Origin: Symbiodinium sp. CCMP2592
Lineage: Eukaryota; Sar; Dinophyceae; Suessiales; Symbiodiniaceae
Assembly: GCA_905221615.1 (NCBI GenBank)
Contig: CAJNDT010006021.1
Coordinates: 1-64,000, forward strand
DNA length: 64,000 bases
Direction: 5' to 3'
Under the pieces are notes generated by a model that did no database searches, was not told where the DNA came from, and saw only the letters and a list, made by a program, of their open reading frames with translations. This document shows positions 1 to 64,000 of the stretch, piece by piece (within the stretch, counting starts at the first letter, position 1; every line of letters starts with the position of its first letter). The translations under genes and the position numbers were made by a program.

Positions 1-3000
1 TTTCTGTGCGAGGTTGATGATCGCAGTGGCCGGATCACGCCCTTTCTACCTGCAGGGTGTCCCCTGCAGATTCATAACCCCTTCACCAGCACTGAGCAAT
101 GCTCTGTACGCACTCAATTAACTGGCTCAGGGCAAATCTTCCGCTTCTATCTGCAGGACTTCGCACACCGGAGAGGATGGCAGCCCATCGTCCCGGTTCA
201 GCCGCAACCTGATGATCTGGCCATACATCTAATTCCTGCTGCGGCTGAGCCGCATCTCGCCTCTGTGGTCCTGCGAACTCCACAAGGCTTACATGCAACA
301 TGTCTCCAGCGCACACTTCCGAGCGGGCCCAGTCGTGCTCTGACACTCGGCGGTCGTTTTGGGAGGTTACGCGAACCATATCCCACCAGGCGCATTTCCG
401 AGCGGCCATTGCATCTTCGTGATGGAGACTGCCTGCTTTTGGATCAAGGGCCTTTTGGACCGCCGCCACCAACTCCAGTTCGTTCCTTTGGACACTCACT
501 TGCCCCAAGTCTTGTATCTGTCTGTCTGATTTGGCGTTGGTGCTGCCCTCTGGCGGTTATGTGGGCCCTGCCAGTTGTCGCATCTATGCAGGGCCGGGCT
601 GTGGTTTATCCCGGCCGCGCACGACCCGATGTTGATGTCAGCCGGTACCCGTGGCGTCGGCCACTGCATGATCGCACATTTCAGGATGTTGCGACCCATT
701 CCCAGGTCAGGTGCACGCTTCTCTGTCCGCTAACGGGGCTGCAAGGGGTGTTCGAGGCTCATGCTGGCAGCTCGTACCCTGCTGTGCGACAACATTACCA
801 GGAAGTACATGGGCATTGGATTGTCGATGTCATTCCGGTCTGGCCAGCTTTGCGTGACGACCGTCTTTTGCTCACCCCGGATATCGGTACGGGTGAAAAA
901 TGCGTTTGCATCGTGCTGCAGCAAGCTCAGCTTCTGCGTGCTTTTCTCTTGCCCGGCCGCTGCTCCTATGATTGCCTTGTCCGCAGTCTTCAGCACCTGT
1001 CTGGATGGAGCTTCTCTCGCATTCGATTGCCTCCTGCGCTGCAGAATCAGCTTCTGCTCGACCATCGAGACGAGCTCCAATTCCGCAATGCTGATGTGTT
1101 GGTCGTGGAGACAACCGATGATTCGGAGGACGTCGATGCAACATACGTCACCATTTCTAGACCAGATAAAGTGCCGTGGGCTGTTCCATTTACGACCACA
1201 TCTCCTGAGCTCGTTGCCGTGTGGATGCCTGATACTCGTTTTCCCATTTTTACTAATGTACCGGCAGGTTCGGTCTGGCTGCCAGCTTCCGGCACTTTTC
1301 GTGGTGTTTTTAGCGCCCGCCATCCAGGTCGATGGATCCCTGTTGCATGGCATCCGGCCAAATGCATCCATTTTGTGCTTGCTGCTGACAGACGTGGTCG
1401 TGCACACATTTTGCATGAGAGTCACGAAGGAGTTTTCTCGGTCAGTTTTACCAGCCGGACTTCACGCACTGAGCTGGCGGAGGAGCTCCACACCTTGCCG
1501 GAGCATATCTCCGTCCTTGGCGCCACGCCTGGTGACGTGACTGCACCCTTGACATTGAGAGATGGCGATATCGTCCTCGACTCTTATCTTTATGAGCTGC
1601 CTGGGCCGGCCGTTTGGGATGTTGGCACTGCGGACAGGCCCCGATTGTCCCCTTGGCTCTTTCTCTTCGTGCTGGGGATTGCCCGCCCTACATCGCGAGC
1701 CTGGCATATGCTTGTTCTACTGTCTCTCGGCCACGCAGTGAGACATGGCCGTAGTCGATCTGGCAGTTCCGCAGCCTCGTCTGCGGATTCGACCACAACC
1801 ATTAGTCCCCGGGCTGGATGTTGGCGACCTGAGATCCCACAACCGATGCATGAGGTTCTCACATTCGGCAGGGCACACTACTGTATTCTGTCCCCATACC
1901 ACGGAGGAAGCACCACTGGGTATTTTCTTCGGGAGACTTCAGGTGAAGATCTAGATAATCGCGTCGCAAGGTTCTGCGGGAGTTGGAGCCGGCAACATGT
2001 CCTCCTTGGACCTGCCTCCGCCAGACAACCCCTTCTCTTACTACCAGGTGGTTTGCCTAGCCTCGCGACAGTTGTTGTGCATGCCTTCGGTCGGCGGCAG
2101 GCCATGTTGCTCCCACGGCAATTTTCTTGGCGTGAGCTTGTGGCGCATCTCAAGGCCTGGATGCCACAGGGTAACCACCTTGTATCTACTCCGGCTCTTG
2201 CTCGCCACCACTCTCTCCCTAGCTCGCCCATGGGCCTGCGTGATGGCGACAGTTTCTTGTGGCAGCTTGAGCCCAGTCACCCACACGCTTTTCCTATTGC
2301 ACACTCCCGGCACCGATATGCACATTGGCTGCCACACCTTGATAGCTGGCATTTGCCTTTTGCCCTGAAGCACGGGGCGTGGGTCTTCCTATGGCAGCCC
2401 GTAGGTGACCCCCTCTTTCAATGTGAACGGCGGTGGATATCGGCAGGTAGTCAGTGGCTGCCAGGCAGCCTGCAATTTTGTCGGCCACGCATGGCCCCTG
2501 GCCCTGAGCGCTGGCTTCCGGTTGCACATCACGATGGCCGCTGCCATTTTGTCTGCCAGTCCCCTGCGGGGTACGCACATGTCCTTCTGCACCGACCCTA
2601 TAGCGGCTACGAACCGGAGTGTGCTGCACTGGAGCACACTACTGGGGCAGACGCTATACCTGAAGGGTGGCAGCTTGCCCATCAGATCCAACGACGGTCA
2701 CACGAGGTTCGCCTGCGAGATGGGGATGTCTTGGTGCCGGCGCCTGCACCTGCTGGCGCTGCTGCTGTGCTGGCCTATGCGGTCGCGCGGCGAATCCCTC
2801 TGCCTTTGCTTGCGTTGACCCTAGGGTGGCAAATGGGGGCACCGGTGTCTGCGATGTTTGCACCCCTTGAAGGACATTTGCAGGATCCTACTAAAGTTGG
2901 AAAATTTCCATGGCGCCTACCAGACGAGGACCGCATCTTGCATGAATCTCTTCAGGCTGGCCAACTCTGCCAGGTCTTATCGCCTTTTGGAGTTAAAGGG

Positions 3001-4000
3001 GATCCGGCTGTTGCTCTCACTCCCAACGACACCGTGGACGAAGTCCGTGTTGCCCTTACCGGCTCTGAACCGGCTTGGTCGCACGACATTGTGCCTGTCC
3101 AGCCGGCCCCGATACCGGGTCATCTTACTTTTGTCCCGGCTACCCCCACACCGTCCCTAGCCTGCGTGCTGGTTATCTCCGTTGAATGGCATTTGCCGCT
3201 TCTGATACCGAGTCGCGCCGATCTGGTGTGGTTGCTCGGTTACCTACGCAGTCTTTCTCCAGGTTCCATACTCTCGATTCGTGCACCGGTGGCGGCCCAG
3301 CCGTTTGACACGAGTCCGAACGAGGCCATCCGATGGCGGGACGGGGACCTGGTCTTGGCCTTCCCTACTGACGCCGAACATAGCGCCATTGACATTCCTG
3401 TCTTCAGGGCAGAGTCACACATGGCCTCCCGTATAAGGCACATGGCCTTTTGGGCATATGACTTTAAGATTGAGGCTGACCTTTCTGTGGTCCTATGGCG
3501 ACCGGGCCGTCGCCCTGCCCAAGCTCATGTCCCTACCCCGGCGCAGTGGCTGGCGGATGTCCGCACCTTTTCTGGGGTTTTTCAGGATAGGTATCCCGGT
3601 TGTTGGACTCCGGTTGCATGGGTGTATGATGATCGACCGCACTTGTGCCTCCAGGCTACTGATGCTGACCTAAGGAATATCATTATTGAAACGCTTCAAG
3701 GGGACCGCCTCGAAGGCACATGTCATACGGTCCATGCAATGGCCAATGCCGACACTTGCGGCCTACTGGTTGATCGTCTTGATGTACCTTGTTCCTTGCT
3801 GGGCGTCCCATCATGCAAAGGATGGGCTGAGCTGCGCAACGGTGACATAGTTCACTTTCCCTCTGGAATAAGCAACAGCGCCAGCCGCGGCGGTCTCCGT
3901 CTTGGATATGTCATGAGCTTTCTTGCAGCGCGGAGGTCTGGCTGGGCTACCCTAGTTGCTGGCCTTCTTCTCGCAGCGACTTGGCCCCATGCATTCACCG
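1..4000 (+). repeat. About 1.1-kb coding super-repeat in the N-terminal region of the LINE protein
   Basis: R-[DN]-[GA]-D motifs recur at about 421, 1085, 1558, 2237, 2715, 3340 and 3838, with alternating spacings of about 660 and 480 bases, so a two-module unit of about 1.13 kb recurs. A W-x-PV motif recurs at about 178, 1330, 2509 and 3601 (WIPVAW, WLPVAH, WTPVAW). A PWR/CWRP motif recurs at about 646, 1820 and 2903. Hydrophobic stretches recur at about 484-590, 1650-1740, 2757-2830 and 3890-3990. The copies are strongly diverged. What the modules fold into is unknown. Confidence 0.7.
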
Positions 4001-7000
4001 TACATTTCCATCGAGGGCCTGTCTTCGCTTCATTATGCGTCTGGTGCCCCTTTCAAGGGAGACACAACGTTCTCCCACAGCAGGATAGCGGACACGGAGC
4101 CTGTGCTGGCTGGGAGCCTGGGGATGACCTTACCCCGGTTGTTCCAGCACCGGTGTCAAGCCATGTGCACTGTGTGCCAGGCTGCGGTATTAATGGGTGG
4201 GCTACTGTGTTGACGGCTGGGCCACCAGTGCCACGAGCGATCACTCTCCCAGCCAGGTTGCTTCACGATCAGCTGTGGCAACTTCCTCTCCAGGACGAGC
4301 ATGTTATACACATGCTTCCGCGTGACATGCCGGCATTGGGTTCCTTTACTGCCGACCGACCTGCTGGCCCGGAGACCTGTCAACCGCCAACCGCTGGCCG
4401 AGGCCATCGGCCATCTTCTAAGACTGTCATTCTGGGATCCCTTCTGGCACTCTTGCACGGAGGACGGCCCTGGCCCAGCACCACCAGACGAGGTGTCCTC
4501 ACTTTCGCCCTGCTCTGCACTGTCTGCTACCTCGCCGCCAGGGGAGCACCAGCCTCCTGGCGTCAGGTTGAAGAAGACACCTGGCATTTGGATTTGCACG
4601 AGGTTTGCCAGCTTCAGGCGAACCTCCATCAAGGCTGGTGGCGTGATGGCCTAGCCGATGCCTTGCCTAGTACACTCCCTGCCGGGTATCATCTGGCGTG
4701 GCATGCTGAGCCACGATGGGCCGGAGGATCGCCTGACACCCTACTCATTGCCACCGACGGCAGCGGGGTTGGCTCCGGCTCCTGGGCCTTTATTGTGTGG
4801 GGCTGCACCAGAGGGCGATGGCACCGTATGGGATGGGCAGCCGGCTCCCTACCGGCCACACCGTGGCTGCATCCTGAGGCCTCACCCGGACAAGCGCTCG
4901 CCATCTCTTATCATGCCGAACTGGCTGCGTTACAATCGGCTGCTCATTGGTGCGCAGCGATGTGCGACTTTTGGCAGTTGCTTACTGCTGCCCGTCCTAA
5001 GTCTGTCACTGTCGCGGTTGACAACGCGAGTGCACTTCAGGTTGTTGCAGGTGCTGGAGCCGCTACTGGTCATATGTCTCGTTGTGCTAGGGCAGCTTGG
5101 CAGGCTGTTCAAGCTCGGATCTCCACGCATTTTCGCCACATCCACAGCCACACAGGTGTCAAAGTTAACACGTTAGCTGATGCTCTCGCTACCGTTGCTA
5201 GCACCGGCACCCTCGACGAATGGATGGCACCTGCGTACTTTCAAGTCTGCCGCTCCCATGAGGCTGACCTGTATGCAAGCTTGTGGTTGGTTCCCAGAGC
5301 TTCCCTATGCAATGCACGGCCCGTGGTTGTCATGCACACTGGGCGCACTGACTGGCTACCGCCCCCCGAAGTCAGGACAGAACCCCCTCCTCCGCCTTGC
5401 CGGCGGTCGCCGCGAGACCTCCATTTGCTTACAGCCAATATCCAGACTATCAAGGATGTCCGATGCAACATCTTCAATCCCTCAGGTCACGGTACGCGAC
5501 GACAGTACCTCCTCAGTCAACTCAATCACATGAAGGCAGATGTGGTCTGTCTGCAGGAGACGCGTGCTCCAGCAGGACGTTGGGGTACTGGAGGCTGGCT
5601 ACAATGGCGGTCAGGGGGAGACAAGGGTCAATATGGTTGTGAGATTTGGCTCAGACCTGACCAAGTCCAACCCCCACTTCGGTTATCAGACTGTCGAATA
5701 CTGGCTGCTACGCCACGGTTCATTATCATTACGTGCATCGACCCCCGCCTTCCACTCACTGTCTGCTCTGCCCACGCCCCACATGCCGACCGTCCTGCTG
5801 CCGAGAGTGCCAGCTTTTGGCAGACTCTCCGCAATGCCCTGCAGCAGGCTCCAAAAGGCAGAGGTTTGGTGGTTGGTATCGATGCTAACGGCGACTTCTG
5901 TGCTCAGGATGACGGAGCTTGCTTGATTGGTGCAGAGCTGGCACGACATGATGCTACCTCGAATGATGAGCATCTGTTTGAGTTCGCCACCTCTCTTGGA
6001 CTTGAAGCCCCTGCCACATGGAGCACCGTGCAACAAGGGCCCGGCTGGTCCTGGGAGCATACGAGTGGTCGACGAAAACGTCTCGACCATCTCCTCTTCG
6101 GCGCCGGAGCCTGGGCTCATTCCTCTGCCAGCCAGGCCTGGGATTTCGACATTGTTAATTCTCAGAGGGACCATCTTCCTCTGAGAGTTCGCTCCACTCT
6201 GCAACCGGCGGCACCCGTAGGTCGTAAGCCTACGGTTCGTAGAAGCACTGCTATAGCTACTCGCAGTGAAGGCGGCGCAATTTGGCAAAAGGTTGCTATC
6301 TCGCCTCAAGCTGTGCAGGGCAGTGGCGAACTAGTGGACCGGCTTGTTACAGAGCACAAGCTCTGGGTGCACACCCTTGCGACACCACAAGTTATAGCGC
6401 CTCGCCAGCCCTACATTCAAGCTAAAACACTTACGTGGTTGCATCAGCTTCGAGATTGGCGATGCCAGATCCGGGCGATCCAGGCCGCTGCAAAAAGTGC
6501 TGCCCGTCGGCTGGTTTTGCGACGTTGGGGACGCTACCCTACCCAAGCCTGTGCACAAGCACGCGTCCAACACCGCCACCTGCGTCTTCTACTCGAGGCT
6601 ATGCGTAACCAGGAAGGCCGGCTGCAAGCCCTGGCACACTCACATGCTAGGAAGGATAAGCAAGACCACTTCATGAGGCTTACGGAGGCTGCCACCAACC
6701 AGTGGCATGCCGACGGCCGGCCACACGACGCTATTATCCAGCTCCGTTGGGCATCCAGGAGGGCTGCTGAGCGTAGGCAGGTTTATGCGGCAGGTGGTTT
6801 TGATATTGACACCGAACTTGAGGAGCAGTTCCGGGCTCAAGAGGCCGCCTCCAAGGTTCAAGCACCACAGGTTGGCCGCGTGATTTTGCCTTGGCTTCTA
6901 GAAAAAGCTCCTCCCTGTATCGCAGCGCTGCCTACATTGCTTGACGCTGAAGGCGCTTGCCGTAAGCAGAAAAGCAATAAGGCTCCAGGGCCCGATGGTA

Positions 7001-9786
7001 TCCTAAACGAGCTCTGGAATAGCTTCCCCGTCCACGCCGGTGGATGGACGTGGGAGATCCTTACCCGCATTGCCTTGACCGGACGGGAGCCATTGCATTT
7101 TAAGCTTGCGTTGTATTGTGCCCTCTATAAAAAGGGACCGGCTGCCCTCCCCAAAAACTATCGGGCTATTGCCCTCCTAAATGGAGTCGCCAAGCTGTGG
7201 CACGGACACCTTCGACGCACGGTTGGCCACAGCGTCCTTCGGGGCTATGATGCAGCCCAGCTTGGCGGCAGGCCAGGAATCCCCGTTAGCTTTGCTATTG
7301 CTGCATACCGGGCCGTCACTGATCTCTGCGCTGCCGCACAGCATTGTACGGCAGCCCTCTTCGTTGATGTACAAGCTGCCTATTATGAGGTTAGCCGCAG
7401 TCTCATCTTTACTGGAGATGACCTCGAGCGCCAGCACGGCGCGCGCATCGTGGAGGAGCCGCATCTTGCACGCCTGGTCGTCGCCCTTAAGGATAAGGGA
7501 GCCCTCGAACTGATCGGAGTCCCAGAGGAAGAACGCCGGCTGCTGCACGATTGCGTAGCATTCTCCCACTGGCGACTTGTGGGCTCCGATCATGTGTTCT
7601 TGGCCTCGAAAGGCTCCAGGCCAGGTGACGGCCTAGCTGATGTCCTCTTCGGTGCACTTTTTGCCGTTGCTCTTCGCCACATCAAACGTGCTTGTACGGC
7701 TGAAGGGATCATGTTACAGGCTGCAGGCAGCCACATCGGTGCCTCGGACGCCGTGCTGCCAATCGGGTGGGCCGATGATCTTGCCATTCTTGCCGATTTT
7801 CCCAACCCCTCACAGCTGTGCGTGCAGCTTCCTCGATTTGTCTCCATCGCTATCTCCACTCTCGAGACCTTGAACCTGCGAATTAACCTCGGCACTAGCA
7901 AGACCGAGGTCATGGTAGACATTCGAGGGGCCGCTGCGAAGCAAGTTCGTGGCGAGCTGTTGGCAGCTCCCTCTATGTTGCACCTGCCCCGTGGCCACCA
8001 GGTTCGTCTCTCACCAGAATATCGCTATCTCGGCGTGATCAGTACGCCTCGCGATACTGGCAGGCGCGACACCGAATTGTGTGTGCAACGAGCGCACGCC
8101 GCTTGGTCGCACGCTAAAAGTTTGCTCGCTTGTCCCAGGCTGCCGTGGCGATTGAAGCAAGCGTGGGTCGCTGGCCGGGTGCTTCCTGCCGCGTACGCTA
8201 CGGTTAGCACCTCCATTGCCGTCTCCGCCAGGGCACTCAGCCCACTGACAGGTTTCTTTGAGCGCGCGGCACGTCAGCTTGTTGCATCTTGGTGCTATGG
8301 GCACGTGCTGACCAAACCTATGCTCACACTGCTGCTTGGGTTATCGGCACCGGATGATGCAATTTGTGTTGCCCGTGTACGGTTGACGGTCCAGTTACTC
8401 ACACGGGCGCCTGAGTGTGTTCAACTACTAGTTGATGCAGTCTGGAATCGTGCCACCCCCTGGGGACAGTTGCTCATTGAGGCCTGCCAGGAGATCGCGA
8501 GGAGCCTGCCTGGCACATATGCTCGCTCCGAAGTGACTAGTGTCTTTGTCAAGCGCCATGCCAGCCCCCTTCTGAAGGCCTGCCGGCATCTTAGCCGATA
8601 TGGCTCCGCATACCGCTCTTTGTCCTTGCTTTGGCAGGACATCGCCGCGCAGAAGTTGACTAAGGTATTAGGCCGTCGGGATCCTAGCACCTGTCACATG
8701 TGCGGTCAATGCCTACCAAGTGCGCATGCACTTGCCGCGCATATCCACCGCAAGCACTCTGTCGTCAACTGTCTCACGCAGTATACGTGCGGGACTGTTT
8801 GTCTTTGGTGCCATACGGACCAGCACTCCACAGACCGGCTTAAGTATCATCTGCGGACCTCTGCTGAGTGCTTACACGGCTTGAGGGTGGTCGTGGGTCC
8901 TGCTTATATCTATGGCACAGGCTCCAAAAGGAAAGGGCCCCGCTGTCATCGAGGCCTCCCGGCTCTGCGGTTGCCGGGGCCGATCAATGCCTCTCCAGCG
9001 ATGCGCCTTGCTGCGGAGCAAGAACGTGAATGCACTGCGGACGAACTCCGCCTCGAGCGGCTTCTTCACATCGGGGTCACAGAGGTTGATGAATGGCCGG
9101 TGCCTGCGCCGGAGCACACAGCTTCTGTCCAAGTTGGGGTCTCTGCAACTGTCGCGACTGACGGCGCTAGTGCTGGCGGTAGTGCGCCTACCTGCGGCGA
9201 GCTGACCCGGTCATGTTTTGTTGTGGAAGCGGAAGCCTCTTCTCCGCTCCTGCCCTCCCTCCTTCTTCGTATCGTTTCTCCACGATGGTCCGCTATCATC
9301 ACTCAGCCTGCGTTGTGGCGTCTACCTCCGGACTGGCATCGGCTTTGGAAGCTGTGGCACACTGTCCACTCACGTCACCCGTGGGACCTTGCTGCTCGCC
9401 CTGGCTTCACGCCACTGCGAGCTGCACTCGATGATAAAGAGGGACCGGTCGACGGGCCACCCCTGCTGTTGCGCAGTCTTCTCAGCGCGACAGTGACATT
9501 CCGCCTTATTTGCAGACATGTCCACTCTGGTGCTGCTATGTGGATTTGGGGCCGACCCAGTCCGACCGGTCTCCGGCTATGGCGAGAACTTATGCCTCAT
9601 GCGATCCTCCGTGCCCTTCCGCATGCTGGGGGACGGGTTTTTCTTGCTGCACACCCGGATTTCCATGCATCTGCCCTGCGCCATTTGAGCACTCGTTCCT
9701 TCCTCTTTGAGGCAGGGCCTGATGAGCTCGTGGTTCGGGCTTCTTCCTTTTGCCGCTCTTTTCTTCCGGTGTCTGGTGGGTCGTAG
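1..9786 (+). CDS. LINE polyprotein: repeated N-terminal region, RNase H, AP-type endonuclease, reverse transcriptase, zinc fingers (5' partial)
   Basis: The frame is open from base 1 to the TAG at 9784, so at least 3261 codons; the true start is upstream. It would copy and insert the element by target-primed reverse transcription. RNase H lies at about 4740-5210 (ATDGS, YHAEL, VDNAS, NTLADALA, giving the four acidic residues). An endonuclease/exonuclease/phosphatase domain lies at about 5419-6195 (LLTANIQ, VCLQETR, GIDANGD, RLDHLL, RDHLPL). RT lies at about 6960-8050 (KAPGPDG, FVDVQAAYY, SRPGDGLADVLFG and WADD in place of the usual YADD). A C2H2-type finger follows at 8692-8757 (CHMCGQC...HIHRKH), with a second Cys/His cluster at about 8795-8875. 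The first 4.5 kb encodes a repeated region. No frameshift or stop is present, so the copy looks recent. RNase H before the endonuclease is unusual. Confidence 0.85.
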   Translation, partial: FLCEVDDRSGRITPFLPAGCPLQIHNPFTSTEQCSVRTQLTGSGQIFRFYLQDFAHRRGWQPIVPVQPQPDDLAIHLIPAAAEPHLASVVLRTPQGLHATCLQRTLPSGPSRALTLGGRFGRLREPYPTRRISERPLHLRDGDCLLLDQGPFGPPPPTPVRSFGHSLAPSLVSVCLIWRWCCPLAVMWALPVVASMQGRAVVYPGRARPDVDVSRYPWRRPLHDRTFQDVATHSQVRCTLLCPLTGLQGVFEAHAGSSYPAVRQHYQEVHGHWIVDVIPVWPALRDDRLLLTPDIGTGEKCVCIVLQQAQLLRAFLLPGRCSYDCLVRSLQHLSGWSFSRIRLPPALQNQLLLDHRDELQFRNADVLVVETTDDSEDVDATYVTISRPDKVPWAVPFTTTSPELVAVWMPDTRFPIFTNVPAGSVWLPASGTFRGVFSARHPGRWIPVAWHPAKCIHFVLAADRRGRAHILHESHEGVFSVSFTSRTSRTELAEELHTLPEHISVLGATPGDVTAPLTLRDGDIVLDSYLYELPGPAVWDVGTADRPRLSPWLFLFVLGIARPTSRAWHMLVLLSLGHAVRHGRSRSGSSAASSADSTTTISPRAGCWRPEIPQPMHEVLTFGRAHYCILSPYHGGSTTGYFLRETSGEDLDNRVARFCGSWSRQHVLLGPASARQPLLLLPGGLPSLATVVVHAFGRRQAMLLPRQFSWRELVAHLKAWMPQGNHLVSTPALARHHSLPSSPMGLRDGDSFLWQLEPSHPHAFPIAHSRHRYAHWLPHLDSWHLPFALKHGAWVFLWQPVGDPLFQCERRWISAGSQWLPGSLQFCRPRMAPGPERWLPVAHHDGRCHFVCQSPAGYAHVLLHRPYSGYEPECAALEHTTGADAIPEGWQLAHQIQRRSHEVRLRDGDVLVPAPAPAGAAAVLAYAVARRIPLPLLALTLGWQMGAPVSAMFAPLEGHLQDPTKVGKFPWRLPDEDRILHESLQAGQLCQVLSPFGVKGDPAVALTPNDTVDEVRVALTGSEPAWSHDIVPVQPAPIPGHLTFVPATPTPSLACVLVISVEWHLPLLIPSRADLVWLLGYLRSLSPGSILSIRAPVAAQPFDTSPNEAIRWRDGDLVLAFPTDAEHSAIDIPVFRAESHMASRIRHMAFWAYDFKIEADLSVVLWRPGRRPAQAHVPTPAQWLADVRTFSGVFQDRYPGCWTPVAWVYDDRPHLCLQATDADLRNIIIETLQGDRLEGTCHTVHAMANADTCGLLVDRLDVPCSLLGVPSCKGWAELRNGDIVHFPSGISNSASRGGLRLGYVMSFLAARRSGWATLVAGLLLAATWPHAFTVHFHRGPVFASLCVWCPFQGRHNVLPQQDSGHGACAGWEPGDDLTPVVPAPVSSHVHCVPGCGINGWATVLTAGPPVPRAITLPARLLHDQLWQLPLQDEHVIHMLPRDMPALGSFTADRPAGPETCQPPTAGRGHRPSSKTVILGSLLALLHGGRPWPSTTRRGVLTFALLCTVCYLAARGAPASWRQVEEDTWHLDLHEVCQLQANLHQGWWRDGLADALPSTLPAGYHLAWHAEPRWAGGSPDTLLIATDGSGVGSGSWAFIVWGCTRGRWHRMGWAAGSLPATPWLHPEASPGQALAISYHAELAALQSAAHWCAAMCDFWQLLTAARPKSVTVAVDNASALQVVAGAGAATGHMSRCARAAWQAVQARISTHFRHIHSHTGVKVNTLADALATVASTGTLDEWMAPAYFQVCRSHEADLYASLWLVPRASLCNARPVVVMHTGRTDWLPPPEVRTEPPPPPCRRSPRDLHLLTANIQTIKDVRCNIFNPSGHGTRRQYLLSQLNHMKADVVCLQETRAPAGRWGTGGWLQWRSGGDKGQYGCEIWLRPDQVQPPLRLSDCRILAATPRFIIITCIDPRLPLTVCSAHAPHADRPAAESASFWQTLRNALQQAPKGRGLVVGIDANGDFCAQDDGACLIGAELARHDATSNDEHLFEFATSLGLEAPATWSTVQQGPGWSWEHTSGRRKRLDHLLFGAGAWAHSSASQAWDFDIVNSQRDHLPLRVRSTLQPAAPVGRKPTVRRSTAIATRSEGGAIWQKVAISPQAVQGSGELVDRLVTEHKLWVHTLATPQVIAPRQPYIQAKTLTWLHQLRDWRCQIRAIQAAAKSAARRLVLRRWGRYPTQACAQARVQHRHLRLLLEAMRNQEGRLQALAHSHARKDKQDHFMRLTEAATNQWHADGRPHDAIIQLRWASRRAAERRQVYAAGGFDIDTELEEQFRAQEAASKVQAPQVGRVILPWLLEKAPPCIAALPTLLDAEGACRKQKSNKAPGPDGILNELWNSFPVHAGGWTWEILTRIALTGREPLHFKLALYCALYKKGPAALPKNYRAIALLNGVAKLWHGHLRRTVGHSVLRGYDAAQLGGRPGIPVSFAIAAYRAVTDLCAAAQHCTAALFVDVQAAYYEVSRSLIFTGDDLERQHGARIVEEPHLARLVVALKDKGALELIGVPEEERRLLHDCVAFSHWRLVGSDHVFLASKGSRPGDGLADVLFGALFAVALRHIKRACTAEGIMLQAAGSHIGASDAVLPIGWADDLAILADFPNPSQLCVQLPRFVSIAISTLETLNLRINLGTSKTEVMVDIRGAAAKQVRGELLAAPSMLHLPRGHQVRLSPEYRYLGVISTPRDTGRRDTELCVQRAHAAWSHAKSLLACPRLPWRLKQAWVAGRVLPAAYATVSTSIAVSARALSPLTGFFERAARQLVASWCYGHVLTKPMLTLLLGLSAPDDAICVARVRLTVQLLTRAPECVQLLVDAVWNRATPWGQLLIEACQEIARSLPGTYARSEVTSVFVKRHASPLLKACRHLSRYGSAYRSLSLLWQDIAAQKLTKVLGRRDPSTCHMCGQCLPSAHALAAHIHRKHSVVNCLTQYTCGTVCLWCHTDQHSTDRLKYHLRTSAECLHGLRVVVGPAYIYGTGSKRKGPRCHRGLPALRLPGPINASPAMRLAAEQERECTADELRLERLLHIGVTEVDEWPVPAPEHTASVQVGVSATVATDGASAGGSAPTCGELTRSCFVVEAEASSPLLPSLLLRIVSPRWSAIITQPALWRLPPDWHRLWKLWHTVHSRHPWDLAARPGFTPLRAALDDKEGPVDGPPLLLRSLLSATVTFRLICRHVHSGAAMWIWGRPSPTGLRLWRELMPHAILRALPHAGGRVFLAAHPDFHASALRHLSTRSFLFEAGPDELVVRASSFCRSFLPVSGGS

Positions 9787-9910
9787 CTTGTTCGCTCGCT
9801 CCCCGCCTGCCCGTGTTTTCGTAGTTTGCTTAGTTTCTGCCCGCTCGGCTTACAGCTAGCCTTGCTTTTGGGCCCTGCATGACGTTCGCTCCGGACTTGG
9901 ACCGCATTGC
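9787..9910 (+). other. 3' UTR of the LINE
   Basis: Short non-coding stretch between the polyprotein stop and the GAGT tail. No further gene or polyadenylation signal was recognised. Confidence 0.5.
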
Positions 9911-9928
9911 GAGTGAGTGAGTGAGTGA
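9911..9928 (+). repeat. (GAGT)n 3' tail of the LINE
   Basis: gagtgagtgagtgagtga, four and a half copies of a 4-base unit. It marks the junction: copia-type RT coding sequence begins straight after it. Confidence 0.75.
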
Positions 9929-12900
9929 ATTCCCCGGCTACGTTTGACGCCTCACGGTGGGCAGATTACTACGGATGCCTTCCTGGCAACGATGTCCAGA
10001 TGGCGGATGCTATCCAAGCATACATTCAGGCGCGACTATCGGGCACTCCATGTTGGGTTGAACTGCCTGATGAAGCCTGGCATCCATCTGCGAAACGGCA
10101 CAAATTCCGTAGGCCGGTATGTCGCCTGATCAAAGCTCTATATGGACATCCTGACGCAGGAACCATGTGGGAACAACATTGCCACACCGCGGTACAGAAA
10201 GTAGGGTTCAAGCCGATTGGTGATGAATGGCCATCATTGTATTTCCACCCACAAATGAAGCTCTTACTTGTCATCTACGTGGATGATCTCAAGATGGCAG
10301 GACCCAAAGAGAATCTACCCAAGGGTTGGGACATGCTGCGCCAAGAACTTCGATTGGAAGAAGAAACGCCGCTGGGCTTGTATCTGGGTTGTCGCATCTC
10401 CAAGGGCGAGGCAACGTTGCATGACAAAACGAAGGTGCAGACCGTTACCTACGACATGGAGACGTACCTGGACATGACAGTCAAGAAGTACTGCGACGTG
10501 ACTGGGTTCGATCCGACAAAATTCAAGACGGTACCATCGCCGAGTCCGGCTGAGGAGACTAAGAATCACCCAGCTCGCGCTCCGGCACAGTCAGGTAAAA
10601 GCCATCGATGCACGTGGTGTGGACACACCATGCCTGTTGATAAGGATGGTCGGCTCGTTCCGCCTCCACCTATTCCCAAGGCGCCCGAGGAAGAGGAAAT
10701 CAACGAGGCTAATCGCGGCGCACTTGCTCCGCAGGCAGCCAGCATTCTCATGAAATTGCTTTATGCCGCGCGCATTTGCCGCTTTGATCTTCTGCGCAGT
10801 ATCAACAATCTCGCACGCAAGATCACGAAATGGACCAAGAAGGAGGATGCTCTTCTTCATCATCTCATGGCCTATGTGCACCAGTCCAAACATCACATGA
10901 TGATTGGATGGGTCGGGAACTCCTTGGAGGACTCGTCCATCGGGCTGTTTGCAGATGCGGACTATGCAGGTTGTGGAGAAAGTTTGAAATCTACCTCCGG
11001 TGCTCACTTGCACATTCAAGGTTCTCACACAAGATTTCCCTTGGCGGGACTTAGCAAAAGGCAGGGATGCTTGAGTCATTCCACACCTGAGGCCGAGATT
11101 GTCGCGGCCGACTTTGCCATGTCACGTCTTGGATTGCCTGCTATCACGTTATGGCAGCAGCTTGGGGGGCAAGACCCCAACTTCGTCTTCTACGACGACA
11201 ACCAGACCATGATCGGGGTGATTCGCACGGGCAAGAATCCGACTATGCGTCATTTGGAACGTACCCACGGCATCTGCATTGGATGGATGCATTCTATCTT
11301 TCAGGAAGGTTACGTTTCTCTTGCCTATGAGGTCACTGCCAAGATGTCAGCGGACATACACACCAAGTCGTTCAAGGATTCCGTGTCCTGGACACATGCG
11401 TGTCAGCTCATCAACATCTTTCCGCCGGATCTCATCGGCTCCCAAGAGATTATGGATCTGATGCGGCCTACTCATACCCAAAGCACGGATGAGAAGGGTC
11501 AGCAGCACTACTCGTTCAAGAGCGAGGTGCCTTGTTTTCCTTACACGCAGACGCCGATCCTCCCTCAGGTGTTGTATCGCGCTGGGTTGTCGAGTAAGGA
11601 AGGCTTGCAAGAACATGACAGTGTGGACCCCATCCTGGTTGTCAAGTTCCCGCGCATGTTGCGGGGGCCGCCTTCCGCGTTGCCGCCTGGTCGTTACCTT
11701 CGGTCGACTTGGATTCTTCGTGAAGGGCAGTGGCACCAGCTGGAGGACCGTGCTGCTATCCTTGACACACCGGGCAAGTTCGACCGCTATGTGGAGCGTG
11801 CTGTGTTTCAGTACCATCCGGTACGGGGGCATTTGCGCCCCGCCGCCATTGCGGACGTCCTTGCGCCGCCGTTTTTGCCTCCTCCTGAACCGCCTCTGGG
11901 CCAGTCTTATGTGCGCGCCCTGCCCGCCCAATGGCGAGCGGTGGTTGTCACACTGGCGCGTGCCATCCATGGGGGGTACCAGGGCTTTACATTGCACCAG
12001 GGATTTTGTTTCAACGGCCAGTCCAAAAGTCAAGCCTCTCAATTTGGTTATGACCAATGGTCGTCGGTGTACGAAGATGTATGGCATGATGCGGCGGAAC
12101 AGAAAAGGGAATATCAAGGATATGATGGAGCAATTGTGCCTCACGTGGTCAATTTCGCCGAAAACAAGCCCAAGGAGGGTCTGGTGATCCAATTCCTCGA
12201 CCACGATGGAAGGTTGGTCCATGCTTACAAGAATCCTTACAGCCGGTGGAAGTACCGTATCACTATCAAAGATGCTCCAAAGGCAGTGACGGTATGGACA
12301 TTGATAGGAGTCGATGAGGAGAACTGGTGGAATGAGTATGCTCCAGGCAAGGATTGCATCGCCCAGCATGCTCCCGATTCTCACTACGACCCTGGGCTGC
12401 AAGTAAATGTTCTGAGTATGGGGCGAGAAGTTGACGACGCCATGTGCGCCTACATCTTTGATGTGGTGGAAGCAAGGAAAGACAACCCTAACTCCGTAAT
12501 CTTCATTGGTGCAGGGGTGTTGGGCAAGAATTCGTGGCTGAGTCGGAAAATCGCTGACAACCCTGAAAGGGCCAAATTGCGGACAGACTACCCATGGGGG
12601 GAGGTCGTCCAAAGAATTGCGCGCAGAGCGGCATCATGGGGGTTCCAAATCATCATCGAAGTACCTCCTCGAGTACCAGTCCAGGAAACCAAGCAGTACA
12701 AGGGACTTCAGGAAGATGCCATGTGGAAGAGCATCAAGATCCAAGGATGCACTCACGGGCAACGTTATACCTTTCGGGATCCTGTATCTCCCGGAACCGC
12801 CGTTGAGCTCGGCTACTGCAAGGATGAATGGGAGTACATTGCCGCAAACGTCGCGTTGCATCCTAAGTCGTCTGATGTGTGCTCGTCCAAACATTTGCAC

Positions 12901-13779
12901 ATGACTGATTCGGACGCTAAGGATCGATCTGATAAATGCGAGTTGACTAGCCAAATCTCCAGAAGATTGCTTAAAGCCTTGAAATTTCAGGCAACTGGCG
13001 ATGGGAGATTGGTAGCCATGCCGTCGAAGGCTGGTGGACGAAAGCCAGACCGCATGATTGTTGACCTCTGTGGCTTGGGTAATGGCTACGCCGTGCCTAA
13101 GTCCACTAAGGGTTGCTCTCGCATAACTTGCAAGGAGCTGATCAGCTCCAAAGCCGATGAGGACAACCTTATCGGTACGATGAAGGATGCGTGCCGGAAC
13201 GACCTGCGCACACCTGTGCTATTCGTGGCATCGCTTTTGCGATCAGGTGCTGGTCCTGGAAGTAGTGAAGGGGCTTGCGTGGGGGGTGAGAAACGTTCTG
13301 GTGGGAAGTACAAGGTTTTCAGAAGTGTCTTGAAATCTCTCAAACGCCTGCTGAAGAAGTGTGCGGAATTTTCCGACGTCTATTTTTCGCTTGACATGCC
13401 TTCTTCATGTTCATGTTGGTCTTGGCCAGAGTTGCATGCTCTTGTTTCAAGTGGCAAGGTGACGAAGGTTAAGGTTGATGATCATGTTGGTGCTGATGGC
13501 GATGGTGGTGGACGCAGGATCATGTTCTCTAACATGCCTGAAGCGGATCGTTTGGTGATGAGACCGGATGATTGCTTGGACCATGATTCGAAGAGCAGTT
13601 TGTCGCAGCGCATTGATGTCTCATGGCGGTCAATTGCGAGGAATGTTCGCAGCCTTGTTCGAGCTCATGTCAGTGTCAGTCATGTTGCACATGAATCTGA
13701 GGACATTGCATGGCAGCAACATCAGTGTGTAGACGCTGATGAAGGGGCTATTAGACAGCCCCAACTAAGGAACAACTAA
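9925..13779 (+). CDS. copia-type Pol fragment (RT + RNase H) with long unassigned C-terminal region
   Basis: The protein opens at the LINE junction; the start shown (a GTG) is artificial because the N-terminal part of Pol is missing. RT: QADAIQAYIQ-like block, RRPVCRLIKALYG, then YVDD at 10276. A Cys/His pair (CTWCGH) lies between RT and RNase H. RNase H: FADADYAG (about 10950), STPEAEIVAAD (about 11080), FYDDNQ (about 11190), then KMSADIHTK, the usual copia RNase H ending. From about 11500 to the TAA at 13777 some 760 residues follow that I cannot assign. Near the end, FSLDMPSSCSCWSWPEL (about 13385) resembles a Trp/Pro/Cys block ('EWP..C..W') that I recall from other algal retroelement proteins, here degenerate. 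The frame is intact. It would have supplied reverse transcription; without integrase this copy is not autonomous as seen. Confidence 0.8.
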   Translation: MNSPATFDASRWADYYGCLPGNDVQMADAIQAYIQARLSGTPCWVELPDEAWHPSAKRHKFRRPVCRLIKALYGHPDAGTMWEQHCHTAVQKVGFKPIGDEWPSLYFHPQMKLLLVIYVDDLKMAGPKENLPKGWDMLRQELRLEEETPLGLYLGCRISKGEATLHDKTKVQTVTYDMETYLDMTVKKYCDVTGFDPTKFKTVPSPSPAEETKNHPARAPAQSGKSHRCTWCGHTMPVDKDGRLVPPPPIPKAPEEEEINEANRGALAPQAASILMKLLYAARICRFDLLRSINNLARKITKWTKKEDALLHHLMAYVHQSKHHMMIGWVGNSLEDSSIGLFADADYAGCGESLKSTSGAHLHIQGSHTRFPLAGLSKRQGCLSHSTPEAEIVAADFAMSRLGLPAITLWQQLGGQDPNFVFYDDNQTMIGVIRTGKNPTMRHLERTHGICIGWMHSIFQEGYVSLAYEVTAKMSADIHTKSFKDSVSWTHACQLINIFPPDLIGSQEIMDLMRPTHTQSTDEKGQQHYSFKSEVPCFPYTQTPILPQVLYRAGLSSKEGLQEHDSVDPILVVKFPRMLRGPPSALPPGRYLRSTWILREGQWHQLEDRAAILDTPGKFDRYVERAVFQYHPVRGHLRPAAIADVLAPPFLPPPEPPLGQSYVRALPAQWRAVVVTLARAIHGGYQGFTLHQGFCFNGQSKSQASQFGYDQWSSVYEDVWHDAAEQKREYQGYDGAIVPHVVNFAENKPKEGLVIQFLDHDGRLVHAYKNPYSRWKYRITIKDAPKAVTVWTLIGVDEENWWNEYAPGKDCIAQHAPDSHYDPGLQVNVLSMGREVDDAMCAYIFDVVEARKDNPNSVIFIGAGVLGKNSWLSRKIADNPERAKLRTDYPWGEVVQRIARRAASWGFQIIIEVPPRVPVQETKQYKGLQEDAMWKSIKIQGCTHGQRYTFRDPVSPGTAVELGYCKDEWEYIAANVALHPKSSDVCSSKHLHMTDSDAKDRSDKCELTSQISRRLLKALKFQATGDGRLVAMPSKAGGRKPDRMIVDLCGLGNGYAVPKSTKGCSRITCKELISSKADEDNLIGTMKDACRNDLRTPVLFVASLLRSGAGPGSSEGACVGGEKRSGGKYKVFRSVLKSLKRLLKKCAEFSDVYFSLDMPSSCSCWSWPELHALVSSGKVTKVKVDDHVGADGDGGGRRIMFSNMPEADRLVMRPDDCLDHDSKSSLSQRIDVSWRSIARNVRSLVRAHVSVSHVAHESEDIAWQQHQCVDADEGAIRQPQLRNN

Positions 13780-13891
13780 GGTCTGACCAGACGGATCGGG
13801 GAAGGGTGCCTCTTACGGAGAACCCGGAACCGTGAAGTCGAGTAGGGTGTAGGGACTTCCCTCCTACGGAGGAAGGACCGAAACCCGAGCC
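13780..13891 (+). promoter_or_regulatory. 112-base inter-ORF spacer with small hairpins
   Basis: Lies between the Pol-fragment stop and the ATG of the next long frame. It contains two related blocks, cctcttacggag and cctcctacggagg; the second folds as a short hairpin (cctcc-tac-ggagg). The frame of the downstream gene has a stop at 13850, so ATG 13892 is the first in-frame start after it. Whether the spacer drives re-initiation or a separate transcript cannot be told. Confidence 0.3.
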
Positions 13892-16800
13892 ATGGCTGAA
13901 AGCTACAATGCCTACGAGCTGGCCTTCGAAGGAGTGGACCACGAAGAAGTTTTCCCGTCTGGTGGGATGATGCGAACGTTTCTGAAGTTCCACAAGTTCC
14001 TGGAGATGTATTCTGGGGATTCGTCGCAGAGCGTCTCGCTCCCGCCGAAGATTACGAAAGACAAAGTGGTCGACAATGATCTCATTCGCACATGGGCAGC
14101 GTTCAAAGCACCTCCGTTGGTCTTGCTGTTCACGTGTGCAAATCTGTCGCCAGGAGGGGATCTTTCCATTCGAGTCCGAGAAATCCTCAAAGCTTGCTTA
14201 TTTGCTGCCCCTGAGGAGTACATGGACAAACCCTATGGGGAGATACTCGCCATGGTCATCAAGTTTGGTGGAGGTCTCAAACACATTGTTGCTGACTACG
14301 AGGGGAAGTTCAATGCCATCACCAGGTTTATGGTGGATGAGGAAGTGATCCGCGATGATGCAAAATTGGCTGTGGTTGAACTGGAACAAGAACGAAAACA
14401 AGTTCGGTTCGACTTGAACACTGCAACAAGGAACATCGTCAGTGCGGACGGGTACTACAACCTCGCCGTTCTCATCAACTCCGTGGAGACGCCCTACCAG
14501 ACTGTGACAGACACGAGAATTCAACAATGGTATACGGTGAATCAGGACTACTACCACAAGTTGCCTATGTCGGGTAGAGCACCTGACCAATCAGACCTGT
14601 TGGCGGAGCCTACGTTATGTAGGGTGTGCAAGCTGATGTACATGTTCGCAAAACACACTGGGTATGGACTACGGACCTACAACCAAGAATGTGCAGCGAG
14701 CAACGATGGCGCTACGCCACTCAACGTTCACCAGCTGGCTTTGATGATGCGCACAATGCCTCAAGGCATGGGACATCCGCTCGCCTTTGCGATGAACTCG
14801 CTCCAGGCGTTCAGTGTCTGTCTCCACGTGCTTCATTCCTACGTATCATGGGTTGATCCAGAAACTGGACACCCGCATTACAGATGGTCCAACGATGTGC
14901 TCCCTGATTCCGACTACACCACGTATTCTTTCCTCAAGCACCATGTGGATGCTGTATGTGCAGATCAGGACAGGAACGGCTTCCAATTGCCGGATGCGTT
15001 CCGTAGCTACACCTGGAATCAGTGCGGAGTTGAATCTGGGTATGTGGTCGACTGCTCTACCAAACGCGCCACGTTGAGCATATGGGAAGCAGAATTCCAA
15101 CAGATGGGGGCACCAAGTCCGCTTATGCAAGATGATGGCCTATTTCCGCCCAATCTTCAACGGCATCCTAGCTGGGTATACTCAACGGGGAGAGTTGCGA
15201 TGCCTACGGCAAGCAACCTCGAACCGGAAGGAATCGTGCACCCTGAGCATGGAAGAACGCCGGGACAATCGCAAGGATCCGCTGCTGAGCCTCGAGCCAC
15301 CCCTAGCCACGGACCAAAGAGGGCAAGGACGGACGAGGCAACGGCATCGGCGTCGTCATCTTCTGCGGCACCTCCTCCACAACCATCGACTTCGCAACCG
15401 GAAGAGGAACCATCGCAACCGACATGGGAGGAAGCTCCAATCCCCGCTGGCGCTCAGGAAAGTTGGTACCATTATGTCAACATCGATGAAAAGGGCTGTC
15501 GCTCGAGCTTGCTGGCGACGACCCGTGATCAGGACGAGTACCCACCTACCATTGATGAGACGCCAAAGTTCGTGGCCAACCACGACGTGGGGACCACACC
15601 GATTCAGCATTACGTCAGAAGACTGGTGACCTACTTGGCAAGGATTCGTTCCGTCTCTCAAAGTGACGACAAGGGTCTCAACCTGAAGGTCTACGTGAAG
15701 CTGAGCACGAAGATGTGGTTACGGATGTATTCGCGGCTGTACCATGCATTGGCATTGGTGTCGTGCGTGCATCTTCCTTCTCCTCCAATGCTTACCTCGG
15801 CAGTGATGATCGAGGCAGACAGCGATCTTGTCGACAACGATGAAATTCCGGCAGAAGCAAGGATCAACACCATGAACACGCTGAACGGATTTCGCAATAG
15901 TTTGGGTATGGGTGGCAAGCCTGATGCCGCGACTATGCGCTCTCAATGCACAATCCTCGTCCAAGACTTTGACATGGTCGCAAGGACCAGAGGATCATCG
16001 CATACAGTGAGAGAAAATCTCGTCATGCATGGATGGAGTGAGATCTACATTGTGAGCCCGTCGATCACCGCAGGTGCCAACTACAACTTCCAAGTCACAA
16101 AGGGATCGTTGGAATCTGTGAATGCGACATTGGATGGCTTGACTGAAGAGCAGCTTGCAACCGTCACGTTGCATTACCATCTGTCTCTCCAGGCGATCCT
16201 CATCGAGAACATATCATTTCCGATGAGTGAGGTCGGAGACGGAGCAGCAATTCGTGCTGACTTGCAGCGACAGCTCAAGGTCACGTACGTTGACCCTATC
16301 ATTGCGGCAGGGAAGCGTACCACGCGCCCTCCAATTGTCAACATCAATCACGACTTACGGTTCGTAGGAGCAGCCAGCAATTACCTTCGACAGAAAGCTT
16401 CTATGTTCAACGGCTTCCACGCGCTGGGAATGTATATTGAACTGGAGTTGCGGGCCCGAGCATGCGTGGTGATTCATGGATCTTCGTTTTGGTCAAGAAT
16501 GTATAGCCAGGCGAAACATGCGTCGTCAGGCGTGCATACACTGTCAGTCGAAAAGGTGCCACCACCGGACAATCGGGTCAGGTTCAAATTGGGCCTCGCT
16601 ATCTACGAGAAGCAGCTGTTCTGCGAGAAGATGGTATCCACGTGCTTTGTTGAGGCATCGAAAGTTCGCTCATGGGACGAAACTGTCCGAACCGACTCAG
16701 TCGCTCACCCGTCGCTTGTCGAGATTTGGGAGGACAAGAGTGAAGTCAAGACGTCCACCAAGATTTCGCAGACATGGTTTACGGGAGAACAGCAGCAACA

Positions 16801-18793
16801 GATCAGGTCGGGTGCCCAGGGTGACACGGTCGCTGAATCGTCCACAGTCACCTGGCAGGATTTTGACATCGCCATGACCGTTCCCGAAGCCTACTACGAC
16901 AACAGGCACTACTGGTTCAGGATCGACACCTATGCGACCCTGAACACTGGTTATGTCAAAGGGAGAACGTTCTATTGCCCTGGATGTGAAGCAATGAAGT
17001 TGGCTGAGTGCTACGCACAAGCCTTCTTCAAGCCGACCGGAAACGGGTATCCTGGACACTGCATTGGGTGCGCGCATACTTCAGCCTTGAAGATGCAGCA
17101 TCAAATCGGCTCCTTCAATGACTTGATCACGTCCCAGAAGTACACCTTGGCTTGCGCAAAGCACCTTTATGACCTGAGGCTTCAATTCGTGGATCCTCGC
17201 GTGGACATCAAGGAGTTCCTCAAAGTTTGTGCAGAGATGGTCTATGAAGACATCGGCAAGACGGTTTCTCACTACGGTGGTCTCCGAATCACAGCCAGTC
17301 AGGCCATCGAGTACGCGGCATGGGGAAAGGCCAAACAGTTGGCGTGGGACAGAGGGTACGACTCCGAAGGCAAGACATGCTACATCTGCTACTACGATGC
17401 CGGGAACTGCGCTTATGCTGGTTTCATGAGGATGCTTTTGACTCCGGAAGAGCGTCAAGAATGCTACAGAGGGTCAGTCTTGCCCAAGGAAGAGCTCCTG
17501 GGTGACACAGTGGAGCTGGCGCTCGGGCTTCTTACAATTGCAATGAGACACCCAAGTCATTTTCCGAATTGGGGTGGCCTTGAGGGAGCAAATGCGTGCG
17601 CGAGAGGAATCGAAAGATCATTCTTCCGCTACGCGTCGGCCGAAGCCATCGAGCTGATCACGGTTGACTCCCCGCGCAAAAGGACACCGCCCAAGAAGAA
17701 TGAAGCAGTCGCTGAGATCGTCAACAACATGTCCGCTGACCTCGTGATTGATTTCACAGTGATCGTCGATGGTGATATCTACCCTGTAGAGATTGCGAGA
17801 ACCGACGAGACACAGGCCGCTGACAACGTCACGGACGATCCAGGGTTCTCAGTTGCTCCACCAATACCTGCACAGGATGTAGATGTGGATGCGCAACCCG
17901 AAGAAGAACAAGGTGCAGAAGGCCCTGATCCCAGGCATGCAATTCGTGAAGGATTTGTCGCGCAGCTTCAGGACTATGTGGGCGTACTCGCTCAGGGCGA
18001 AATGTCAGTCGGAAGCGACCGCATCACGTTCTGTGTCGCTTGTGGCAGTGATCTACACACTCTGCCCAATTGCACAGAAAATGCTGCAACCCGGGATCTG
18101 GTACTTCGAGGCGTCCAGATTATCAAGGAAAGTCTTCTTCGATATCCACGTCGAGTACCTACACAAGAGGCTGAGCCAATGGACGTTGACACCACAGATC
18201 ATGTGAGTGTTGCATCCTCGGACCGACGACCCAAGGCCAAAGCCCGACCGCGACGCGGAGGCGAAGCCGTACGGGGTGATGTGGTCTTGATCCGTTATGA
18301 GAACAAACACAATCTCTGCACGGATGTGGAGAATCGTCGGGGCCTACATGATGCTTGTGGCGTACCACTGCAGGAATCGGGACCAGAGAATAGCCAGCGA
18401 GTGGTGGACATCATTGAGCAGCTTTCGGACCATCGCGACCGACGCCTACCTCAACGAGGAGACCGTCCTAGCTTTGCTTACGATGAAAACACTCATAGCT
18501 ACACCAATCCAGGCTATGAATCCATCGGCGGCGGAAGGCCAATCCGGTGCGGGATTCTCGACCTGATCCCAACCAAGGGTGCAAGCTTCATCAACAATCG
18601 GTGGGACATCGTGAACGAAGTTGTCCTTCGCAACATCACCCGTCAGCGCAGACTGAACGCGGATTGGGCGCTATCATGCATCCAATCTGACTTGCGCCAC
18701 AGAATCGCCAGGCGCCCAGGCTCGGAATGGCTTGACAACAGGTGCCAGGTGGCATTCAACAGGTCATCAAATGTGATGAAGGAGGGTGGGTGA
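13892..18793 (+). CDS. Large zinc-binding protein of the copia-type element, function unknown (1633 aa)
   Basis: An intronless frame from ATG 13892 to TGA 18791. I do not recognise the first 480 residues (alpha/beta composition, no signal peptide). A low-complexity Ser/Pro/Glu linker lies at about residues 480-520. Zinc-ribbon-like pairs are C1029/C1032 and C1057/C1060, with another Cys cluster (CYICYYDAGNC) near 1165. A canonical CCHC zinc knuckle, CVACGSDLHTLPNC (C-x2-C-x4-H-x4-C), lies at residues 1381-1394, as in retroviral and retrotransposon nucleocapsids. It sits after pol, where an env-like gene would be, but shows no membrane segments. Its last 19 codons overlap the next frame, which continues in the -1 frame. 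Near the C-terminus 'DLRHR' may be the remnant of the Tpt1 'LRH' motif, so the two frames may once have been one protein. Best guess: nucleic-acid-binding structural or accessory protein. Confidence 0.7.
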   Translation: MAESYNAYELAFEGVDHEEVFPSGGMMRTFLKFHKFLEMYSGDSSQSVSLPPKITKDKVVDNDLIRTWAAFKAPPLVLLFTCANLSPGGDLSIRVREILKACLFAAPEEYMDKPYGEILAMVIKFGGGLKHIVADYEGKFNAITRFMVDEEVIRDDAKLAVVELEQERKQVRFDLNTATRNIVSADGYYNLAVLINSVETPYQTVTDTRIQQWYTVNQDYYHKLPMSGRAPDQSDLLAEPTLCRVCKLMYMFAKHTGYGLRTYNQECAASNDGATPLNVHQLALMMRTMPQGMGHPLAFAMNSLQAFSVCLHVLHSYVSWVDPETGHPHYRWSNDVLPDSDYTTYSFLKHHVDAVCADQDRNGFQLPDAFRSYTWNQCGVESGYVVDCSTKRATLSIWEAEFQQMGAPSPLMQDDGLFPPNLQRHPSWVYSTGRVAMPTASNLEPEGIVHPEHGRTPGQSQGSAAEPRATPSHGPKRARTDEATASASSSSAAPPPQPSTSQPEEEPSQPTWEEAPIPAGAQESWYHYVNIDEKGCRSSLLATTRDQDEYPPTIDETPKFVANHDVGTTPIQHYVRRLVTYLARIRSVSQSDDKGLNLKVYVKLSTKMWLRMYSRLYHALALVSCVHLPSPPMLTSAVMIEADSDLVDNDEIPAEARINTMNTLNGFRNSLGMGGKPDAATMRSQCTILVQDFDMVARTRGSSHTVRENLVMHGWSEIYIVSPSITAGANYNFQVTKGSLESVNATLDGLTEEQLATVTLHYHLSLQAILIENISFPMSEVGDGAAIRADLQRQLKVTYVDPIIAAGKRTTRPPIVNINHDLRFVGAASNYLRQKASMFNGFHALGMYIELELRARACVVIHGSSFWSRMYSQAKHASSGVHTLSVEKVPPPDNRVRFKLGLAIYEKQLFCEKMVSTCFVEASKVRSWDETVRTDSVAHPSLVEIWEDKSEVKTSTKISQTWFTGEQQQQIRSGAQGDTVAESSTVTWQDFDIAMTVPEAYYDNRHYWFRIDTYATLNTGYVKGRTFYCPGCEAMKLAECYAQAFFKPTGNGYPGHCIGCAHTSALKMQHQIGSFNDLITSQKYTLACAKHLYDLRLQFVDPRVDIKEFLKVCAEMVYEDIGKTVSHYGGLRITASQAIEYAAWGKAKQLAWDRGYDSEGKTCYICYYDAGNCAYAGFMRMLLTPEERQECYRGSVLPKEELLGDTVELALGLLTIAMRHPSHFPNWGGLEGANACARGIERSFFRYASAEAIELITVDSPRKRTPPKKNEAVAEIVNNMSADLVIDFTVIVDGDIYPVEIARTDETQAADNVTDDPGFSVAPPIPAQDVDVDAQPEEEQGAEGPDPRHAIREGFVAQLQDYVGVLAQGEMSVGSDRITFCVACGSDLHTLPNCTENAATRDLVLRGVQIIKESLLRYPRRVPTQEAEPMDVDTTDHVSVASSDRRPKAKARPRRGGEAVRGDVVLIRYENKHNLCTDVENRRGLHDACGVPLQESGPENSQRVVDIIEQLSDHRDRRLPQRGDRPSFAYDENTHSYTNPGYESIGGGRPIRCGILDLIPTKGASFINNRWDIVNEVVLRNITRQRRLNADWALSCIQSDLRHRIARRPGSEWLDNRCQVAFNRSSNVMKEGG

Positions 18794-21381
18794 TGATCGA
18801 AGACTTGGTGAGGCATGAGCCACTATGGACCCATGAAAGCAGACGCATCACCGAAGCGGTCTCAAGGACCGATGAGCAACAGAAGAAGAGAGTGTACAAT
18901 GAAAGACTTCAGCTATTGTTCCAAGGGAACATGATTGCAGCCACGAAACGCAACAAGGCCAAGATTCGGTTGCAGTTCCTGGGTGTGAGAGTGAAGGACC
19001 CCGGCACGGAAGTTCTTGGATCAGCAGGTTCGAACAGGTTGGTATCGGTTCAGGACCAGATCACGGAGATCCAGAACAACGATCATTGCCGGCATGGCCA
19101 GAGGTACCTGAACATATGCAACGGCTGGGTGAAGCCATGGGCAGTTCGGGCTACGAGTGGTCACTCTGCGCACTCAGTTCCCCAGAACAACTTGCTTCAG
19201 TTGGACAAGAACAGGTTCGCAATATCTCCATCTATGACCCTCTTGCAACGTCTTGGAGGTGCGTTCCACGCTACGGCATGCCGCAACTTGGATTCCATTG
19301 TCACGCAAGGCATCATGCCTGGTTCGGAGGACCCCGACGGGGACTTCGACCATAGGCGCCAATTCCGAGGCAACCAAGGTGGCAGACTCCACAGCTATTG
19401 GGGGGTGTTTGCGCCGTTCGATCACCGGAACGCAACGACCAAGATGCGAGTACATGGACGAGACGCCAAGCACATGCCATTGGCGGTCCTTCATGTCCCA
19501 TCGCAGGACCTTGCACGAGAGGATGGACGTATCACGGACAGCGGCATCATGATCGTTGGCCGAACGATACCTTTCCATTTCGTCAAGGAGGTATGGTTTT
19601 GCGTCCCTGATCCTCGAGATACACACTCTTTCGCTCTGGTGGAAAAGATCTACGATGAACGGTTGGAGAAAGAGCTGGTGTTGGACTACAATGCATCACC
19701 GTTGCTTCCTGAGTTCGAGAGATACCGAACGCCAAGCAAGATCATGGAATTGCTTTGCGAGATGCCTCCTGGACCCCACGACACAAGCAAGGAGCAGATC
19801 ATTCGAGATCTCACGACTGTCCTGGAGTCCCACAGGGAGAACACGGTTCGGCATCACTACATGGACAAAGGAATCAAGTTTGTCATCAAGAATTGGCGAC
19901 CCGAAGACCTACGCAGAGACGAGGATGGACGGAGAATGAGGGTATGCCCGGCATGCTACAACATCGTTCCAGCATGTTTCTCCCGATGCACGTCTTGCTG
20001 GTCACAGTTCATTTCGAGCGGATATTACCAAGGTTCTCCACAACGGGAGACTCCTACGGAGATCCCCAGTGACTTCATTGCTCAGACAATGGAAGCCGCA
20101 GCAGCCGCAGTGCCTGAGGCGCCCGAAGAGGAGCAGGAAGCCATGGAGGTAGAGACCGTTGCGGAACCTGAAGAAATCCCAGAACCATCTGTCATCGCGG
20201 AGGACGATCCAGAACAGGAACCTGATGAAGAAATGGACATAGAGCCTGGAGAGGACTTTGATGACGCAGTACCAGAAGCAATTGCACAGGAACGTCGTCC
20301 CGTCTTCGTTACCGGCCAGTCTTTGAACATCGATCCTGAGCTACAACTTGCACGTACCGCCATGCAGCCATCCTACTATTCTGGAAAGCGAAATGCCCAT
20401 TGCATTGACGCGAACATGACCGCTCTTTCGTACATGGCATACGTGGTATGCAGATCCATCTACAAGGCTTGGTCAGGATTCGCAAAGTGGGCGACTATGC
20501 CGTTGTTTCAGATGAGGGAAAGTTTCGCACTTGGCCAACGCTATGATGTGCTTGGAAAGTGGGGATCTTTGGCGGCAGTGGATAGGGAAACGGGTGTGAG
20601 CAAGGATGTGACTGATGAGGAGATCATTCGCTTTGCCAAGGAACCTGAGAACCTCAAACAGTATGATCCCAACGGGACTTACACCTTGAAGCGCTTCCGG
20701 ACGAACCAGATGCTTTCTTTACTTACACGGGGAGCCAACATGATGGGAATTGGCAGGGACAACTTCAACCCTACTACTTACTTGAAGAGCGAAAGGGATG
20801 AAGATGTGAAGGCTATGCACTTTTGTTGCCTGAACGTCCTGTGCGAGGTGATTCCAATGGTGACGGGACACCAACAATTCTCAGTGCTACGACCAACGCC
20901 AACTGGACCAGTGGACTTCTTGTACATCGACCCCGTCGGTATTCTGCTGACTCATTCTGATCAGTCAGTCCAGACCATCGGCTTGCTGGTGGACCACAGT
21001 GTGCAAATGCCTGCGCATTTCATGGACAGATTGAACAGATCCAAGGCTGAGAGACAGCAAAACCCGACGACCAAGCGTACTGAAGCCCTACACCACATTT
21101 CGGCCGCTGACTATCTTCCTCCAGGTGGTACATCCATCCTGGACACGCCTGTCACTACGGAGGAACGTGAAAGCGCTTCTTCGTCCAAGGGACCTTCAAA
21201 AGGGCGTGGGAGAACCGGAGGTGAGCAACATGGAGGTTGGAACTCCAACTCCTACTACGACTACACCGCCGGCAAAGGCCGAAACAAAGGCAAGGACAAG
21301 GGAAAGCATCGGGAACAGTATCCAGAGGAAAACCTCCGGCCCTGGGACCGCGATCCTGCGACCACGCGAAGATGGCGGTGA
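18736..21381 (+). CDS. Tpt1/KptA-like RNA 2'-phosphotransferase domain protein with zinc ribbon (overlaps previous frame)
   Basis: The frame opens after a TGA at 18733 and runs to TGA 21379. There is no obvious own start (first GTG 18742, first ATG in GGWVMIEDL), so it is probably reached by a -1 shift or was joined upstream. Tpt1 enzymes move an RNA 2'-phosphate to NAD using an ADP-ribosyltransferase fold. Matching blocks, residues counted from 18742: GGWVMIEDLV (15-24; family dGyv.v.dLL), TDEQQKKR (family DNdKqRF), RATSGHS (136-142; family RAnQGHS, Arg and His kept), FHATACRNLDSI (175-186; family hGT...SI), GRLHSYWGVF (about 214), LAVLHVP (about 247) and DSGIMIVGRTIPFHFVKEV (266-284; family NGVilt...ip.~f..v). 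An insertion of about 70 residues separates the KqR and RAnQGHS blocks. Then comes a Cys cluster (CPACYNIVPACFSRCTSCW, about 19945), an acidic region, an unassigned domain and a Gly/Lys/Arg-rich tail. Confidence 0.7.
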   Translation, partial: QQVPGGIQQVIKCDEGGWVMIEDLVRHEPLWTHESRRITEAVSRTDEQQKKRVYNERLQLLFQGNMIAATKRNKAKIRLQFLGVRVKDPGTEVLGSAGSNRLVSVQDQITEIQNNDHCRHGQRYLNICNGWVKPWAVRATSGHSAHSVPQNNLLQLDKNRFAISPSMTLLQRLGGAFHATACRNLDSIVTQGIMPGSEDPDGDFDHRRQFRGNQGGRLHSYWGVFAPFDHRNATTKMRVHGRDAKHMPLAVLHVPSQDLAREDGRITDSGIMIVGRTIPFHFVKEVWFCVPDPRDTHSFALVEKIYDERLEKELVLDYNASPLLPEFERYRTPSKIMELLCEMPPGPHDTSKEQIIRDLTTVLESHRENTVRHHYMDKGIKFVIKNWRPEDLRRDEDGRRMRVCPACYNIVPACFSRCTSCWSQFISSGYYQGSPQRETPTEIPSDFIAQTMEAAAAAVPEAPEEEQEAMEVETVAEPEEIPEPSVIAEDDPEQEPDEEMDIEPGEDFDDAVPEAIAQERRPVFVTGQSLNIDPELQLARTAMQPSYYSGKRNAHCIDANMTALSYMAYVVCRSIYKAWSGFAKWATMPLFQMRESFALGQRYDVLGKWGSLAAVDRETGVSKDVTDEEIIRFAKEPENLKQYDPNGTYTLKRFRTNQMLSLLTRGANMMGIGRDNFNPTTYLKSERDEDVKAMHFCCLNVLCEVIPMVTGHQQFSVLRPTPTGPVDFLYIDPVGILLTHSDQSVQTIGLLVDHSVQMPAHFMDRLNRSKAERQQNPTTKRTEALHHISAADYLPPGGTSILDTPVTTEERESASSSKGPSKGRGRTGGEQHGGWNSNSYYDYTAGKGRNKGKDKGKHREQYPEENLRPWDRDPATTRRWR

Positions 21382-21727
21382 ATCAACGCTTGGTCTTCCT
21401 CGCCTATCAGTTCGTGACCTCTGAGCTTCGCCCATGGAATGCCATCGCGAATGCTTCTTTCTTCGGTGACGCCTGATTCGTTTGCCATTTCAGGGGATCG
21501 TTACTGACGTAGATGAGTGTCACAACGTTTCTAATTGGGATGCAAAGCTCTGATTTTCAATGTCAACGTTGCGGCGGAACATTTTCTGTTGTCCTATCGT
21601 GCCATCTTCCGGGTGAGCAGCGTCGGAGACGCAACTCATGGGGGGTGCGAACGGACTGCGATGCCTTGTCAAGTTCTAAGGTGTCACTATAAGAGCTGTG
21701 AGCAAGACCGTGTAAAGTGCAAGAGAA

Positions 21728-21785
21728 GGGGGCACGCTACGCGTCCCTCGACTCTAGGGGGCATGCTACGCATCCCTCATCTTTA
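21728..21785 (+). repeat. 29-base direct repeat, two copies
   Basis: Copies at 21728-21756 and 21757-21785, both built around gggggcaYgctacgcRtccctc. They lie just after a purine-rich run, where a polypurine tract and LTR edge would be expected for the upstream element. Confidence 0.7.
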
Positions 21786-21812
21786 CCTTTCTATGTGACC
21801 GCCAACGCAACG

Positions 21813-21823
21813 TTTGGCTCAAG
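21813..21823 (+). other. Possible relict of the 3' end of the dinoflagellate spliced leader
   Basis: TTTGGCTCAAG matches the last 11 bases of the conserved dinoflagellate spliced leader. The preceding bases do not match the rest of it. Relict leaders mark cDNAs that re-entered the genome. A chance match is possible. Confidence 0.3.
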
Positions 21824-22075
21824 TCAATGCCCATAGCTAAGTGCTATATGTGTCTTCTATCCTGAGCAATCAGAGCTATCCCGTTGCACAGACGAACCGC
21901 CGCCGGCAGTGAGTGCAAAAGGAACGGCCGCCGGTTCTGCCTGCATAGGATCGCACGTGTGGAAGTAGAGGGAGAGACAGGGTCCAGTCTGTGGAGAGTG
22001 CTAGCCAGCCACACCTACATTCATTACAGCTCTGGTGGGGAGAGCAGCAACCAAGTCGAGATCAATCCCCCACGC

Positions 22076-22147
<72 letters not shown>
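22076..22147 (+). repeat. (AGT)24 microsatellite
   Basis: Uninterrupted AGT units. They would read as poly-Ser on the plus strand and poly-Leu on the minus strand; neither reading is likely to be a real protein. Confidence 0.95.
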
Positions 22148-22148
<1 letters not shown>

Positions 22149-22222
22149 CCAGTAGTGTAGTACTAGCAGCAGTAGTAGTAGTACAATATATATATGCACT
22201 AACCCAACTAATCTTTAATCTA

Positions 22223-22711
22223 ATGTCGAGCGGCTCCCACACTCGAGCTCCCCAATGCCGTGTGGCTCAGCACTTTGGTCGCCAGCCCCACTTGTCGCTT
22301 AGAGGGCCATCCATGGCTCATAGGGGGCATGAATCGGAAGCTGCCGCGCCCATGCGCCGCCCCACATGGCCACCTTCGGCTGCACATGCAGTCTCGACGG
22401 CGCCGGCGGGTTCGGCTGCACATGCAGTCTCGACCAAGCCGGCGGGTGGACATGCAGTCTCGAAGGCGTTGGCGGGTTCGGCTGCAGATGCAGTCTCGAC
22501 CAAGCCGGCGGGTGGACAGGCAGTCTCGAAGGCGCCGGCGGGTTCGGCTGCAGATGCAGTCTCAACGGCGCCGGCGGGTGGACATGCAGTCTCGACGGCA
22601 CCGCAGCTGCCTGGGCACCTGAAACGACAGATGCATCTGATCAGCGGGCTTCCAAAAGCGAAGCCGAAGATTGTGCCCCGGATGAGTTTGGTTTTAACGT
22701 ATAATAATTAA
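22223..22711 (+). CDS. Hypothetical Ala/Pro/Ser repeat protein
   Basis: Open frame from ATG 22223 to TAA 22709, about 162 residues. The central part is a minisatellite read as alternating PAGSAA[HD]AVST.. and PAGGHAVS.. units. All repeat units are multiples of three, so every forward frame stays open; another frame reads Gly/Cys-rich units (GGFGCRCSLDQ). No domain, signal peptide or clear splice context was found. The frame choice is a guess and the repeat may be non-coding. Confidence 0.25.
   Translation: MSSGSHTRAPQCRVAQHFGRQPHLSLRGPSMAHRGHESEAAAPMRRPTWPPSAAHAVSTAPAGSAAHAVSTKPAGGHAVSKALAGSAADAVSTKPAGGQAVSKAPAGSAADAVSTAPAGGHAVSTAPQLPGHLKRQMHLISGLPKAKPKIVPRMSLVLTYNN
22375..22603 (+). repeat. 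Compound minisatellite with 36- and 30-base units
   Basis: Seven units. 36-base units begin ttcggctgcaSatgcagtct and 30-base units begin tggacaKgcagtctcga; most end in ggcggg. The order is 36, 36, 30, 36, 30, 36 and a partial. The higher-order 66-base unit appears to have been amplified as a pair. Confidence 0.85.
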
Positions 22712-22719
22712 ACTTAATT

Positions 22720-22908
22720 ATGGAATTATACTTGGGTTTAATGGTTCTACAGGGCTTTCTATCCAGTCCAGCAATCAAGGTGAGCTGCTATGTGACTTCT
22801 TCGGACTCTGAAGAGACACCGTCCCCGACAAAAGAGGAGCCGACAAAAGAGGAGATCCTTTCAAGATACAATGAGCTCACCGCAGACTGCAGTGAATCGG
22901 ATGGGTAG
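22720..22908 (+). CDS. Small acidic reading frame, possible C-terminal exon
   Basis: A 62-residue frame whose second half (SSDSEETPSPTKEEPTKEE...) is Ser/Glu/Lys-rich and reads like a protein tail. A plausible acceptor AG lies just before 'VSCYVTSSDS' at about 22780. No family was recognised. Confidence 0.25.
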   Translation: MELYLGLMVLQGFLSSPAIKVSCYVTSSDSEETPSPTKEEPTKEEILSRYNELTADCSESDG

Positions 22909-25900
22909 CTAAACAAGCTTGATGCTGCAGCAGGCGGATCTGGGACAGTCATAAGGCACTGGACTGGTACATGAAACACACGGATCGATCTCTGTTCGCC
23001 GCGTTGCACCTTCTGTTCCAGCACTGTGGCTGCTGGCTCCTCGCATGTGCAGGTGGAGGGAAATCGGTTATACTCTAGAGTCATGTAGAGTCAGTAGCTT
23101 TCAAGCCTCGCACCAGCAATGCCAAGTGCAGCCGGGTCTCCATGAACGTCCGACCGGTGGCATGCAGAAAAAATCGGACGGGAGCCGGCCTAGTATATAA
23201 TTAGTCGGTCTTACTCCATTGAACGATAAACCGGGTTCCCGCATACCCGACTTTCAGGCTGACGGATGGAGATTGCCACAGCACAGCCGCAGACTCAGTG
23301 TCAGACTTTTGGAAACTTCACTTGCGCTGTTCAGACTTGACAGTCTGTCCAGGCATCAGGTGGCAAAAGCAGAAAGTTGATGGTGGCTTCCGACTGACTA
23401 GCTAGCCCAAGTCGGGCTTCAAAATGCCGAGCGATGCACATTGCACGGGTCGGGTTTGCAGTCTCATTGTGAATCCACGTGGCGGCTGCCGTTGATGAGG
23501 TATGTCTATGCTGTGGAATATGTCGTGTACTCAGTGACACTGCGACAGTCTCCTGGAATCTGAACCAAAAGCCACTATACCCAGCGGCTCTAAGGTGGAA
23601 AAGGACGCCTATTGCCGAGGCGTTCTCGAAGCGCGCATGGCTGACGGCCTTTTGCACAAAGGCTGCATTTTCCCGAACATCCTGGCCTACCGCACCGGTT
23701 CCAGTCCACCCTACATCTCTGCGGTTGGATGTGGTGGTGGCTTCCCATGCCAGGACACCCTTAAGCCTTAAGCCTTTAATGTTGCACATTATGTCATGTT
23801 GCCCTCTGCTTCGAAGTCGTTGGTCTCACGAGCTGCGTGAAAGCATGCAGGCCCAGGGTGTCAGTAAAGCCGGCCATCAGCGCGGATTACAAGATGATCG
23901 TACATCTTTGATACGCGAAGTGTTCCGCGTCTTTGACTCTCTCCCGGAGAGGCCGCGGATGCTGCACGTTTTGTTTTGAAGTTGAAATTCTGTTTTCTCC
24001 GGAAGGTGTTTTATATTCCTCGAGAATGTGATGGCCATCCTCAGCGAGCACGAAGACCTCCAGAAGCTCATGCACTTCATGGTCCAGGCTCCGCTCCTGC
24101 AATCGTTTTGTGGCTACTGTCACATTCAACTTCCTTCAGGAGTGTCTTGCGCGCGGGATGGTCTTGCATTGGGCCACTGTGCACATGCATAATCTGGGCC
24201 TGCCAGCTGGAGTCTCAGATTCCGAGTAGCTGTCCACTGCGAGGCTGTTCTCCTGCTTGCTGTGCTCGCCTGTTCGAGGCCAAACGTGGACGTGTTTTTT
24301 TCTGGGCATGCAAATCCGACTGGAAGCCCTTCGAGGCAGTCGGGTTACGCTGGGTTCGGGGTTTAGGCTGAAGAGTTTGGGGTTTACAGCGGGCATAAAT
24401 TGGGGCTTAAGTTTAGTTTCTCGCAAGGTGGTTCAATCATGCTAGTTATGAAGCATGTCACAGTCTAGGACGGCAGGTTTTGGCAGTGAAACTTTGAACC
24501 GTGATATTCTTTTAGCTGCATACATGTTTGTTTTGTTCAATTTATTTCATGATTCGATGGTGTTTTCTTATCACCATGAACAAGTCAAGACTAAGTCTGA
24601 GAGTGAAAAATCTGTCAGTCAGTCTCAGAAAATGATAGCATCAGTGTTTGCCAGCCTTTCCTGGGAAGCATGCTACTCTGGGATTGATTGCAGTCTGATC
24701 CAGGCGGTCATCGTTGACGTGTCAGCTCGTTATTCCATTGCTTTGCGTGTGCGCGATACAGGTCAGGAGGCTCGTGGTCATCATTCAATTTTCAGAAGTC
24801 AGCCATATAATAATAATAATAGTAGTAACAAATAATCATTTAAGACTATTGTCAGGAATATTCCTTGAAGTTGCAAATGTCAGAGTCTGAGAATGGTAGC
24901 AATAACACGAATCTGACTTATTCTATGGAATATTCAAACTCGTGTTGCAATGTCAGAGTCTGGAACTTGGTGAAAGATCATGATACACTGGATTTAACTC
25001 TGCTCATTCAAACCAGGGTCGGATTCGGAGACGCAATTCGTGCAGGAATCAGTCTTATGATGTTATAATAAATTTGTCTAGGTTCCTAGCCGAGGGATGC
25101 GGCGGACGGGGTCCTCATTTAAAGTACGACTACTAAATGTTCGAGGCCTGAGGTTCCCAGGTGACGTCATTCAATGAGAGAACGACGAATGACGACAACA
25201 GCAAATGAAGGCCCGTACTGCTCTTCATGTCCGATGGCAGTGGTGTTGTTTGGCTTGCCGCAGTCTGAATAATGAGTTTAAGGACGACGGAGTGCTGATT
25301 GAAATTGCTGGAGTCTGATTCAACTACAAGAGCAGCAGGCCATAATATCCAGCGGCCAATCCACACGTCATGCATGGCTTGTTGCGATCTGCACCAAAGC
25401 ATTGAGATGACAATTTGCTCGCTTCTAATGTTACGCGTTATGAACATGAGAAGTTGCACTTACAGTTTTCATTTAAAAACAGATTATTCATTGCAACATG
25501 ACTGGCTTTCAGGTTGGGGATTGATTAGGTTCCGACTGGGATAAAAAAAGCGCAAAGTCAATGACACGTCCTTGCTTGGCTTGCATGGTCATCAACTAGT
25601 TCGTACAAAGGACTTTACCAGTCCGTTTCTCCTTTTTTATTTAACAGTTATTGCATTTGATGGCCTTTGTGCTCGATTCTGCAATGTGCGTAGTAACAGC
25701 ACCCGCCGTGCACCATGAACGAAACGTTCTAGTCACGTTTCCTGCGTGGAGTCCAGAGCTTGCAAGGTACTCTGCAATTCACATTGAATTTGGCTCGTCG
25801 TTATCATCGGTTGCCACTTCCGAATGGGCCAGACAGACAGACGGGCATACAGACACAACCATTGCCATGTGAAATAGGGTCTTCCGTTGGACATGGCGGA

Positions 25901-26911
25901 TGTTCTGTGAACATGACATGACGTCACTCAGTCAAGTTGAGGCTTTGATTTCCGTGATGATTTCTTCTCCCTGCGTAATTGTTACTGTTAGTTGTTGTTA
26001 TGTTAAGCGTGCAGTCCACATCCGAAGCACGTGGTTTCGTCGGTCTCCCACAACTCCCTGAAACCAGGCCTTGGAGCTGCGACCTTTGGGAAGCTTCTTG
26101 AAGACGGTCTTCAATGAGCTCAATCAGGTCCCGCTCTGCGACTGGCTGTCTGAGGGCTTGGAGGAACACCAGGCAGAAAGACTCAGGGTGGGGAGCTTTT
26201 GCACCGCATGTCGCACTCAGACTTGAAGTTGGAGGACAAATGAATGTGTGGTAGCGGTAGGAAGCCATGTCAAGTTCAGTTTGAAATTGTTGGCATGCAC
26301 AGGCCTTCGAGCGTTCATGATGATGATGATGGTCTCCTCGTGATATAAAGTTCGTAAAGTTGTCTTTCAGCACAGAGTGTTTTTGCCTTGCCGTTGGCCT
26401 GCTGCCCCGGAACTTCCTTTGTCACGCGGGACCCGTGCAGCTTCAGCTGGTCGCATGAGGAGTGCAAGAAACCGCTCGTCGTCTGTTTTGGCAGTGGTTG
26501 TTGCTGTTGCTGTCTGTCAGTCGCGAATGATTATGTAGTAACTACCGAGACGGCATGCGACAGACACACACGACGTGCTGCATGTTGCATCCAAAGCAAG
26601 CTTTTCTAAAACTTGACAGACTGGCTTTAGCCCCCAGCGTGAGATGACTGTCAACGGTCGAGCCCTAACCCTTAACATCCCTTGACCCTTAACCCTACTA
26701 AACATGCGTGGGTTGAAGAGGTGTCAGGTTCAAGAGTTTCATGGTATCGGTCATTGACTCATTCATTGAATCATTTAGCTAACCTTAAGCTTTAAATTGA
26801 GCAAGCTTCTCTGTCTACTGAACCTTAACCCTGAAACCTGGCTTCAAGAGTTTCACGGTTAATGCGAAGAGGTCGTCAACATAGTGTCCGTGATGGCCCT
26901 GTGCTGATCCG
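22909..26911. other. Region without a supported gene
   Basis: Medium-length frames exist on both strands at 23331-24426 (plus 23479-23979; minus 23331-23789, 23887-24129, 24136-24426) but they contradict each other and no domain is visible. The minus strand at 23.3-24.4 kb reads slightly more protein-like (for example GQDVRENAAFVQKAVSHARF), so exons of a minus-strand gene are possible. From 24.4 to 26.9 kb the sequence is AT-richer and nothing was recognised. Confidence 0.4.
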
Positions 26912-27412
26912 ATGAAAAGGCCCGCAGCGGCCGAGAATGGGAAAGGCAATCCCCGTTCAAAGGCTGCCCCCAAGAAGAAAAGTAGATCTGGAAAGTCCAA
27001 TTGGCACACGTGGAGCCAGAAGAAGAAGCGGGATACTGAGGAGACGAACCAGAACAAGAAGAAGCAGGAGGCGGTTGAGACGTCGGCTCAAAGTCAACGG
27101 CCTATGTTTCGTGAAGTTGCTTGTCAAACTGATGAATCCCACCTAGCAGTTGCTGAAACCGGAGAGCGTCGACAAGGCAGAGCTGCAACTGATGAAAACC
27201 GAGAGCCAGGCCCAGCAACAAGTGCACCCGCAATAAAAACAGCTCCTCCTCGTGGGCCGCCTGGGCGTCTTGTTCATCCAACACCGAGTACACCGAAGCG
27301 TCGCATCAGGAGATCTACGAGTCCGCCCTATCAGCCTGCATTGCACGTGCCGAGAAGATACTCTCAAGAATCGGGCCCGCACTGGACTGAACCAGGACGT
27401 TTTCTCGCGTAA
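26912..27412 (+). CDS. Lys-rich MKRPAA-type protein, first exon or short gene
   Basis: ATG 26912 starts MKRPAAAENGKGN..., a beginning I associate with many dinoflagellate proteins, followed by basic clusters (PKKKSRSGK, KKKRDTEETNQNKKK) suggesting nuclear location. The second half is Pro/Arg-rich and ends at TAA 27410. Another frame from about 27255 (ASHQEIYESALSACIARAEK) and a third that takes over near 27390 (NQDVFSRNVWQVAKGS) also read as protein-like, so the gene may be spliced or frame-shifted here. No catalytic domain is seen; function unknown. Confidence 0.5.
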   Translation: MKRPAAAENGKGNPRSKAAPKKKSRSGKSNWHTWSQKKKRDTEETNQNKKKQEAVETSAQSQRPMFREVACQTDESHLAVAETGERRQGRAATDENREPGPATSAPAIKTAPPRGPPGRLVHPTPSTPKRRIRRSTSPPYQPALHVPRRYSQESGPHWTEPGRFLA

Positions 27413-27493
27413 TGTTTGGCAGGTGGCTAAAGGCAGTGTGAGCATTTGATGCTGGTTTTGCAGCACTTGTGTTTAGGGCCACTGTGTATGCAC

Positions 27494-27760
27494 TGCGCAT
27501 CCCTGCGCGCGCCCCTGCGCGCGCCCTGCGCGCGCCCATGCGCGCACCTGCGCGCGCCCCTGCGCGCACGCGCCCTGGCGCGCGCCCCTGCGCGCGCCCC
27601 TGCGCGCGCCCTGCGCGCGCCCTGTGCGCGCCCCTGCGCGCACTGGTTTTCATGCCTCGTCACAGCGGCACACACTCGTACGCACGCCCCTGCGCGCGCC
27701 CTGCACGTGCCCCTGCGCGCGCCCCTGCGCGCGCCTTGAACGCGCCCCTGCGCGTGTCCT
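27494..27760 (+). repeat. CG-rich 12-base minisatellite (ctgcgcgcgccc)n
   Basis: Degenerate tandem copies of ctgcgcgcgccc, with a non-repeat interruption at about 27640-27685. The Ala/Arg/Pro-rich reading frames here are by-products of the repeat. Alternating CG runs could adopt Z-DNA. Confidence 0.9.
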
Positions 27761-27767
27761 GGAGTAA

Positions 27768-27941
27768 CTGTCTGGATGCTCTGACATGCAGTACAGGCTT
27801 TGAGGCATGTGGCTTGAGAACAGGTCTGTCTGGATGCTCTGACATGCAGTACAAGCTTTGAGGCATGCGGCTTGAGAACAGGTCTGTCTGGATGCTCTGA
27901 CACGCAGTACAAGCTTTGAGGCATGCGGCTTGAGAACAGGT
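27768..27941 (+). repeat. 58-base tandem repeat, three copies
   Basis: Copies at 27768-27825, 27826-27883 and 27884-27941, each starting ctgtctggatgctctgacaY and ending cttgagaacaggt. They differ at only a few positions, so the array is young. Confidence 0.95.
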
Positions 27942-28053
27942 CCTCTAGTCGTCAGACTGACTGCTGAATAGTTATCAAATAAATCAGCACCAGCGCCCTC
28001 ATCCTCATCAGCTTAGTAGTTTGACATGAAGTTTTTGTGCAATGTTGTTTGTT

Positions 28054-28109
28054 CGGCGGGTCACCTTTGAACCATGCCGACATTGCGGCGGGTCACCTTT
28101 GAACCATGC
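28054..28109 (+). repeat. 24-base direct repeat, 32-base period, over the start of the next gene
   Basis: cggcgggtcacctttgaacc plus atgc occurs at 28054-28077 and 28086-28109. Both copies contain an ATG; only the second (28106) opens the frame used by the downstream exon. Confidence 0.85.
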
Positions 28110-28305
28110 CACGTGTGGCATGTCTGGATACACTCAGCGAGTCTGAGGATGAGATTCGGCCGCCTGTCCCGAAGAGGCAGCGAACAGGACCCAGCACTCA
28201 GCCAGCATCTGCCAGCGGAGATCGTGTTCTGCACCCTATCCTCAAGAGGCAGAGAACTGTTGAATCTGAAGCCGGCAGCGAGCCGGCATCTGGCAGCGGA
28301 GATCG
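28106..28305 (+). CDS. First exon (left part) of the DUF7869-like gene, cut by the 16.2-kb insertion
   Basis: ATG 28106 starts MPRVACLDTLSESEDE and runs into Ser/Glu/Lys repeat units built on 'KRQRTVESEAGSE'. The last unit (28235-28305) is identical over 71 bases to 44539-44609, where the same repeat array resumes and leads into the rest of the gene. Codons after 28305 (LYHPVIRLF...) belong to the inserted DNA. The nucleus-like basic/acidic composition suggests a nuclear protein. The gene is presumably disrupted here unless the insertion is spliced out. Confidence 0.55.
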
Positions 28306-28352
28306 CCTATACCACCCGGTCATACGTTTATTTCTGCGTGCTTGGATTTTCG
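28306..28352 (+). repeat. Left terminal inverted repeat of the 16.2-kb insertion
   Basis: Starts cctataccaccc and contains catacgtttatttctgcgtg. Pairs with 44482-44529 in reverse complement. Confidence 0.6.
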
Positions 28353-28606
28353 TGCGTGACCCCACAAGATAGGAGAAAAGATGCGGGATGTTTTTTTTCG
28401 TTCGTGATGCTTTGGGGGCTTCGATAAGTATAGATCTGGGATCATGCTGCTGATCGTCGTGCGAAAACTAAGGGATCATCAACGAACATTATAATAACCT
28501 TCTGGAATGACTTGATCATACTATTGCTAGCTATTCGAAGCTCTACCTGCTGCCGATCGTGCACCCGCACAAGCTCCCGACGATTTTTTATGCCGGGCAC
28601 TTAGCA

Positions 28607-31370
28607 TCAGCCGAACTCCCGGGTCCATTGCCGTTGATACAGCAATAGCGATAGCCTAATGGTGCGGATTGCGCATGTAGCATTTGAGCAGCGACGAGAT
28701 ATGCGCGACACTTTGCCGATGAAGTCCTCGTCTTGCCAGCAGTTCATACCTTCTATGTTCTTCGGGCTTCTCGATGTAGTGTGTGTCAGACTTGCTACAG
28801 GGGCCATACTTAAACAAAGCAACACAAGCATCCTTATGGGTGTAAAGTAAATACAGCAGAAGCTTCAGCGCGTATTCCACACCAGCTCATTGCCACTCTG
28901 CACTTGCAGATCCAGATCACGCCTGTTATGTATGCACTTGACTTCTTCATAACACCTGTGACCATTAGAGGACCTGTAGAAAACAATGGAAAACGAGGCA
29001 GGAGCACTATGTGCAGCATCATGTGGACTTTAGGTCGTACCTTGAACAAAGCCCACTTTCGTTGGGATGTGTGGAATGCCAGAGCACCGGCTCCTTCCTA
29101 AGTTCAAGAAGTTTCAATGACTCAGTTCGGCTACAGGATTGGTGTTGTACATGAATCTAGAAGATTATACTGCATAAGGCGGAAGTGCACACATGCACCA
29201 TCCGTGCTCGGCAATCTTTGCAGCGGCTGAAGCAGGGATCCACATAGCATGGTCATATAACCCTTTGAAGTAGGCATTTGTATGCACGAAGGTCCACTGG
29301 AGGAGGTTGTAAAGCTCTCTGTCTCGCGCAGCCTTTAGCCGATCCACTATGACATAAATTAAGTATATATGCTGTACAAGTCGACACTAAATAAAGCTGG
29401 AGCTGTACTGGCGTACTAAGCTGTAGGCTTTTTGAGAGTCGGTTCTCGATCTAGGCGGTTTCAAAGGATTGCTAACTATATAAAACTTACCAAATATTTT
29501 AATGCATCGATCGAGAATCAACCCTCATGGATCCTCCTGTTTCACATAGCAGGTCCTCCAACCATTCACAAAGCAATATCGTGTCTGAGCCTTTCCCAGC
29601 ACCTTTGGGGTAGTTCTGCAGCCTGAGCTCCCATATACCGGATGACATAACCGTGTATATCTACTAACAGAACTTACATAGATTGATCGGATCGATGAGT
29701 TAATAGTCCATCCTAGCCTTGCAAGCTCTGGCAACCAAACCCCTAAACCCGTTGAATGATATGAGAGCCCCCAATTCCTATCCAACTCAGGCGGAGGACG
29801 TCTTCATCTTGAATTTCAGCAACGTGAACTGGTCGAGGCTCGTAGATTTGTGGCTTCTTCTACACCATGCAATAAAGGAGTCGTATAGCCAATTCAGTCT
29901 GTCCTGTGTGGACCGCCCTGGACAAATCTTGAGTTGCGACAACAACACGATAGCAGACGAAGCCATTCCGGAACCCAGTCCCTGGATAGCGAATGTGTGA
30001 GCCGGGTCCGTGCGGAGTCGCCACGGATTGTCTGCTCCAGGTATTGATCGTAACGGGCTGACGAAGTCATCTTTCCAGGGCTCATCAGCTGGGTCATCCC
30101 TTGTCCAAGAACGAATATCAGATGCAGCTGTACAATTGTACCAATCCTGCCATACCCAACCAATTCTCTAATTATATAACCCTACCTAACCAGTACGTAA
30201 CATGTTGTTTGGCGCCCGACCTCCTGCTCACACATGTGGCAAATCCTGGTAGAGGAAAATCCGGTAAGCAGATTGAAAGCCTTTCGAAGCCACACCCAGT
30301 CTCCCTTGCACCCGAGCCATGCCATGCGGAAGTGGTATTTCTGCCCGTCATGTTCAACCTCAACAGAAGGCTAAGTTTATAATTACGGTTTCGAGCCATA
30401 TCTATCCGCAAAACCACTAGCTCATTTGAGAAATTAATCACTTGACATAAAAGGCACATCCAAACCATTCCAGAAGAGAGAACTACAATCATCTGCCAGG
30501 TGCTGCAGCAAGTTGTAGATTGTTTTGTCACCATGGTAGCAACGAGCAGGTATCGCCGTGTACAGTAGGCGCGAACAAAAGCTGTGCCTTTCAACAAGTA
30601 TATATAGGTACTAATCTGATCTACACTACCCCATATAGGTTAGTATTCTATACAAACCACAAAAAACAGTTTGCTACCATTGTGGACAAGTGACCCACTT
30701 TCATTCAACTTATGCTTGCCGAAATGCGAGAACAAGCCCTGAAAGCTCAAAACCATGACAGGCATCTTCGTCCGACCACGTCCTTCATCGCCGTGAAGGA
30801 AGTACGGCAGTGTGCACTTGCGGTCCAGGCTTTCTGTAAATATGGGATGCGAGGGGTCTACACACTCGTACAAGTCCCAAAACTCTTGAAGGTCCCGCTG
30901 CCACGAATGAACTTGGGATATATGATGTCCCTGCAATAGCCTGGGTTGTTTTCTCTTATATGAGCACCCAATTCCAAAATAATTTATATAATTATATACT
31001 TAGCTAATATGCTTGTGAGACCATTTAGAAGTCATCGGATGATGTTTTAAGACTAGGGTGATTGGGGTCTCTCGGGCAGCACTGGGCCTTGCAAGCTTGC
31101 ATGATTAGGATTCGGCAGGATGCAAAATCGTCAAAGCGTGCAAAGACAGCCGAGCAGCATTTGTCCGCCTTGTTCCAAAGCGAAGCGTGCCCAACTTGAA
31201 AGTTTCAGGGTGGGCCATTGTATGTTCTTCAGCTTCCGTGTTCGGGTATGACGGATCTTGATCATTGCATTTGAGATCTGAATGGGAAGTGTGAAGTTGG
31301 GCTTGGAGAGCAGGCGGTGGAGGTTTCGGCAGGTGTTGCTATCATCAGCACTTGCACATTTGCCCAACCT
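28607..31370 (-). CDS. Multi-exon protein with LHGDEGRGR and RPKVH motifs, candidate transposase of the insertion
   Basis: Exon-like minus-strand segments, in order of translation: about 31370-31120 (basic, ends WARFALEQGGQMLLG), 30936-30650 (HPIFTESLDRK, LHGDEGRGRTKMPVMV at about 30790), 30580-30450 (AIPARCYHGDKTIYNLLQHL), 29341-29195 (RLKAARDRELYNLLQW, KIAEHGW), 29046-28960 (RVRPKVHMMLHI) and 28775-28607 (CWQDEDFIGKVSRISRRC). I recall this motif series from a large, unnamed, highly repeated dinoflagellate protein family. Conserved acidic residues in GDEGRGR and DEDF, and the position inside a terminal-inverted-repeat element, make a transposase role possible but unproven. Exon edges are approximate; further exons between 30.4 and 29.4 kb are likely. 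Confidence 0.5.
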
Positions 31371-31619
31371 TTGCAAAGTCGGATCGCGTAGCCCTGCAAT
31401 GCGAGGGAGTTGGAAGGAAACTAGGAAATGTATATGAATTTACTGAAAGTAACAACAACATGAGCAAGCCTCGTCGTTCCAACTTCCCATGGGCTTTCTT
31501 GGCTAAACGACACGTGCGGGCCGCGGAGTCAGCCTCACTCGCATGGATTGGGGAGCATCTGCAACAGACTTACTAAGCCATATACTTTTGGCAAACTCCA
31601 TCGTACCGGTTGAGGCTTT

Positions 31620-31705
31620 CAAGATCCCCCTAAACCCTATAAGCCCTAAACCCTATTTATAAACCCTAAACCCTAAACCCTATAAACCCTAAACCCTAAA
31701 CCTGG
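31620..31705. repeat. Interstitial telomere-type (CCCTAAA)n tract
   Basis: Several ccctaaa units mixed with ccctata variants. TTTAGGG is the telomere repeat of plants and dinoflagellates. The tract is inside the 16.2-kb insertion. Confidence 0.75.
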
Positions 31706-32392
31706 CTAGAGGGGCCCGGGAATCTCGGAGGTTCTTTCAATACGGATGTCCATCTAAGCAGCCAAGAGCCTCGCGGATTATAGGTTATGGGATGATCGGG
31801 TTCTAGCTCTTTCTAAGCTGTATAGGAACATGAATGAAACCATCGCTATAGAGCACGTATAGGCCTATTGATCAATGTTAGTTACTTAATTAAATCCCCA
31901 ACGATTCTATAGCCCACGTCACAACACTCCTGGGTTAGGGTACAGAAGTATGGCGCGTGACCCCGGAAGATAGCCCCATCAGGAGCTCATCGAGGAAACC
32001 GTCGTCCTGGTTGTCATCCGGGTCATCAGGACCTGGACAGTGGGGGTTTCTTTAGGGAGTACCATATTCGGCTTAATTGAGGGCCCCACTTATGTCAAAG
32101 CACTCCACATCAAGACCTGCGAAAGGGTAGGCCGAGCATCTGCAATGAGTCGTACGTTTGTCGAAGCCACGAAGTCTTGTCATGAAATGCAACACAGCCA
32201 ACAGCACACAGATTGGAGCGACTACATGTTGAACGTTTTCAGACTGCAGCTCACACTCCTTTCACAGGATTGGCCCATGCGGTAAAAACTGCATGTGCTG
32301 CACGTGCAACTGACAAATTTGATCATGATCTCCAATGCAAATCAGATACACCGTCATTGCTCGATCATTCCAGTTCTGGATGGTCGTGCCAC

Positions 32393-33171
32393 TCAACTAG
32401 TCCTCCGGCGCTTCTGCGCAGGAGCCTTTGCTGCTGCAGCTTTCGGGCCCGCTTTGGCCTTAGCCCCACTCTTCGGCCGGGCTTTGGACTTCGGCTTTGC
32501 AGGGGTGCTGCCAGCACCAGACTTGCCCCCCACACTCCTGAGATAGCAAGGGGTTGCGGGGATTATGTCTAGGTTAGGCACTTGCAAAGTTTGGTTTTGC
32601 ATGGGTTATTGCGACGTCAAAAAAATCTACGGGGTTATAATATTAAGGAGGGCTGGCAAATTGTGGCTTGTATACAAAGCTACATGAATTCGTCTAGGGC
32701 AGAGCAAGCCTGGCGGCAGCACAAACTTCTCTAGGTGGAGTATATATAGATTGCAGCAAAAGTTCCTCGATCGCACAACATAATTGTTGAGAGCAAGGTC
32801 GGCTTTGGTGCACCGGATGTAAATTCCCAGGGATTCCTTCTTCAGCCTAGGACTCTCAGGTTTCCAAACATCATGCACATATGAACTAAACCTTCGCAAA
32901 CTCAAGCACTAACTGCCTTGCCTGGCAATATTGGCCTCATTGTCGGTGGTTGCAGCATCGGCCTGCACCTCGGTCAACTTCTTGTAGCACTCGTTCATCT
33001 CCACCAAGCAGGAGGTCAAATTCTTGCTCAGCCTAGGCTAGGAGGGGCATCACCCGAGGTCACATTATGCATCTAGAGAAGCACACCAGCCGTGTAGTTT
33101 TTGAGAAGCTGCTCAGTTGCTTTCGCCACTCCCTTGCCCGACATCTTCTCCTGGCTAGACTGTGTACTCAT
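32393..33171 (-). CDS. Small multi-exon gene with Lys/Ala-rich C-terminus
   Basis: ATG at 33171 (minus) opens MSTQSSQEKMSGKGVAKATE (exon to about 33085). Further exons lie at about 33030-32920 (SKNLTSCLVEMNECYKKLTE, probably helical), about 32885-32760 (YVHDVWKPESPRLKKESLG) and 32537-32393. The last starts after the acceptor ctatctcag and ends in a Lys/Ala/Pro-rich tail (KPKSKARPKSGAKAKAG, KRRRTS stop), a likely nuclear localisation signal. Introns are short (about 50-220 bases). No family was recognised. It lies in the same orientation as its neighbours within the insertion. Confidence 0.5.
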
Positions 33172-33313
33172 CACGGTTGATAGATAAGCTATCAGAATAT
33201 ACTTGCAGCCCTACTTAAGCTATACAGGGTTATATGGTTAAGGGAAGTTTGGGGTGGTTAAAGGTTAGCTATCTATAGCTAGGTACCCTGCGCATATATG
33301 GTGGCCTATCTGT

Positions 33314-33435
33314 GCATAGACATTTCCTGATCCACTCGAATCCCTTCCGAACGTATATAATATATTAATACAATATATATATATATATATATATACGTTC
33401 GGAAGGGATTCGAGTGGATCAGGAAATGTCTATGC
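33314..33435. repeat. Perfect 46-base inverted repeat with AT spacer (hairpin, MITE-like)
   Basis: Arms 33314-33359 and 33390-33435 are exact reverse complements (left arm starts gcatagacatttcctgatcc), separated by about 30 bases of TA-rich sequence. No clear target duplication is seen at the edges. It could be a small non-autonomous element or a structured RNA. Confidence 0.9.
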
Positions 33436-33955
33436 TCTATTATTCTATGTCATTCAAGGGTTTTTCGAGGCTTTGTGGGGACGGAAGTTCCGGGCTATAT
33501 ATTAGGAGTGAAGCTGTTTGGGTTTCTGGATTCGTGTAAGCTACAGGGTCCTAGAGGGTCGTAGAGGGTTTGAAGTTCGGTTTTGTTATGGTGCAGGTAC
33601 TGCATGGGACTTGATAGGTTTGTGGTGGTTTCCCACAACCCCCAAAACTTTCCAAACCCACACACAATCATATCATGACAGACACGAGCCACTTGCAAGC
33701 CCCGAAGCCAAAGACTCATCGGGCCCCATATCCCCGGCCCCATACCTTTCAGATTCTCAAAAAGCCAGGGATGTCTCAGACCCATGCAAAAGCCTTGCCC
33801 CACTTGGGTGATGCAGCGGTCGACCCCTCTAACGACCGGGTTTATATAGGTTAGGCTTATATAACATATAGGTTAGGGTATATAGGGTTTACAGGGGATC
33901 GGCATACAAACCCAAAGTTTGATTAACCCATGCACAAGCCCGTATCATCTAGAAT

Positions 33956-34343
33956 CTAGACATGAGCAAGCTCCTTCACCGACTCGGCCAAGTCAATCTT
34001 CTTGCCCAGCACACAGATGTAGGAGGAGAGAAGCCCAAGCGGGGAGGCGTTCTGCTGCAGGCTGGGGAAGCACATCCTCGGCTAGGTTGTTTTGAGTAGT
34101 CACAAATCATTGAGAGCTCTGGCTGTCGAGAGTCTTAAACGAAGCCCCAGCTTGAGCAGTGACCACGGCGTCACTAGCCGGCTCTGCACTGCGTCCTGCC
34201 GTCGGCTTGCCCAGGTCTTCGTTCTTCGCGTCGAGCAGTGCGCAGTCCGGGTCCTGGGCAGATCATATCCACACTGAAGAAGGGAAGAGAGACAGAGAGA
34301 GACAGAGCCAGAGAGAGAGAGAGAGAGACAGAGAGACAGAGCC

Positions 34344-34401
<58 letters not shown>

Positions 34402-34431
34402 GTGCTGTTTGAATACGCTCCTTCCCCTTTC

Positions 34432-34471
<40 letters not shown>

Positions 34472-35987
34472 GGGAGAGAGACAGAGAGGAAGTGAGGGGC
34501 AAAGAGATAGTCGTGGTGGAATTGGGAACGTCTTTGACTTGCATGGCTAGGCACGTCCATGCTGAAGTTGCTGGAGAAGCCATGCAGTCCTTTGTCCTGA
34601 CTCTGTCGAGTTCGTCCATGTCCAGTCAAGCGGAATGTCCGCTTCCTCTTCACCATGGATCTCGGACTTGAAGCAGCGCCCATTCCGCCTGGCCCATTCG
34701 AAGGAATTGTCGGCCATTGTCCTGGTGCACATGAACGACATCGAAGGCAGCGTGCCGGGGTGCTTGCTAGAACCGTTGTACATTGTATACACGTAATACT
34801 CTAGTGCAGGAGGGGAGCTGGGTGTACTTCCTCACTTCCATGAGCCAGTGCTTCGTCACTGTCCCACCTGTCTCTGCCGACTTCTTTTTCTGCACGTGCC
34901 ACTTCTCCAGCACTCCCTCGATCTTGTCGAAAGTACCGTGGTCCAGCAGGAGCTTACGAAGCTGCTCACCTTGCGATGTGTCACGCTCTAGGTCCAAGTA
35001 GACTCATGTGGGTGACATAGGAAGTAGCTAGTGCACACTTTAAGCAATGGCTCGTCCGTCAGAGGTCTTTCCGAGCTCTAGCACGTTCGGTGTGCACTTG
35101 ACCTCGCCCTTCGCATTGGGCATGAAATGCCGACGAACCCTCAGTTCCGTCGGCTCTATCGATGGCTTCTGCATAGAAACTACAATCATGCATACTATAT
35201 GCTGCTACGATTTTTGACAAGTAGCTTCCAGTAGCCTTCGGGCTTGGGTGCAGCTAGCTTCTTCTGTGGGGTTGGTCGTCGACTGGAACCAAACAGCTGC
35301 TTCCGAACGTCAGGGCGGGAAGATGGGCCGGTGCTTGGGGGTGTGCGCTTCGGCTCGGAGTTTGGCATGACCGGGCTGTCCTCAATATCGATAGAACCAG
35401 TCATCTCCTTGGAGTTGAGGGGCTTGCGAGGGGTCGAGGAAACCTGTGTGGCCTCACATCCGGGCTTGCGAGCGGTCGGGGAAAGCTGCGTGGACTCACA
35501 TCCATCCGGCTGATCGTATTTCGAGGATTGCTGCAGCATACGTGTAGTATGAGATCTCGGCAAAGCGGTCGTGGCATTCCCCGGGGCAAACTGACCGGAA
35601 GAAGTAGCAACGGAAGGGGCGCCTGCCACCAAGAAACATATGCAGTATCTAAATACACACCATATACAGAACCCTAGAGGCCCTATATATGCTATGCAAA
35701 CATTTATAAAAACTACACACCTGGCTGAAGATCCGGGATCGGCCCGGGCTCGTCAATCAGCTGCTTCTGAAGAGCAGCCAGGTTTGCGGTTGCATTCTGA
35801 GGTCGAAGGAAAGCAAGTCAGATGGAAGTGGAGACATGCATCAATATCAGCAAACGACTAAATTCAACTAAAGAACTCTGATCTGCTCATCAAGCTCGTG
35901 TTCGGGGATCTCCGACATATTGGTCCACGACCGGGCTACCATCAGTACCCCGTCAGTCAGGGTGCCCAAAGAGGCCGAGGAGGCCAT
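33956..35987 (-). CDS. Multi-exon gene of unknown function ([10 protein letters not shown]...)
   Basis: ATG at 35987 (minus) opens [20 protein letters not shown] (exon to about 35870). Next come about 35796-35722 ([16 protein letters not shown], followed by a GTGTGT donor), 35610-35210 (after cttggtggcag; Ser/Thr/Pro-rich, [11 protein letters not shown] repeated as TPRKPLNS), 35172-35045 ([20 protein letters not shown]), 34998-34800 ([33 protein letters not shown]), about 34790-34660, about 34262-34110 ([15 protein letters not shown]) and a last exon at about 34080-33956 ([20 protein letters not shown], stop TAG). The GA/TC runs at 34.3-34.5 kb fall in an intron. I do not recognise the family. 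Charged, mostly soluble, no membrane segment. Confidence 0.5.
34281..34482. repeat. (GA)n / (TC)n microsatellite, interrupted
   Basis: Long GA runs broken by a 35-base non-repeat piece near 34400-34433. On the minus strand it is a pyrimidine tract inside an apparent intron. Confidence 0.9.
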
Positions 35988-36274
35988 GCTACAAAATCGC
36001 ACTGTAAATAGCATGCGATGAGAGCATGGATTGATTCACAGAATCGAGATCACGCAGGCACACACAGAGGCTCATGTCTAGACATGCACAGCACATGCAC
36101 AGAACAGCTCGCACCATAACTCCGGAGCCCACCCCGACCCTGCTGATGCTCGATGCTTGCCCTCCCCGGCCCAAGGCGATCGTGCTGTCATTTCCCCACA
36201 AACCTCCCTTTACCCCCAGGCTGTTAAGTATGGATTGCATGGGTCCAGCTAGCACCTCAGACAAGAGCACACGA

Positions 36275-36470
36275 AAGTAAAAAGCGCGCGTGGAACCCTA
36301 AAAGCGCGCGTGCCAAAACGGCCCACACACGGAAATTGAGATTGCGCGAGAGTTGCGGGGAATTGCGCGCGAGTTGCGGGAAATTGCGCGAGAGTTGCGC
36401 CCTAACTTTCCGGACCGGCACCTGCCCCAAACAAAAAGCGCGCGTGCAAACAAAAAGCGTGCGTGAAGCT
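36275..36470. repeat. Cluster of aaaagcgcgcgtg motifs around a 20-21-base tandem repeat
   Basis: aaaagcgcgcgtg occurs at about 36279, 36300 and 36434, with a variant (aaaagcgtgcgtg) at about 36452. Between them are three tandem units of attgcgcgMgagttgcgggga type (about 36338-36400). The MluI/BssHII-like CG content is unlike the surrounding AT-rich DNA. Confidence 0.8.
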
Positions 36471-36721
36471 TTCCCTGCTCATGGAACAACTGAAAAGAAT
36501 GCCCGGCTTCCCTCTTTCCTGCAGGCTGCCGAGCTCAGTCTGCATCTACGAACACAGACCAGTGGCTGGAGCCCTGTTGCACAACTGCTTGTCAGCCCAG
36601 TAGAGAATTGTACTCCTCCCTCAGGTCCCGGTAGCAGTTCACCTTTGTGCTTCCAGTCTAGTTGTGATAAGAACCCGGCACCATACGAGACAATTGTAAG
36701 ATTATGGAATAATAGCCCAAG

Positions 36722-36992
36722 ACACCTTGGCATCCAGTTCTGTATCAAAGCACTCGATTGTATCTTCCCAAGAAGGAGGTATCACGAGGTACTTGTTTCG
36801 TCTCAAGTAGAAGTACACTGACGGCAGCTGTGCATCTTCCCATAAATCCTTCATTGGTAGGGCTTTGAACAATTCCACATCCGGTAAGTCGGGATTGGCA
36901 GTGTTCTTGTTGCGTAGAGGAGCCAAGGCAGCCGAGGAGTCAGGCGTCTGGTCCGTAGCGAAAGCCTCGTAGATTTGCTTGACAAACTCCAT
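36722..36992 (-). CDS. Hypothetical protein exon (MEFVKQIYEAF...)
   Basis: ATG at 36992 (minus) followed by about 90 residues of good protein character (PDLPDVELFKALPMKDLW, SVYFYLRRNKYLVIPPSW). The exon probably ends near 36722; continuation on the minus strand to about 36480 is uncertain. No family was recognised. The frame immediately upstream (LLRVYP) is also open, so the start may be in an earlier exon. Confidence 0.4.
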
Positions 36993-37010
36993 GGGATACA
37001 CCCTCAGCAA

Positions 37011-38311
37011 ATGGCTTAGGGGGACTTAGGAGATCAGGGAGTCTGGGGCTTCATCAAATTAAGGATTCCGAGAGGGTGGTTTATAACTAGGGAATGTATG
37101 TGTATATATATATATATATATATATACTAAATAGCTAGGGTTCTGGCTATTGCCGATATACATATTTAAATAGATCTATATGGATATTGTATACATATAT
37201 ATCATCAGAGTTCAGGGCTCAGGGCTTCTGGGGCTTGCTGCATCTAGGGCATCTAGGGCTATGTACGTGTGGTGGAAGAAACTAAGGTTTTGGGGTGCTT
37301 GTTCTTTGTAGGGTTTCATGGGCTTGCTGGTGTTTCGGCTAACTCAAACCCAAGCCCATTATTAACCAGGATGACCGATGCTACCGGAATCAGCAGGGTT
37401 ATGGCATGTCCTGGAGGATTTCACGGAGTTGTTTTGGTGCGGCCTAGAGCCATAAGCCAAGCCTGTTATGAGAATATGTGGTTTGCACACAATGCACATG
37501 GGCTTGATAGGGATTTGCAGGGTTCATATGGGGACTAAGTGACTAAGACTAGCTAGGTTTCAACGGATTGCGCCACTATTTCAGAACTGGCCTGGAGTCT
37601 GGTGGAGTCAGTCGAAACGACACAAGCACATCGAAGCGGTGAAGGAGTTTAATGACTGCACAGAGTACAGGGCGTTCAACGCGGCACGACCCCGGTCGAC
37701 CAGGCGATCGTCGGAGCCACTGAACCCGGACGCGACCGAAGTCCTACAGCAATCAATGGTGGGAAGACACCCGTGTGGTTATAAGGCGAAACCACGGACC
37801 CAGAAGCCACCGCCTACCAAGCTTGGCACTGGTGAATTCTATAGAACTAGTAGGCTTGGGGTATTACGGGCTTCCAGTACTATCCTCTTTGCGCAGAACA
37901 GCTGGAGCTATCGAGGAGTTAAAGTAGCTTCGTAGCGGCAACACCAGCAGGAATAGGAGAAGTATATAGCAGTTGATTCAAAGTACTATAGTACATGTTG
38001 TACATGTATAGTATTTTATAGACCAGTAGCCACAACTATTGACTCCCTCAGACCACCGCAAAGGTACCCCGAAACTGCATAAAGTCTGGACCCCAGCGTT
38101 GCCCACTGAGTTATAGAGGGCTTTTCGGGTTTGTAGGGATAGCTAGGGATTCAGGGCTTGTAGGACATATGGGGTTGTAGATAGGTTAAATTTTAAAATG
38201 CAACTCAACAATGCATGCCTGGCAACCCGGTATCCTTCAGGCTGCTCGTTCCGGCGAACTTCTCGACACCCTCGGAGTCCTTCCACCGTCCTTTGGCAGA
38301 GAGGGGAGAGG
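37011..38311. other. AT-rich non-coding stretch
   Basis: Contains a (TA)n run at about 37108-37125 and many short 'agggctt' type repeats; no supported gene. Confidence 0.5.
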
Positions 38312-38596
38312 TTATCCTATGTCATCCTCACAAACCCCAACTATGTGTGCAGCTAAAGATCGAGTAGTGCGGATTTTGTTCCTTGATTTTTTGAGGTTTT
38401 TCTTGAGCACACCACGGTCCAGGGTCTTGACATTGGGTGAGTTGGAAAAGATCTTCGTCCGCTTTGGAGAGGAGCTACCCCAATGCATCAGCCAGAAGGC
38501 TTGGCCGTATACCTTAGTTGGGTCGAAGTGGTTTGCATACTTTTGGGTAATGCTAGATATAACCAAGCTGCATAAAGTACTGAATTGCAGAGCCAT
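38312..38596 (-). CDS. Hypothetical protein exon (YANHFDPTKVYGQAF...)
   Basis: A minus-strand frame with strong protein character: KYANHFDPTKVYGQAFWL, SSSPKRTKIFSNSPNVKTLD, then basic residues. It resembles a block I recall from repeated dinoflagellate proteins of unknown function. It probably precedes other exons downstream on the minus strand. Edges are uncertain. Confidence 0.4.
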   Translation of the reverse strand: MALQFSTLCSLVISSITQKYANHFDPTKVYGQAFWLMHWGSSSPKRTKIFSNSPNVKTLDRGVLKKNLKKSRNKIRTTRSLAAHIVGVCEDDIG

Positions 38597-40170
38597 TCAA
38601 AGCGATGGTGCTTCTGGATGAGCGAACAGAACGGGTGTTCCAATACCCATATGGTGTGCATAGCCGTCATCACTAATATTGCAAGAACGACCCTTAGTTG
38701 AGCATTCAAGCACATTGTGCCCATGATGCAAGTACGATGCACACGCACACACACACACATATACTTGTAGCTAGCGTCCGGCTGATCATCTTATTGGCTG
38801 ACGACACACTTGCGAAGCCTTCCTGACCCTGCGCATTGATGAAGGATCTCATACTTGTTCCTCTATTCGGCACACCCCAGGAGGAACACACCGGCCCCAT
38901 CAGGTTCACAGCCATCTTCTTCTCGCAGGTAATGCACCATAACACAAGCCTCAGACTATGACTCTACAAGCCGCCAGAGCATCCCTACCAAGGTTTGACC
39001 AAGCTACGCAAAACCGGCATCGGAGAGAAAATCCATGGAGGCACTCCGACTAATCTCGATGGTTGCGACTCTCTTTCCCATGGATTTCCTGGGTAGCAGG
39101 TAGGGAACACTCCTGAACCGTATATGCCCGAAACCCTACTGCAGTATGGAGCTTTGGGAACAGACCCGAAACGATAGTTTCAAGTATGCGCGTAGGCTCC
39201 AAAGCTTGCTGGCATTGCCCACCCCGGAAAACAGGTCCAGAAAATCAAAGGCTTTGGCCCGTGGTAGGTTCGTCGACCAGAGTAGCAGCAGCATCACAGC
39301 TATGAGTACCTGGGCAAGTACCAGTTGAGGGAGGTTGGGGCTTATATAGGTGTAGGGTGGATATGGCTAAGCTGGTTATCAATAGCATTCCTGATGAACA
39401 TACATGGGATAGATCAAACATCATCAAAGAAGCCTTCGGAGCTCCAACATGTATTAGCCGCACAAGCAAAGAGGAATCTGGCAGGTTGCCACAGTCCATG
39501 GCCAGAACAGACTTTGGTCTTGTGGTATGCAGTTGTTATATGGATGGCTGCAGGCGAAATTGGGGGTTTAGGGGGTTTAGGGGTGTTAGGGGTTGAAGGG
39601 TTTAGGGCTTAGGGGTTTCGAGGATTTAGAAGGGTTTATATAGGGTCTTAAGGCTTTTAGGGCTTTGTAGGGCTTCCATAGTGTTCATATGCATGTAGAG
39701 GATTTGATGTCATGGCAGCACTCTGAAGCCACTATACAACACTGCCGACATAGCACATCTCACACATGGCTTGCAGAGTGAATGCTGAAGCACATGAGAA
39801 AGGGTCGGGCAGAGCCTTGCGCCTCAGCACGGCGAGCCACAGCCATTGATCACCTGTCGCAGTTCGGAGGGCGGAGGGCAGTATATAATTCTTCAAAAGT
39901 ATACTATGCTGGCAGTGCTAGATCGACAAGACGACTCTCTAGAAATCTTTTATTCTGGGACTGTAGCAAGTATACATGTACTCCCCACTGACAGGCCTGC
40001 GCGGCGAAGCTCCCCGCAACGGCAGCCACTTCTACCTGACGATCAATCAGAGGCCCAGAGATTATTGGGGGTACAGGTAGGATGGGCCTTGACAGGGCAA
40101 TGCTCAGGCTGAGGAACATAATGGCCCGGTAGTCCACGGTCCAGAGATCCTGCCCAGAATGCATAGTGAG
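38597..40170. other. No supported gene; degenerate telomere-type tract at about 39555-39640
   Basis: Short frames only. The stretch 39555-39640 is rich in gggttta and ggggttt variants. An (AC)n run lies at about 38740-38760. Confidence 0.4.
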
Positions 40171-40496
40171 CAAAAATATTGTAGTTTTTAACTTGTGGTT
40201 TATATGGGCTTTGGAGGGGATCTACTGGTATTATATGACGGGTTTTCTGGTTCTCGATTCAGGATGCCAGTCCTTGTCGCCACAGGGCACAGGAAGCTTG
40301 CCCACCACAGCCCATGACAGACCTGGCAAGGATAGGGTAGTGGGATCGTGATAATTAATCTAATTTGGGAGGGTGCCCCAAGCGCTGCACAGCACTCCAT
40401 TGGTCCATGCATGTAGAGATACGGAGATTTTGCACCGATCGCACTGAGCCGTCGTGACGGTTTTGGCTCGATCACTGAGGCTTCTGCCTTCATTCG
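40171..40496 (-). CDS. Possible exons of a minus-strand gene
   Basis: The minus strand reads MKAEASVIEPKPSRRLSAIG and YLYMHGPMECCAALG at about 40496-40370, then PCQVCHGLWWASFLCP at about 40340-40270. A further hydrophobic segment (AIMFLSLSIALSRPIL) follows near 40110. These pieces look protein-like but no domain or firm splice sites were seen. Confidence 0.25.
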
Positions 40497-40819
40497 GGTT
40501 GGCAGCCAGCATTACCCCCAGCTAGCAGCACTCCCAAAATGTAGGAAATCTACCGCATGGCATAAGTCAGCGGTACATCTTCAAAAGCGCAACCAGCTTC
40601 CACTAGTGCAAGTCAGATTCACTCCTGCTCAGCATATGCCTTGGATTGCAATCACATAAGCACACAAGGTGCAGTGATAGTAGCCATAAAGAAGCTCACA
40701 CAATCATGCATGCCTAGCACACAGCCACACTCGCTCGAGAGAGAGAGAGGGAGAAAAGAAGAACAGTAGGGGTCACCTAGATCGATCTCTCTCACTCATG
40801 TTCCCTATCTCTCTCATTC

Positions 40820-40820
40820 A

Positions 40821-40887
<67 letters not shown>
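40820..40887. repeat. (CT)n / (GA)n microsatellite
   Basis: A near-perfect CT run directly at the 3' end of the minus-strand gene below. The 'LERERER' tail read from it is not real protein. Confidence 0.95.
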
Positions 40888-40889
40888 AA

Positions 40890-43644
40890 CTAAACCAAGT
40901 GACCTTCTTTGCCAGAGCGATTGCTTCCTCTTTCGAAAGTCCCTGCTTCAAAGCAAGTGTCTTTGCTTTGTGATAGGCACAACTCTTTCGGCTCTTCATA
41001 GCACCATCCTGGGGAACCTCATTCTTTTTCCCACGCTTGCGAACTGCATGAGGCTTGGGTGGGCTAGGGGCCGCCTTTGCTGCACGATCCTTTGCCGCAC
41101 GAGTCTTCGCGCTGGCCGCCTTTGCTTTCGCTTTCGCTTTCGCTTTTGCTTTGGGTGCTTTTTTTGCCGGATTTCGCCTCAGGTGAGTAAAACTTCGTGT
41201 CTTGGCTGTTCTCGACTTCCGGTGTCTTGCGCTTGTTGCCTGTGTTCTTCTTCGGGGTCTCAGCTTTGGCCTTGGCTTTGGGCTCGGTTTCGCTTTTTCT
41301 GGGGCGGCCTGGTCGCCTCTTCGGCTCGGCTGGATCCTTTGTAGCTTTCTTGGGCGGTGTCTTGGCTTTGCTGGTCTCGGCTGTCTCGTCATCTGCCTCC
41401 TTTTTTTTGCCCTTCTTCTTCTTGGCTGCCGCTTTCTGGTCACCTGGTGACACAACACCAGCTGTGCTTAGGAGGGCAGGTCTTTCCATCTCTCTTCCAT
41501 CATCTCGCTCGTCAGTGCAACGATGATCACCTCCATTATCGCTGCCCTGAACAGCATCCGGGGCTTGGGACTCCACTCCTTTGACATCGGAGCCACCTTC
41601 AGACTCCACTGCAGCAGCAAACCCTGGACAACGAACCGCATCTTCTGCCTCAGCCTCTCGCTTGACACCAGGCTCCATCTTGATTGGATGATCTAGAGGC
41701 TCTTTCTTTATCGGCACACGAAGCTCTACTGAAGGCTTGGCTGGTGGCTTTCCCAAAGGCTTCTGCTGTGGCTCTCCCAAAGGCTTCTGCGGTGGCTCCA
41801 TCCAAGGCTTCTGCCGTGGCTCTTCCAAAGGCTTCTGCGGTGGCTCTTCCAAAGGCTTCTGCGGTGGCTCTACCAAAGGCTTCTCAGGCGGCTCTACCAA
41901 AGGCTTCTGCGGTGGCTCTACCGAAGGCTTCTGGGGCGGCTCTTGCAAAGGCTTCTGCGGCGGCTCTTCCAAAGGCTTCTGCGGTGGCTCTACCAAAGGC
42001 TTCTGCGGTGGCTCTACCAAAGGCTTCTGCGGTGGCTCTACCAAAGGCTTCTGGGGCGGCTCTTCCAAAGGCTTCTGGGGCGGCTCTTCCAAAGGCTTCT
42101 GGGGCGGCTCTTGCAAAGGCTTCTGGGGCGGAGGCTGCTGCGGTGCCTTTTGCGAAGGCTCCTGCTTGATAACCGGTTCTTTCTTGATGATCTTGCTGGG
42201 CTCCCACTCAACCGTTTGAGTCAGGAGTCGCTTCGGACCCAATCTCGCCGGGCACTTGTCATCAAACACTCGAGCAGCAAGAGCTGCACGCTCCTTGGCC
42301 TCTATCTCTTTGCAGGCATTGGCTGCTGCATCATCCAACGAACATTGATCCAATACTTGCGTGTCTTGGGTCGTCACATTACCTCATGTTGCATGACACG
42401 AAACAAAGCCGAACTCGTGACACCAATTGCATGCTACACAACTCGATCCCACGAACTGCAAACAGGGTGCTAGGCTGCTTCTGTTGCTGCCGTTGCTGCT
42501 TTGCTGCTAGCAACTGCGATAGGCGCTGCTGCTCTTCATTCAATCGTTGTAAAAGGTCGCGCTTGCTTGGGGGTGCCAACTTCTGCGTGGACTCGGGCGA
42601 TGTACCCTGGCCTGGCACGTGCTTCGGGGTGACAATCGTAGACGGAGCCGATGGCGAGCTTCCTGGGAGCAGGCATGCATAGACCAATGTAGTTTATATA
42701 AGTTAACACTGCAGCTCATGCAAATTTAACGAACCACATAAATCATTGCAAAGCTTCTTGGAGAGGCTTTCTTCAAATCGGCAGGCTTCTCTGGGGAGGC
42801 TTGCGGGGGAGGGAACGGCGCGACTTCAAAGTCCGCTGGGTCACACTCCTCATCCTCAGTCCCTGCTTCCGATTCAACACATTCAGCGTAGCCAACCTGT
42901 CACCGACAAAGTCTGAATCAAAGATGCTTTCGAACTGAACGGCTCAAGTAAGTCGGACCTCTTCACATCCGGCCGACTCATCAAGGATCTCATTGGATCG
43001 CGGCTGCCGTCCTGGGTGTAGTGGCGGTAGGGAATTGTAGGAACATCGACTAAAACCACTCAACATGATTTACTCTTTTTTGCAGGTAAAGTACCAGGCG
43101 GAATCGGAATCCCCAAATGCACGTAGATCTTGCGAATGTTCTCTTCTTGTGGGCGGTGAGGGAGCTTGACAATCCTGTTGAACATAGAAATCAAGTTCCG
43201 AACTCGCCAGGCTTGGTTGCGACAAAAATTGCCTCGGTTATCACTCGTTCTCAGCACAACACAGACACATATATATGGCTAACACCCACAATCATTGATC
43301 TTCCTTGAAGCCATGTTACGACAAACAGGTTTCTTTCCCCGCTGTCTGCAGCGCTGAAAGAAATGATCGACTTCATCCTCGAGAGTGTCCACCGAAGGGC
43401 GTGCTCCTAGGTAGCCCATTGCCGCTGCTACTATGTTCCAATTGAAGTCCAAGTCCGGCCGTGTGAGTACGCCCGGTGCGACCACCAATCGTCCTCCAGC
43501 TCCCCGTTCTGATACACCCTCGAGCTTAAACCAATCGTAACTGAGGCCAGACTTTGGCAGCTCGCTGCTGCCCAAAGTCGAAGACGACATAGCTGAGCGA
43601 AAACGAATCTTGTGCATCCCCAAATTACACACTGCAACCTCCAA
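40890..43644 (-). CDS. Multi-exon Lys-rich protein with AT-hook and PPQKPL repeats, frame broken at an A7 run
   Basis: Minus-strand exons: about 43640-43290 (MSSSTLGSSELPKSG at 43590; DEVDHFFQRCRQRGKK), about 43250-43075 (RNQAWRVRNLISMFNRIVKL, IYVHLGIPIPPG), about 42898-42750 (acidic, ESEAGTEDEECDPADFE), 42664-42470 (after ctgctcccag; LLQRLNEEQQRLSQLLAAKQ, a coiled coil) and 42382-41165. The last has about 16 eight-residue PPQKPL[VE]E repeats, IKKEPL/KMEPG motifs and an AT-hook KRRPGRPRKS at about 41315, so DNA binding in the nucleus is likely. At 41162-41168 an A7 run (minus strand) separates this frame from a shifted one that continues sensibly: APKAKAKAKAKAKAASAK and SRKSCAYHKAKTLALKQG to about 40900. 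A one-base indel or slippage is therefore likely. The innermost gene at the right side of the 16.2-kb insertion. Confidence 0.55.
41752..42132. repeat. 24-base coding minisatellite, about 16 units
   Basis: Units of ccaaaggcttctgcggtggc plus four bases, mostly exactly 24 long. On the minus strand they encode the PPQKPLVE-type octapeptide of the AT-hook protein. Confidence 0.9.
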
Positions 43645-43784
43645 TTGCGATTATACTTCGTATCAGTCGACCGATCTATTCCAATCAACCCCATCCCTCT
43701 CTGCACACTGTGCGCAGAAGCCATGTAGCTGCAAAGAGATGTCATGCACGTCTAGCACAGACAATCGCACACACATAGGGAAAG

Positions 43785-43788
<4 letters not shown>

Positions 43789-43860
<72 letters not shown>
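43789..43860. repeat. (AG)36 microsatellite
   Basis: Uninterrupted AG repeat between the 5' end of the minus-strand AT-hook gene and the right end of the insertion. Confidence 0.95.
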
Positions 43861-43863
<3 letters not shown>

Positions 43864-44023
43864 CACAGGGAAACCCTAAACCAGCCGGGGACACCCCTGC
43901 GTAGAGCTCCCGGGAGCCCCTGGCAGGCGACCACGATCTACCCGGGCCCGATCTTCTTCATCTTCATCCTTATTTATTCCTACAGTATATACTATATATT
44001 ATAGACTCCTTCAATTCCATATG

Positions 44024-44024
<1 letters not shown>

Positions 44025-44063
<39 letters not shown>

Positions 44064-44153
44064 CCCATATATAATACGAGTGTATAAGTCGTATACACAG
44101 ATATACGTTATAGATCCATGTGTGCATGTGTGCATGTTCTATATGTACAGATG

Positions 44154-44185
<32 letters not shown>

Positions 44186-44206
44186 TGTATGTATGTATGT
44201 ATATGC
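44025..44206. repeat. (TA)n and (ATGT)n microsatellites
   Basis: TA run at about 44025-44062; ATGT units at about 44157-44206. No gene is supported between 43.65 kb and 44.53 kb. Confidence 0.9.
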
Positions 44207-44481
44207 ATGTATGTGTATCTGTGTGGGTCTATGTATATAACATGTATGCATATGTACAAATGAGAGGCACGGCATACACGTGTATGTATAGGATAGCATA
44301 CATACATGTATATGCATGAAAACCCGAAGATCGGCCCGGCCTCATCGCTGGGCAAGCCACGGCCAGCTCGATCAAGAACTTTCGAGATCATGCATGCATA
44401 CAAGGATTTCCGCGCGACACGTTTATTTCCATACGTGATCACTGACAACAACGATTTCTATACGTGCTTTCCCAAACATTG

Positions 44482-44529
44482 GGAAAATGCAAGACACACG
44501 GAAATAAACATGCGGTTGGGCGTTCCAGG
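44482..44529 (-). repeat. Right terminal inverted repeat of the 16.2-kb insertion
   Basis: Read inward from 44529 it starts cctggaacgccc and contains gcatgtttatttccgtgtg, aligning with the left end. A further acacgtttatttcc copy lies at about 44415 in the other orientation, as a subterminal repeat. Confidence 0.6.
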
Positions 44530-44531
44530 CG

Positions 44532-47500
44532 TGTTCAGCCTATCCTCAAGAGGCAGAGAACTGTTGAATCTGAAGCCGGCAGCGAGCCGGCATCTGGCAG
44601 CGGAGATCGTGTTCTGCAGCCTCTCCTCAAGAGGCAGGGAACTGTTGAATCTGAAGCCGGCAGTGAGGCGGCATCTGGCAGCGGAGATCGTGTTCTGCAG
44701 CCGGCCCTGAAACGGCAGAAAACCGGCAGCACAGACCGTGCTCTGACGGAGTTGACGTCAAGCGATGCAGAGACCGTCCAGCCGGCGCCAAAGGCAAGGT
44801 CCCAGAAGAAAGCCAAGCGGCGGCCAACGCTGCAGGAACGGCGTGACAAAATGGGCTCCGTCCAACGATTGGAGCGGATGCTTCACCAGCCCTGCCGCAA
44901 GCGACAGCATTGTGGCCTCAGGTGTTTCGCCGCTTTTCAGGAGCGCGAGGACTTTGAGCGCCTGGTGAAGTTTCGTTCCGACTGGGCTTCCATGCATAAG
45001 TTGGACCAAGATGAGGCCGTTCTGCGGCCGCATTAATTTTTATAATGACTTGAATCCGACGCGGTTATTCTCGCGTACTTCATTGCTATTTGACTGAATG
45101 ATTATTGATTGTCTCAGGTTTTCGAGTCCCTCCGCAGCATCTACAAGAAGACTGAGCATGGTAATCATGATGATGATGATGGCCGCGAGCTGGGGCCCGT
45201 GAAGTTCTTTTTCCTGGACAGGCGTGTTTGCAAAAGAGCTCGGACGAGGCTCTACGGACTGGGTGCCTTAGACAACTATATTTTTCGTACTGTCCGAGGT
45301 CTGTGTTAAACTGCACTGTAGGTTTTGATGCTTGAGGCTTCATGCTGCATTTCTCATCTCCACCCCCAGCCTTGGCCTTTCAACAGTTTCCGGAATTCTA
45401 ATAATCCAAGGTGCGGCTCGCTTCACTGCACGATGCAGTAATGGCTGGGAAGAACAACGCCCCTGTCGACAAGCGATACATCAGCAAGCCGTTTTCATTG
45501 AAGAGTGAAACGAGGGAAATTCGAGCTGATGTTACAAGCTTCCTGCAGAAGCTCTACGAGTCCGTTGCGGAGACCATGCCGGACGTCCGGGACTCGACAC
45601 AAGATGAGGATGATCTGCCTTTGCTGTTGAGGGGCCATACCGAGTACGACCTTGCCGAGGACCCTTACACTACAGAGCTGAACAGGCAAACACAGCCTCA
45701 GCTGTCTGCTGCTGGTGCTGGCTTGGAAAAGGCCGGGAACAAGCGCTTTGGCCAGGCTAAGGTCAAGAAAACCGTGACGGCTTTGGCGGAGAGGACTGCG
45801 AAAGGCGAAGAGTGCTTCTTGCCTCCTGGCAAGATGGTCCATTACTGGGGGCAGTACAAGCTGCAAGCTGGGGTGCAGCCGCCGGCGTCTTTTGTGACGT
45901 TCTGGAGGGTGCCTCGGTTTCCATTCCAAGTAAGGTTGTCTCTAAATTTTGGTGACGCGTGGACTCCTGGTTGAAGTCTGGTGCGCAGTAAACATTTTGT
46001 GCAAGACGTGAAGATAAGTTGAACGTGGACTTACATCACGGGACTCACCTGAATCTGAATCTGAATCTGAATTTAATTTGCTGAAGGGCTTAGAAGCTCA
46101 TGCCAGGTGTGGCTGTCGCTCTTTCCTTTCATGAAGTTTCGTGCCTCCACTTCACACGCTGTATGCTCTGAATGCTTGCTACATCAAAGCCTTATTCAGT
46201 CATACAGCAGGCACATCGCCGCAAGATGCGCGCAACAACATCTCTTGGAAGCGCATTTGCGGTCCCAATATTTGGACCGGGTCCAATATATTGGCAAAGC
46301 CGGGCGAGCTCGCGGCTGAATACAGAGGAGCTCGTCGTGATACAGGACGGGATGGATCAATCCAAATTTGCATGCCCGCGTCATCCTTTCTTGGCGGCGA
46401 AGTGCTTCGAGACTCTGACATCAGCCAGGCCTCGTTTGCATATAGTAGGCGTGCTGGCCCATGGCCATCTCATGGCCCTAGCACTCACGGAGCCCACGGT
46501 TCCAAAAGACAGCAGTACTCAGCTCGAACTGCTGTCACACGTGCTAACCCGCGTGCAAGCAAGCGGCTGCAAGCTCCAGAACATGCGGCTCACCGTGCAA
46601 TGCGATAATTGTTGTCGCGAATTAAAGAATAATCAGACGTTACGATGGATGGCATCCTTGGTAAGCAGACGGATCCTACGGGCCGCGAGGCTTTGCAATT
46701 TGCGAAGCGGCCACAGCCATGAGGATATTGACCAAGCTTTTGGAAGTTGCGCAGCGTACCTTGTGAAGAAAGCCGCCAAAGCAGAAAGTTCGGACAGCTT
46801 CCAGCAGCACCTCGCGAACTTCCTTGAGGAGCTCCCGCGCCCGCACGAGAAAGAGCGGGCAGTGGTGCGCATCAGCCGAGTCCGTGACTGGCTTCTGGGC
46901 TGCATGTGGTGTCGTTGTCGTTGAGTTGATGCTTTGTTTGAATCCTAAACGAGAGCTGACCAGGCTTGTCCTGTCCAGGTATTGGTCATCATAAATTGAA
47001 GGATCTGACTTGTTCAACACTCTTCAGCTCGCGTCTGAGGAAGTCTTTCATGGCCGCTGCAGTGCCGGTTTCCTTGAAAGGAATAGGGGGCCCCGGTGCT
47101 CCCCACGAGTTTCTCCTCGAGCGTCGCGTGAACACAGGAGCTGAGCAGTCTCCTAACTTCACAAGACTTTGACGTCCGACCCAACCAGTCTGTCAGTCAG
47201 TGTCAGACGAACCTCACACACAGACAGTCTTGACCATTCATACATCGAATCGGTAGCAGCAGGCAACGCCGCAGTGCAGTAGTTCCGTGTTCCAATGTCT
47301 CCTCTCCTTCAGTCCTCACAGTGACAGAAGGACTGGCCGATGATCAGATCCAGGATCGGTTTTGGTCCCAGCCGAAGCATCCGGATGACGTCATTCTTCA
47401 GTGCCGTGACATGTATTTATTATTGTTGAACAAGTGTAACAGTTTCTGCTGCTTGGAAAAACATCCCGAAAACCGAGCAAGGTCGCAGTCCCTCGCTCCC

Positions 47501-49482
47501 TGCCCAGGACGAAGCAATGGATGCACTCCCCCAACTACACTTTCTGTGTGCGGTACTATCCACGCGTGGTGGCACTGCAACGCTGTCCAGCTGAAGCTGT
47601 ACCGGAAGGCTGCACAGTGCTTCTTTATGGGGGATGTGTGTCCAGGTTGCAAAATTCACAAGCCTAAGCGTTCAGTGGTTGCGGTTTTGAAGACTCTTTC
47701 TTCTTGAACATGTTCGATGCGCACATGCCTTTGTTGGGCGCTCCTTTGCCCGAACATAGCAAATTCATAATTCCGGGCTGTATCATCTGCGAAAAGGTGG
47801 TTTTGGCGCCATGGCTATCTTATGTCCGAGCCAGGCCAGCGCAGATGCGAAGCCAAGGCAGCAGGTAAAATCTGCCGCAAAGAGCAGCAATTCCAGGACC
47901 CCAGGCCAAAGGTCTGGTCTATTGCCCGCCCAAAAGTTCTGCTTCACGCTGCTGTCCTCGCAGAAAGTAGTTCCAAACATCATCAGCGCTGCGTGATAGC
48001 TGTCCATGCCTGTTAGTACGCACGCCTCGTGAAGGTGGTACAGGAAGTTCACAAACACGACTCGGATCCATACTTTGTCGTCGGTCAAGTCTGCCAGGAA
48101 GCATTCAGTGAATCTGCCACGCGACTCCGTAGTCCAGTTCCTGGCAATGGTGGGATGGACAAGCCTTAGCCCAAGGGACCCCACCCCATTGCCGACCTCC
48201 AGGTTGTACTTGTCGTGAAAATCATCGTGGCATGATTTTGTGTGACGAGTCATGTAATCGTCCACGGCAATCCTGACGACGTCGAGGTCAAGGTGTTGGA
48301 AGTACTGCCAGAACCTCTTCACATGGTAGCCAGCCCAGGGATGCGTTCTGTTCTGGCTTCGGCAGCTGCGACATGAGTAGACCCAGCCAACCCGTGGGTT
48401 GCCAGCGGCCTTCTTGAAGGTGCCCACTTCCAGGTGAGCTCATTGCACACCGGACACAACATATCAACTCAAACCTGTCGCCTACTGCCTGCTTGCCCAG
48501 TATCTGAGCAACCGACCCATAAAGAAAATGCCACCGTCCGGCTTCTGGGTGCGAGTTAGTTTGCGAATGGACGAACGGTTCCAAAGACTGCTGTGTTTTC
48601 CATGTGAGTCGGTGTCATCTGTTTGTCGCGCAGGCTTGGCACCGCTGAAGGCCATCCCCGCGGATTCCAGAGAGAAGATTGAGAAGTCCCTGCCACTGTT
48701 ACCCAAGTTTGGGTTGAATACAGCAGCTGCTTACCTGCGCAGCTACATTGACAGCACACAGAATGAGGCCGGACTGAGTCAGTCACAAACGCCATGCGAT
48801 TGCAGTGGTTCGTGAACATGTCTTTAGCTGAGAACTTGTATCCCCAAAGACCCGCTCCTGGATGTGAGTGCGTGCTTGGCCAGCATTGTTTCTGACACGC
48901 AAGCTCTTGCGATCAGTCACACTCCCAAATTCAAAGAAAACTTTTCACGTGTGGCAGCCGCGGGCCAAGGTGTCGCGGCCGTCAGTCTCTGACAGAGCCT
49001 GTCGGGCCGCCAGCTACTTTCCTGGAACCGTTTGCCAACAAACTCTCGAATCTTTACTGCATGTAACGGACCCGGTTTCTGTTGCTTGGGGTCGCATGCC
49101 ATGTCCAGGTTGTGTTTAAATGCGTTTTTCCTGCGTCAGGTTGCGCAAGCCGGACTCGGATGAGAAAAAACAGGTGAAGCACTACACTGCCCGAACAGCT
49201 GAAAGGACTGTGTACCGTGCCGCTGCAAGTGCATGGGCACGAGGTGTTCCATGGGACGAAGCCGAGTCCCTGGCTAGGGACGCAGTCGATCGTGTCCGGA
49301 TGGGTGCAGGCCGTGGCAAAGCCAAGTCCCTGTCCGCTCCTCGCGCAAAGGGCTCAGGAAAAGCCCAGAGGTCTGAAAGGCCTGCGGCGGGCAAAGGCCG
49401 TGGTAAAGGTGTTGCTAAAGGCCAGCCTTGGAGCAGGAAACGCGGCTGGCACCAGTCTCTGTCTTTTACGAAGGACTATTAA
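44532..49482 (+). CDS. DUF7869-like protein (GHSHEDIDQ core), multi-exon; first exon split by the insertion
   Basis: Exons: 44532-45036 (KRQRTVES-type repeats, then RRPTLQERRDKMGSVQRLE and a Cys block CRKRQHCGLRCFAAF), about 45117-45300 (FFLDRRVCKRARTRLYGLG), 45411-45929 (acceptor ccaag, donor GTAAGG), about 46205-46900 (core), about 47040-47130 (LKGIGGPGAPHEFLLERR), about 47375-47410, possibly 48640-48760, and 49140-49482 (basic tail, stop TAA). The core has QDGMDQSKF (46346), QCDNCCRELKNN (46604) and GHSHEDIDQAFG (46724), the pattern I associate with DUF7869, an RNase H-fold, transposase-like domain; the three acidic sites are retained. The tail is Gly/Lys/Arg-rich. Introns are short. The first exon continues the array begun at 28106. 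Whether it is a host gene or another element's transposase is open. Confidence 0.6.
44542..44710 (+). repeat. 81-base coding tandem repeat
   Basis: Two and a fraction units starting at about 44539 and 44620, encoding KRQ[RG]TVESEAGSE...SGDRV. The first unit is identical over 71 bases to 28235-28305; the second differs at several positions. Confidence 0.85.
47783..48427 (-). CDS. Hypothetical protein, antisense within an intron of the DUF7869-like gene
   Basis: A 214-residue frame with natural composition: GNPRVGWVYSCRSCRSQ (two CxxC-like pairs), LVHPTIARNWTTESRG, VFVNFLYHLHEACVLTGMD, PGVLELLLFAADFTCCLGFA (hydrophobic). It may continue upstream on the minus strand (about 48600-48430: QKPDGGIFFMGRLLRYWA, FELICCVRCAM) through a short intron or frameshift. 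No family was recognised. It may be a fragment of a separate insertion. Confidence 0.45.
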   Translation of the reverse strand: MGTFKKAAGNPRVGWVYSCRSCRSQNRTHPWAGYHVKRFWQYFQHLDLDVVRIAVDDYMTRHTKSCHDDFHDKYNLEVGNGVGSLGLRLVHPTIARNWTTESRGRFTECFLADLTDDKVWIRVVFVNFLYHLHEACVLTGMDSYHAALMMFGTTFCEDSSVKQNFWAGNRPDLWPGVLELLLFAADFTCCLGFASALAWLGHKIAMAPKPPFRR

Positions 49483-49671
49483 TTTTTTCTTAGTAGGCTC
49501 CGTCATCATGCGAAATCTGCCCAAAACCTGAAATTCAAATATTAGGTTTAGATTTGTCTGTCTCTATTTTCTGGTGACTGTCCTAAATAAGGACTGTTCT
49601 CTAAGAACTGAAAGTCCCGAAATCTAGAATAAGCCGTTCCGCGCAACAACTTCGGTGACAAAACGAACCTT

Positions 49672-49951
49672 ATGCTTCCTGAAACGGCAATTTCGGCCAG
49701 ATGTCCGTCAATCATGTTTCTGCAGTTTTCAGTATTGTGAGGACTGTTGCCTGTTCAGAAGTCCCTTGATGTTGAAGTTGAAACCCTTCCGATCACAGAG
49801 TTGCCTGCGAATGCTTCCTGAAACGGCAATTTCCGCCAGATGTCCGTGAGTCATGTTTTTGCAGTTTTCAGTATTATGAGGACTGTTGCCTCTTCAGAAG
49901 TCCCTTGAATTTGAAGTTGAAGCCCTTCCGATCACAAAAGTCGCCTGCGAA
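49672..49951. repeat. About 139-base tandem duplication
   Basis: Copies at 49672-49810 and 49811-49951, both starting atgcttcctgaaacggcaat and ending in gcctgcgaa. About 90% alike by eye. Non-coding. Confidence 0.9.
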
Positions 49952-50203
49952 ACGTAGTTACGTTTTCCTGGAGCCAAAATCAAAAAAAATGGGGGTGCGG
50001 CATGGACATTAAGGGAGCAATGGGTGGGTTTGACAAAATCATGCAGCGGCGGGCTGTCAATTAGGCCACTCAGATCAGACACTGGCTGGCACCGCAGCCT
50101 GGAGGGCAGTCGGTGTCAAATCCCAGCTGGCTTTGGACACTGAGAGCACTATTTTCATTAAACCGACTTCATTCAAAAAAACTTAAGGATATCTTCAAAC
50201 TCA

Positions 50204-50725
50204 GAAAAGTATGCACAAGTGTCCGATCCCAGGTCGGATCGGACACCACTGGCCTGCTTGGGAACAGTGCCTCCGAGTGTCGGATCCCAGGTTGGATTCG
50301 ACACTCCCAGGCCCGTTCCTGACGAACTCTCGGGAGTGTGTCTGTCGGATCCTGGTGGTGCTCGGAGTGTCGGATTTCGGCCGTGGCCGGAGTGTCGGAT
50401 TTTGGCCGCGGGCGGAGTGTCGGATCTCAGGTGGGATCGGACACTCGCGGGCCGACCCTGTGCAGTGTAGCAGGAGTGTCGGTTTCCGCCTGGCTACTTT
50501 CGCGGTCCGGGCCCGCATGAGACCCGATAATCCGGCCTGACTCAGGCCCGCGAGTGTCCGATCCCACATGAGATCCGACACTCCGCCCGCGGCCAAAATC
50601 CGACACTCCGGCCGCGGCCAAAATCCGACACTCCGGCCACGGCCGAAATCCGACACTCCGGCCGCGGCCAATATCCGACACTCCGGCCACGGCCGAAATC
50701 CGACCGTCCGGCCGCGGCCGTATGA
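50204..50725. repeat. Large inverted repeat made of gtgtcggat / ccgcggcc tandem units
   Basis: The left half repeats gagtgtcggatttYggccg in plus orientation; the right half repeats ggccaaaatccgacactccg in minus orientation. Arms 50404-50453 and 50545-50594 are reverse complements with one mismatch over 50 bases, and the pairing extends outward through the flanking tandem units; the right arm has one extra unit. The loop is about 91 bases. Frames read here (for example VSDFGRGRSVGF) are repeat by-products. Confidence 0.9.
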
Positions 50726-51942
50726 AGTGTGGGTTAGAAAGCGTTCTGGGTTTGGGGGAGTGTTTGGGATATTAGTTTTGGCTGGGTGCCAGTTTTTTTC
50801 AAAATATTTCGTGGAAACTCTCAGGACCAGGTCTGACTGGCATTGTATATTTTATGCCAAGTAGTCCATGGATAATTAAATTATTGTGAGTGTGTGTTTA
50901 TCCATAGTCTGCAGTTAGCAGTATTTATTATAATTATAATAATTAGTCTTATTTGTAAACTGTTACGTTATAAAACATCTTCTTGTCATACGACGAATGG
51001 TTTTCGGGGAAGCCTGCGTCATGTGCGGAAGATCAGTTATTTATTCATAGAAACAGTTATTAATAGCTTTTTGTTGCTATTTCCTGCTCCTTTTATTTAA
51101 TTCTTTATGATGATTATGAGCACTGATTCGTTACATTTGTATTTTATGATTCGTGCTAGATTTTCGGGCGAGCGTTTCTCACGTACACACCTGAGAGAAT
51201 CCCAAGGCAATCAGTGATGCGTAATTACTAGATTATCCTGACTGAAATCACATAGTCTTCGGGTCAAGGACTGACTGACAATCGGAATGTATGTGTTTCA
51301 GAGTCTGACTCCGGCCGCATTTTGCTTGCCATCCTCTGACTCTGACGTGCAGCCAGGGTAACCTGGTAACCTGGTACGGATGGCCGCTCTGTGCGGCACG
51401 AGGATCCGTCCGTCGTGTGAACAAAGATCCGATTCTTTGTGTTTCCCATGTGCTGCCGCAACAACATGTCCTTGTATTACGAGTTGTCTTCTGGTTGTGC
51501 GAGCAGTGATAGAGATGTGGCCGGTTCCACGGCAGTCCAGCAGGCTCAGGTCTAGGAGCTTTTCTGTCTGCAGCAGTGAGCCGGACGCATGCCCGCGGAG
51601 AAGAGGCGGAAAAGTGGAGGTGACGGCTCCGCCAAAAAGCGGGCTGCTGAGTCGGCGGAGGAACGTGCCAGCCAGGAGGAGCTCGGAGAGCAGCCGCATG
51701 TCATGCGGGTCACGGCTTGGTCGCTCGTTGAAAGTTTATTGCTACATCATAGTCATAGTTAGTTTTTATTATTATTATTATGTAGTTTGCTGAAATCACC
51801 AACATTCGATGCTTGGGTGTGAGTCTGAGTCTGTTGGCTGGATGAGACGTGGAAACAATATCGTTTGGCATTCGTCTGGTCTGATGGTGAAAGTTGATTC
51901 TGAGTCTGGTCGTCACAATTGAGGTTCCGGGACGTTGTCATG

Positions 51943-52258
51943 CCAGCTGGAGGTCCTGATCGGTACTTGACCCAGAAGTACCCCGACGAGGCTGTTGTTG
52001 CTTGGGTTTTCTGCTTATCTTCCCCCGCAAGTCATTGGTCCTTGATTCTGGGAGTCCAGTTTTGTCAGGAAGCCATGATGGACTTTGCTGCTTGGATTGA
52101 CAACCTCTGCCCTGCGACTGGCGAGCTGCTTGTCAGTCAACGGTCGTGTTTTCGTGTTTGCTGCAGGTCGTCAGCTTACTTTCCTTTCTTTGAGGACATA
52201 TGCCACGGACACGGACAAGCCGGCAATGCTGCGCCCATGGATGTTGTCCTGGCGCAGT
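51943..52258 (+). CDS. Possible exons of the 52-59 kb plus-strand gene(s)
   Basis: PAGGPDRYLTQKYPDEAVVA at 51943-52010 and MMDFAAWIDNLCPATGELLV at 52075-52130 read as protein in one frame with a probable intron between them (aggtcctgat...ccag context). No family was recognised. Confidence 0.3.
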
Positions 52259-52404
52259 GATTATGGCTGCAGTGGTGTTTTGGACCCTGAAGTAGGTGAA
52301 TGTCTCTTAGAGCTCATTCTTTGCCGGGGGCTGCTGGGCAAACATTATGGGACAGTCAAGTCATCATGATAATGAGTATTTCATGCTGGGCTGTTGGTTC
52401 CCTT

Positions 52405-52650
52405 GTGATGTCAGGTTCCAATCCAACCCAGATGCGGGTGTCGCCATAGAGAAACTGGCCTGCACAGCCGTCCCGGACGCATTTCTCGAAGGTGCGAGGA
52501 CCGCTTGCAGAAGTTTGCATCCAGGGAGCGGCTTGGCATATCAAAGATGTTCCTCAGTTTAAGCTGGGGGCCCGCCGGTCTGATCAAGCAATCTCGTTGC
52601 GCCATCATTATTTTGAGTCTGAGGTGCACTTCTCACGCCGTTCTCGGTCG
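52405..52650 (+). CDS. Possible exon(s), frame change inside
   Basis: NPDAGVAIEKLACTAVPDAF at 52425-52500 and, in another frame, HIKDVPQFKLGARRSDQAIS at about 52535-52650. An intron or a one-base shift near 52510 would join them. Unrecognised. Confidence 0.25.
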
Positions 52651-52777
52651 GGTACGTGAAGGGGTGGAAGCGGAGTGTGTGCCTGTTGGCGGCCCTTCAG
52701 GCCATACGTGAGTTGGACCTTGAAGCACAGGTTCCTGCGGCAGTCCTGGTCACTCGTCCTGACGCTGAGTGCGTGAG

Positions 52778-52922
52778 CTGAAGTTTCGTGGCAGCACCAC
52801 ACTGCACGCCCCAGATCCCAAGGCGAGCTTCCGCAACATCTGTGCGACCTTTGGTGCTTTCAGTGACACCAGGTCGAAGGTTCTGGCCAACCGAGGTCGG
52901 AGCCGTGACGTAGAACTTGCTT
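52778..52922 (+). CDS. Exon of an unrecognised protein
   Basis: Reads KFRGSTTLHAPDPKASFRNI...GAFSDTRSKVLANRG and is followed by GTAGTTTG, a possible donor. The other two frames are stopped or implausible. Confidence 0.4.
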
Positions 52923-53188
52923 CTGGTAGTTTGTGCAATTTCGAATAATGCCAGGAGCTACCATGGCTGCCGCCGCCACTCGCAAAGCACCCAACTGCTT
53001 CAACTTCTTGCGTCAGATCAACATCCTCAGCCGTGCTGGCGGTGGCACAGCCCAGAGTCAGTTGCAGGAAGCCGCGTGTTATCTATCCACTAGTCACTTA
53101 GTCTAAGTCTAGTGCTGCTTGGATTCGCGTCTGAGTCTATGACTCTTGAGCTGTATTTTGTACCGCCTGGTTTGTTGCTCGTGAACAG

Positions 53189-53401
53189 CAGATGCTCGCA
53201 TTTGCCGTCAATTTTGTGCAGGATTGGGAGAGTTCCACGAAGGTTGCCAAAGCCTTCTCCATCGGAGCCCAAGAATCCAAAGCGATGGTGAATTTGGTTT
53301 CGAAGATGCGGTCCGACGTCCGGACAGCCTTGCTGGAAGCAGTGAGGCAGAGAGGCATGGCAAAACTGCTGACGCACGAGGCCCCGCCGATTGAATTCTG
53401 A
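53189..53401 (+). CDS. Exon of an unrecognised protein
   Basis: From a possible acceptor (gaacag or attttgtgcag) it reads DWESSTKVAKAFSIGAQESK, MRSDVRTALLEAVRQRGMAK and ends EAPPIEF with a TGA at 53399. Helical character, no domain known. Confidence 0.4.
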   Translation, partial: QMLAFAVNFVQDWESSTKVAKAFSIGAQESKAMVNLVSKMRSDVRTALLEAVRQRGMAKLLTHEAPPIEF

Positions 53402-54059
53402 AGTCAAACAAACTGAGGGTTGAGAGTGGGTTTGAGGCAACTTCGGATTCAGGTATTTTTTGATTACTTACCAGTTTTCATGTTGTAGTGCTTGCCAGTA
53501 CAGCAGGCTCCCAACAGATTTAAGGTTCTCGAAACACCTCGCAAGTGACCGGAGCCGGACGTGGAGCAACCCCATGTGATGCAGGTCAATGCTGATTTCA
53601 ATCACAAACCTTAAATAAGTCAGTGTAGATCCCCATGCTGTGTCAAAGGCATCTGCAGTATGTTGCGTCATCCGGATCAGATTCTCATTGCCATGATGAT
53701 GCTGATGCTGGTTCGTGCTTGTTGTCAGTTTGTGGTGAAAGTGGTGCTGTGGATGTTTTTAATTCATCATTTCAGGGAAAACATCATAACTGTCAAAGCC
53801 CGAAGAGTCAGTTTGGCAGGCCATCAGCAAGGACATCTTCAATGTCTCGTGGTCCAGCGCTGTGGGACCTGCTGCTGCTTGGGAGAAGCAACTCACGAAC
53901 AAAACAAACAGTTCTGAGTTGGTGCCTCGCCTATGTATGGCTGCTATGCAAAACAAACTTCGACTAACTAATCATTTTGTCACTGTGTGCGGGAGAGACA
54001 TTCATTGTTGACTTGAGTTTAGTGCTGTTATATGACGTGACTGAGTTGATGCTTCTGAT

Positions 54060-54345
54060 CCAGAGAATGTGCGGCGAGTACGATCAGAATGTCCCTTCCA
54101 TGCGAAAGGCTTGGGGATACCAGGTAGCCTTGGGACGGCACCAGGTGTGCGGAGCATACCTGCACTTCAGGGCCTTGATGGAGAAACGCATCCCTGGAGG
54201 GAAATGGAAGGAGGTGCAAACTTCCTTGGACTCCCAGTTTCAGTACGGCTTTCTCGATGTAGACTTGAGCCACGTGCTTTGCAACGAAGTGCCCCCGGGC
54301 AGCCTGGAGTCCATCAGCGCATGCCGGTGCCCCGGCAGTCAGTAT
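54060..54345 (+). CDS. Exon of an unrecognised protein
   Basis: RMCGEYDQNVPSMRKAWGYQ, ALMEKRIPGGKWKEVQTSLD, FLDVDLSHVLCNEVPPGS. The neighbouring frame is also open but its composition (Arg/Gly/Pro) is less natural. Confidence 0.4.
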
Positions 54346-54489
54346 GAAAACTTTCATCATCCAAGTGCTGTTTGAATCTTTGTCTTCAGCAACGAGTGGT
54401 AGTACTACTAGTTACAAGTTTTGCGAGTTACTAGTTAGTACTACTTACTACGTTGAACTACTACTGTACTACTGTTTCTTACTTACTTG

Positions 54490-54567
<78 letters not shown>
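54490..54567. repeat. (CTA)26 microsatellite
   Basis: CTA/TAC units directly downstream of the 54.1-kb exon; reads as poly-Leu or poly-Tyr by-products. Confidence 0.95.
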
Positions 54568-54568
<1 letters not shown>

Positions 54569-55754
54569 GGTTACGGTCCAGTGCCAGGTTGGCCAGGCTC
54601 CGTGATGCATTCAGGAATAACGCTCTAAACTCTTATTATTATCCAACGCTGATCGAAGTGGTAACAACTTAAAGCTTGATCCTCGTATCCTAACAAATCG
54701 GGTCTATAGGTCCCACCAGGTGGTATCCGCTCACTGTCACTTGGAATCACTATTAATTTAACTAATATAATTTCTTCGGCCGGGTCTTATCCTGATAAGC
54801 GTTATGGGGTCCCTGTGTCCATCATATCATCATAACAGGTGGGTCCCGGTATCTTCACTCTTCATGTTGGGGGGGGGGCTTGGTACTGCAATCCTTCTGG
54901 GTCCTGGTTTCCTCAGAGGGGTCCTGCCCTAAAGGAATTCCGAACTATAAACCAGTACTACCTCCAAATTACAACTAATACTTTAAGAGCTCAGAGCGAG
55001 GCTGTAAATATTTAGATTTGGCAGGTCGATGCCATGTCCATGCAATTCCGACAGGCGAAGGCAAATCCAACAATCTTGGGCTTCTCGAACTCCCATGTGC
55101 TATGCCGGCTATCTGATACAGCAGGAAGCATGCAGCAGGAGGGATGATGGCACACATCAAGACAGTGAGACGTGAAATGGCTGCCAGTCGTGGAGCCGGA
55201 CTCGAATTCCCATGTGCATTGTCGACAATCTGTCAAATGATGGCTGACACGTTGACCAGTCAGTGTCATTTCACGGTCGCACGGAACTTTCGCGGCATGA
55301 GCGTGAACTTGACAATTAGAACGCGGATGTGCAAGCACGCCGCCATGTTCGTCCAGTTGGCACACTGCAGTGAGGGGTCATCGTGCGTCCTGCAATGCAT
55401 GCAGAATAATTTAATCTTGACCGCACGTTGAATTGGCGATGTGTGGGGATGCGTGACTGTGCCGCACGTGGCATGCTAACACACCACTATATTCGGACAC
55501 TGCGTTTTCAATAATAATGGCATATTGCAATGACCGGTTGTCGTGCGTCATGACAGGACATGCAATGCATGCGGATCCTGATCGCGTGTTCAATGGGCCA
55601 TGGGTTTGGACGACTTCAGGGTGACTTTGGGGCTCACTGACTGGCTGGGCTGCTGTTATCCTAAAGCCTAGTAATGGGTGGTAGCATGGCACCGTTGCAT
55701 TCCAGCCTGGCGTCGTAATGGATTTGTCACCCTCCTGGCAGTTAATTTGCCAGT
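54568..55754. other. No supported gene
   Basis: Contains a G9 run at 54870-54878 and scattered 'gcatgc'/'catgtgcat' words (for example tcccatgtgc at 55090 and 55210) suggesting old duplications around 55.05-55.25 kb. Short conflicting frames only. Confidence 0.4.
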
Positions 55755-55804
<50 letters not shown>

Positions 55805-55886
55805 TTATTACTACTACTACTACTCCTACTAGTACTAGTACTAGTACTTGTACTACTACAACTATTACTACTTTACTACTACTACG

Positions 55887-55952
<66 letters not shown>
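55755..55952. repeat. (ACT)n microsatellite, long, interrupted
   Basis: About 200 bases of CTA-type repeats with a degenerate centre (55803-55885). The same unit as the tract at 54.5 kb, in the same orientation. Confidence 0.95.
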
Positions 55953-55953
<1 letters not shown>

Positions 55954-56324
55954 GTCTAGTGCAACTACTACTGCTAGTCTACTAGTCTACTTTTGAGTAC
56001 TATGACCACGAAGACTACTTGCTGTTGCTGCTGACTGCTACTAGTAACAATTAGTTACGGTTGGTGCTGGTTAGTGTTATTCTTTGTCTTCTTAGAATTC
56101 AGTGGTCTCACACTAGAGAAAAGTCAAGAAAGAATAGCAATAACCAGCACCAAGAAAGATCAGTAATAATAATAGTAACGGGTCGAGGGTTCAGGCTTCA
56201 GGGTTTAGGGGTTTTCGGTTTAATATAAACTATTATTATTACTGAGTAAGCATGGAGTACGGTTGCGGTGTGTTAAATTAAAAGTCAGACTACTTACCAT
56301 GGTTTAGTTCGTTCTGATCCCAAA

Positions 56325-56585
56325 ATGCTCAGGCCCTACCTGCGGCAAGTCGAGATAGCGGAGGACGAGAAGAAAAGTGCGGAAGCGGAGAAGATGAAGA
56401 AACAGGTTCGGGAGGCCAGCTGTCAGCAGCTCATGGCCCAGATCGAGAATGACATGGCGCAGTTGCATGGACGGGACATGAATGACATGAACAAGCACAG
56501 GGCAGCGCGGGAAACGGCTTTGGATGTCAAGTACATTCGTGACCGGCAATCGTTGCGTGCAAGAATTAGTTGCCCGCCATGTTAG
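56325..56585 (+). CDS. Coiled-coil exon of an unrecognised protein
   Basis: MLRPYLRQVEIAEDEKKSAE, AEKMKKQVREASCQQLMAQI, highly charged and helical, predicted coiled coil. The frame ends at 56583; a donor probably lies before that near 56560. Confidence 0.45.
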   Translation: MLRPYLRQVEIAEDEKKSAEAEKMKKQVREASCQQLMAQIENDMAQLHGRDMNDMNKHRAARETALDVKYIRDRQSLRARISCPPC

Positions 56586-56602
56586 CCAGTTGACATCGTC
56601 CC

Positions 56603-57304
56603 GGGAATGCTGTTCGAACTCAGGCAAGGACACCTGTTCGTGGAGAACTTCATGAAGTCTTCGTGTCAACTTCTTCGTCTGGAGGAAGATGCGGATGTCG
56701 TGAAATCCGCGATCCTGAACAAGTTCTTGTCTTACTGCGAGGAATTCCGTGGATGTGCTGGCTCGGTGTAGCAAAGTTGCACTTTCATCATATCCGCGAG
56801 GGCTGCATGGCCAAGTCATATGTTGCTGGGCAGTGCTCTGACTCAGGTATGTCCTGGTGCTTCTGGATTTCACCGTGTTTCCAGCCAACGGGCTTTACGT
56901 GAAGCAAGCGCTGGACGTTTGCTCCAACGTCCTTGCGCTTTCCCAAACGCATGCTGCACACGTGCAATTGCCTTTGGTCCAAAAGCAAACGTCAACGGCG
57001 GCTGCGGTCAAGCATCGCAGAAGCGTCGAGGATCACTTCATGAAGGCGAACGTGTCCCTGCGGGATGGAGTGTCCCTGCTGTTCTCCAAAGACCTGGATG
57101 CGACAGCTTCGGACCGTCGCGCCCTTTCCCAAGCATGCGTGGCGTGCATGTACGAGGACTTCAAGGAGTGCTCCTTTGTGAAGCGGCTTGCCTGCATGGC
57201 CCGAATTAGTCCTGTCTGCAGTGTCTTGGAAATTGCCTGGTGTGAAAACCCGAGGAGTGCAGCGGTCACGGAGGGCCGCATCGGACCAGTGCCGTTGATC
57301 CGGG
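56603..57304 (+). CDS. Two exons of an unrecognised protein
   Basis: About 56603-56765 reads VDIVPGMLFELRQGHLFVEN and AILNKFLSYCEEFRGCAGS. About 56870-57303 reads FPANGLYVKQALDVCSNVLA, VSLRDGVSLLFSKDLDATAS, SVLEIAWCENPRSAAVTEGR and is followed by GTGAGTG, a standard donor. Both are on the plus strand, in line with the 56.3-kb exon. Three nearby Cys-containing stretches show no zinc-finger spacing. Confidence 0.5.
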
Positions 57305-57557
57305 TGAGTGATTTCATTGGCTACGATGATTTGCTGCGACCAGGGGCGGCGGCCCGTGTGGAACAGCAACTTAGTAAACATATATTTGTTTGTTGACGGC
57401 ATTGTGAGTGACGGTACCGTGTATGCCCCTGTTGCACAACTAGGCTACCTTCTGAAGCACGTGTCACTTTACTTTGTACTTAGTGTGCAGACAAGAGTCC
57501 TTGTACACATCGAGACGTCGTGTTGATGTTGCAAAGTTCCCACCATGATTTATCAAG

Positions 57558-57726
57558 GTCATTGCTCAGTCTGTCGGTGCACTGAGGAAGGGCATCCCGT
57601 GCCATGCCGCCATTATAGATGCGTACTTCAAAGGCCTTGAGATCGAGGAGAAAGTCCGCTGCATCATTTTTGATTTGCTGCCAAACAAGTCTGTGACTGA
57701 GGAGGGACGACTGATTGAATCACTGG
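57558..57726 (+). CDS. Exon of an unrecognised protein
   Basis: After the acceptor tatcaag it reads VIAQSVGALRKGIPCHAAII, GLEIEEKVRCIIFDLLPNKS, EEGRLIESL, with a possible GTCAGT donor at 57725. Confidence 0.5.
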
Positions 57727-57783
57727 TCAGTGTTGGTCCTTTAGCAAGTGCGTGCATTAGGTCATTAGGACTAGCCAGAAGCC

Positions 57784-58394
57784 GAGGCATGCAGAATTTG
57801 CACGGGCCGCAATCGACGCGTTGTTGACTCAGCCAGCGCCGCAGACCCCGAAGTAAGTATGTGGGGGTTCTGAGGGCGGATCAATTTGATGACATCAACA
57901 AGTTCATGCGCAGCAAGATCTTCAAGGTGTGGGACCAGGCCGCAGATGCCCCCCCGAAGCAACGGCCTCGCTCGGAGACCGCAGGGCCTGCAACGGACAT
58001 CCAGCTGGATGTCTTGGCATGCCATCGTGGGCAGGCGACTTGGCCAGCTGAGATCCTGCAGAAGTTCCCCACGGGAACACCAGAGTACCAGAAGCTTGCG
58101 GACCTCAAGGCAAAGTTTGACAAGGACTTCCCGAGGGCCCCCACGCAGCCACCTCGTGATGCCGAGACCCGTGCATCCGGAGCTTGTGATTACTCAATCA
58201 ATGGGGGTGTCAGGCCCGTTGACTTGGAACGCACCGTGGACCTTGAAAGCTTCCCTCTGGACTCTTTCCCGGAGGATCGGTTGCTTGGCGTGTATTGGAA
58301 GCATCACAGGTTATTGCTCGAGTGTGATCCGGTCTCATTTGTTGCAGATGTAGCCAAAAAGTGTCAAAGGTGGGACTCACACGGAGTCGAGTGA
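57784..58394 (+). CDS. Exon(s) of an unrecognised protein
   Basis: EFARAAIDALLTQPAPQTPK to about 57852, then VGVLRADQFDDINKFMRSKI, WDQAADAPPKQRPRSETAGP, LDVLACHRGQATWPAEILQK, LDSFPEDRLLGVYWKHHRLL, ending at TGA 58392 or at a donor shortly before. Good composition over about 170 residues; no known domain. Confidence 0.5.
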
Positions 58395-58934
58395 GAGTGG
58401 ACTCTGTAATTCCTTGCAGTCAGTATGCTTAGCAGCCGGATTGTCATGACGATTGACTTTTACTAAATTTTAAAATTCTTAGTTTGTCTTATATTGACTC
58501 ACTAGTTGTTTCTTGGGCCTATGGGCCGCGCGTGAATGATTGCTGTATACTAGTCCATAAATTTTATGTGCCAGTCTCTGAGACTGCGAACAAAACGCTG
58601 AACTTTGGTTTCGGGGTGACACGAGAACTTCAAGTTAAATTATCTAGTCATGCTAGTTAATTATTGCTTCTCTATTCCCAACTGCTGTCTTCTGAAACCA
58701 CTGCCTAGTATCTTTTGATTCTGAACTGTAATTAACTGTGGACTGTTATTCGTTGTGACATTGTGTTTTGGCTCATGGTCTGTCTCAGTTTGCATCCTGC
58801 TTACCCCGTGGTTCATTGTCGCGATTACTGCTCTCGTCTCCCACGGTTGTTTGTACGTTTTTTTACAGTCAGAGGAAAACAGCTTGGGAGCTGTGCACAA
58901 AGTCATTCTGAGATGATGTTCCAAGGCTGGGTCA

Positions 58935-59128
58935 CATGGCAGGCAAGGCTGGCAAGCCTGCAATTGCCATTGGCAAATCCTATGCTCTCTACATGGGGAA
59001 CGCCACAGACGCGGACATGTGGGTGACTCCTGGAGAGCAGTTTGGATTTGGGACTGGCCAATTCAAGGACAAGATCGTCGGCTGCCTGGCTGGGTCTTTT
59101 CAGTTGGGATTCAGGAGATCAGTTTCAT
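58935..59128 (+). CDS. Exon of an unrecognised protein
   Basis: GKAGKPAIAIGKSYALYMGN, WVTPGEQFGFGTGQFKDKIV, GCLAGSFQLGF; acceptor likely cacatggcag at about 58940. Gly-rich, beta-like. Confidence 0.45.
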
Positions 59129-59265
59129 AATAATTTACAATTAAATTAAATATGGGCTGCCGTGTGGCTGTGGCTGAGTCTCTGTCTTTCCGCTTGGGCC
59201 AGATGAGTTCTCGGAAACATTATGCCGGCCAAGTTGTGGCTGATGGGTGAGTCGTTGTGCTGTGA

Positions 59266-59454
59266 TTGATTCCAAACCAAGACGATGGCTCCGTTGAATC
59301 CGGCGGCCTGGCTTTCCGGCTGTCGAACGATCTGGAGTACATTGCTCTCCGCAAGGAGCCCCTCCCGCTTTGCGAGCTTCTCCGAAGGTTGTGTGACGAG
59401 AACGGCCTGGGGGAGATCGAGCTGGAGAGTCACGTGTTGCAGTCAAAAGTCTGG
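59266..59454 (+). CDS. Exon of an unrecognised protein
   Basis: DDGSVESGGLAFRLSNDLEY, REP-like RKEPLPLCELLRRLCDENGL, ESHVLQSK followed by GTCTGG. The same orientation as the preceding exons. Confidence 0.45.
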
Positions 59455-59612
59455 CCGAGCGCAGCTTGTCATAATATTATTTTGAATTTTGTTGCGGTGC
59501 TGAAATCACGTGATCATGTCGCCTTCTCTTAGTCAGTCTTGTGTGATTGAGAAGATGCGTTTTATTCATGATCCTTCCGCAGCTGCTGTGCTGCTGGAAC
59601 CAGGTGTAGGCA

Positions 59613-60239
59613 GTGCCGGTTCGTGCGATGTGTGAGCCGGGGCATCAGGATGTTGACTGGGCAATATGCGTGGGCTGTGCCACGCAATTCATTGCCAGCG
59701 GTCACAGACACTGCTGCGGCCGTTGCCACGAGAGTGGTGGACTCAGTCACTCACGAGGGTGCCTCAGAAGGCGTCGCAGGGCTCGCCGACTTGTTGGCGA
59801 TAGCTATCGCAACCAGGACGGCATATGTTACACCTCGCAATGCAACAGGCATGCTGGCGCAGGCTACAGTTGCTGCTGCTCCTATTGCTTCGAAACGCAC
59901 GGACGCCTCCACAGCGTCCGCTGCCAGAATCGTGGTCGTGGCCGTGCTCAGGCTGCTCAGGGCGCTCAGGTCGTTGACCATGGACAGCAGAGTTTGGGAG
60001 CAAGCGCAGGTGCCGATGTTACTGTTACAGATGACGAAGGCCCTGCAGAGCATGACGATGCAACTACTGCAAGCTGTGCCGCATCCGAAGCCGTTAGTGG
60101 TGCCGCGGTTGCAGCAGCGCCAGATGGACATGGCCAGTTCGGCCAGGATGATGTTGGTTCCGACGAGCAGCAGTTCCAGGCCAGCGCACAGTGTTTTGAG
60201 GACGGCCGGGTTACAAGCGACCTGAACAGCCTGGATTGA
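59613..60239 (+). CDS. Cys/His-rich protein, probable zinc-binding repeats
   Basis: Of two open plus-strand frames this one has spaced Cys/His clusters: CEPGHQDVDWAICVGC, GHRHCCGRCHESGGLSHSRG, YSCCCSYCFETHGRLHSVRC. The blocks C-C-x2-C-x~7-H-x3-C recur twice with the same layout (GRCHESGG.SHSRGC, SYCFETHG.LHSVRC), which argues for real coding and metal binding. I recall similar repeated blocks in dinoflagellate proteins. The C-terminal half is acidic and Ala-rich, ending at TGA 60237. The start may be in an earlier exon. Function unknown. Confidence 0.45.
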   Translation: MPVRAMCEPGHQDVDWAICVGCATQFIASGHRHCCGRCHESGGLSHSRGCLRRRRRARRLVGDSYRNQDGICYTSQCNRHAGAGYSCCCSYCFETHGRLHSVRCQNRGRGRAQAAQGAQVVDHGQQSLGASAGADVTVTDDEGPAEHDDATTASCAASEAVSGAAVAAAPDGHGQFGQDDVGSDEQQFQASAQCFEDGRVTSDLNSLD

Positions 60240-60404
60240 GCGTTCCGACGGCTGTATCGTGCTCAGCTACAAAAAGAGCAAATCCATTCTGAGTGTGCCA
60301 GCCTGTCAGTCCAGTGTTACTTACAGTTACGCTTGACTTAGCATTACTTGTGATTCGCTCTTCGTGCCAGCAGCATCATCCTCAGAGCCAGCATCAGAAT
60401 GTAC

Positions 60405-60515
60405 ATTCGACAACTAATATTTATAATACAATAAATAATAATAACAGTTAGTTATATGTTATTTAATTAATAATATACTAAATAATATGTATATACATAA
60501 TATATATGATATATC

Positions 60516-60557
<42 letters not shown>

Positions 60558-60655
60558 TATTATTAGAAATATGATTTAAAGTATATATTATATAACATTT
60601 TTGTTTTATAGTCTAGATTATATATGAAGTATATTACATATATTACGTTAATTTG
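60405..60655. repeat. AT-rich island with (TA)n
   Basis: About 250 bases almost free of G and C, with a perfect TA run at about 60525-60550. No gene between 60240 and 60808. Confidence 0.85.
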
Positions 60656-60808
60656 GCACTTGCAGTTTTGGGCTCCTGAGGCCTTAGGCTCCTTGTTGAA
60701 GCTCGTTACAGCAGAACTCCTGATTACGTGAGAGATTCTGAGAGATGCAGGTGTAACATGACATATCTCGAATGAGCTGTAGGTAGGCCCAGGTAGGTAG
60801 GCTTTGCA

Positions 60809-61936
60809 ATGTCCATAACAAGCATTGCAGCAACCAGATCCGAGTTCTGGGCAGTGTTGGAGGGATATTCTGCGCAGGTTACCGAGGATGCCTTTGGGGT
60901 TATCCGACCCGACGGCACTGTTGCCACCTGGGGCGGCCGTGGTGGTGGTCGCGTCAGCACTGCTGTGCAGGATCGTCTGATCACAGTGAAGGCAATCCAG
61001 GCCTCCGATTGTGCCTTTGCCGCCATCCGTGGCGACGATACTGTCGTGACATGGGGCAGCGAGCTCGGGGGTGGTGACAGCGAGGCTGTGCAGGATCAGC
61101 TTCAACATGTTCAGCAAATCCAGTCTACGGAGCTGGCATTTGCAGCAATTCGGTCCGACGGCTCGGTTGTCACCTGGGGTTATCCTCACTGTGGTGGCGA
61201 CAGCAGTGCGGTGCAGCATCAGCTCCAAGAGGATGTGGTTTGCATCCAGAGTTCCAAAGAAGCCTTTGCGGCGATCAAGGCCGATGGATCTATCGTGACC
61301 TGGGGCAATGCCAACCTGTTGCTGTCAACGATTTCTTCGATGCCGAGGGCAATCTCCATCAGTGCAGCTTGGTGGGCCTTCGCAGCCATCCAATGTGATG
61401 GCTCCGTCTTCACTTGGGGACAGCCAAAGTATGGAGGTGACAGCAGCGCTGTGCAGGATCGGCTGCAGGAGGTTCGAGCGATTTCAGCATCGGAAAGAGC
61501 ATTTGCAGCACTGCTCGCCGACGGCTCCGTAGTCACCTGGGGTGACGCTTATTTGGGTGGCGACAGCAGCGCAGTTGAAGAGCAGTTGCGGAACGTGAAG
61601 GAGATCTGTGCTGCCGGTGATGCTTTCGCGGCCATCTTGGAGAACGGAACGGTTGTCACTTGGGGTGATCCCATGGAGGGTGGCGACAGCAGTGCAGTGC
61701 AAGACCAGCTCACGAGTGTCATTGCTGTGCAGGGCAATTGCGCAGCTTTTGCCGCCATCAAGGAGGATGGCTCAGTCGTCACATGGGGCGAAGAAAGTGT
61801 CGGTGGTGACAGCAGAGCCGTGCGTGAACAGCTGCGCGGCGTAAGTTCGATAGCAGCTGGCCGAGTGTACTTCGCCGCCCTAAAGGGCGGCTCAGGCGGC
61901 TCAGGCTCTGTTGTGGTGCAATGGCCAGAGATGTGA
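60809..61936 (+). CDS. RCC1-like beta-propeller repeat protein
   Basis: Eight clear repeats and a degenerate ninth, each about 40 residues: AFAAI..DGSVVTWG....GGDSSAVQDQL..V..I. Examples are AFAAIRSDGSVVTWGYPHCG and AFAALLADGSVVTWGDAYLG. The pattern is that of regulator-of-chromosome-condensation/HERC-type propellers, which act as protein-interaction platforms; such stand-alone repeat proteins are abundant in dinoflagellates. No HECT or other enzyme domain is attached. ATG 60809 starts MSITSIAATRSEFWAVLEGY, a degenerate first repeat, so the start is plausible, though earlier exons are possible. The stop is TGA 61934. Single-exon here, unlike its neighbours, which could reflect a retrocopy. 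Confidence 0.8.
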   Translation: MSITSIAATRSEFWAVLEGYSAQVTEDAFGVIRPDGTVATWGGRGGGRVSTAVQDRLITVKAIQASDCAFAAIRGDDTVVTWGSELGGGDSEAVQDQLQHVQQIQSTELAFAAIRSDGSVVTWGYPHCGGDSSAVQHQLQEDVVCIQSSKEAFAAIKADGSIVTWGNANLLLSTISSMPRAISISAAWWAFAAIQCDGSVFTWGQPKYGGDSSAVQDRLQEVRAISASERAFAALLADGSVVTWGDAYLGGDSSAVEEQLRNVKEICAAGDAFAAILENGTVVTWGDPMEGGDSSAVQDQLTSVIAVQGNCAAFAAIKEDGSVVTWGEESVGGDSRAVREQLRGVSSIAAGRVYFAALKGGSGGSGSVVVQWPEM

Positions 61937-61974
61937 GCCGTTGAAGTTGAAAATGCTCGAGTGTCGCAGTGCCT

Positions 61975-62190
61975 GCTTCGTACCCCAAAGCCTGAGCCCT
62001 AAACCCCAATACACTAAACCCCATTATAATTATAAAAAGTATAAAGTCAGATCAGGTGTAGAGCACCTACGAACAACAGGGCAAATCAATGCGGTTGCAG
62101 AAGAAACCCGTAACCAAAAGCCCTAAGCTCAGATTCTTAATTCCACTAACCCCCTAAACCCTAAGCCCAAACTCACCTTAAACCCTAAAA
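61975..62190. repeat. Scattered CCCTAAA-type telomere-like words
   Basis: aaccccaatacactaaaccc, cccctaaaccctaagccc and ttaaaccctaaaag occur after the RCC1-like gene. Too broken to be a true telomere tract. Confidence 0.4.
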
Positions 62191-62411
62191 GCCAGACATC
62201 CAAGGCAGATGGAGCCGACCCTGTACCCGTACCATTCCGGTATGAAGTTGCGGCCTTGGAGATGGGCAAGACCGCTGTTTTCGTACCGAATGCGATCGGC
62301 AGCACTGTTGATGCCATGACAATGTAATGAGGCCCCACTGCTGCAGATAATTCTGTAATTCATCGTAAGGCCCTAAGGCCCAAACCCTGAACCCGCAACC
62401 CTTAAAACCGT

Positions 62412-62736
62412 TCTCAGGTCCCAGACGTTGGGGGCCCTGCTTGTGGGCAACTGCCACAAGGTTTGGCGCGGCAAGAATGCTGCCCTGGTGTGGGAGGTGA
62501 CTCGTTTCAAGTTTTGCTTGACTTGGCTTGGTTGTTTGTGCATCGGAAGTGCTTTTACATCCAGCATGCGGGCTGCCAGCTATCAGGTCGAGTTTACGGA
62601 GGAGCCCCCAAAGATCCAAGTGCGCAAGCCCAAAGTGTACACGCTGTGTAACTTCATGATTCCAAAGAAATCCTGGGTTCTCGTGCAGAAGGCCCCGTGG
62701 CAACTTGTCCAAACATTGACTGACATGTCTGATTAG
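62412..62736 (+). CDS. Exon(s) of an unrecognised protein
   Basis: TLGALLVGNCHKVWRGKNAA, LVWEVTRFKFCLT at 62420-62525, then VEFTEEPPKIQVRKPKVYTL and SWVLVQKAPWQLVQTL to about 62720. One continuous frame, though an intron between the two parts is possible. Plus strand, upstream of the final exon. Confidence 0.4.
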
Positions 62737-62739
62737 GTC

Positions 62740-63303
62740 GAGGTCTTTTGTCGGCATGCCAGCGTTGGTTGCACTAAGATCATGCTGGACAGATTCAATT
62801 CTCAGATTGGCATTGGGTTGGCGATTGCATCGCTGACGCACGACTTTTGCAAAGTCTCAGCGTTGTCCGAACCCTACTAGGCGCTTAGGCTTGAAAGTTA
62901 AAGGTTTCGGTTCTTAGGATGGGCCCAAACAGTAGCCACCCGGTGTTGCTTGGACGGACACGACGCAGAGTCTTTCTCATGCTGCCCGGGACTCTTTACA
63001 TTTTCCTTTTCGTCTCGGCACATTTTAAATCCGTTACCGTTATCTGCTTGCCTTGTCCTGACGAGGTCTGGGTTATGTAGCTATTAAAAGTCGAAGTGTA
63101 GGTTTGCAGCATAACATTATGTATCAGCATGTGATGTGTTTATAGCCCGATATATGGTGTAGCCTGGTATACGGCAGCAGATGACTGGCTGTTTGTGAGT
63201 GTCTTGCTGGCAGTTCAGTGTCAGACAAAACAAAATCACATCACACGGTGACAGTGACAGCCTTGGGAGTTTGGGTAGGGAATGCGCCAGCATTTATTAC
63301 TAG
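62740..63303. other. Probable intron or intergenic DNA
   Basis: No frame of good composition. The right end has an acceptor-like tattactag before the exon that runs to the window edge. Confidence 0.4.
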
Positions 63304-64000
63304 GCAACTGCTGCCATTGTTGTCAAGCGGAGCGGTAAGCTGCTGCACAGTGCAAGTTTCTTAAAGGTCGAAGTTGCAGGTGGATGGTATGCCAATCTCA
63401 AAGACCGTCGAGAATCTCTCCGAGGACGGATTGTTTTTTACAGTGTGAAGCCTGAGCCTCAACCACCGGCCCTTGCATGCAAACAGGACAGTGAGGAGCA
63501 CAAGGAGCCCGTGACAGAGACCAATAAAGCCTCGGCAGCCCCAAGAAAGTCAGCACTGAAGAAGAAAGCCAAATTCAAAGCAACCAAGGAATCGGAACAG
63601 GAAGAGGAGAAGGGAGAGGAGGGTGGGAGCCAAGTTGCAGAGGATGATGATGAGGGACAGGACGAGGAGAAGGCAGCTCCCTGCAGACCGAAAAGAAAGC
63701 GATCAAAAGGCAACCGCCAATGCAACCCAGTGCAAGAGGAGCCACAGGAAGAAAAGGAGGTCAAGGAGGAGGAGCCCAAGGCAAAAAAACCCAAAGCCCC
63801 GATGAAAAAGCCAGCAAATTCAAAGAAGAAGCGCCAGGACTTAGAGGCAGCAGAGGAGTACGAGGAAGAAGGCTTGGTATTCGAGAATGAAACGTGGCCT
63901 GAATGCGACGAGGATCGTGGCTTGATGAAGCGACCCGCAGCAAAAGTCCAGGCGAAGAGTGCGAGAGCGAAGGAGGATGCACAGGACGACCAGGAATCCC
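63304..64000 (+). CDS. Lys/Glu-rich protein with MKRPAA motif, exon open to the window edge (3' partial)
   Basis: One frame is open from 63304 (just after TAG 63301-63303, whose AG can serve as acceptor) to the last base, 232 codons. It starts ATAAIVVKRSGKLLHSASFL, WYANLKDRRESLRGRIVFY, a compact folded-looking part. A long charged region follows with alternating acidic (EQEEEKGEEGG) and basic blocks (PKRKRSKG, KAKKPKAPMKKP) and MKRPAAKVQAKS near 63930. The composition fits a nuclear or chromatin-associated protein. It is probably the continuation of the exon at 62.4 kb. The single frame over 697 bases in an otherwise broken region supports coding. Confidence 0.6.

What the first reader, a model, noticed from the sequence alone, without database searches (positions are those of the whole stretch)
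28306..44529. A 16.2-kb insertion with CCT-starting inverted ends and a CG target duplication, carrying several antisense intron-rich genes
Seen: the 81-base coding repeat of a plus-strand gene stops at 28305 and resumes at 44530; the interrupted site reads CG on both sides where intact units have a single CG; both ends start CCT and share GTTTATTTCYGYGTG at the same offset without gaps; all recognised genes inside are on the minus strand. Known: CACTA/EnSpm-type elements make 2-3-base duplications. Inferred: this is a very large DNA transposon, possibly of a lineage not described, that carries ordinary-looking spliced genes.
Basis: partly seen in the sequence, partly recalled or inferred. Interest (0 to 1): 0.9.

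Follow-up and report, generated by a model that had tools for sequence, protein, structure and literature searches.

The report
Large dinoflagellate DNA transposon family
A 16-kilobase jumping DNA element, which resembles the CACTA kind of cut-and-paste transposon but has its own ends, has landed inside a gene of a dinoflagellate alga; its spliced genes look like its own machinery rather than borrowed host genes.

Summary
Window 28306-44529 is a 16,224-bp DNA transposon inserted in a coding 81-bp repeat, with a CG target duplication. The same genome has five uninterrupted paralogues of the site and eight further loci with paired inverted ends of this type (15.4-22.1 kb). Counting this one, 8 of 9 have matching 2-bp duplications (TA x4, CG, AA, CT, TT), and all nine enclose the same exon in the same orientation 1.4-1.7 kb from the left end.

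The internal "genes" do not look like cargo: conserved blocks run through the element in the two other copies compared along the middle. The last exons form a putative DDE transposase with HGDEG, KGDW, C(2)C, H(3)H and DED[FYW][IV]G, the layout published for the CACTA-Mirage-Chapaev-Transib/RAG1 (CMCT) clade. No Pfam family passes its cut-off, no PDB sequence matches, and the termini are CCT..AGG, not the CA..TG usual in that clade. I call it a distinct lineage that works like CMCT elements; membership is unproven.

Upstream lies a domain with cytosine-methyltransferase-like motifs, linked to the transposase at 34 of 96 exon matches; profile comparison did not confirm that homology.

The parts
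28304..28305 (.). left copy of the 2-bp target duplication (CG)
   Evidence: empty sites
28306..28351 (+). left terminal inverted repeat, CCTATACCACCCGGTCATACGTTTATTTCTGCGTG.. (the 3' side of the gene)
   Evidence: 12 left ends of this kind
28326..28407 (+). left subterminal motifs GTTTATTTCTGCGTG, TTTTCGTGCGTGA (28347-28359), TTTTCGTTCGTGA (28395-28407)
28607..28744 (-). last transposase exon: CWQDEDFIGKVSRISRR (putative catalytic E) to the stop codon
   Evidence: (DED[FYW][IV]G in 29 of the 29 loci where the piece was found, of 30)
28871..28915 (-). short transposase exon piece LDLQVQSGNELVWNT (tentative)
29005..29097 (-). transposase exon with KVHMMLHI (H(3)H motif)
29201..29332 (-). transposase exon (AARDRELYNLLQWTF..KIAEHG)
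29535..29621 (-). transposase exon (LQNYPKGAGKGSDTILLC..)
   Evidence: P0005
29799..30146 (-). transposase exon with RTDPAHTFAIQG; the exon used to count copies
   Evidence: 96 matches in the genome, 150 of 191 candidates scored
30221..30364 (-). transposase exon with KGDWVWLRKAF..CHMC (putative catalytic D2 and C(2)C, 20 residues apart)
30455..30574 (-). transposase exon SRLLYTAIPARCYHGDKTIYNLLQHLADDCSSLFWNGLDV
   Evidence: (P0011, P0015)
30697..30930 (-). transposase exon with LHGDEGRGR (putative catalytic D1)
31134..31439 (-). exon just upstream of the catalytic core (NTCRNLHRLLSKPNF..)
32396..35257 (-). middle exons incl. 34979-34571 ([32 protein letters not shown]..), 34081-33959, 33034-32921 (NECYKKLTEVQADA) and Lys/Ala-rich 32524-32396
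   Evidence: (P0015); function unknown
36708..37013 (-). conserved exon VYPMEFVKQIYEAFATDQ..
   Evidence: 70-72% identity in two other elements; no Pfam family over its cut-off
38357..39270 (-). methyltransferase-like domain in several exons: DLFSGVGNASKLW, GPVCSSWG, VLEHPFCSL, SSSPKRTKIFSNSP
   Evidence: homology to DNMT not confirmed
40889..42383 (-). Pro/Gln/Lys-rich exon region with 24-bp tandem repeat (EEPPQKPL) and KSRKSCAYHKAKTLALKQGLSKEEAIALAKKV
   Evidence: conserved parts seen in one other element, L062
43072..43626 (-). first conserved exons of the unit near the right end
   Evidence: conserved in right-end loci of five other elements (L041, L045, L050, L052, L058)
44421..44509 (.). 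right subterminal motifs GTTTATTTCCATACG (44421 +), ATTTCYATACGTG (44425 and 44454 +), GTTTATTTCCGTGTG (44495-44509 -)
44484..44529 (-). right terminal inverted repeat, CCTGGAACGCCCAACCGCATGTTTATTTCCGTGTG.. read inward
44530..44531 (.). right copy of the 2-bp target duplication (CG)

Best explanation
28306-44529 is a 16,224-bp cut-and-paste DNA transposon of a Symbiodinium-like dinoflagellate. It belongs to a genome-wide family with CCT..AGG termini, imperfect inverted repeats, subterminal TTTC..CGTG-type repeats and a 2-bp (most often TA) target duplication. Its intron-rich minus-strand unit encodes a putative DDE transposase whose motif order (D, D, C(2)C, H(3)H, E) is that of the CACTA-Mirage-Chapaev-Transib/RAG1 clade, plus linked conserved domains, one of them methyltransferase-like. 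Inferred mechanism: the spliced transposase binds the subterminal repeats, cuts at the terminal CCT/AGG ends with the DDE active site, and joins them to a target across a 2-bp stagger. Here the target was a CG in the 81-bp coding repeat of a multicopy DUF7869 gene. Shown: ends, duplications, copies, empty sites, motif conservation. Inferred: catalysis, binding, and that one transcript spans the unit.
For: Left end shared from base 1 with 4 other loci. A 29-mer end pattern found 25 sites against 1 for the reversed control; 22 of 25 have the transposase exon inward within 25 kb, 12 left ends at 1.26-1.71 kb and 10 right ends at 13.6-20.3 kb. 9 elements have both ends and 8 of 9 have matching 2-bp duplications. 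C2602 and C2635 are 98.3% identical over the 3.8 kb compared and the identity stops at the right end. 5 uninterrupted paralogues of the insertion site. Exon-sized homologues in the protein collection and one spliced Symbiodinium sp. CCMP2592 protein with the same exon order. Of 30 loci, counting those where the piece was found: HGDEG 28 of 28, KGDW and CxxC 29 of 29, HxxxH 28 of 29, DED[FYW][IV]G 29 of 29; several of the 30 are near-identical pairs, so these are not independent. All are invariant in the 11 diverse rows I chose. Clade definition: passages of PMC12730594. One of 11 rows hits PF02992 Transposase_21 in register, E 0.011, below cut-off.
Against: No Pfam family above its cut-off (on the plus strand only 2 of 3 frames to 42305 were scanned). 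The PF02992 hit is weak: in the same scan an unrelated family, Crust_neurohorm, scored better (E 0.00084, 2 of 11 rows). No PDB match (5 chance-level hits at E 0.55 or more in 31); no PF02992 match in this genome (105, but no control rang). Termini are not CA..TG. The DDE assignment rests on motif order; no structure could be predicted. 16 of 111 conserved bins score best on the plus strand. No empty allele for the one joined flank answered. C4446 has non-matching flanks and a stop in the counted exon. No transcript or transposition data.
Confidence: 0.8

Rival explanations
1. An ordinary CACTA/EnSpm element, i.e. a member of the known superfamily that merely diverged in this host.
For: D, D, C(2)C, H(3)H, E layout; 2-bp duplications; subterminal repeats; weak in-register PF02992 hit for 1 of 11 rows.
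Against: Termini CCT..AGG rather than CA..TG/CACTA (67, 108); no row over the PF02992 cut-off; no PF02992 match in the genome (nothing rang in the 14 controls either, so that search says little about absence); TA in 4 of 8 matched duplications.
Confidence: 0.25
2. A composite: a smaller transposon (transposase 28.6-31.4 kb) that captured unrelated host genes between its ends.
For: The unit is very large; 70 of 104 matches of the MTase-like exon have no linked transposase match; some conserved stretches score better on the plus strand.
Against: The same order and orientation recurs: 34 linked same-strand upstream, 0 same-strand downstream, 2 opposite strand within 25 kb. Conserved blocks fill the element in the two other copies compared along the middle.
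Confidence: 0.1
3. The copy in the window is an inactive relic or an assembly artefact rather than a functional element.
For: No near-identical sister of this copy among the loci scored (best exon match 81%); ends only 28/50 alike; 3 nt missing beside the right junction.
Against: The counted exon is open; an apparent frameshift that I first suspected near 29,190 proved to be most likely an intron start shared by other copies. Eight other loci with the same structure argue against an artefact.
Confidence: 0.15

Closest known systems
CMCT clade (EnSpm/CACTA, Mirage, Chapaev, Transib, Plavaka, ESTA, Lanisha; RAG1), as defined in PMC12730594
   Same: [quoted passage not shown] duplication within the 2- to 5-bp range; subterminal repeats as in CACTA (last point recalled)
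   Different: Termini CCT..AGG instead of the usual CA..TG; transposase not recognised by PF02992 above cut-off; very intron-rich 15-22 kb unit with an upstream methyltransferase-like domain; dinoflagellate host
ESTA (EnSpm-like with TA duplications, fungi; PMC12730594)
   Same: C(2)C and H(3-4)H transposase, TA duplication, and pairing of a transposase with a DNA-modification enzyme (TET/JBP) in the published families
Symbiodinium DNMT retrotransposons (SymbioLINE-Dnmt, SymbioDIRS-Dnmt3; PMC5890265)
   Same: Mobile elements of Symbiodinium that encode a cytosine methyltransferase (here only putative)
   Different: Those are retrotransposons with intronless, PF00145-recognisable DNMTs; this is a DNA transposon with an exon-rich, PF00145-negative domain

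Membership tests
CMCT clade (CACTA-Mirage-Chapaev-Transib/RAG1) | three acidic catalytic residues (DDE/DDD) | tested here: inconclusive
   HGD(E)G, KGD(W), DED invariant in 11 of 11 chosen rows and in every locus where the piece was found; that these are the catalytic residues is inferred, no fold available
CMCT clade (CACTA-Mirage-Chapaev-Transib/RAG1) | C(2)C between second D and last E | tested here: met
   CxxC after the D of KGDW (20 residues in A6) in 29 of the 29 loci where the piece was found, of 30 (59); 11 of 11 rows
CMCT clade (CACTA-Mirage-Chapaev-Transib/RAG1) | H(3-4)H between second D and last E | tested here: met
   HxxxH in 28 of the 29 loci where the piece was found; L020 has R for the first H
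CMCT clade (CACTA-Mirage-Chapaev-Transib/RAG1) | 2- to 5-bp target duplication | tested here: met
   2 bp in 8 of 9 elements; C4446 does not match
CMCT clade (CACTA-Mirage-Chapaev-Transib/RAG1) | 5'-CA..TG-3' termini ('in most cases', PMC12730594) | tested here: not met
   CCT..AGG in all 9 elements with both ends
CMCT clade (CACTA-Mirage-Chapaev-Transib/RAG1) | placement in a transposase phylogeny | not tested
   no reference transposase sequences of the clade were at hand
CACTA/EnSpm | Transposase_21 (PF02992) above curated cut-off | tested here: not met
   1 of 11 rows hits at E 0.011, 15.4 bits against cut-off 28.6
DNA cytosine-5 methyltransferase (internal domain) | PF00145 match | tested here: not met
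   0 of 12 rows at E <= 1 (91); none of the 124 PF00145 matches in the genome lies on the window's contig C5159, but only 123 of 1338 candidates were scored
DNA cytosine-5 methyltransferase (internal domain) | motifs I, IV (PC), VI (ENV), VIII (QxRxR) in order (recalled) | tested here: inconclusive
   DLF[SA]G, GPxC, [LV]E[HQ]P, PKRT in order in most rows, C and E invariant in 12 of 12; profile-profile against 9 DNMTs of this genome: probability 0.4%, E 0.14, aligning only motif IV

The most novel reading that the evidence does not exclude
A new dinoflagellate lineage of giant, intron-rich DNA transposons in which a RAG1/CACTA-type DDE transposase and a divergent cytosine-methyltransferase-like domain are encoded by one gene. 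The element would then carry its own means to methylate DNA, the reverse of the TET/JBP-carrying fungal DNA transposons and a DNA-transposon counterpart of the Symbiodinium DNMT retrotransposons.
Probability: 0.3. Interest if true: 0.8.

Novelty: new variant of a known kind. Interest (0 to 1): 0.62.

Why it matters
Dinoflagellate genomes are large and rich in poorly classified repeats (background knowledge). This gives one large family a structure (ends, duplication, transposase motifs), so that it can be sought and annotated across Symbiodiniaceae. It would extend the RAG1/CACTA-type motif layout to a dinoflagellate lineage with different termini. If the methyltransferase-like domain is real, it ties DNA transposons to the unusual methylome of Symbiodinium, in which most of the genome is methylated at CG (PMC5890265, passages).

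Tried and rejected
Frameshift in the transposase near 29,190: rejected; the other copies printed also leave the frame there, so it is most likely an intron start. My early exon piece 29152-29196 (ACVHFRLMQYNLLDS) was therefore wrong. It was part of the queries and of the e6 query, and was dropped.

Combined 528-residue query against the protein collection: nothing; single- and multi-exon queries worked, so the collection seems to hold mainly exon-sized ORFs of this family. Viral and prokaryote contig scans: 10, 134 and 70 pattern stretches, no relative. PF02992 in the genome: none. Empty allele for C2602: only the occupied site and short repeats. The left end of C3335 was not recognised in the fetched stretch. 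Pfam on other conserved exons: nothing above cut-off; small matches below cut-off to unrelated families (DUF3915, Hex_IIIa, Crust_neurohorm and others) I take as chance. Locus L024 lacked several pieces (it gave only a spurious fragment for the E piece) and was left out of the rows.

Papers. Searches (listings only; two returned none); passages of PMC8101967, PMC4079192, PMC12730594, PMC11453091, PMC8045281, PMC5890265. In these I saw no description of this family; Repbase and most subscription journals were not available. That predicted proteins of this kind are common in Symbiodinium databases is my recollection.
Full report
What is in the sequence. The plus-strand gene's 81-bp coding repeat breaks after ..GGAGATCG at 28305 and resumes with CGTGTTCAGCC at 44530. 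The two ends start CCT and share GTTTATTTCYGYGTG at the same offset. They agree at 28 of 50 positions; 6 of 200,000 random 50-base pairs from the window did as well or better. GTTTATTTC occurs three times in the whole window on both strands, each time within about 110 bp of an end of the element. Further copies of a TTTC..CGTG motif lie beside both ends, an arrangement like the subterminal transposase-binding repeats of CACTA elements (recalled). The unit that resumes at 44530 lacks three bases (CTG) that the intact units have; I cannot explain this.

The organism. The window lies in a 1.098-Gb, 5383-contig assembly. The only named relative of the coding exons is a protein of Symbiodinium sp. 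CCMP2592 (P0015), identical over the 38 residues of one exon to locus L007 of this genome. I take the host to be a Symbiodinium.

Copies and ends. The first 300 bp of the element match four other loci, each starting at base 1 of the element, with different flanks. A degenerate 29-base terminus pattern, which I wrote from the window's two ends and these left ends, gives 25 sites with up to two mismatches against 1 for the reversed control. For 22 of these 25 a transposase exon lies inward within 25 kb: 12 left ends at 1.26-1.71 kb and 10 right ends at 13.6-20.3 kb. Three sites (C1335, C2302, C2549) have none. Seven elements show both ends by pattern: C5159 (the window, 16.2 kb), C4956 (15.5), C4778 (16.0), C5171 (16.9), C160 twice (22.1 and 15.4) and C4446 (20.9). 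Two more, C2602 (15.5) and C2635 (15.5), have a left end by pattern and a right end by alignment. Flanking dinucleotides match in 8 of 9: CG (window), TA (C4778, C5171, C160 twice), AA (C4956), TT (C2602), CT (C2635). C4446 does not match, and its exon carries a stop. Under a flat 1/16 expectation, 8 or more of 9 has a probability of 2e-9; AT-rich flanks make this optimistic. C2602 and C2635 are 98.3% identical over the 3.8 kb compared and the identity stops at the right end, which I read as recent movement.

Empty sites. Five other contigs carry the host segment at 97% identity, uninterrupted and with a single CG. Their sequence matches the window on both sides of the element at about 90-95%. 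This confirms the two breakpoints and the 2-bp duplication. The host gene is thus itself multicopy; its downstream part matches DUF7869. No empty allele was found for C2602.

What the element encodes. ORF pieces on the minus strand can be strung together. The exon at 29799-30146 has 5 homologues at 68-92% identity in the protein collection and 96 matches in this genome (150 of 191 candidates scored). The 92% one (P0001) has no equal among the genome's own matches, where the next best is 81%, so it probably comes from another assembly; for the others I did not determine this. A second probe returned 10 proteins, including P0015, whose exon order is the same, and P0013/P0014 for the upstream domain. 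Comparison with other elements shows conserved blocks from 43626 to 28610. Between about 31.6 and 43 kb only two other elements (C4778, C4956) were compared. Of 111 hundred-base bins with a conserved frame (of 163 in the element), 95 score best on the minus strand and 16 on the plus strand, mainly at 36.2-36.7, 37.5-37.8 and 42.5-42.7 kb and in the right terminus. A small plus-strand gene is therefore not excluded, but I see no sign of foreign cargo. Whether the minus-strand unit is one gene or several is not settled.

The transposase. Among the 30 loci fetched, where the piece was found, HGDEGRG is present in 28 of 28, KGDW followed by CxxC in 29 of 29, HxxxH in 28 of 29, and DED[FYW][IV]G in 29 of 29. 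Several loci are near-identical pairs, so these are not independent. In 11 diverse rows that I chose, down to 41% identity to the window, all are invariant and D to C is 20 residues in the window's row. [quoted passage not shown] Against: no Pfam family above its cut-off, no PDB sequence by profile and only chance-level hits by single sequence (E 0.55 or more), no PF02992 match in the genome (where no control rang), and CCT..AGG termini. One row of 11 hits Transposase_21 (PF02992) at E 0.011 over residues 76-157 against profile positions 76-154, i.e. in register but under the cut-off; in the same scan an unrelated family (Crust_neurohorm) reached E 0.00084 in 2 of 11 rows, so little weight should be put on it.

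The methyltransferase-like domain. Exons between 39270 and 38357 read DLFSGVGNASKLW, GPVCSSWG, VLEHPFCSL and SSSPKRTKIFSNSP. Across 12 rows the G-P-x-C cysteine and the E of [LV]E[HQ]P are invariant. The exon at 38357-38512 has 104 matches in the genome (150 of 313 candidates scored). At 34 of the 96 transposase matches it lies upstream on the same strand at 6.3-24.7 kb; within 25 kb none lies downstream on the same strand, and 2 pairs are on opposite strands. The order resembles motifs I, IV, VI and VIII of cytosine-5 methyltransferases (recalled), but PF00145 does not match, PDB does not match, and profile-profile comparison with nine DNMTs of this genome gives 0.4% probability, aligning only motif IV. 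I keep it as a hypothesis.

Verdict. A real, multicopy DNA transposon family with a CMCT-like motif layout and its own termini. It works like a CACTA-type element; membership of that superfamily is not shown. I rate it a new variant of a known kind.

Noticed in passing
window 46433-46906 (+), and contigs C1802, C1352, C871, C535, C13 (loci L081-L085): The interrupted host gene has a DUF7869 domain (PF25273, E 2.3e-25) and at least five paralogues that are about 99% or more identical to one another over most of 3 kb; it may itself belong to a mobile element.
   Followed up: partly
window 33314-33435: Inverted repeat (93% over 125 bp against its own complement) with an AT-rich loop, between conserved exons of the element; looks like a MITE or introner.
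   Followed up: no
window 44530-44545: The repeat unit next to the right junction lacks 3 nt (CTG) that the intact units seen have; could be unit variation or a footprint.
   Followed up: partly
window 36228-36821 and 37543-37935 (+): Plus-strand reading frames that are conserved in two other elements and score better there than the minus strand; coding or not is unknown.
   Followed up: no
G000 contig C160 62336-84427 and 89920-105279: Two copies of the element in inverted orientation only 5.5 kb apart.
   Followed up: no
window 41723-42125: 24-bp tandem repeat, about 17 copies, in frame, encoding an EEPPQKPL-type repeat.
   Followed up: no
window 31628-31702: Telomere-like CCCTAAA repeats inside the element.
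   Followed up: no
window 50363-50453 and 50545-50720: Inverted pair of 25-bp tandem repeats (CGGAGTGTCGGATTTCGGCCGCGGC) downstream of the insertion.
   Followed up: no
whole genome G000: 124 PF00145 (DNA methylase) matches with only 123 of 1338 candidates scored, in line with the DNMT expansions published for Symbiodinium.
   Followed up: no
whole genome G000: 70 of 104 matches of the methyltransferase-like exon have no transposase match linked to them; other, more divergent elements may carry the same domain.
   Followed up: no
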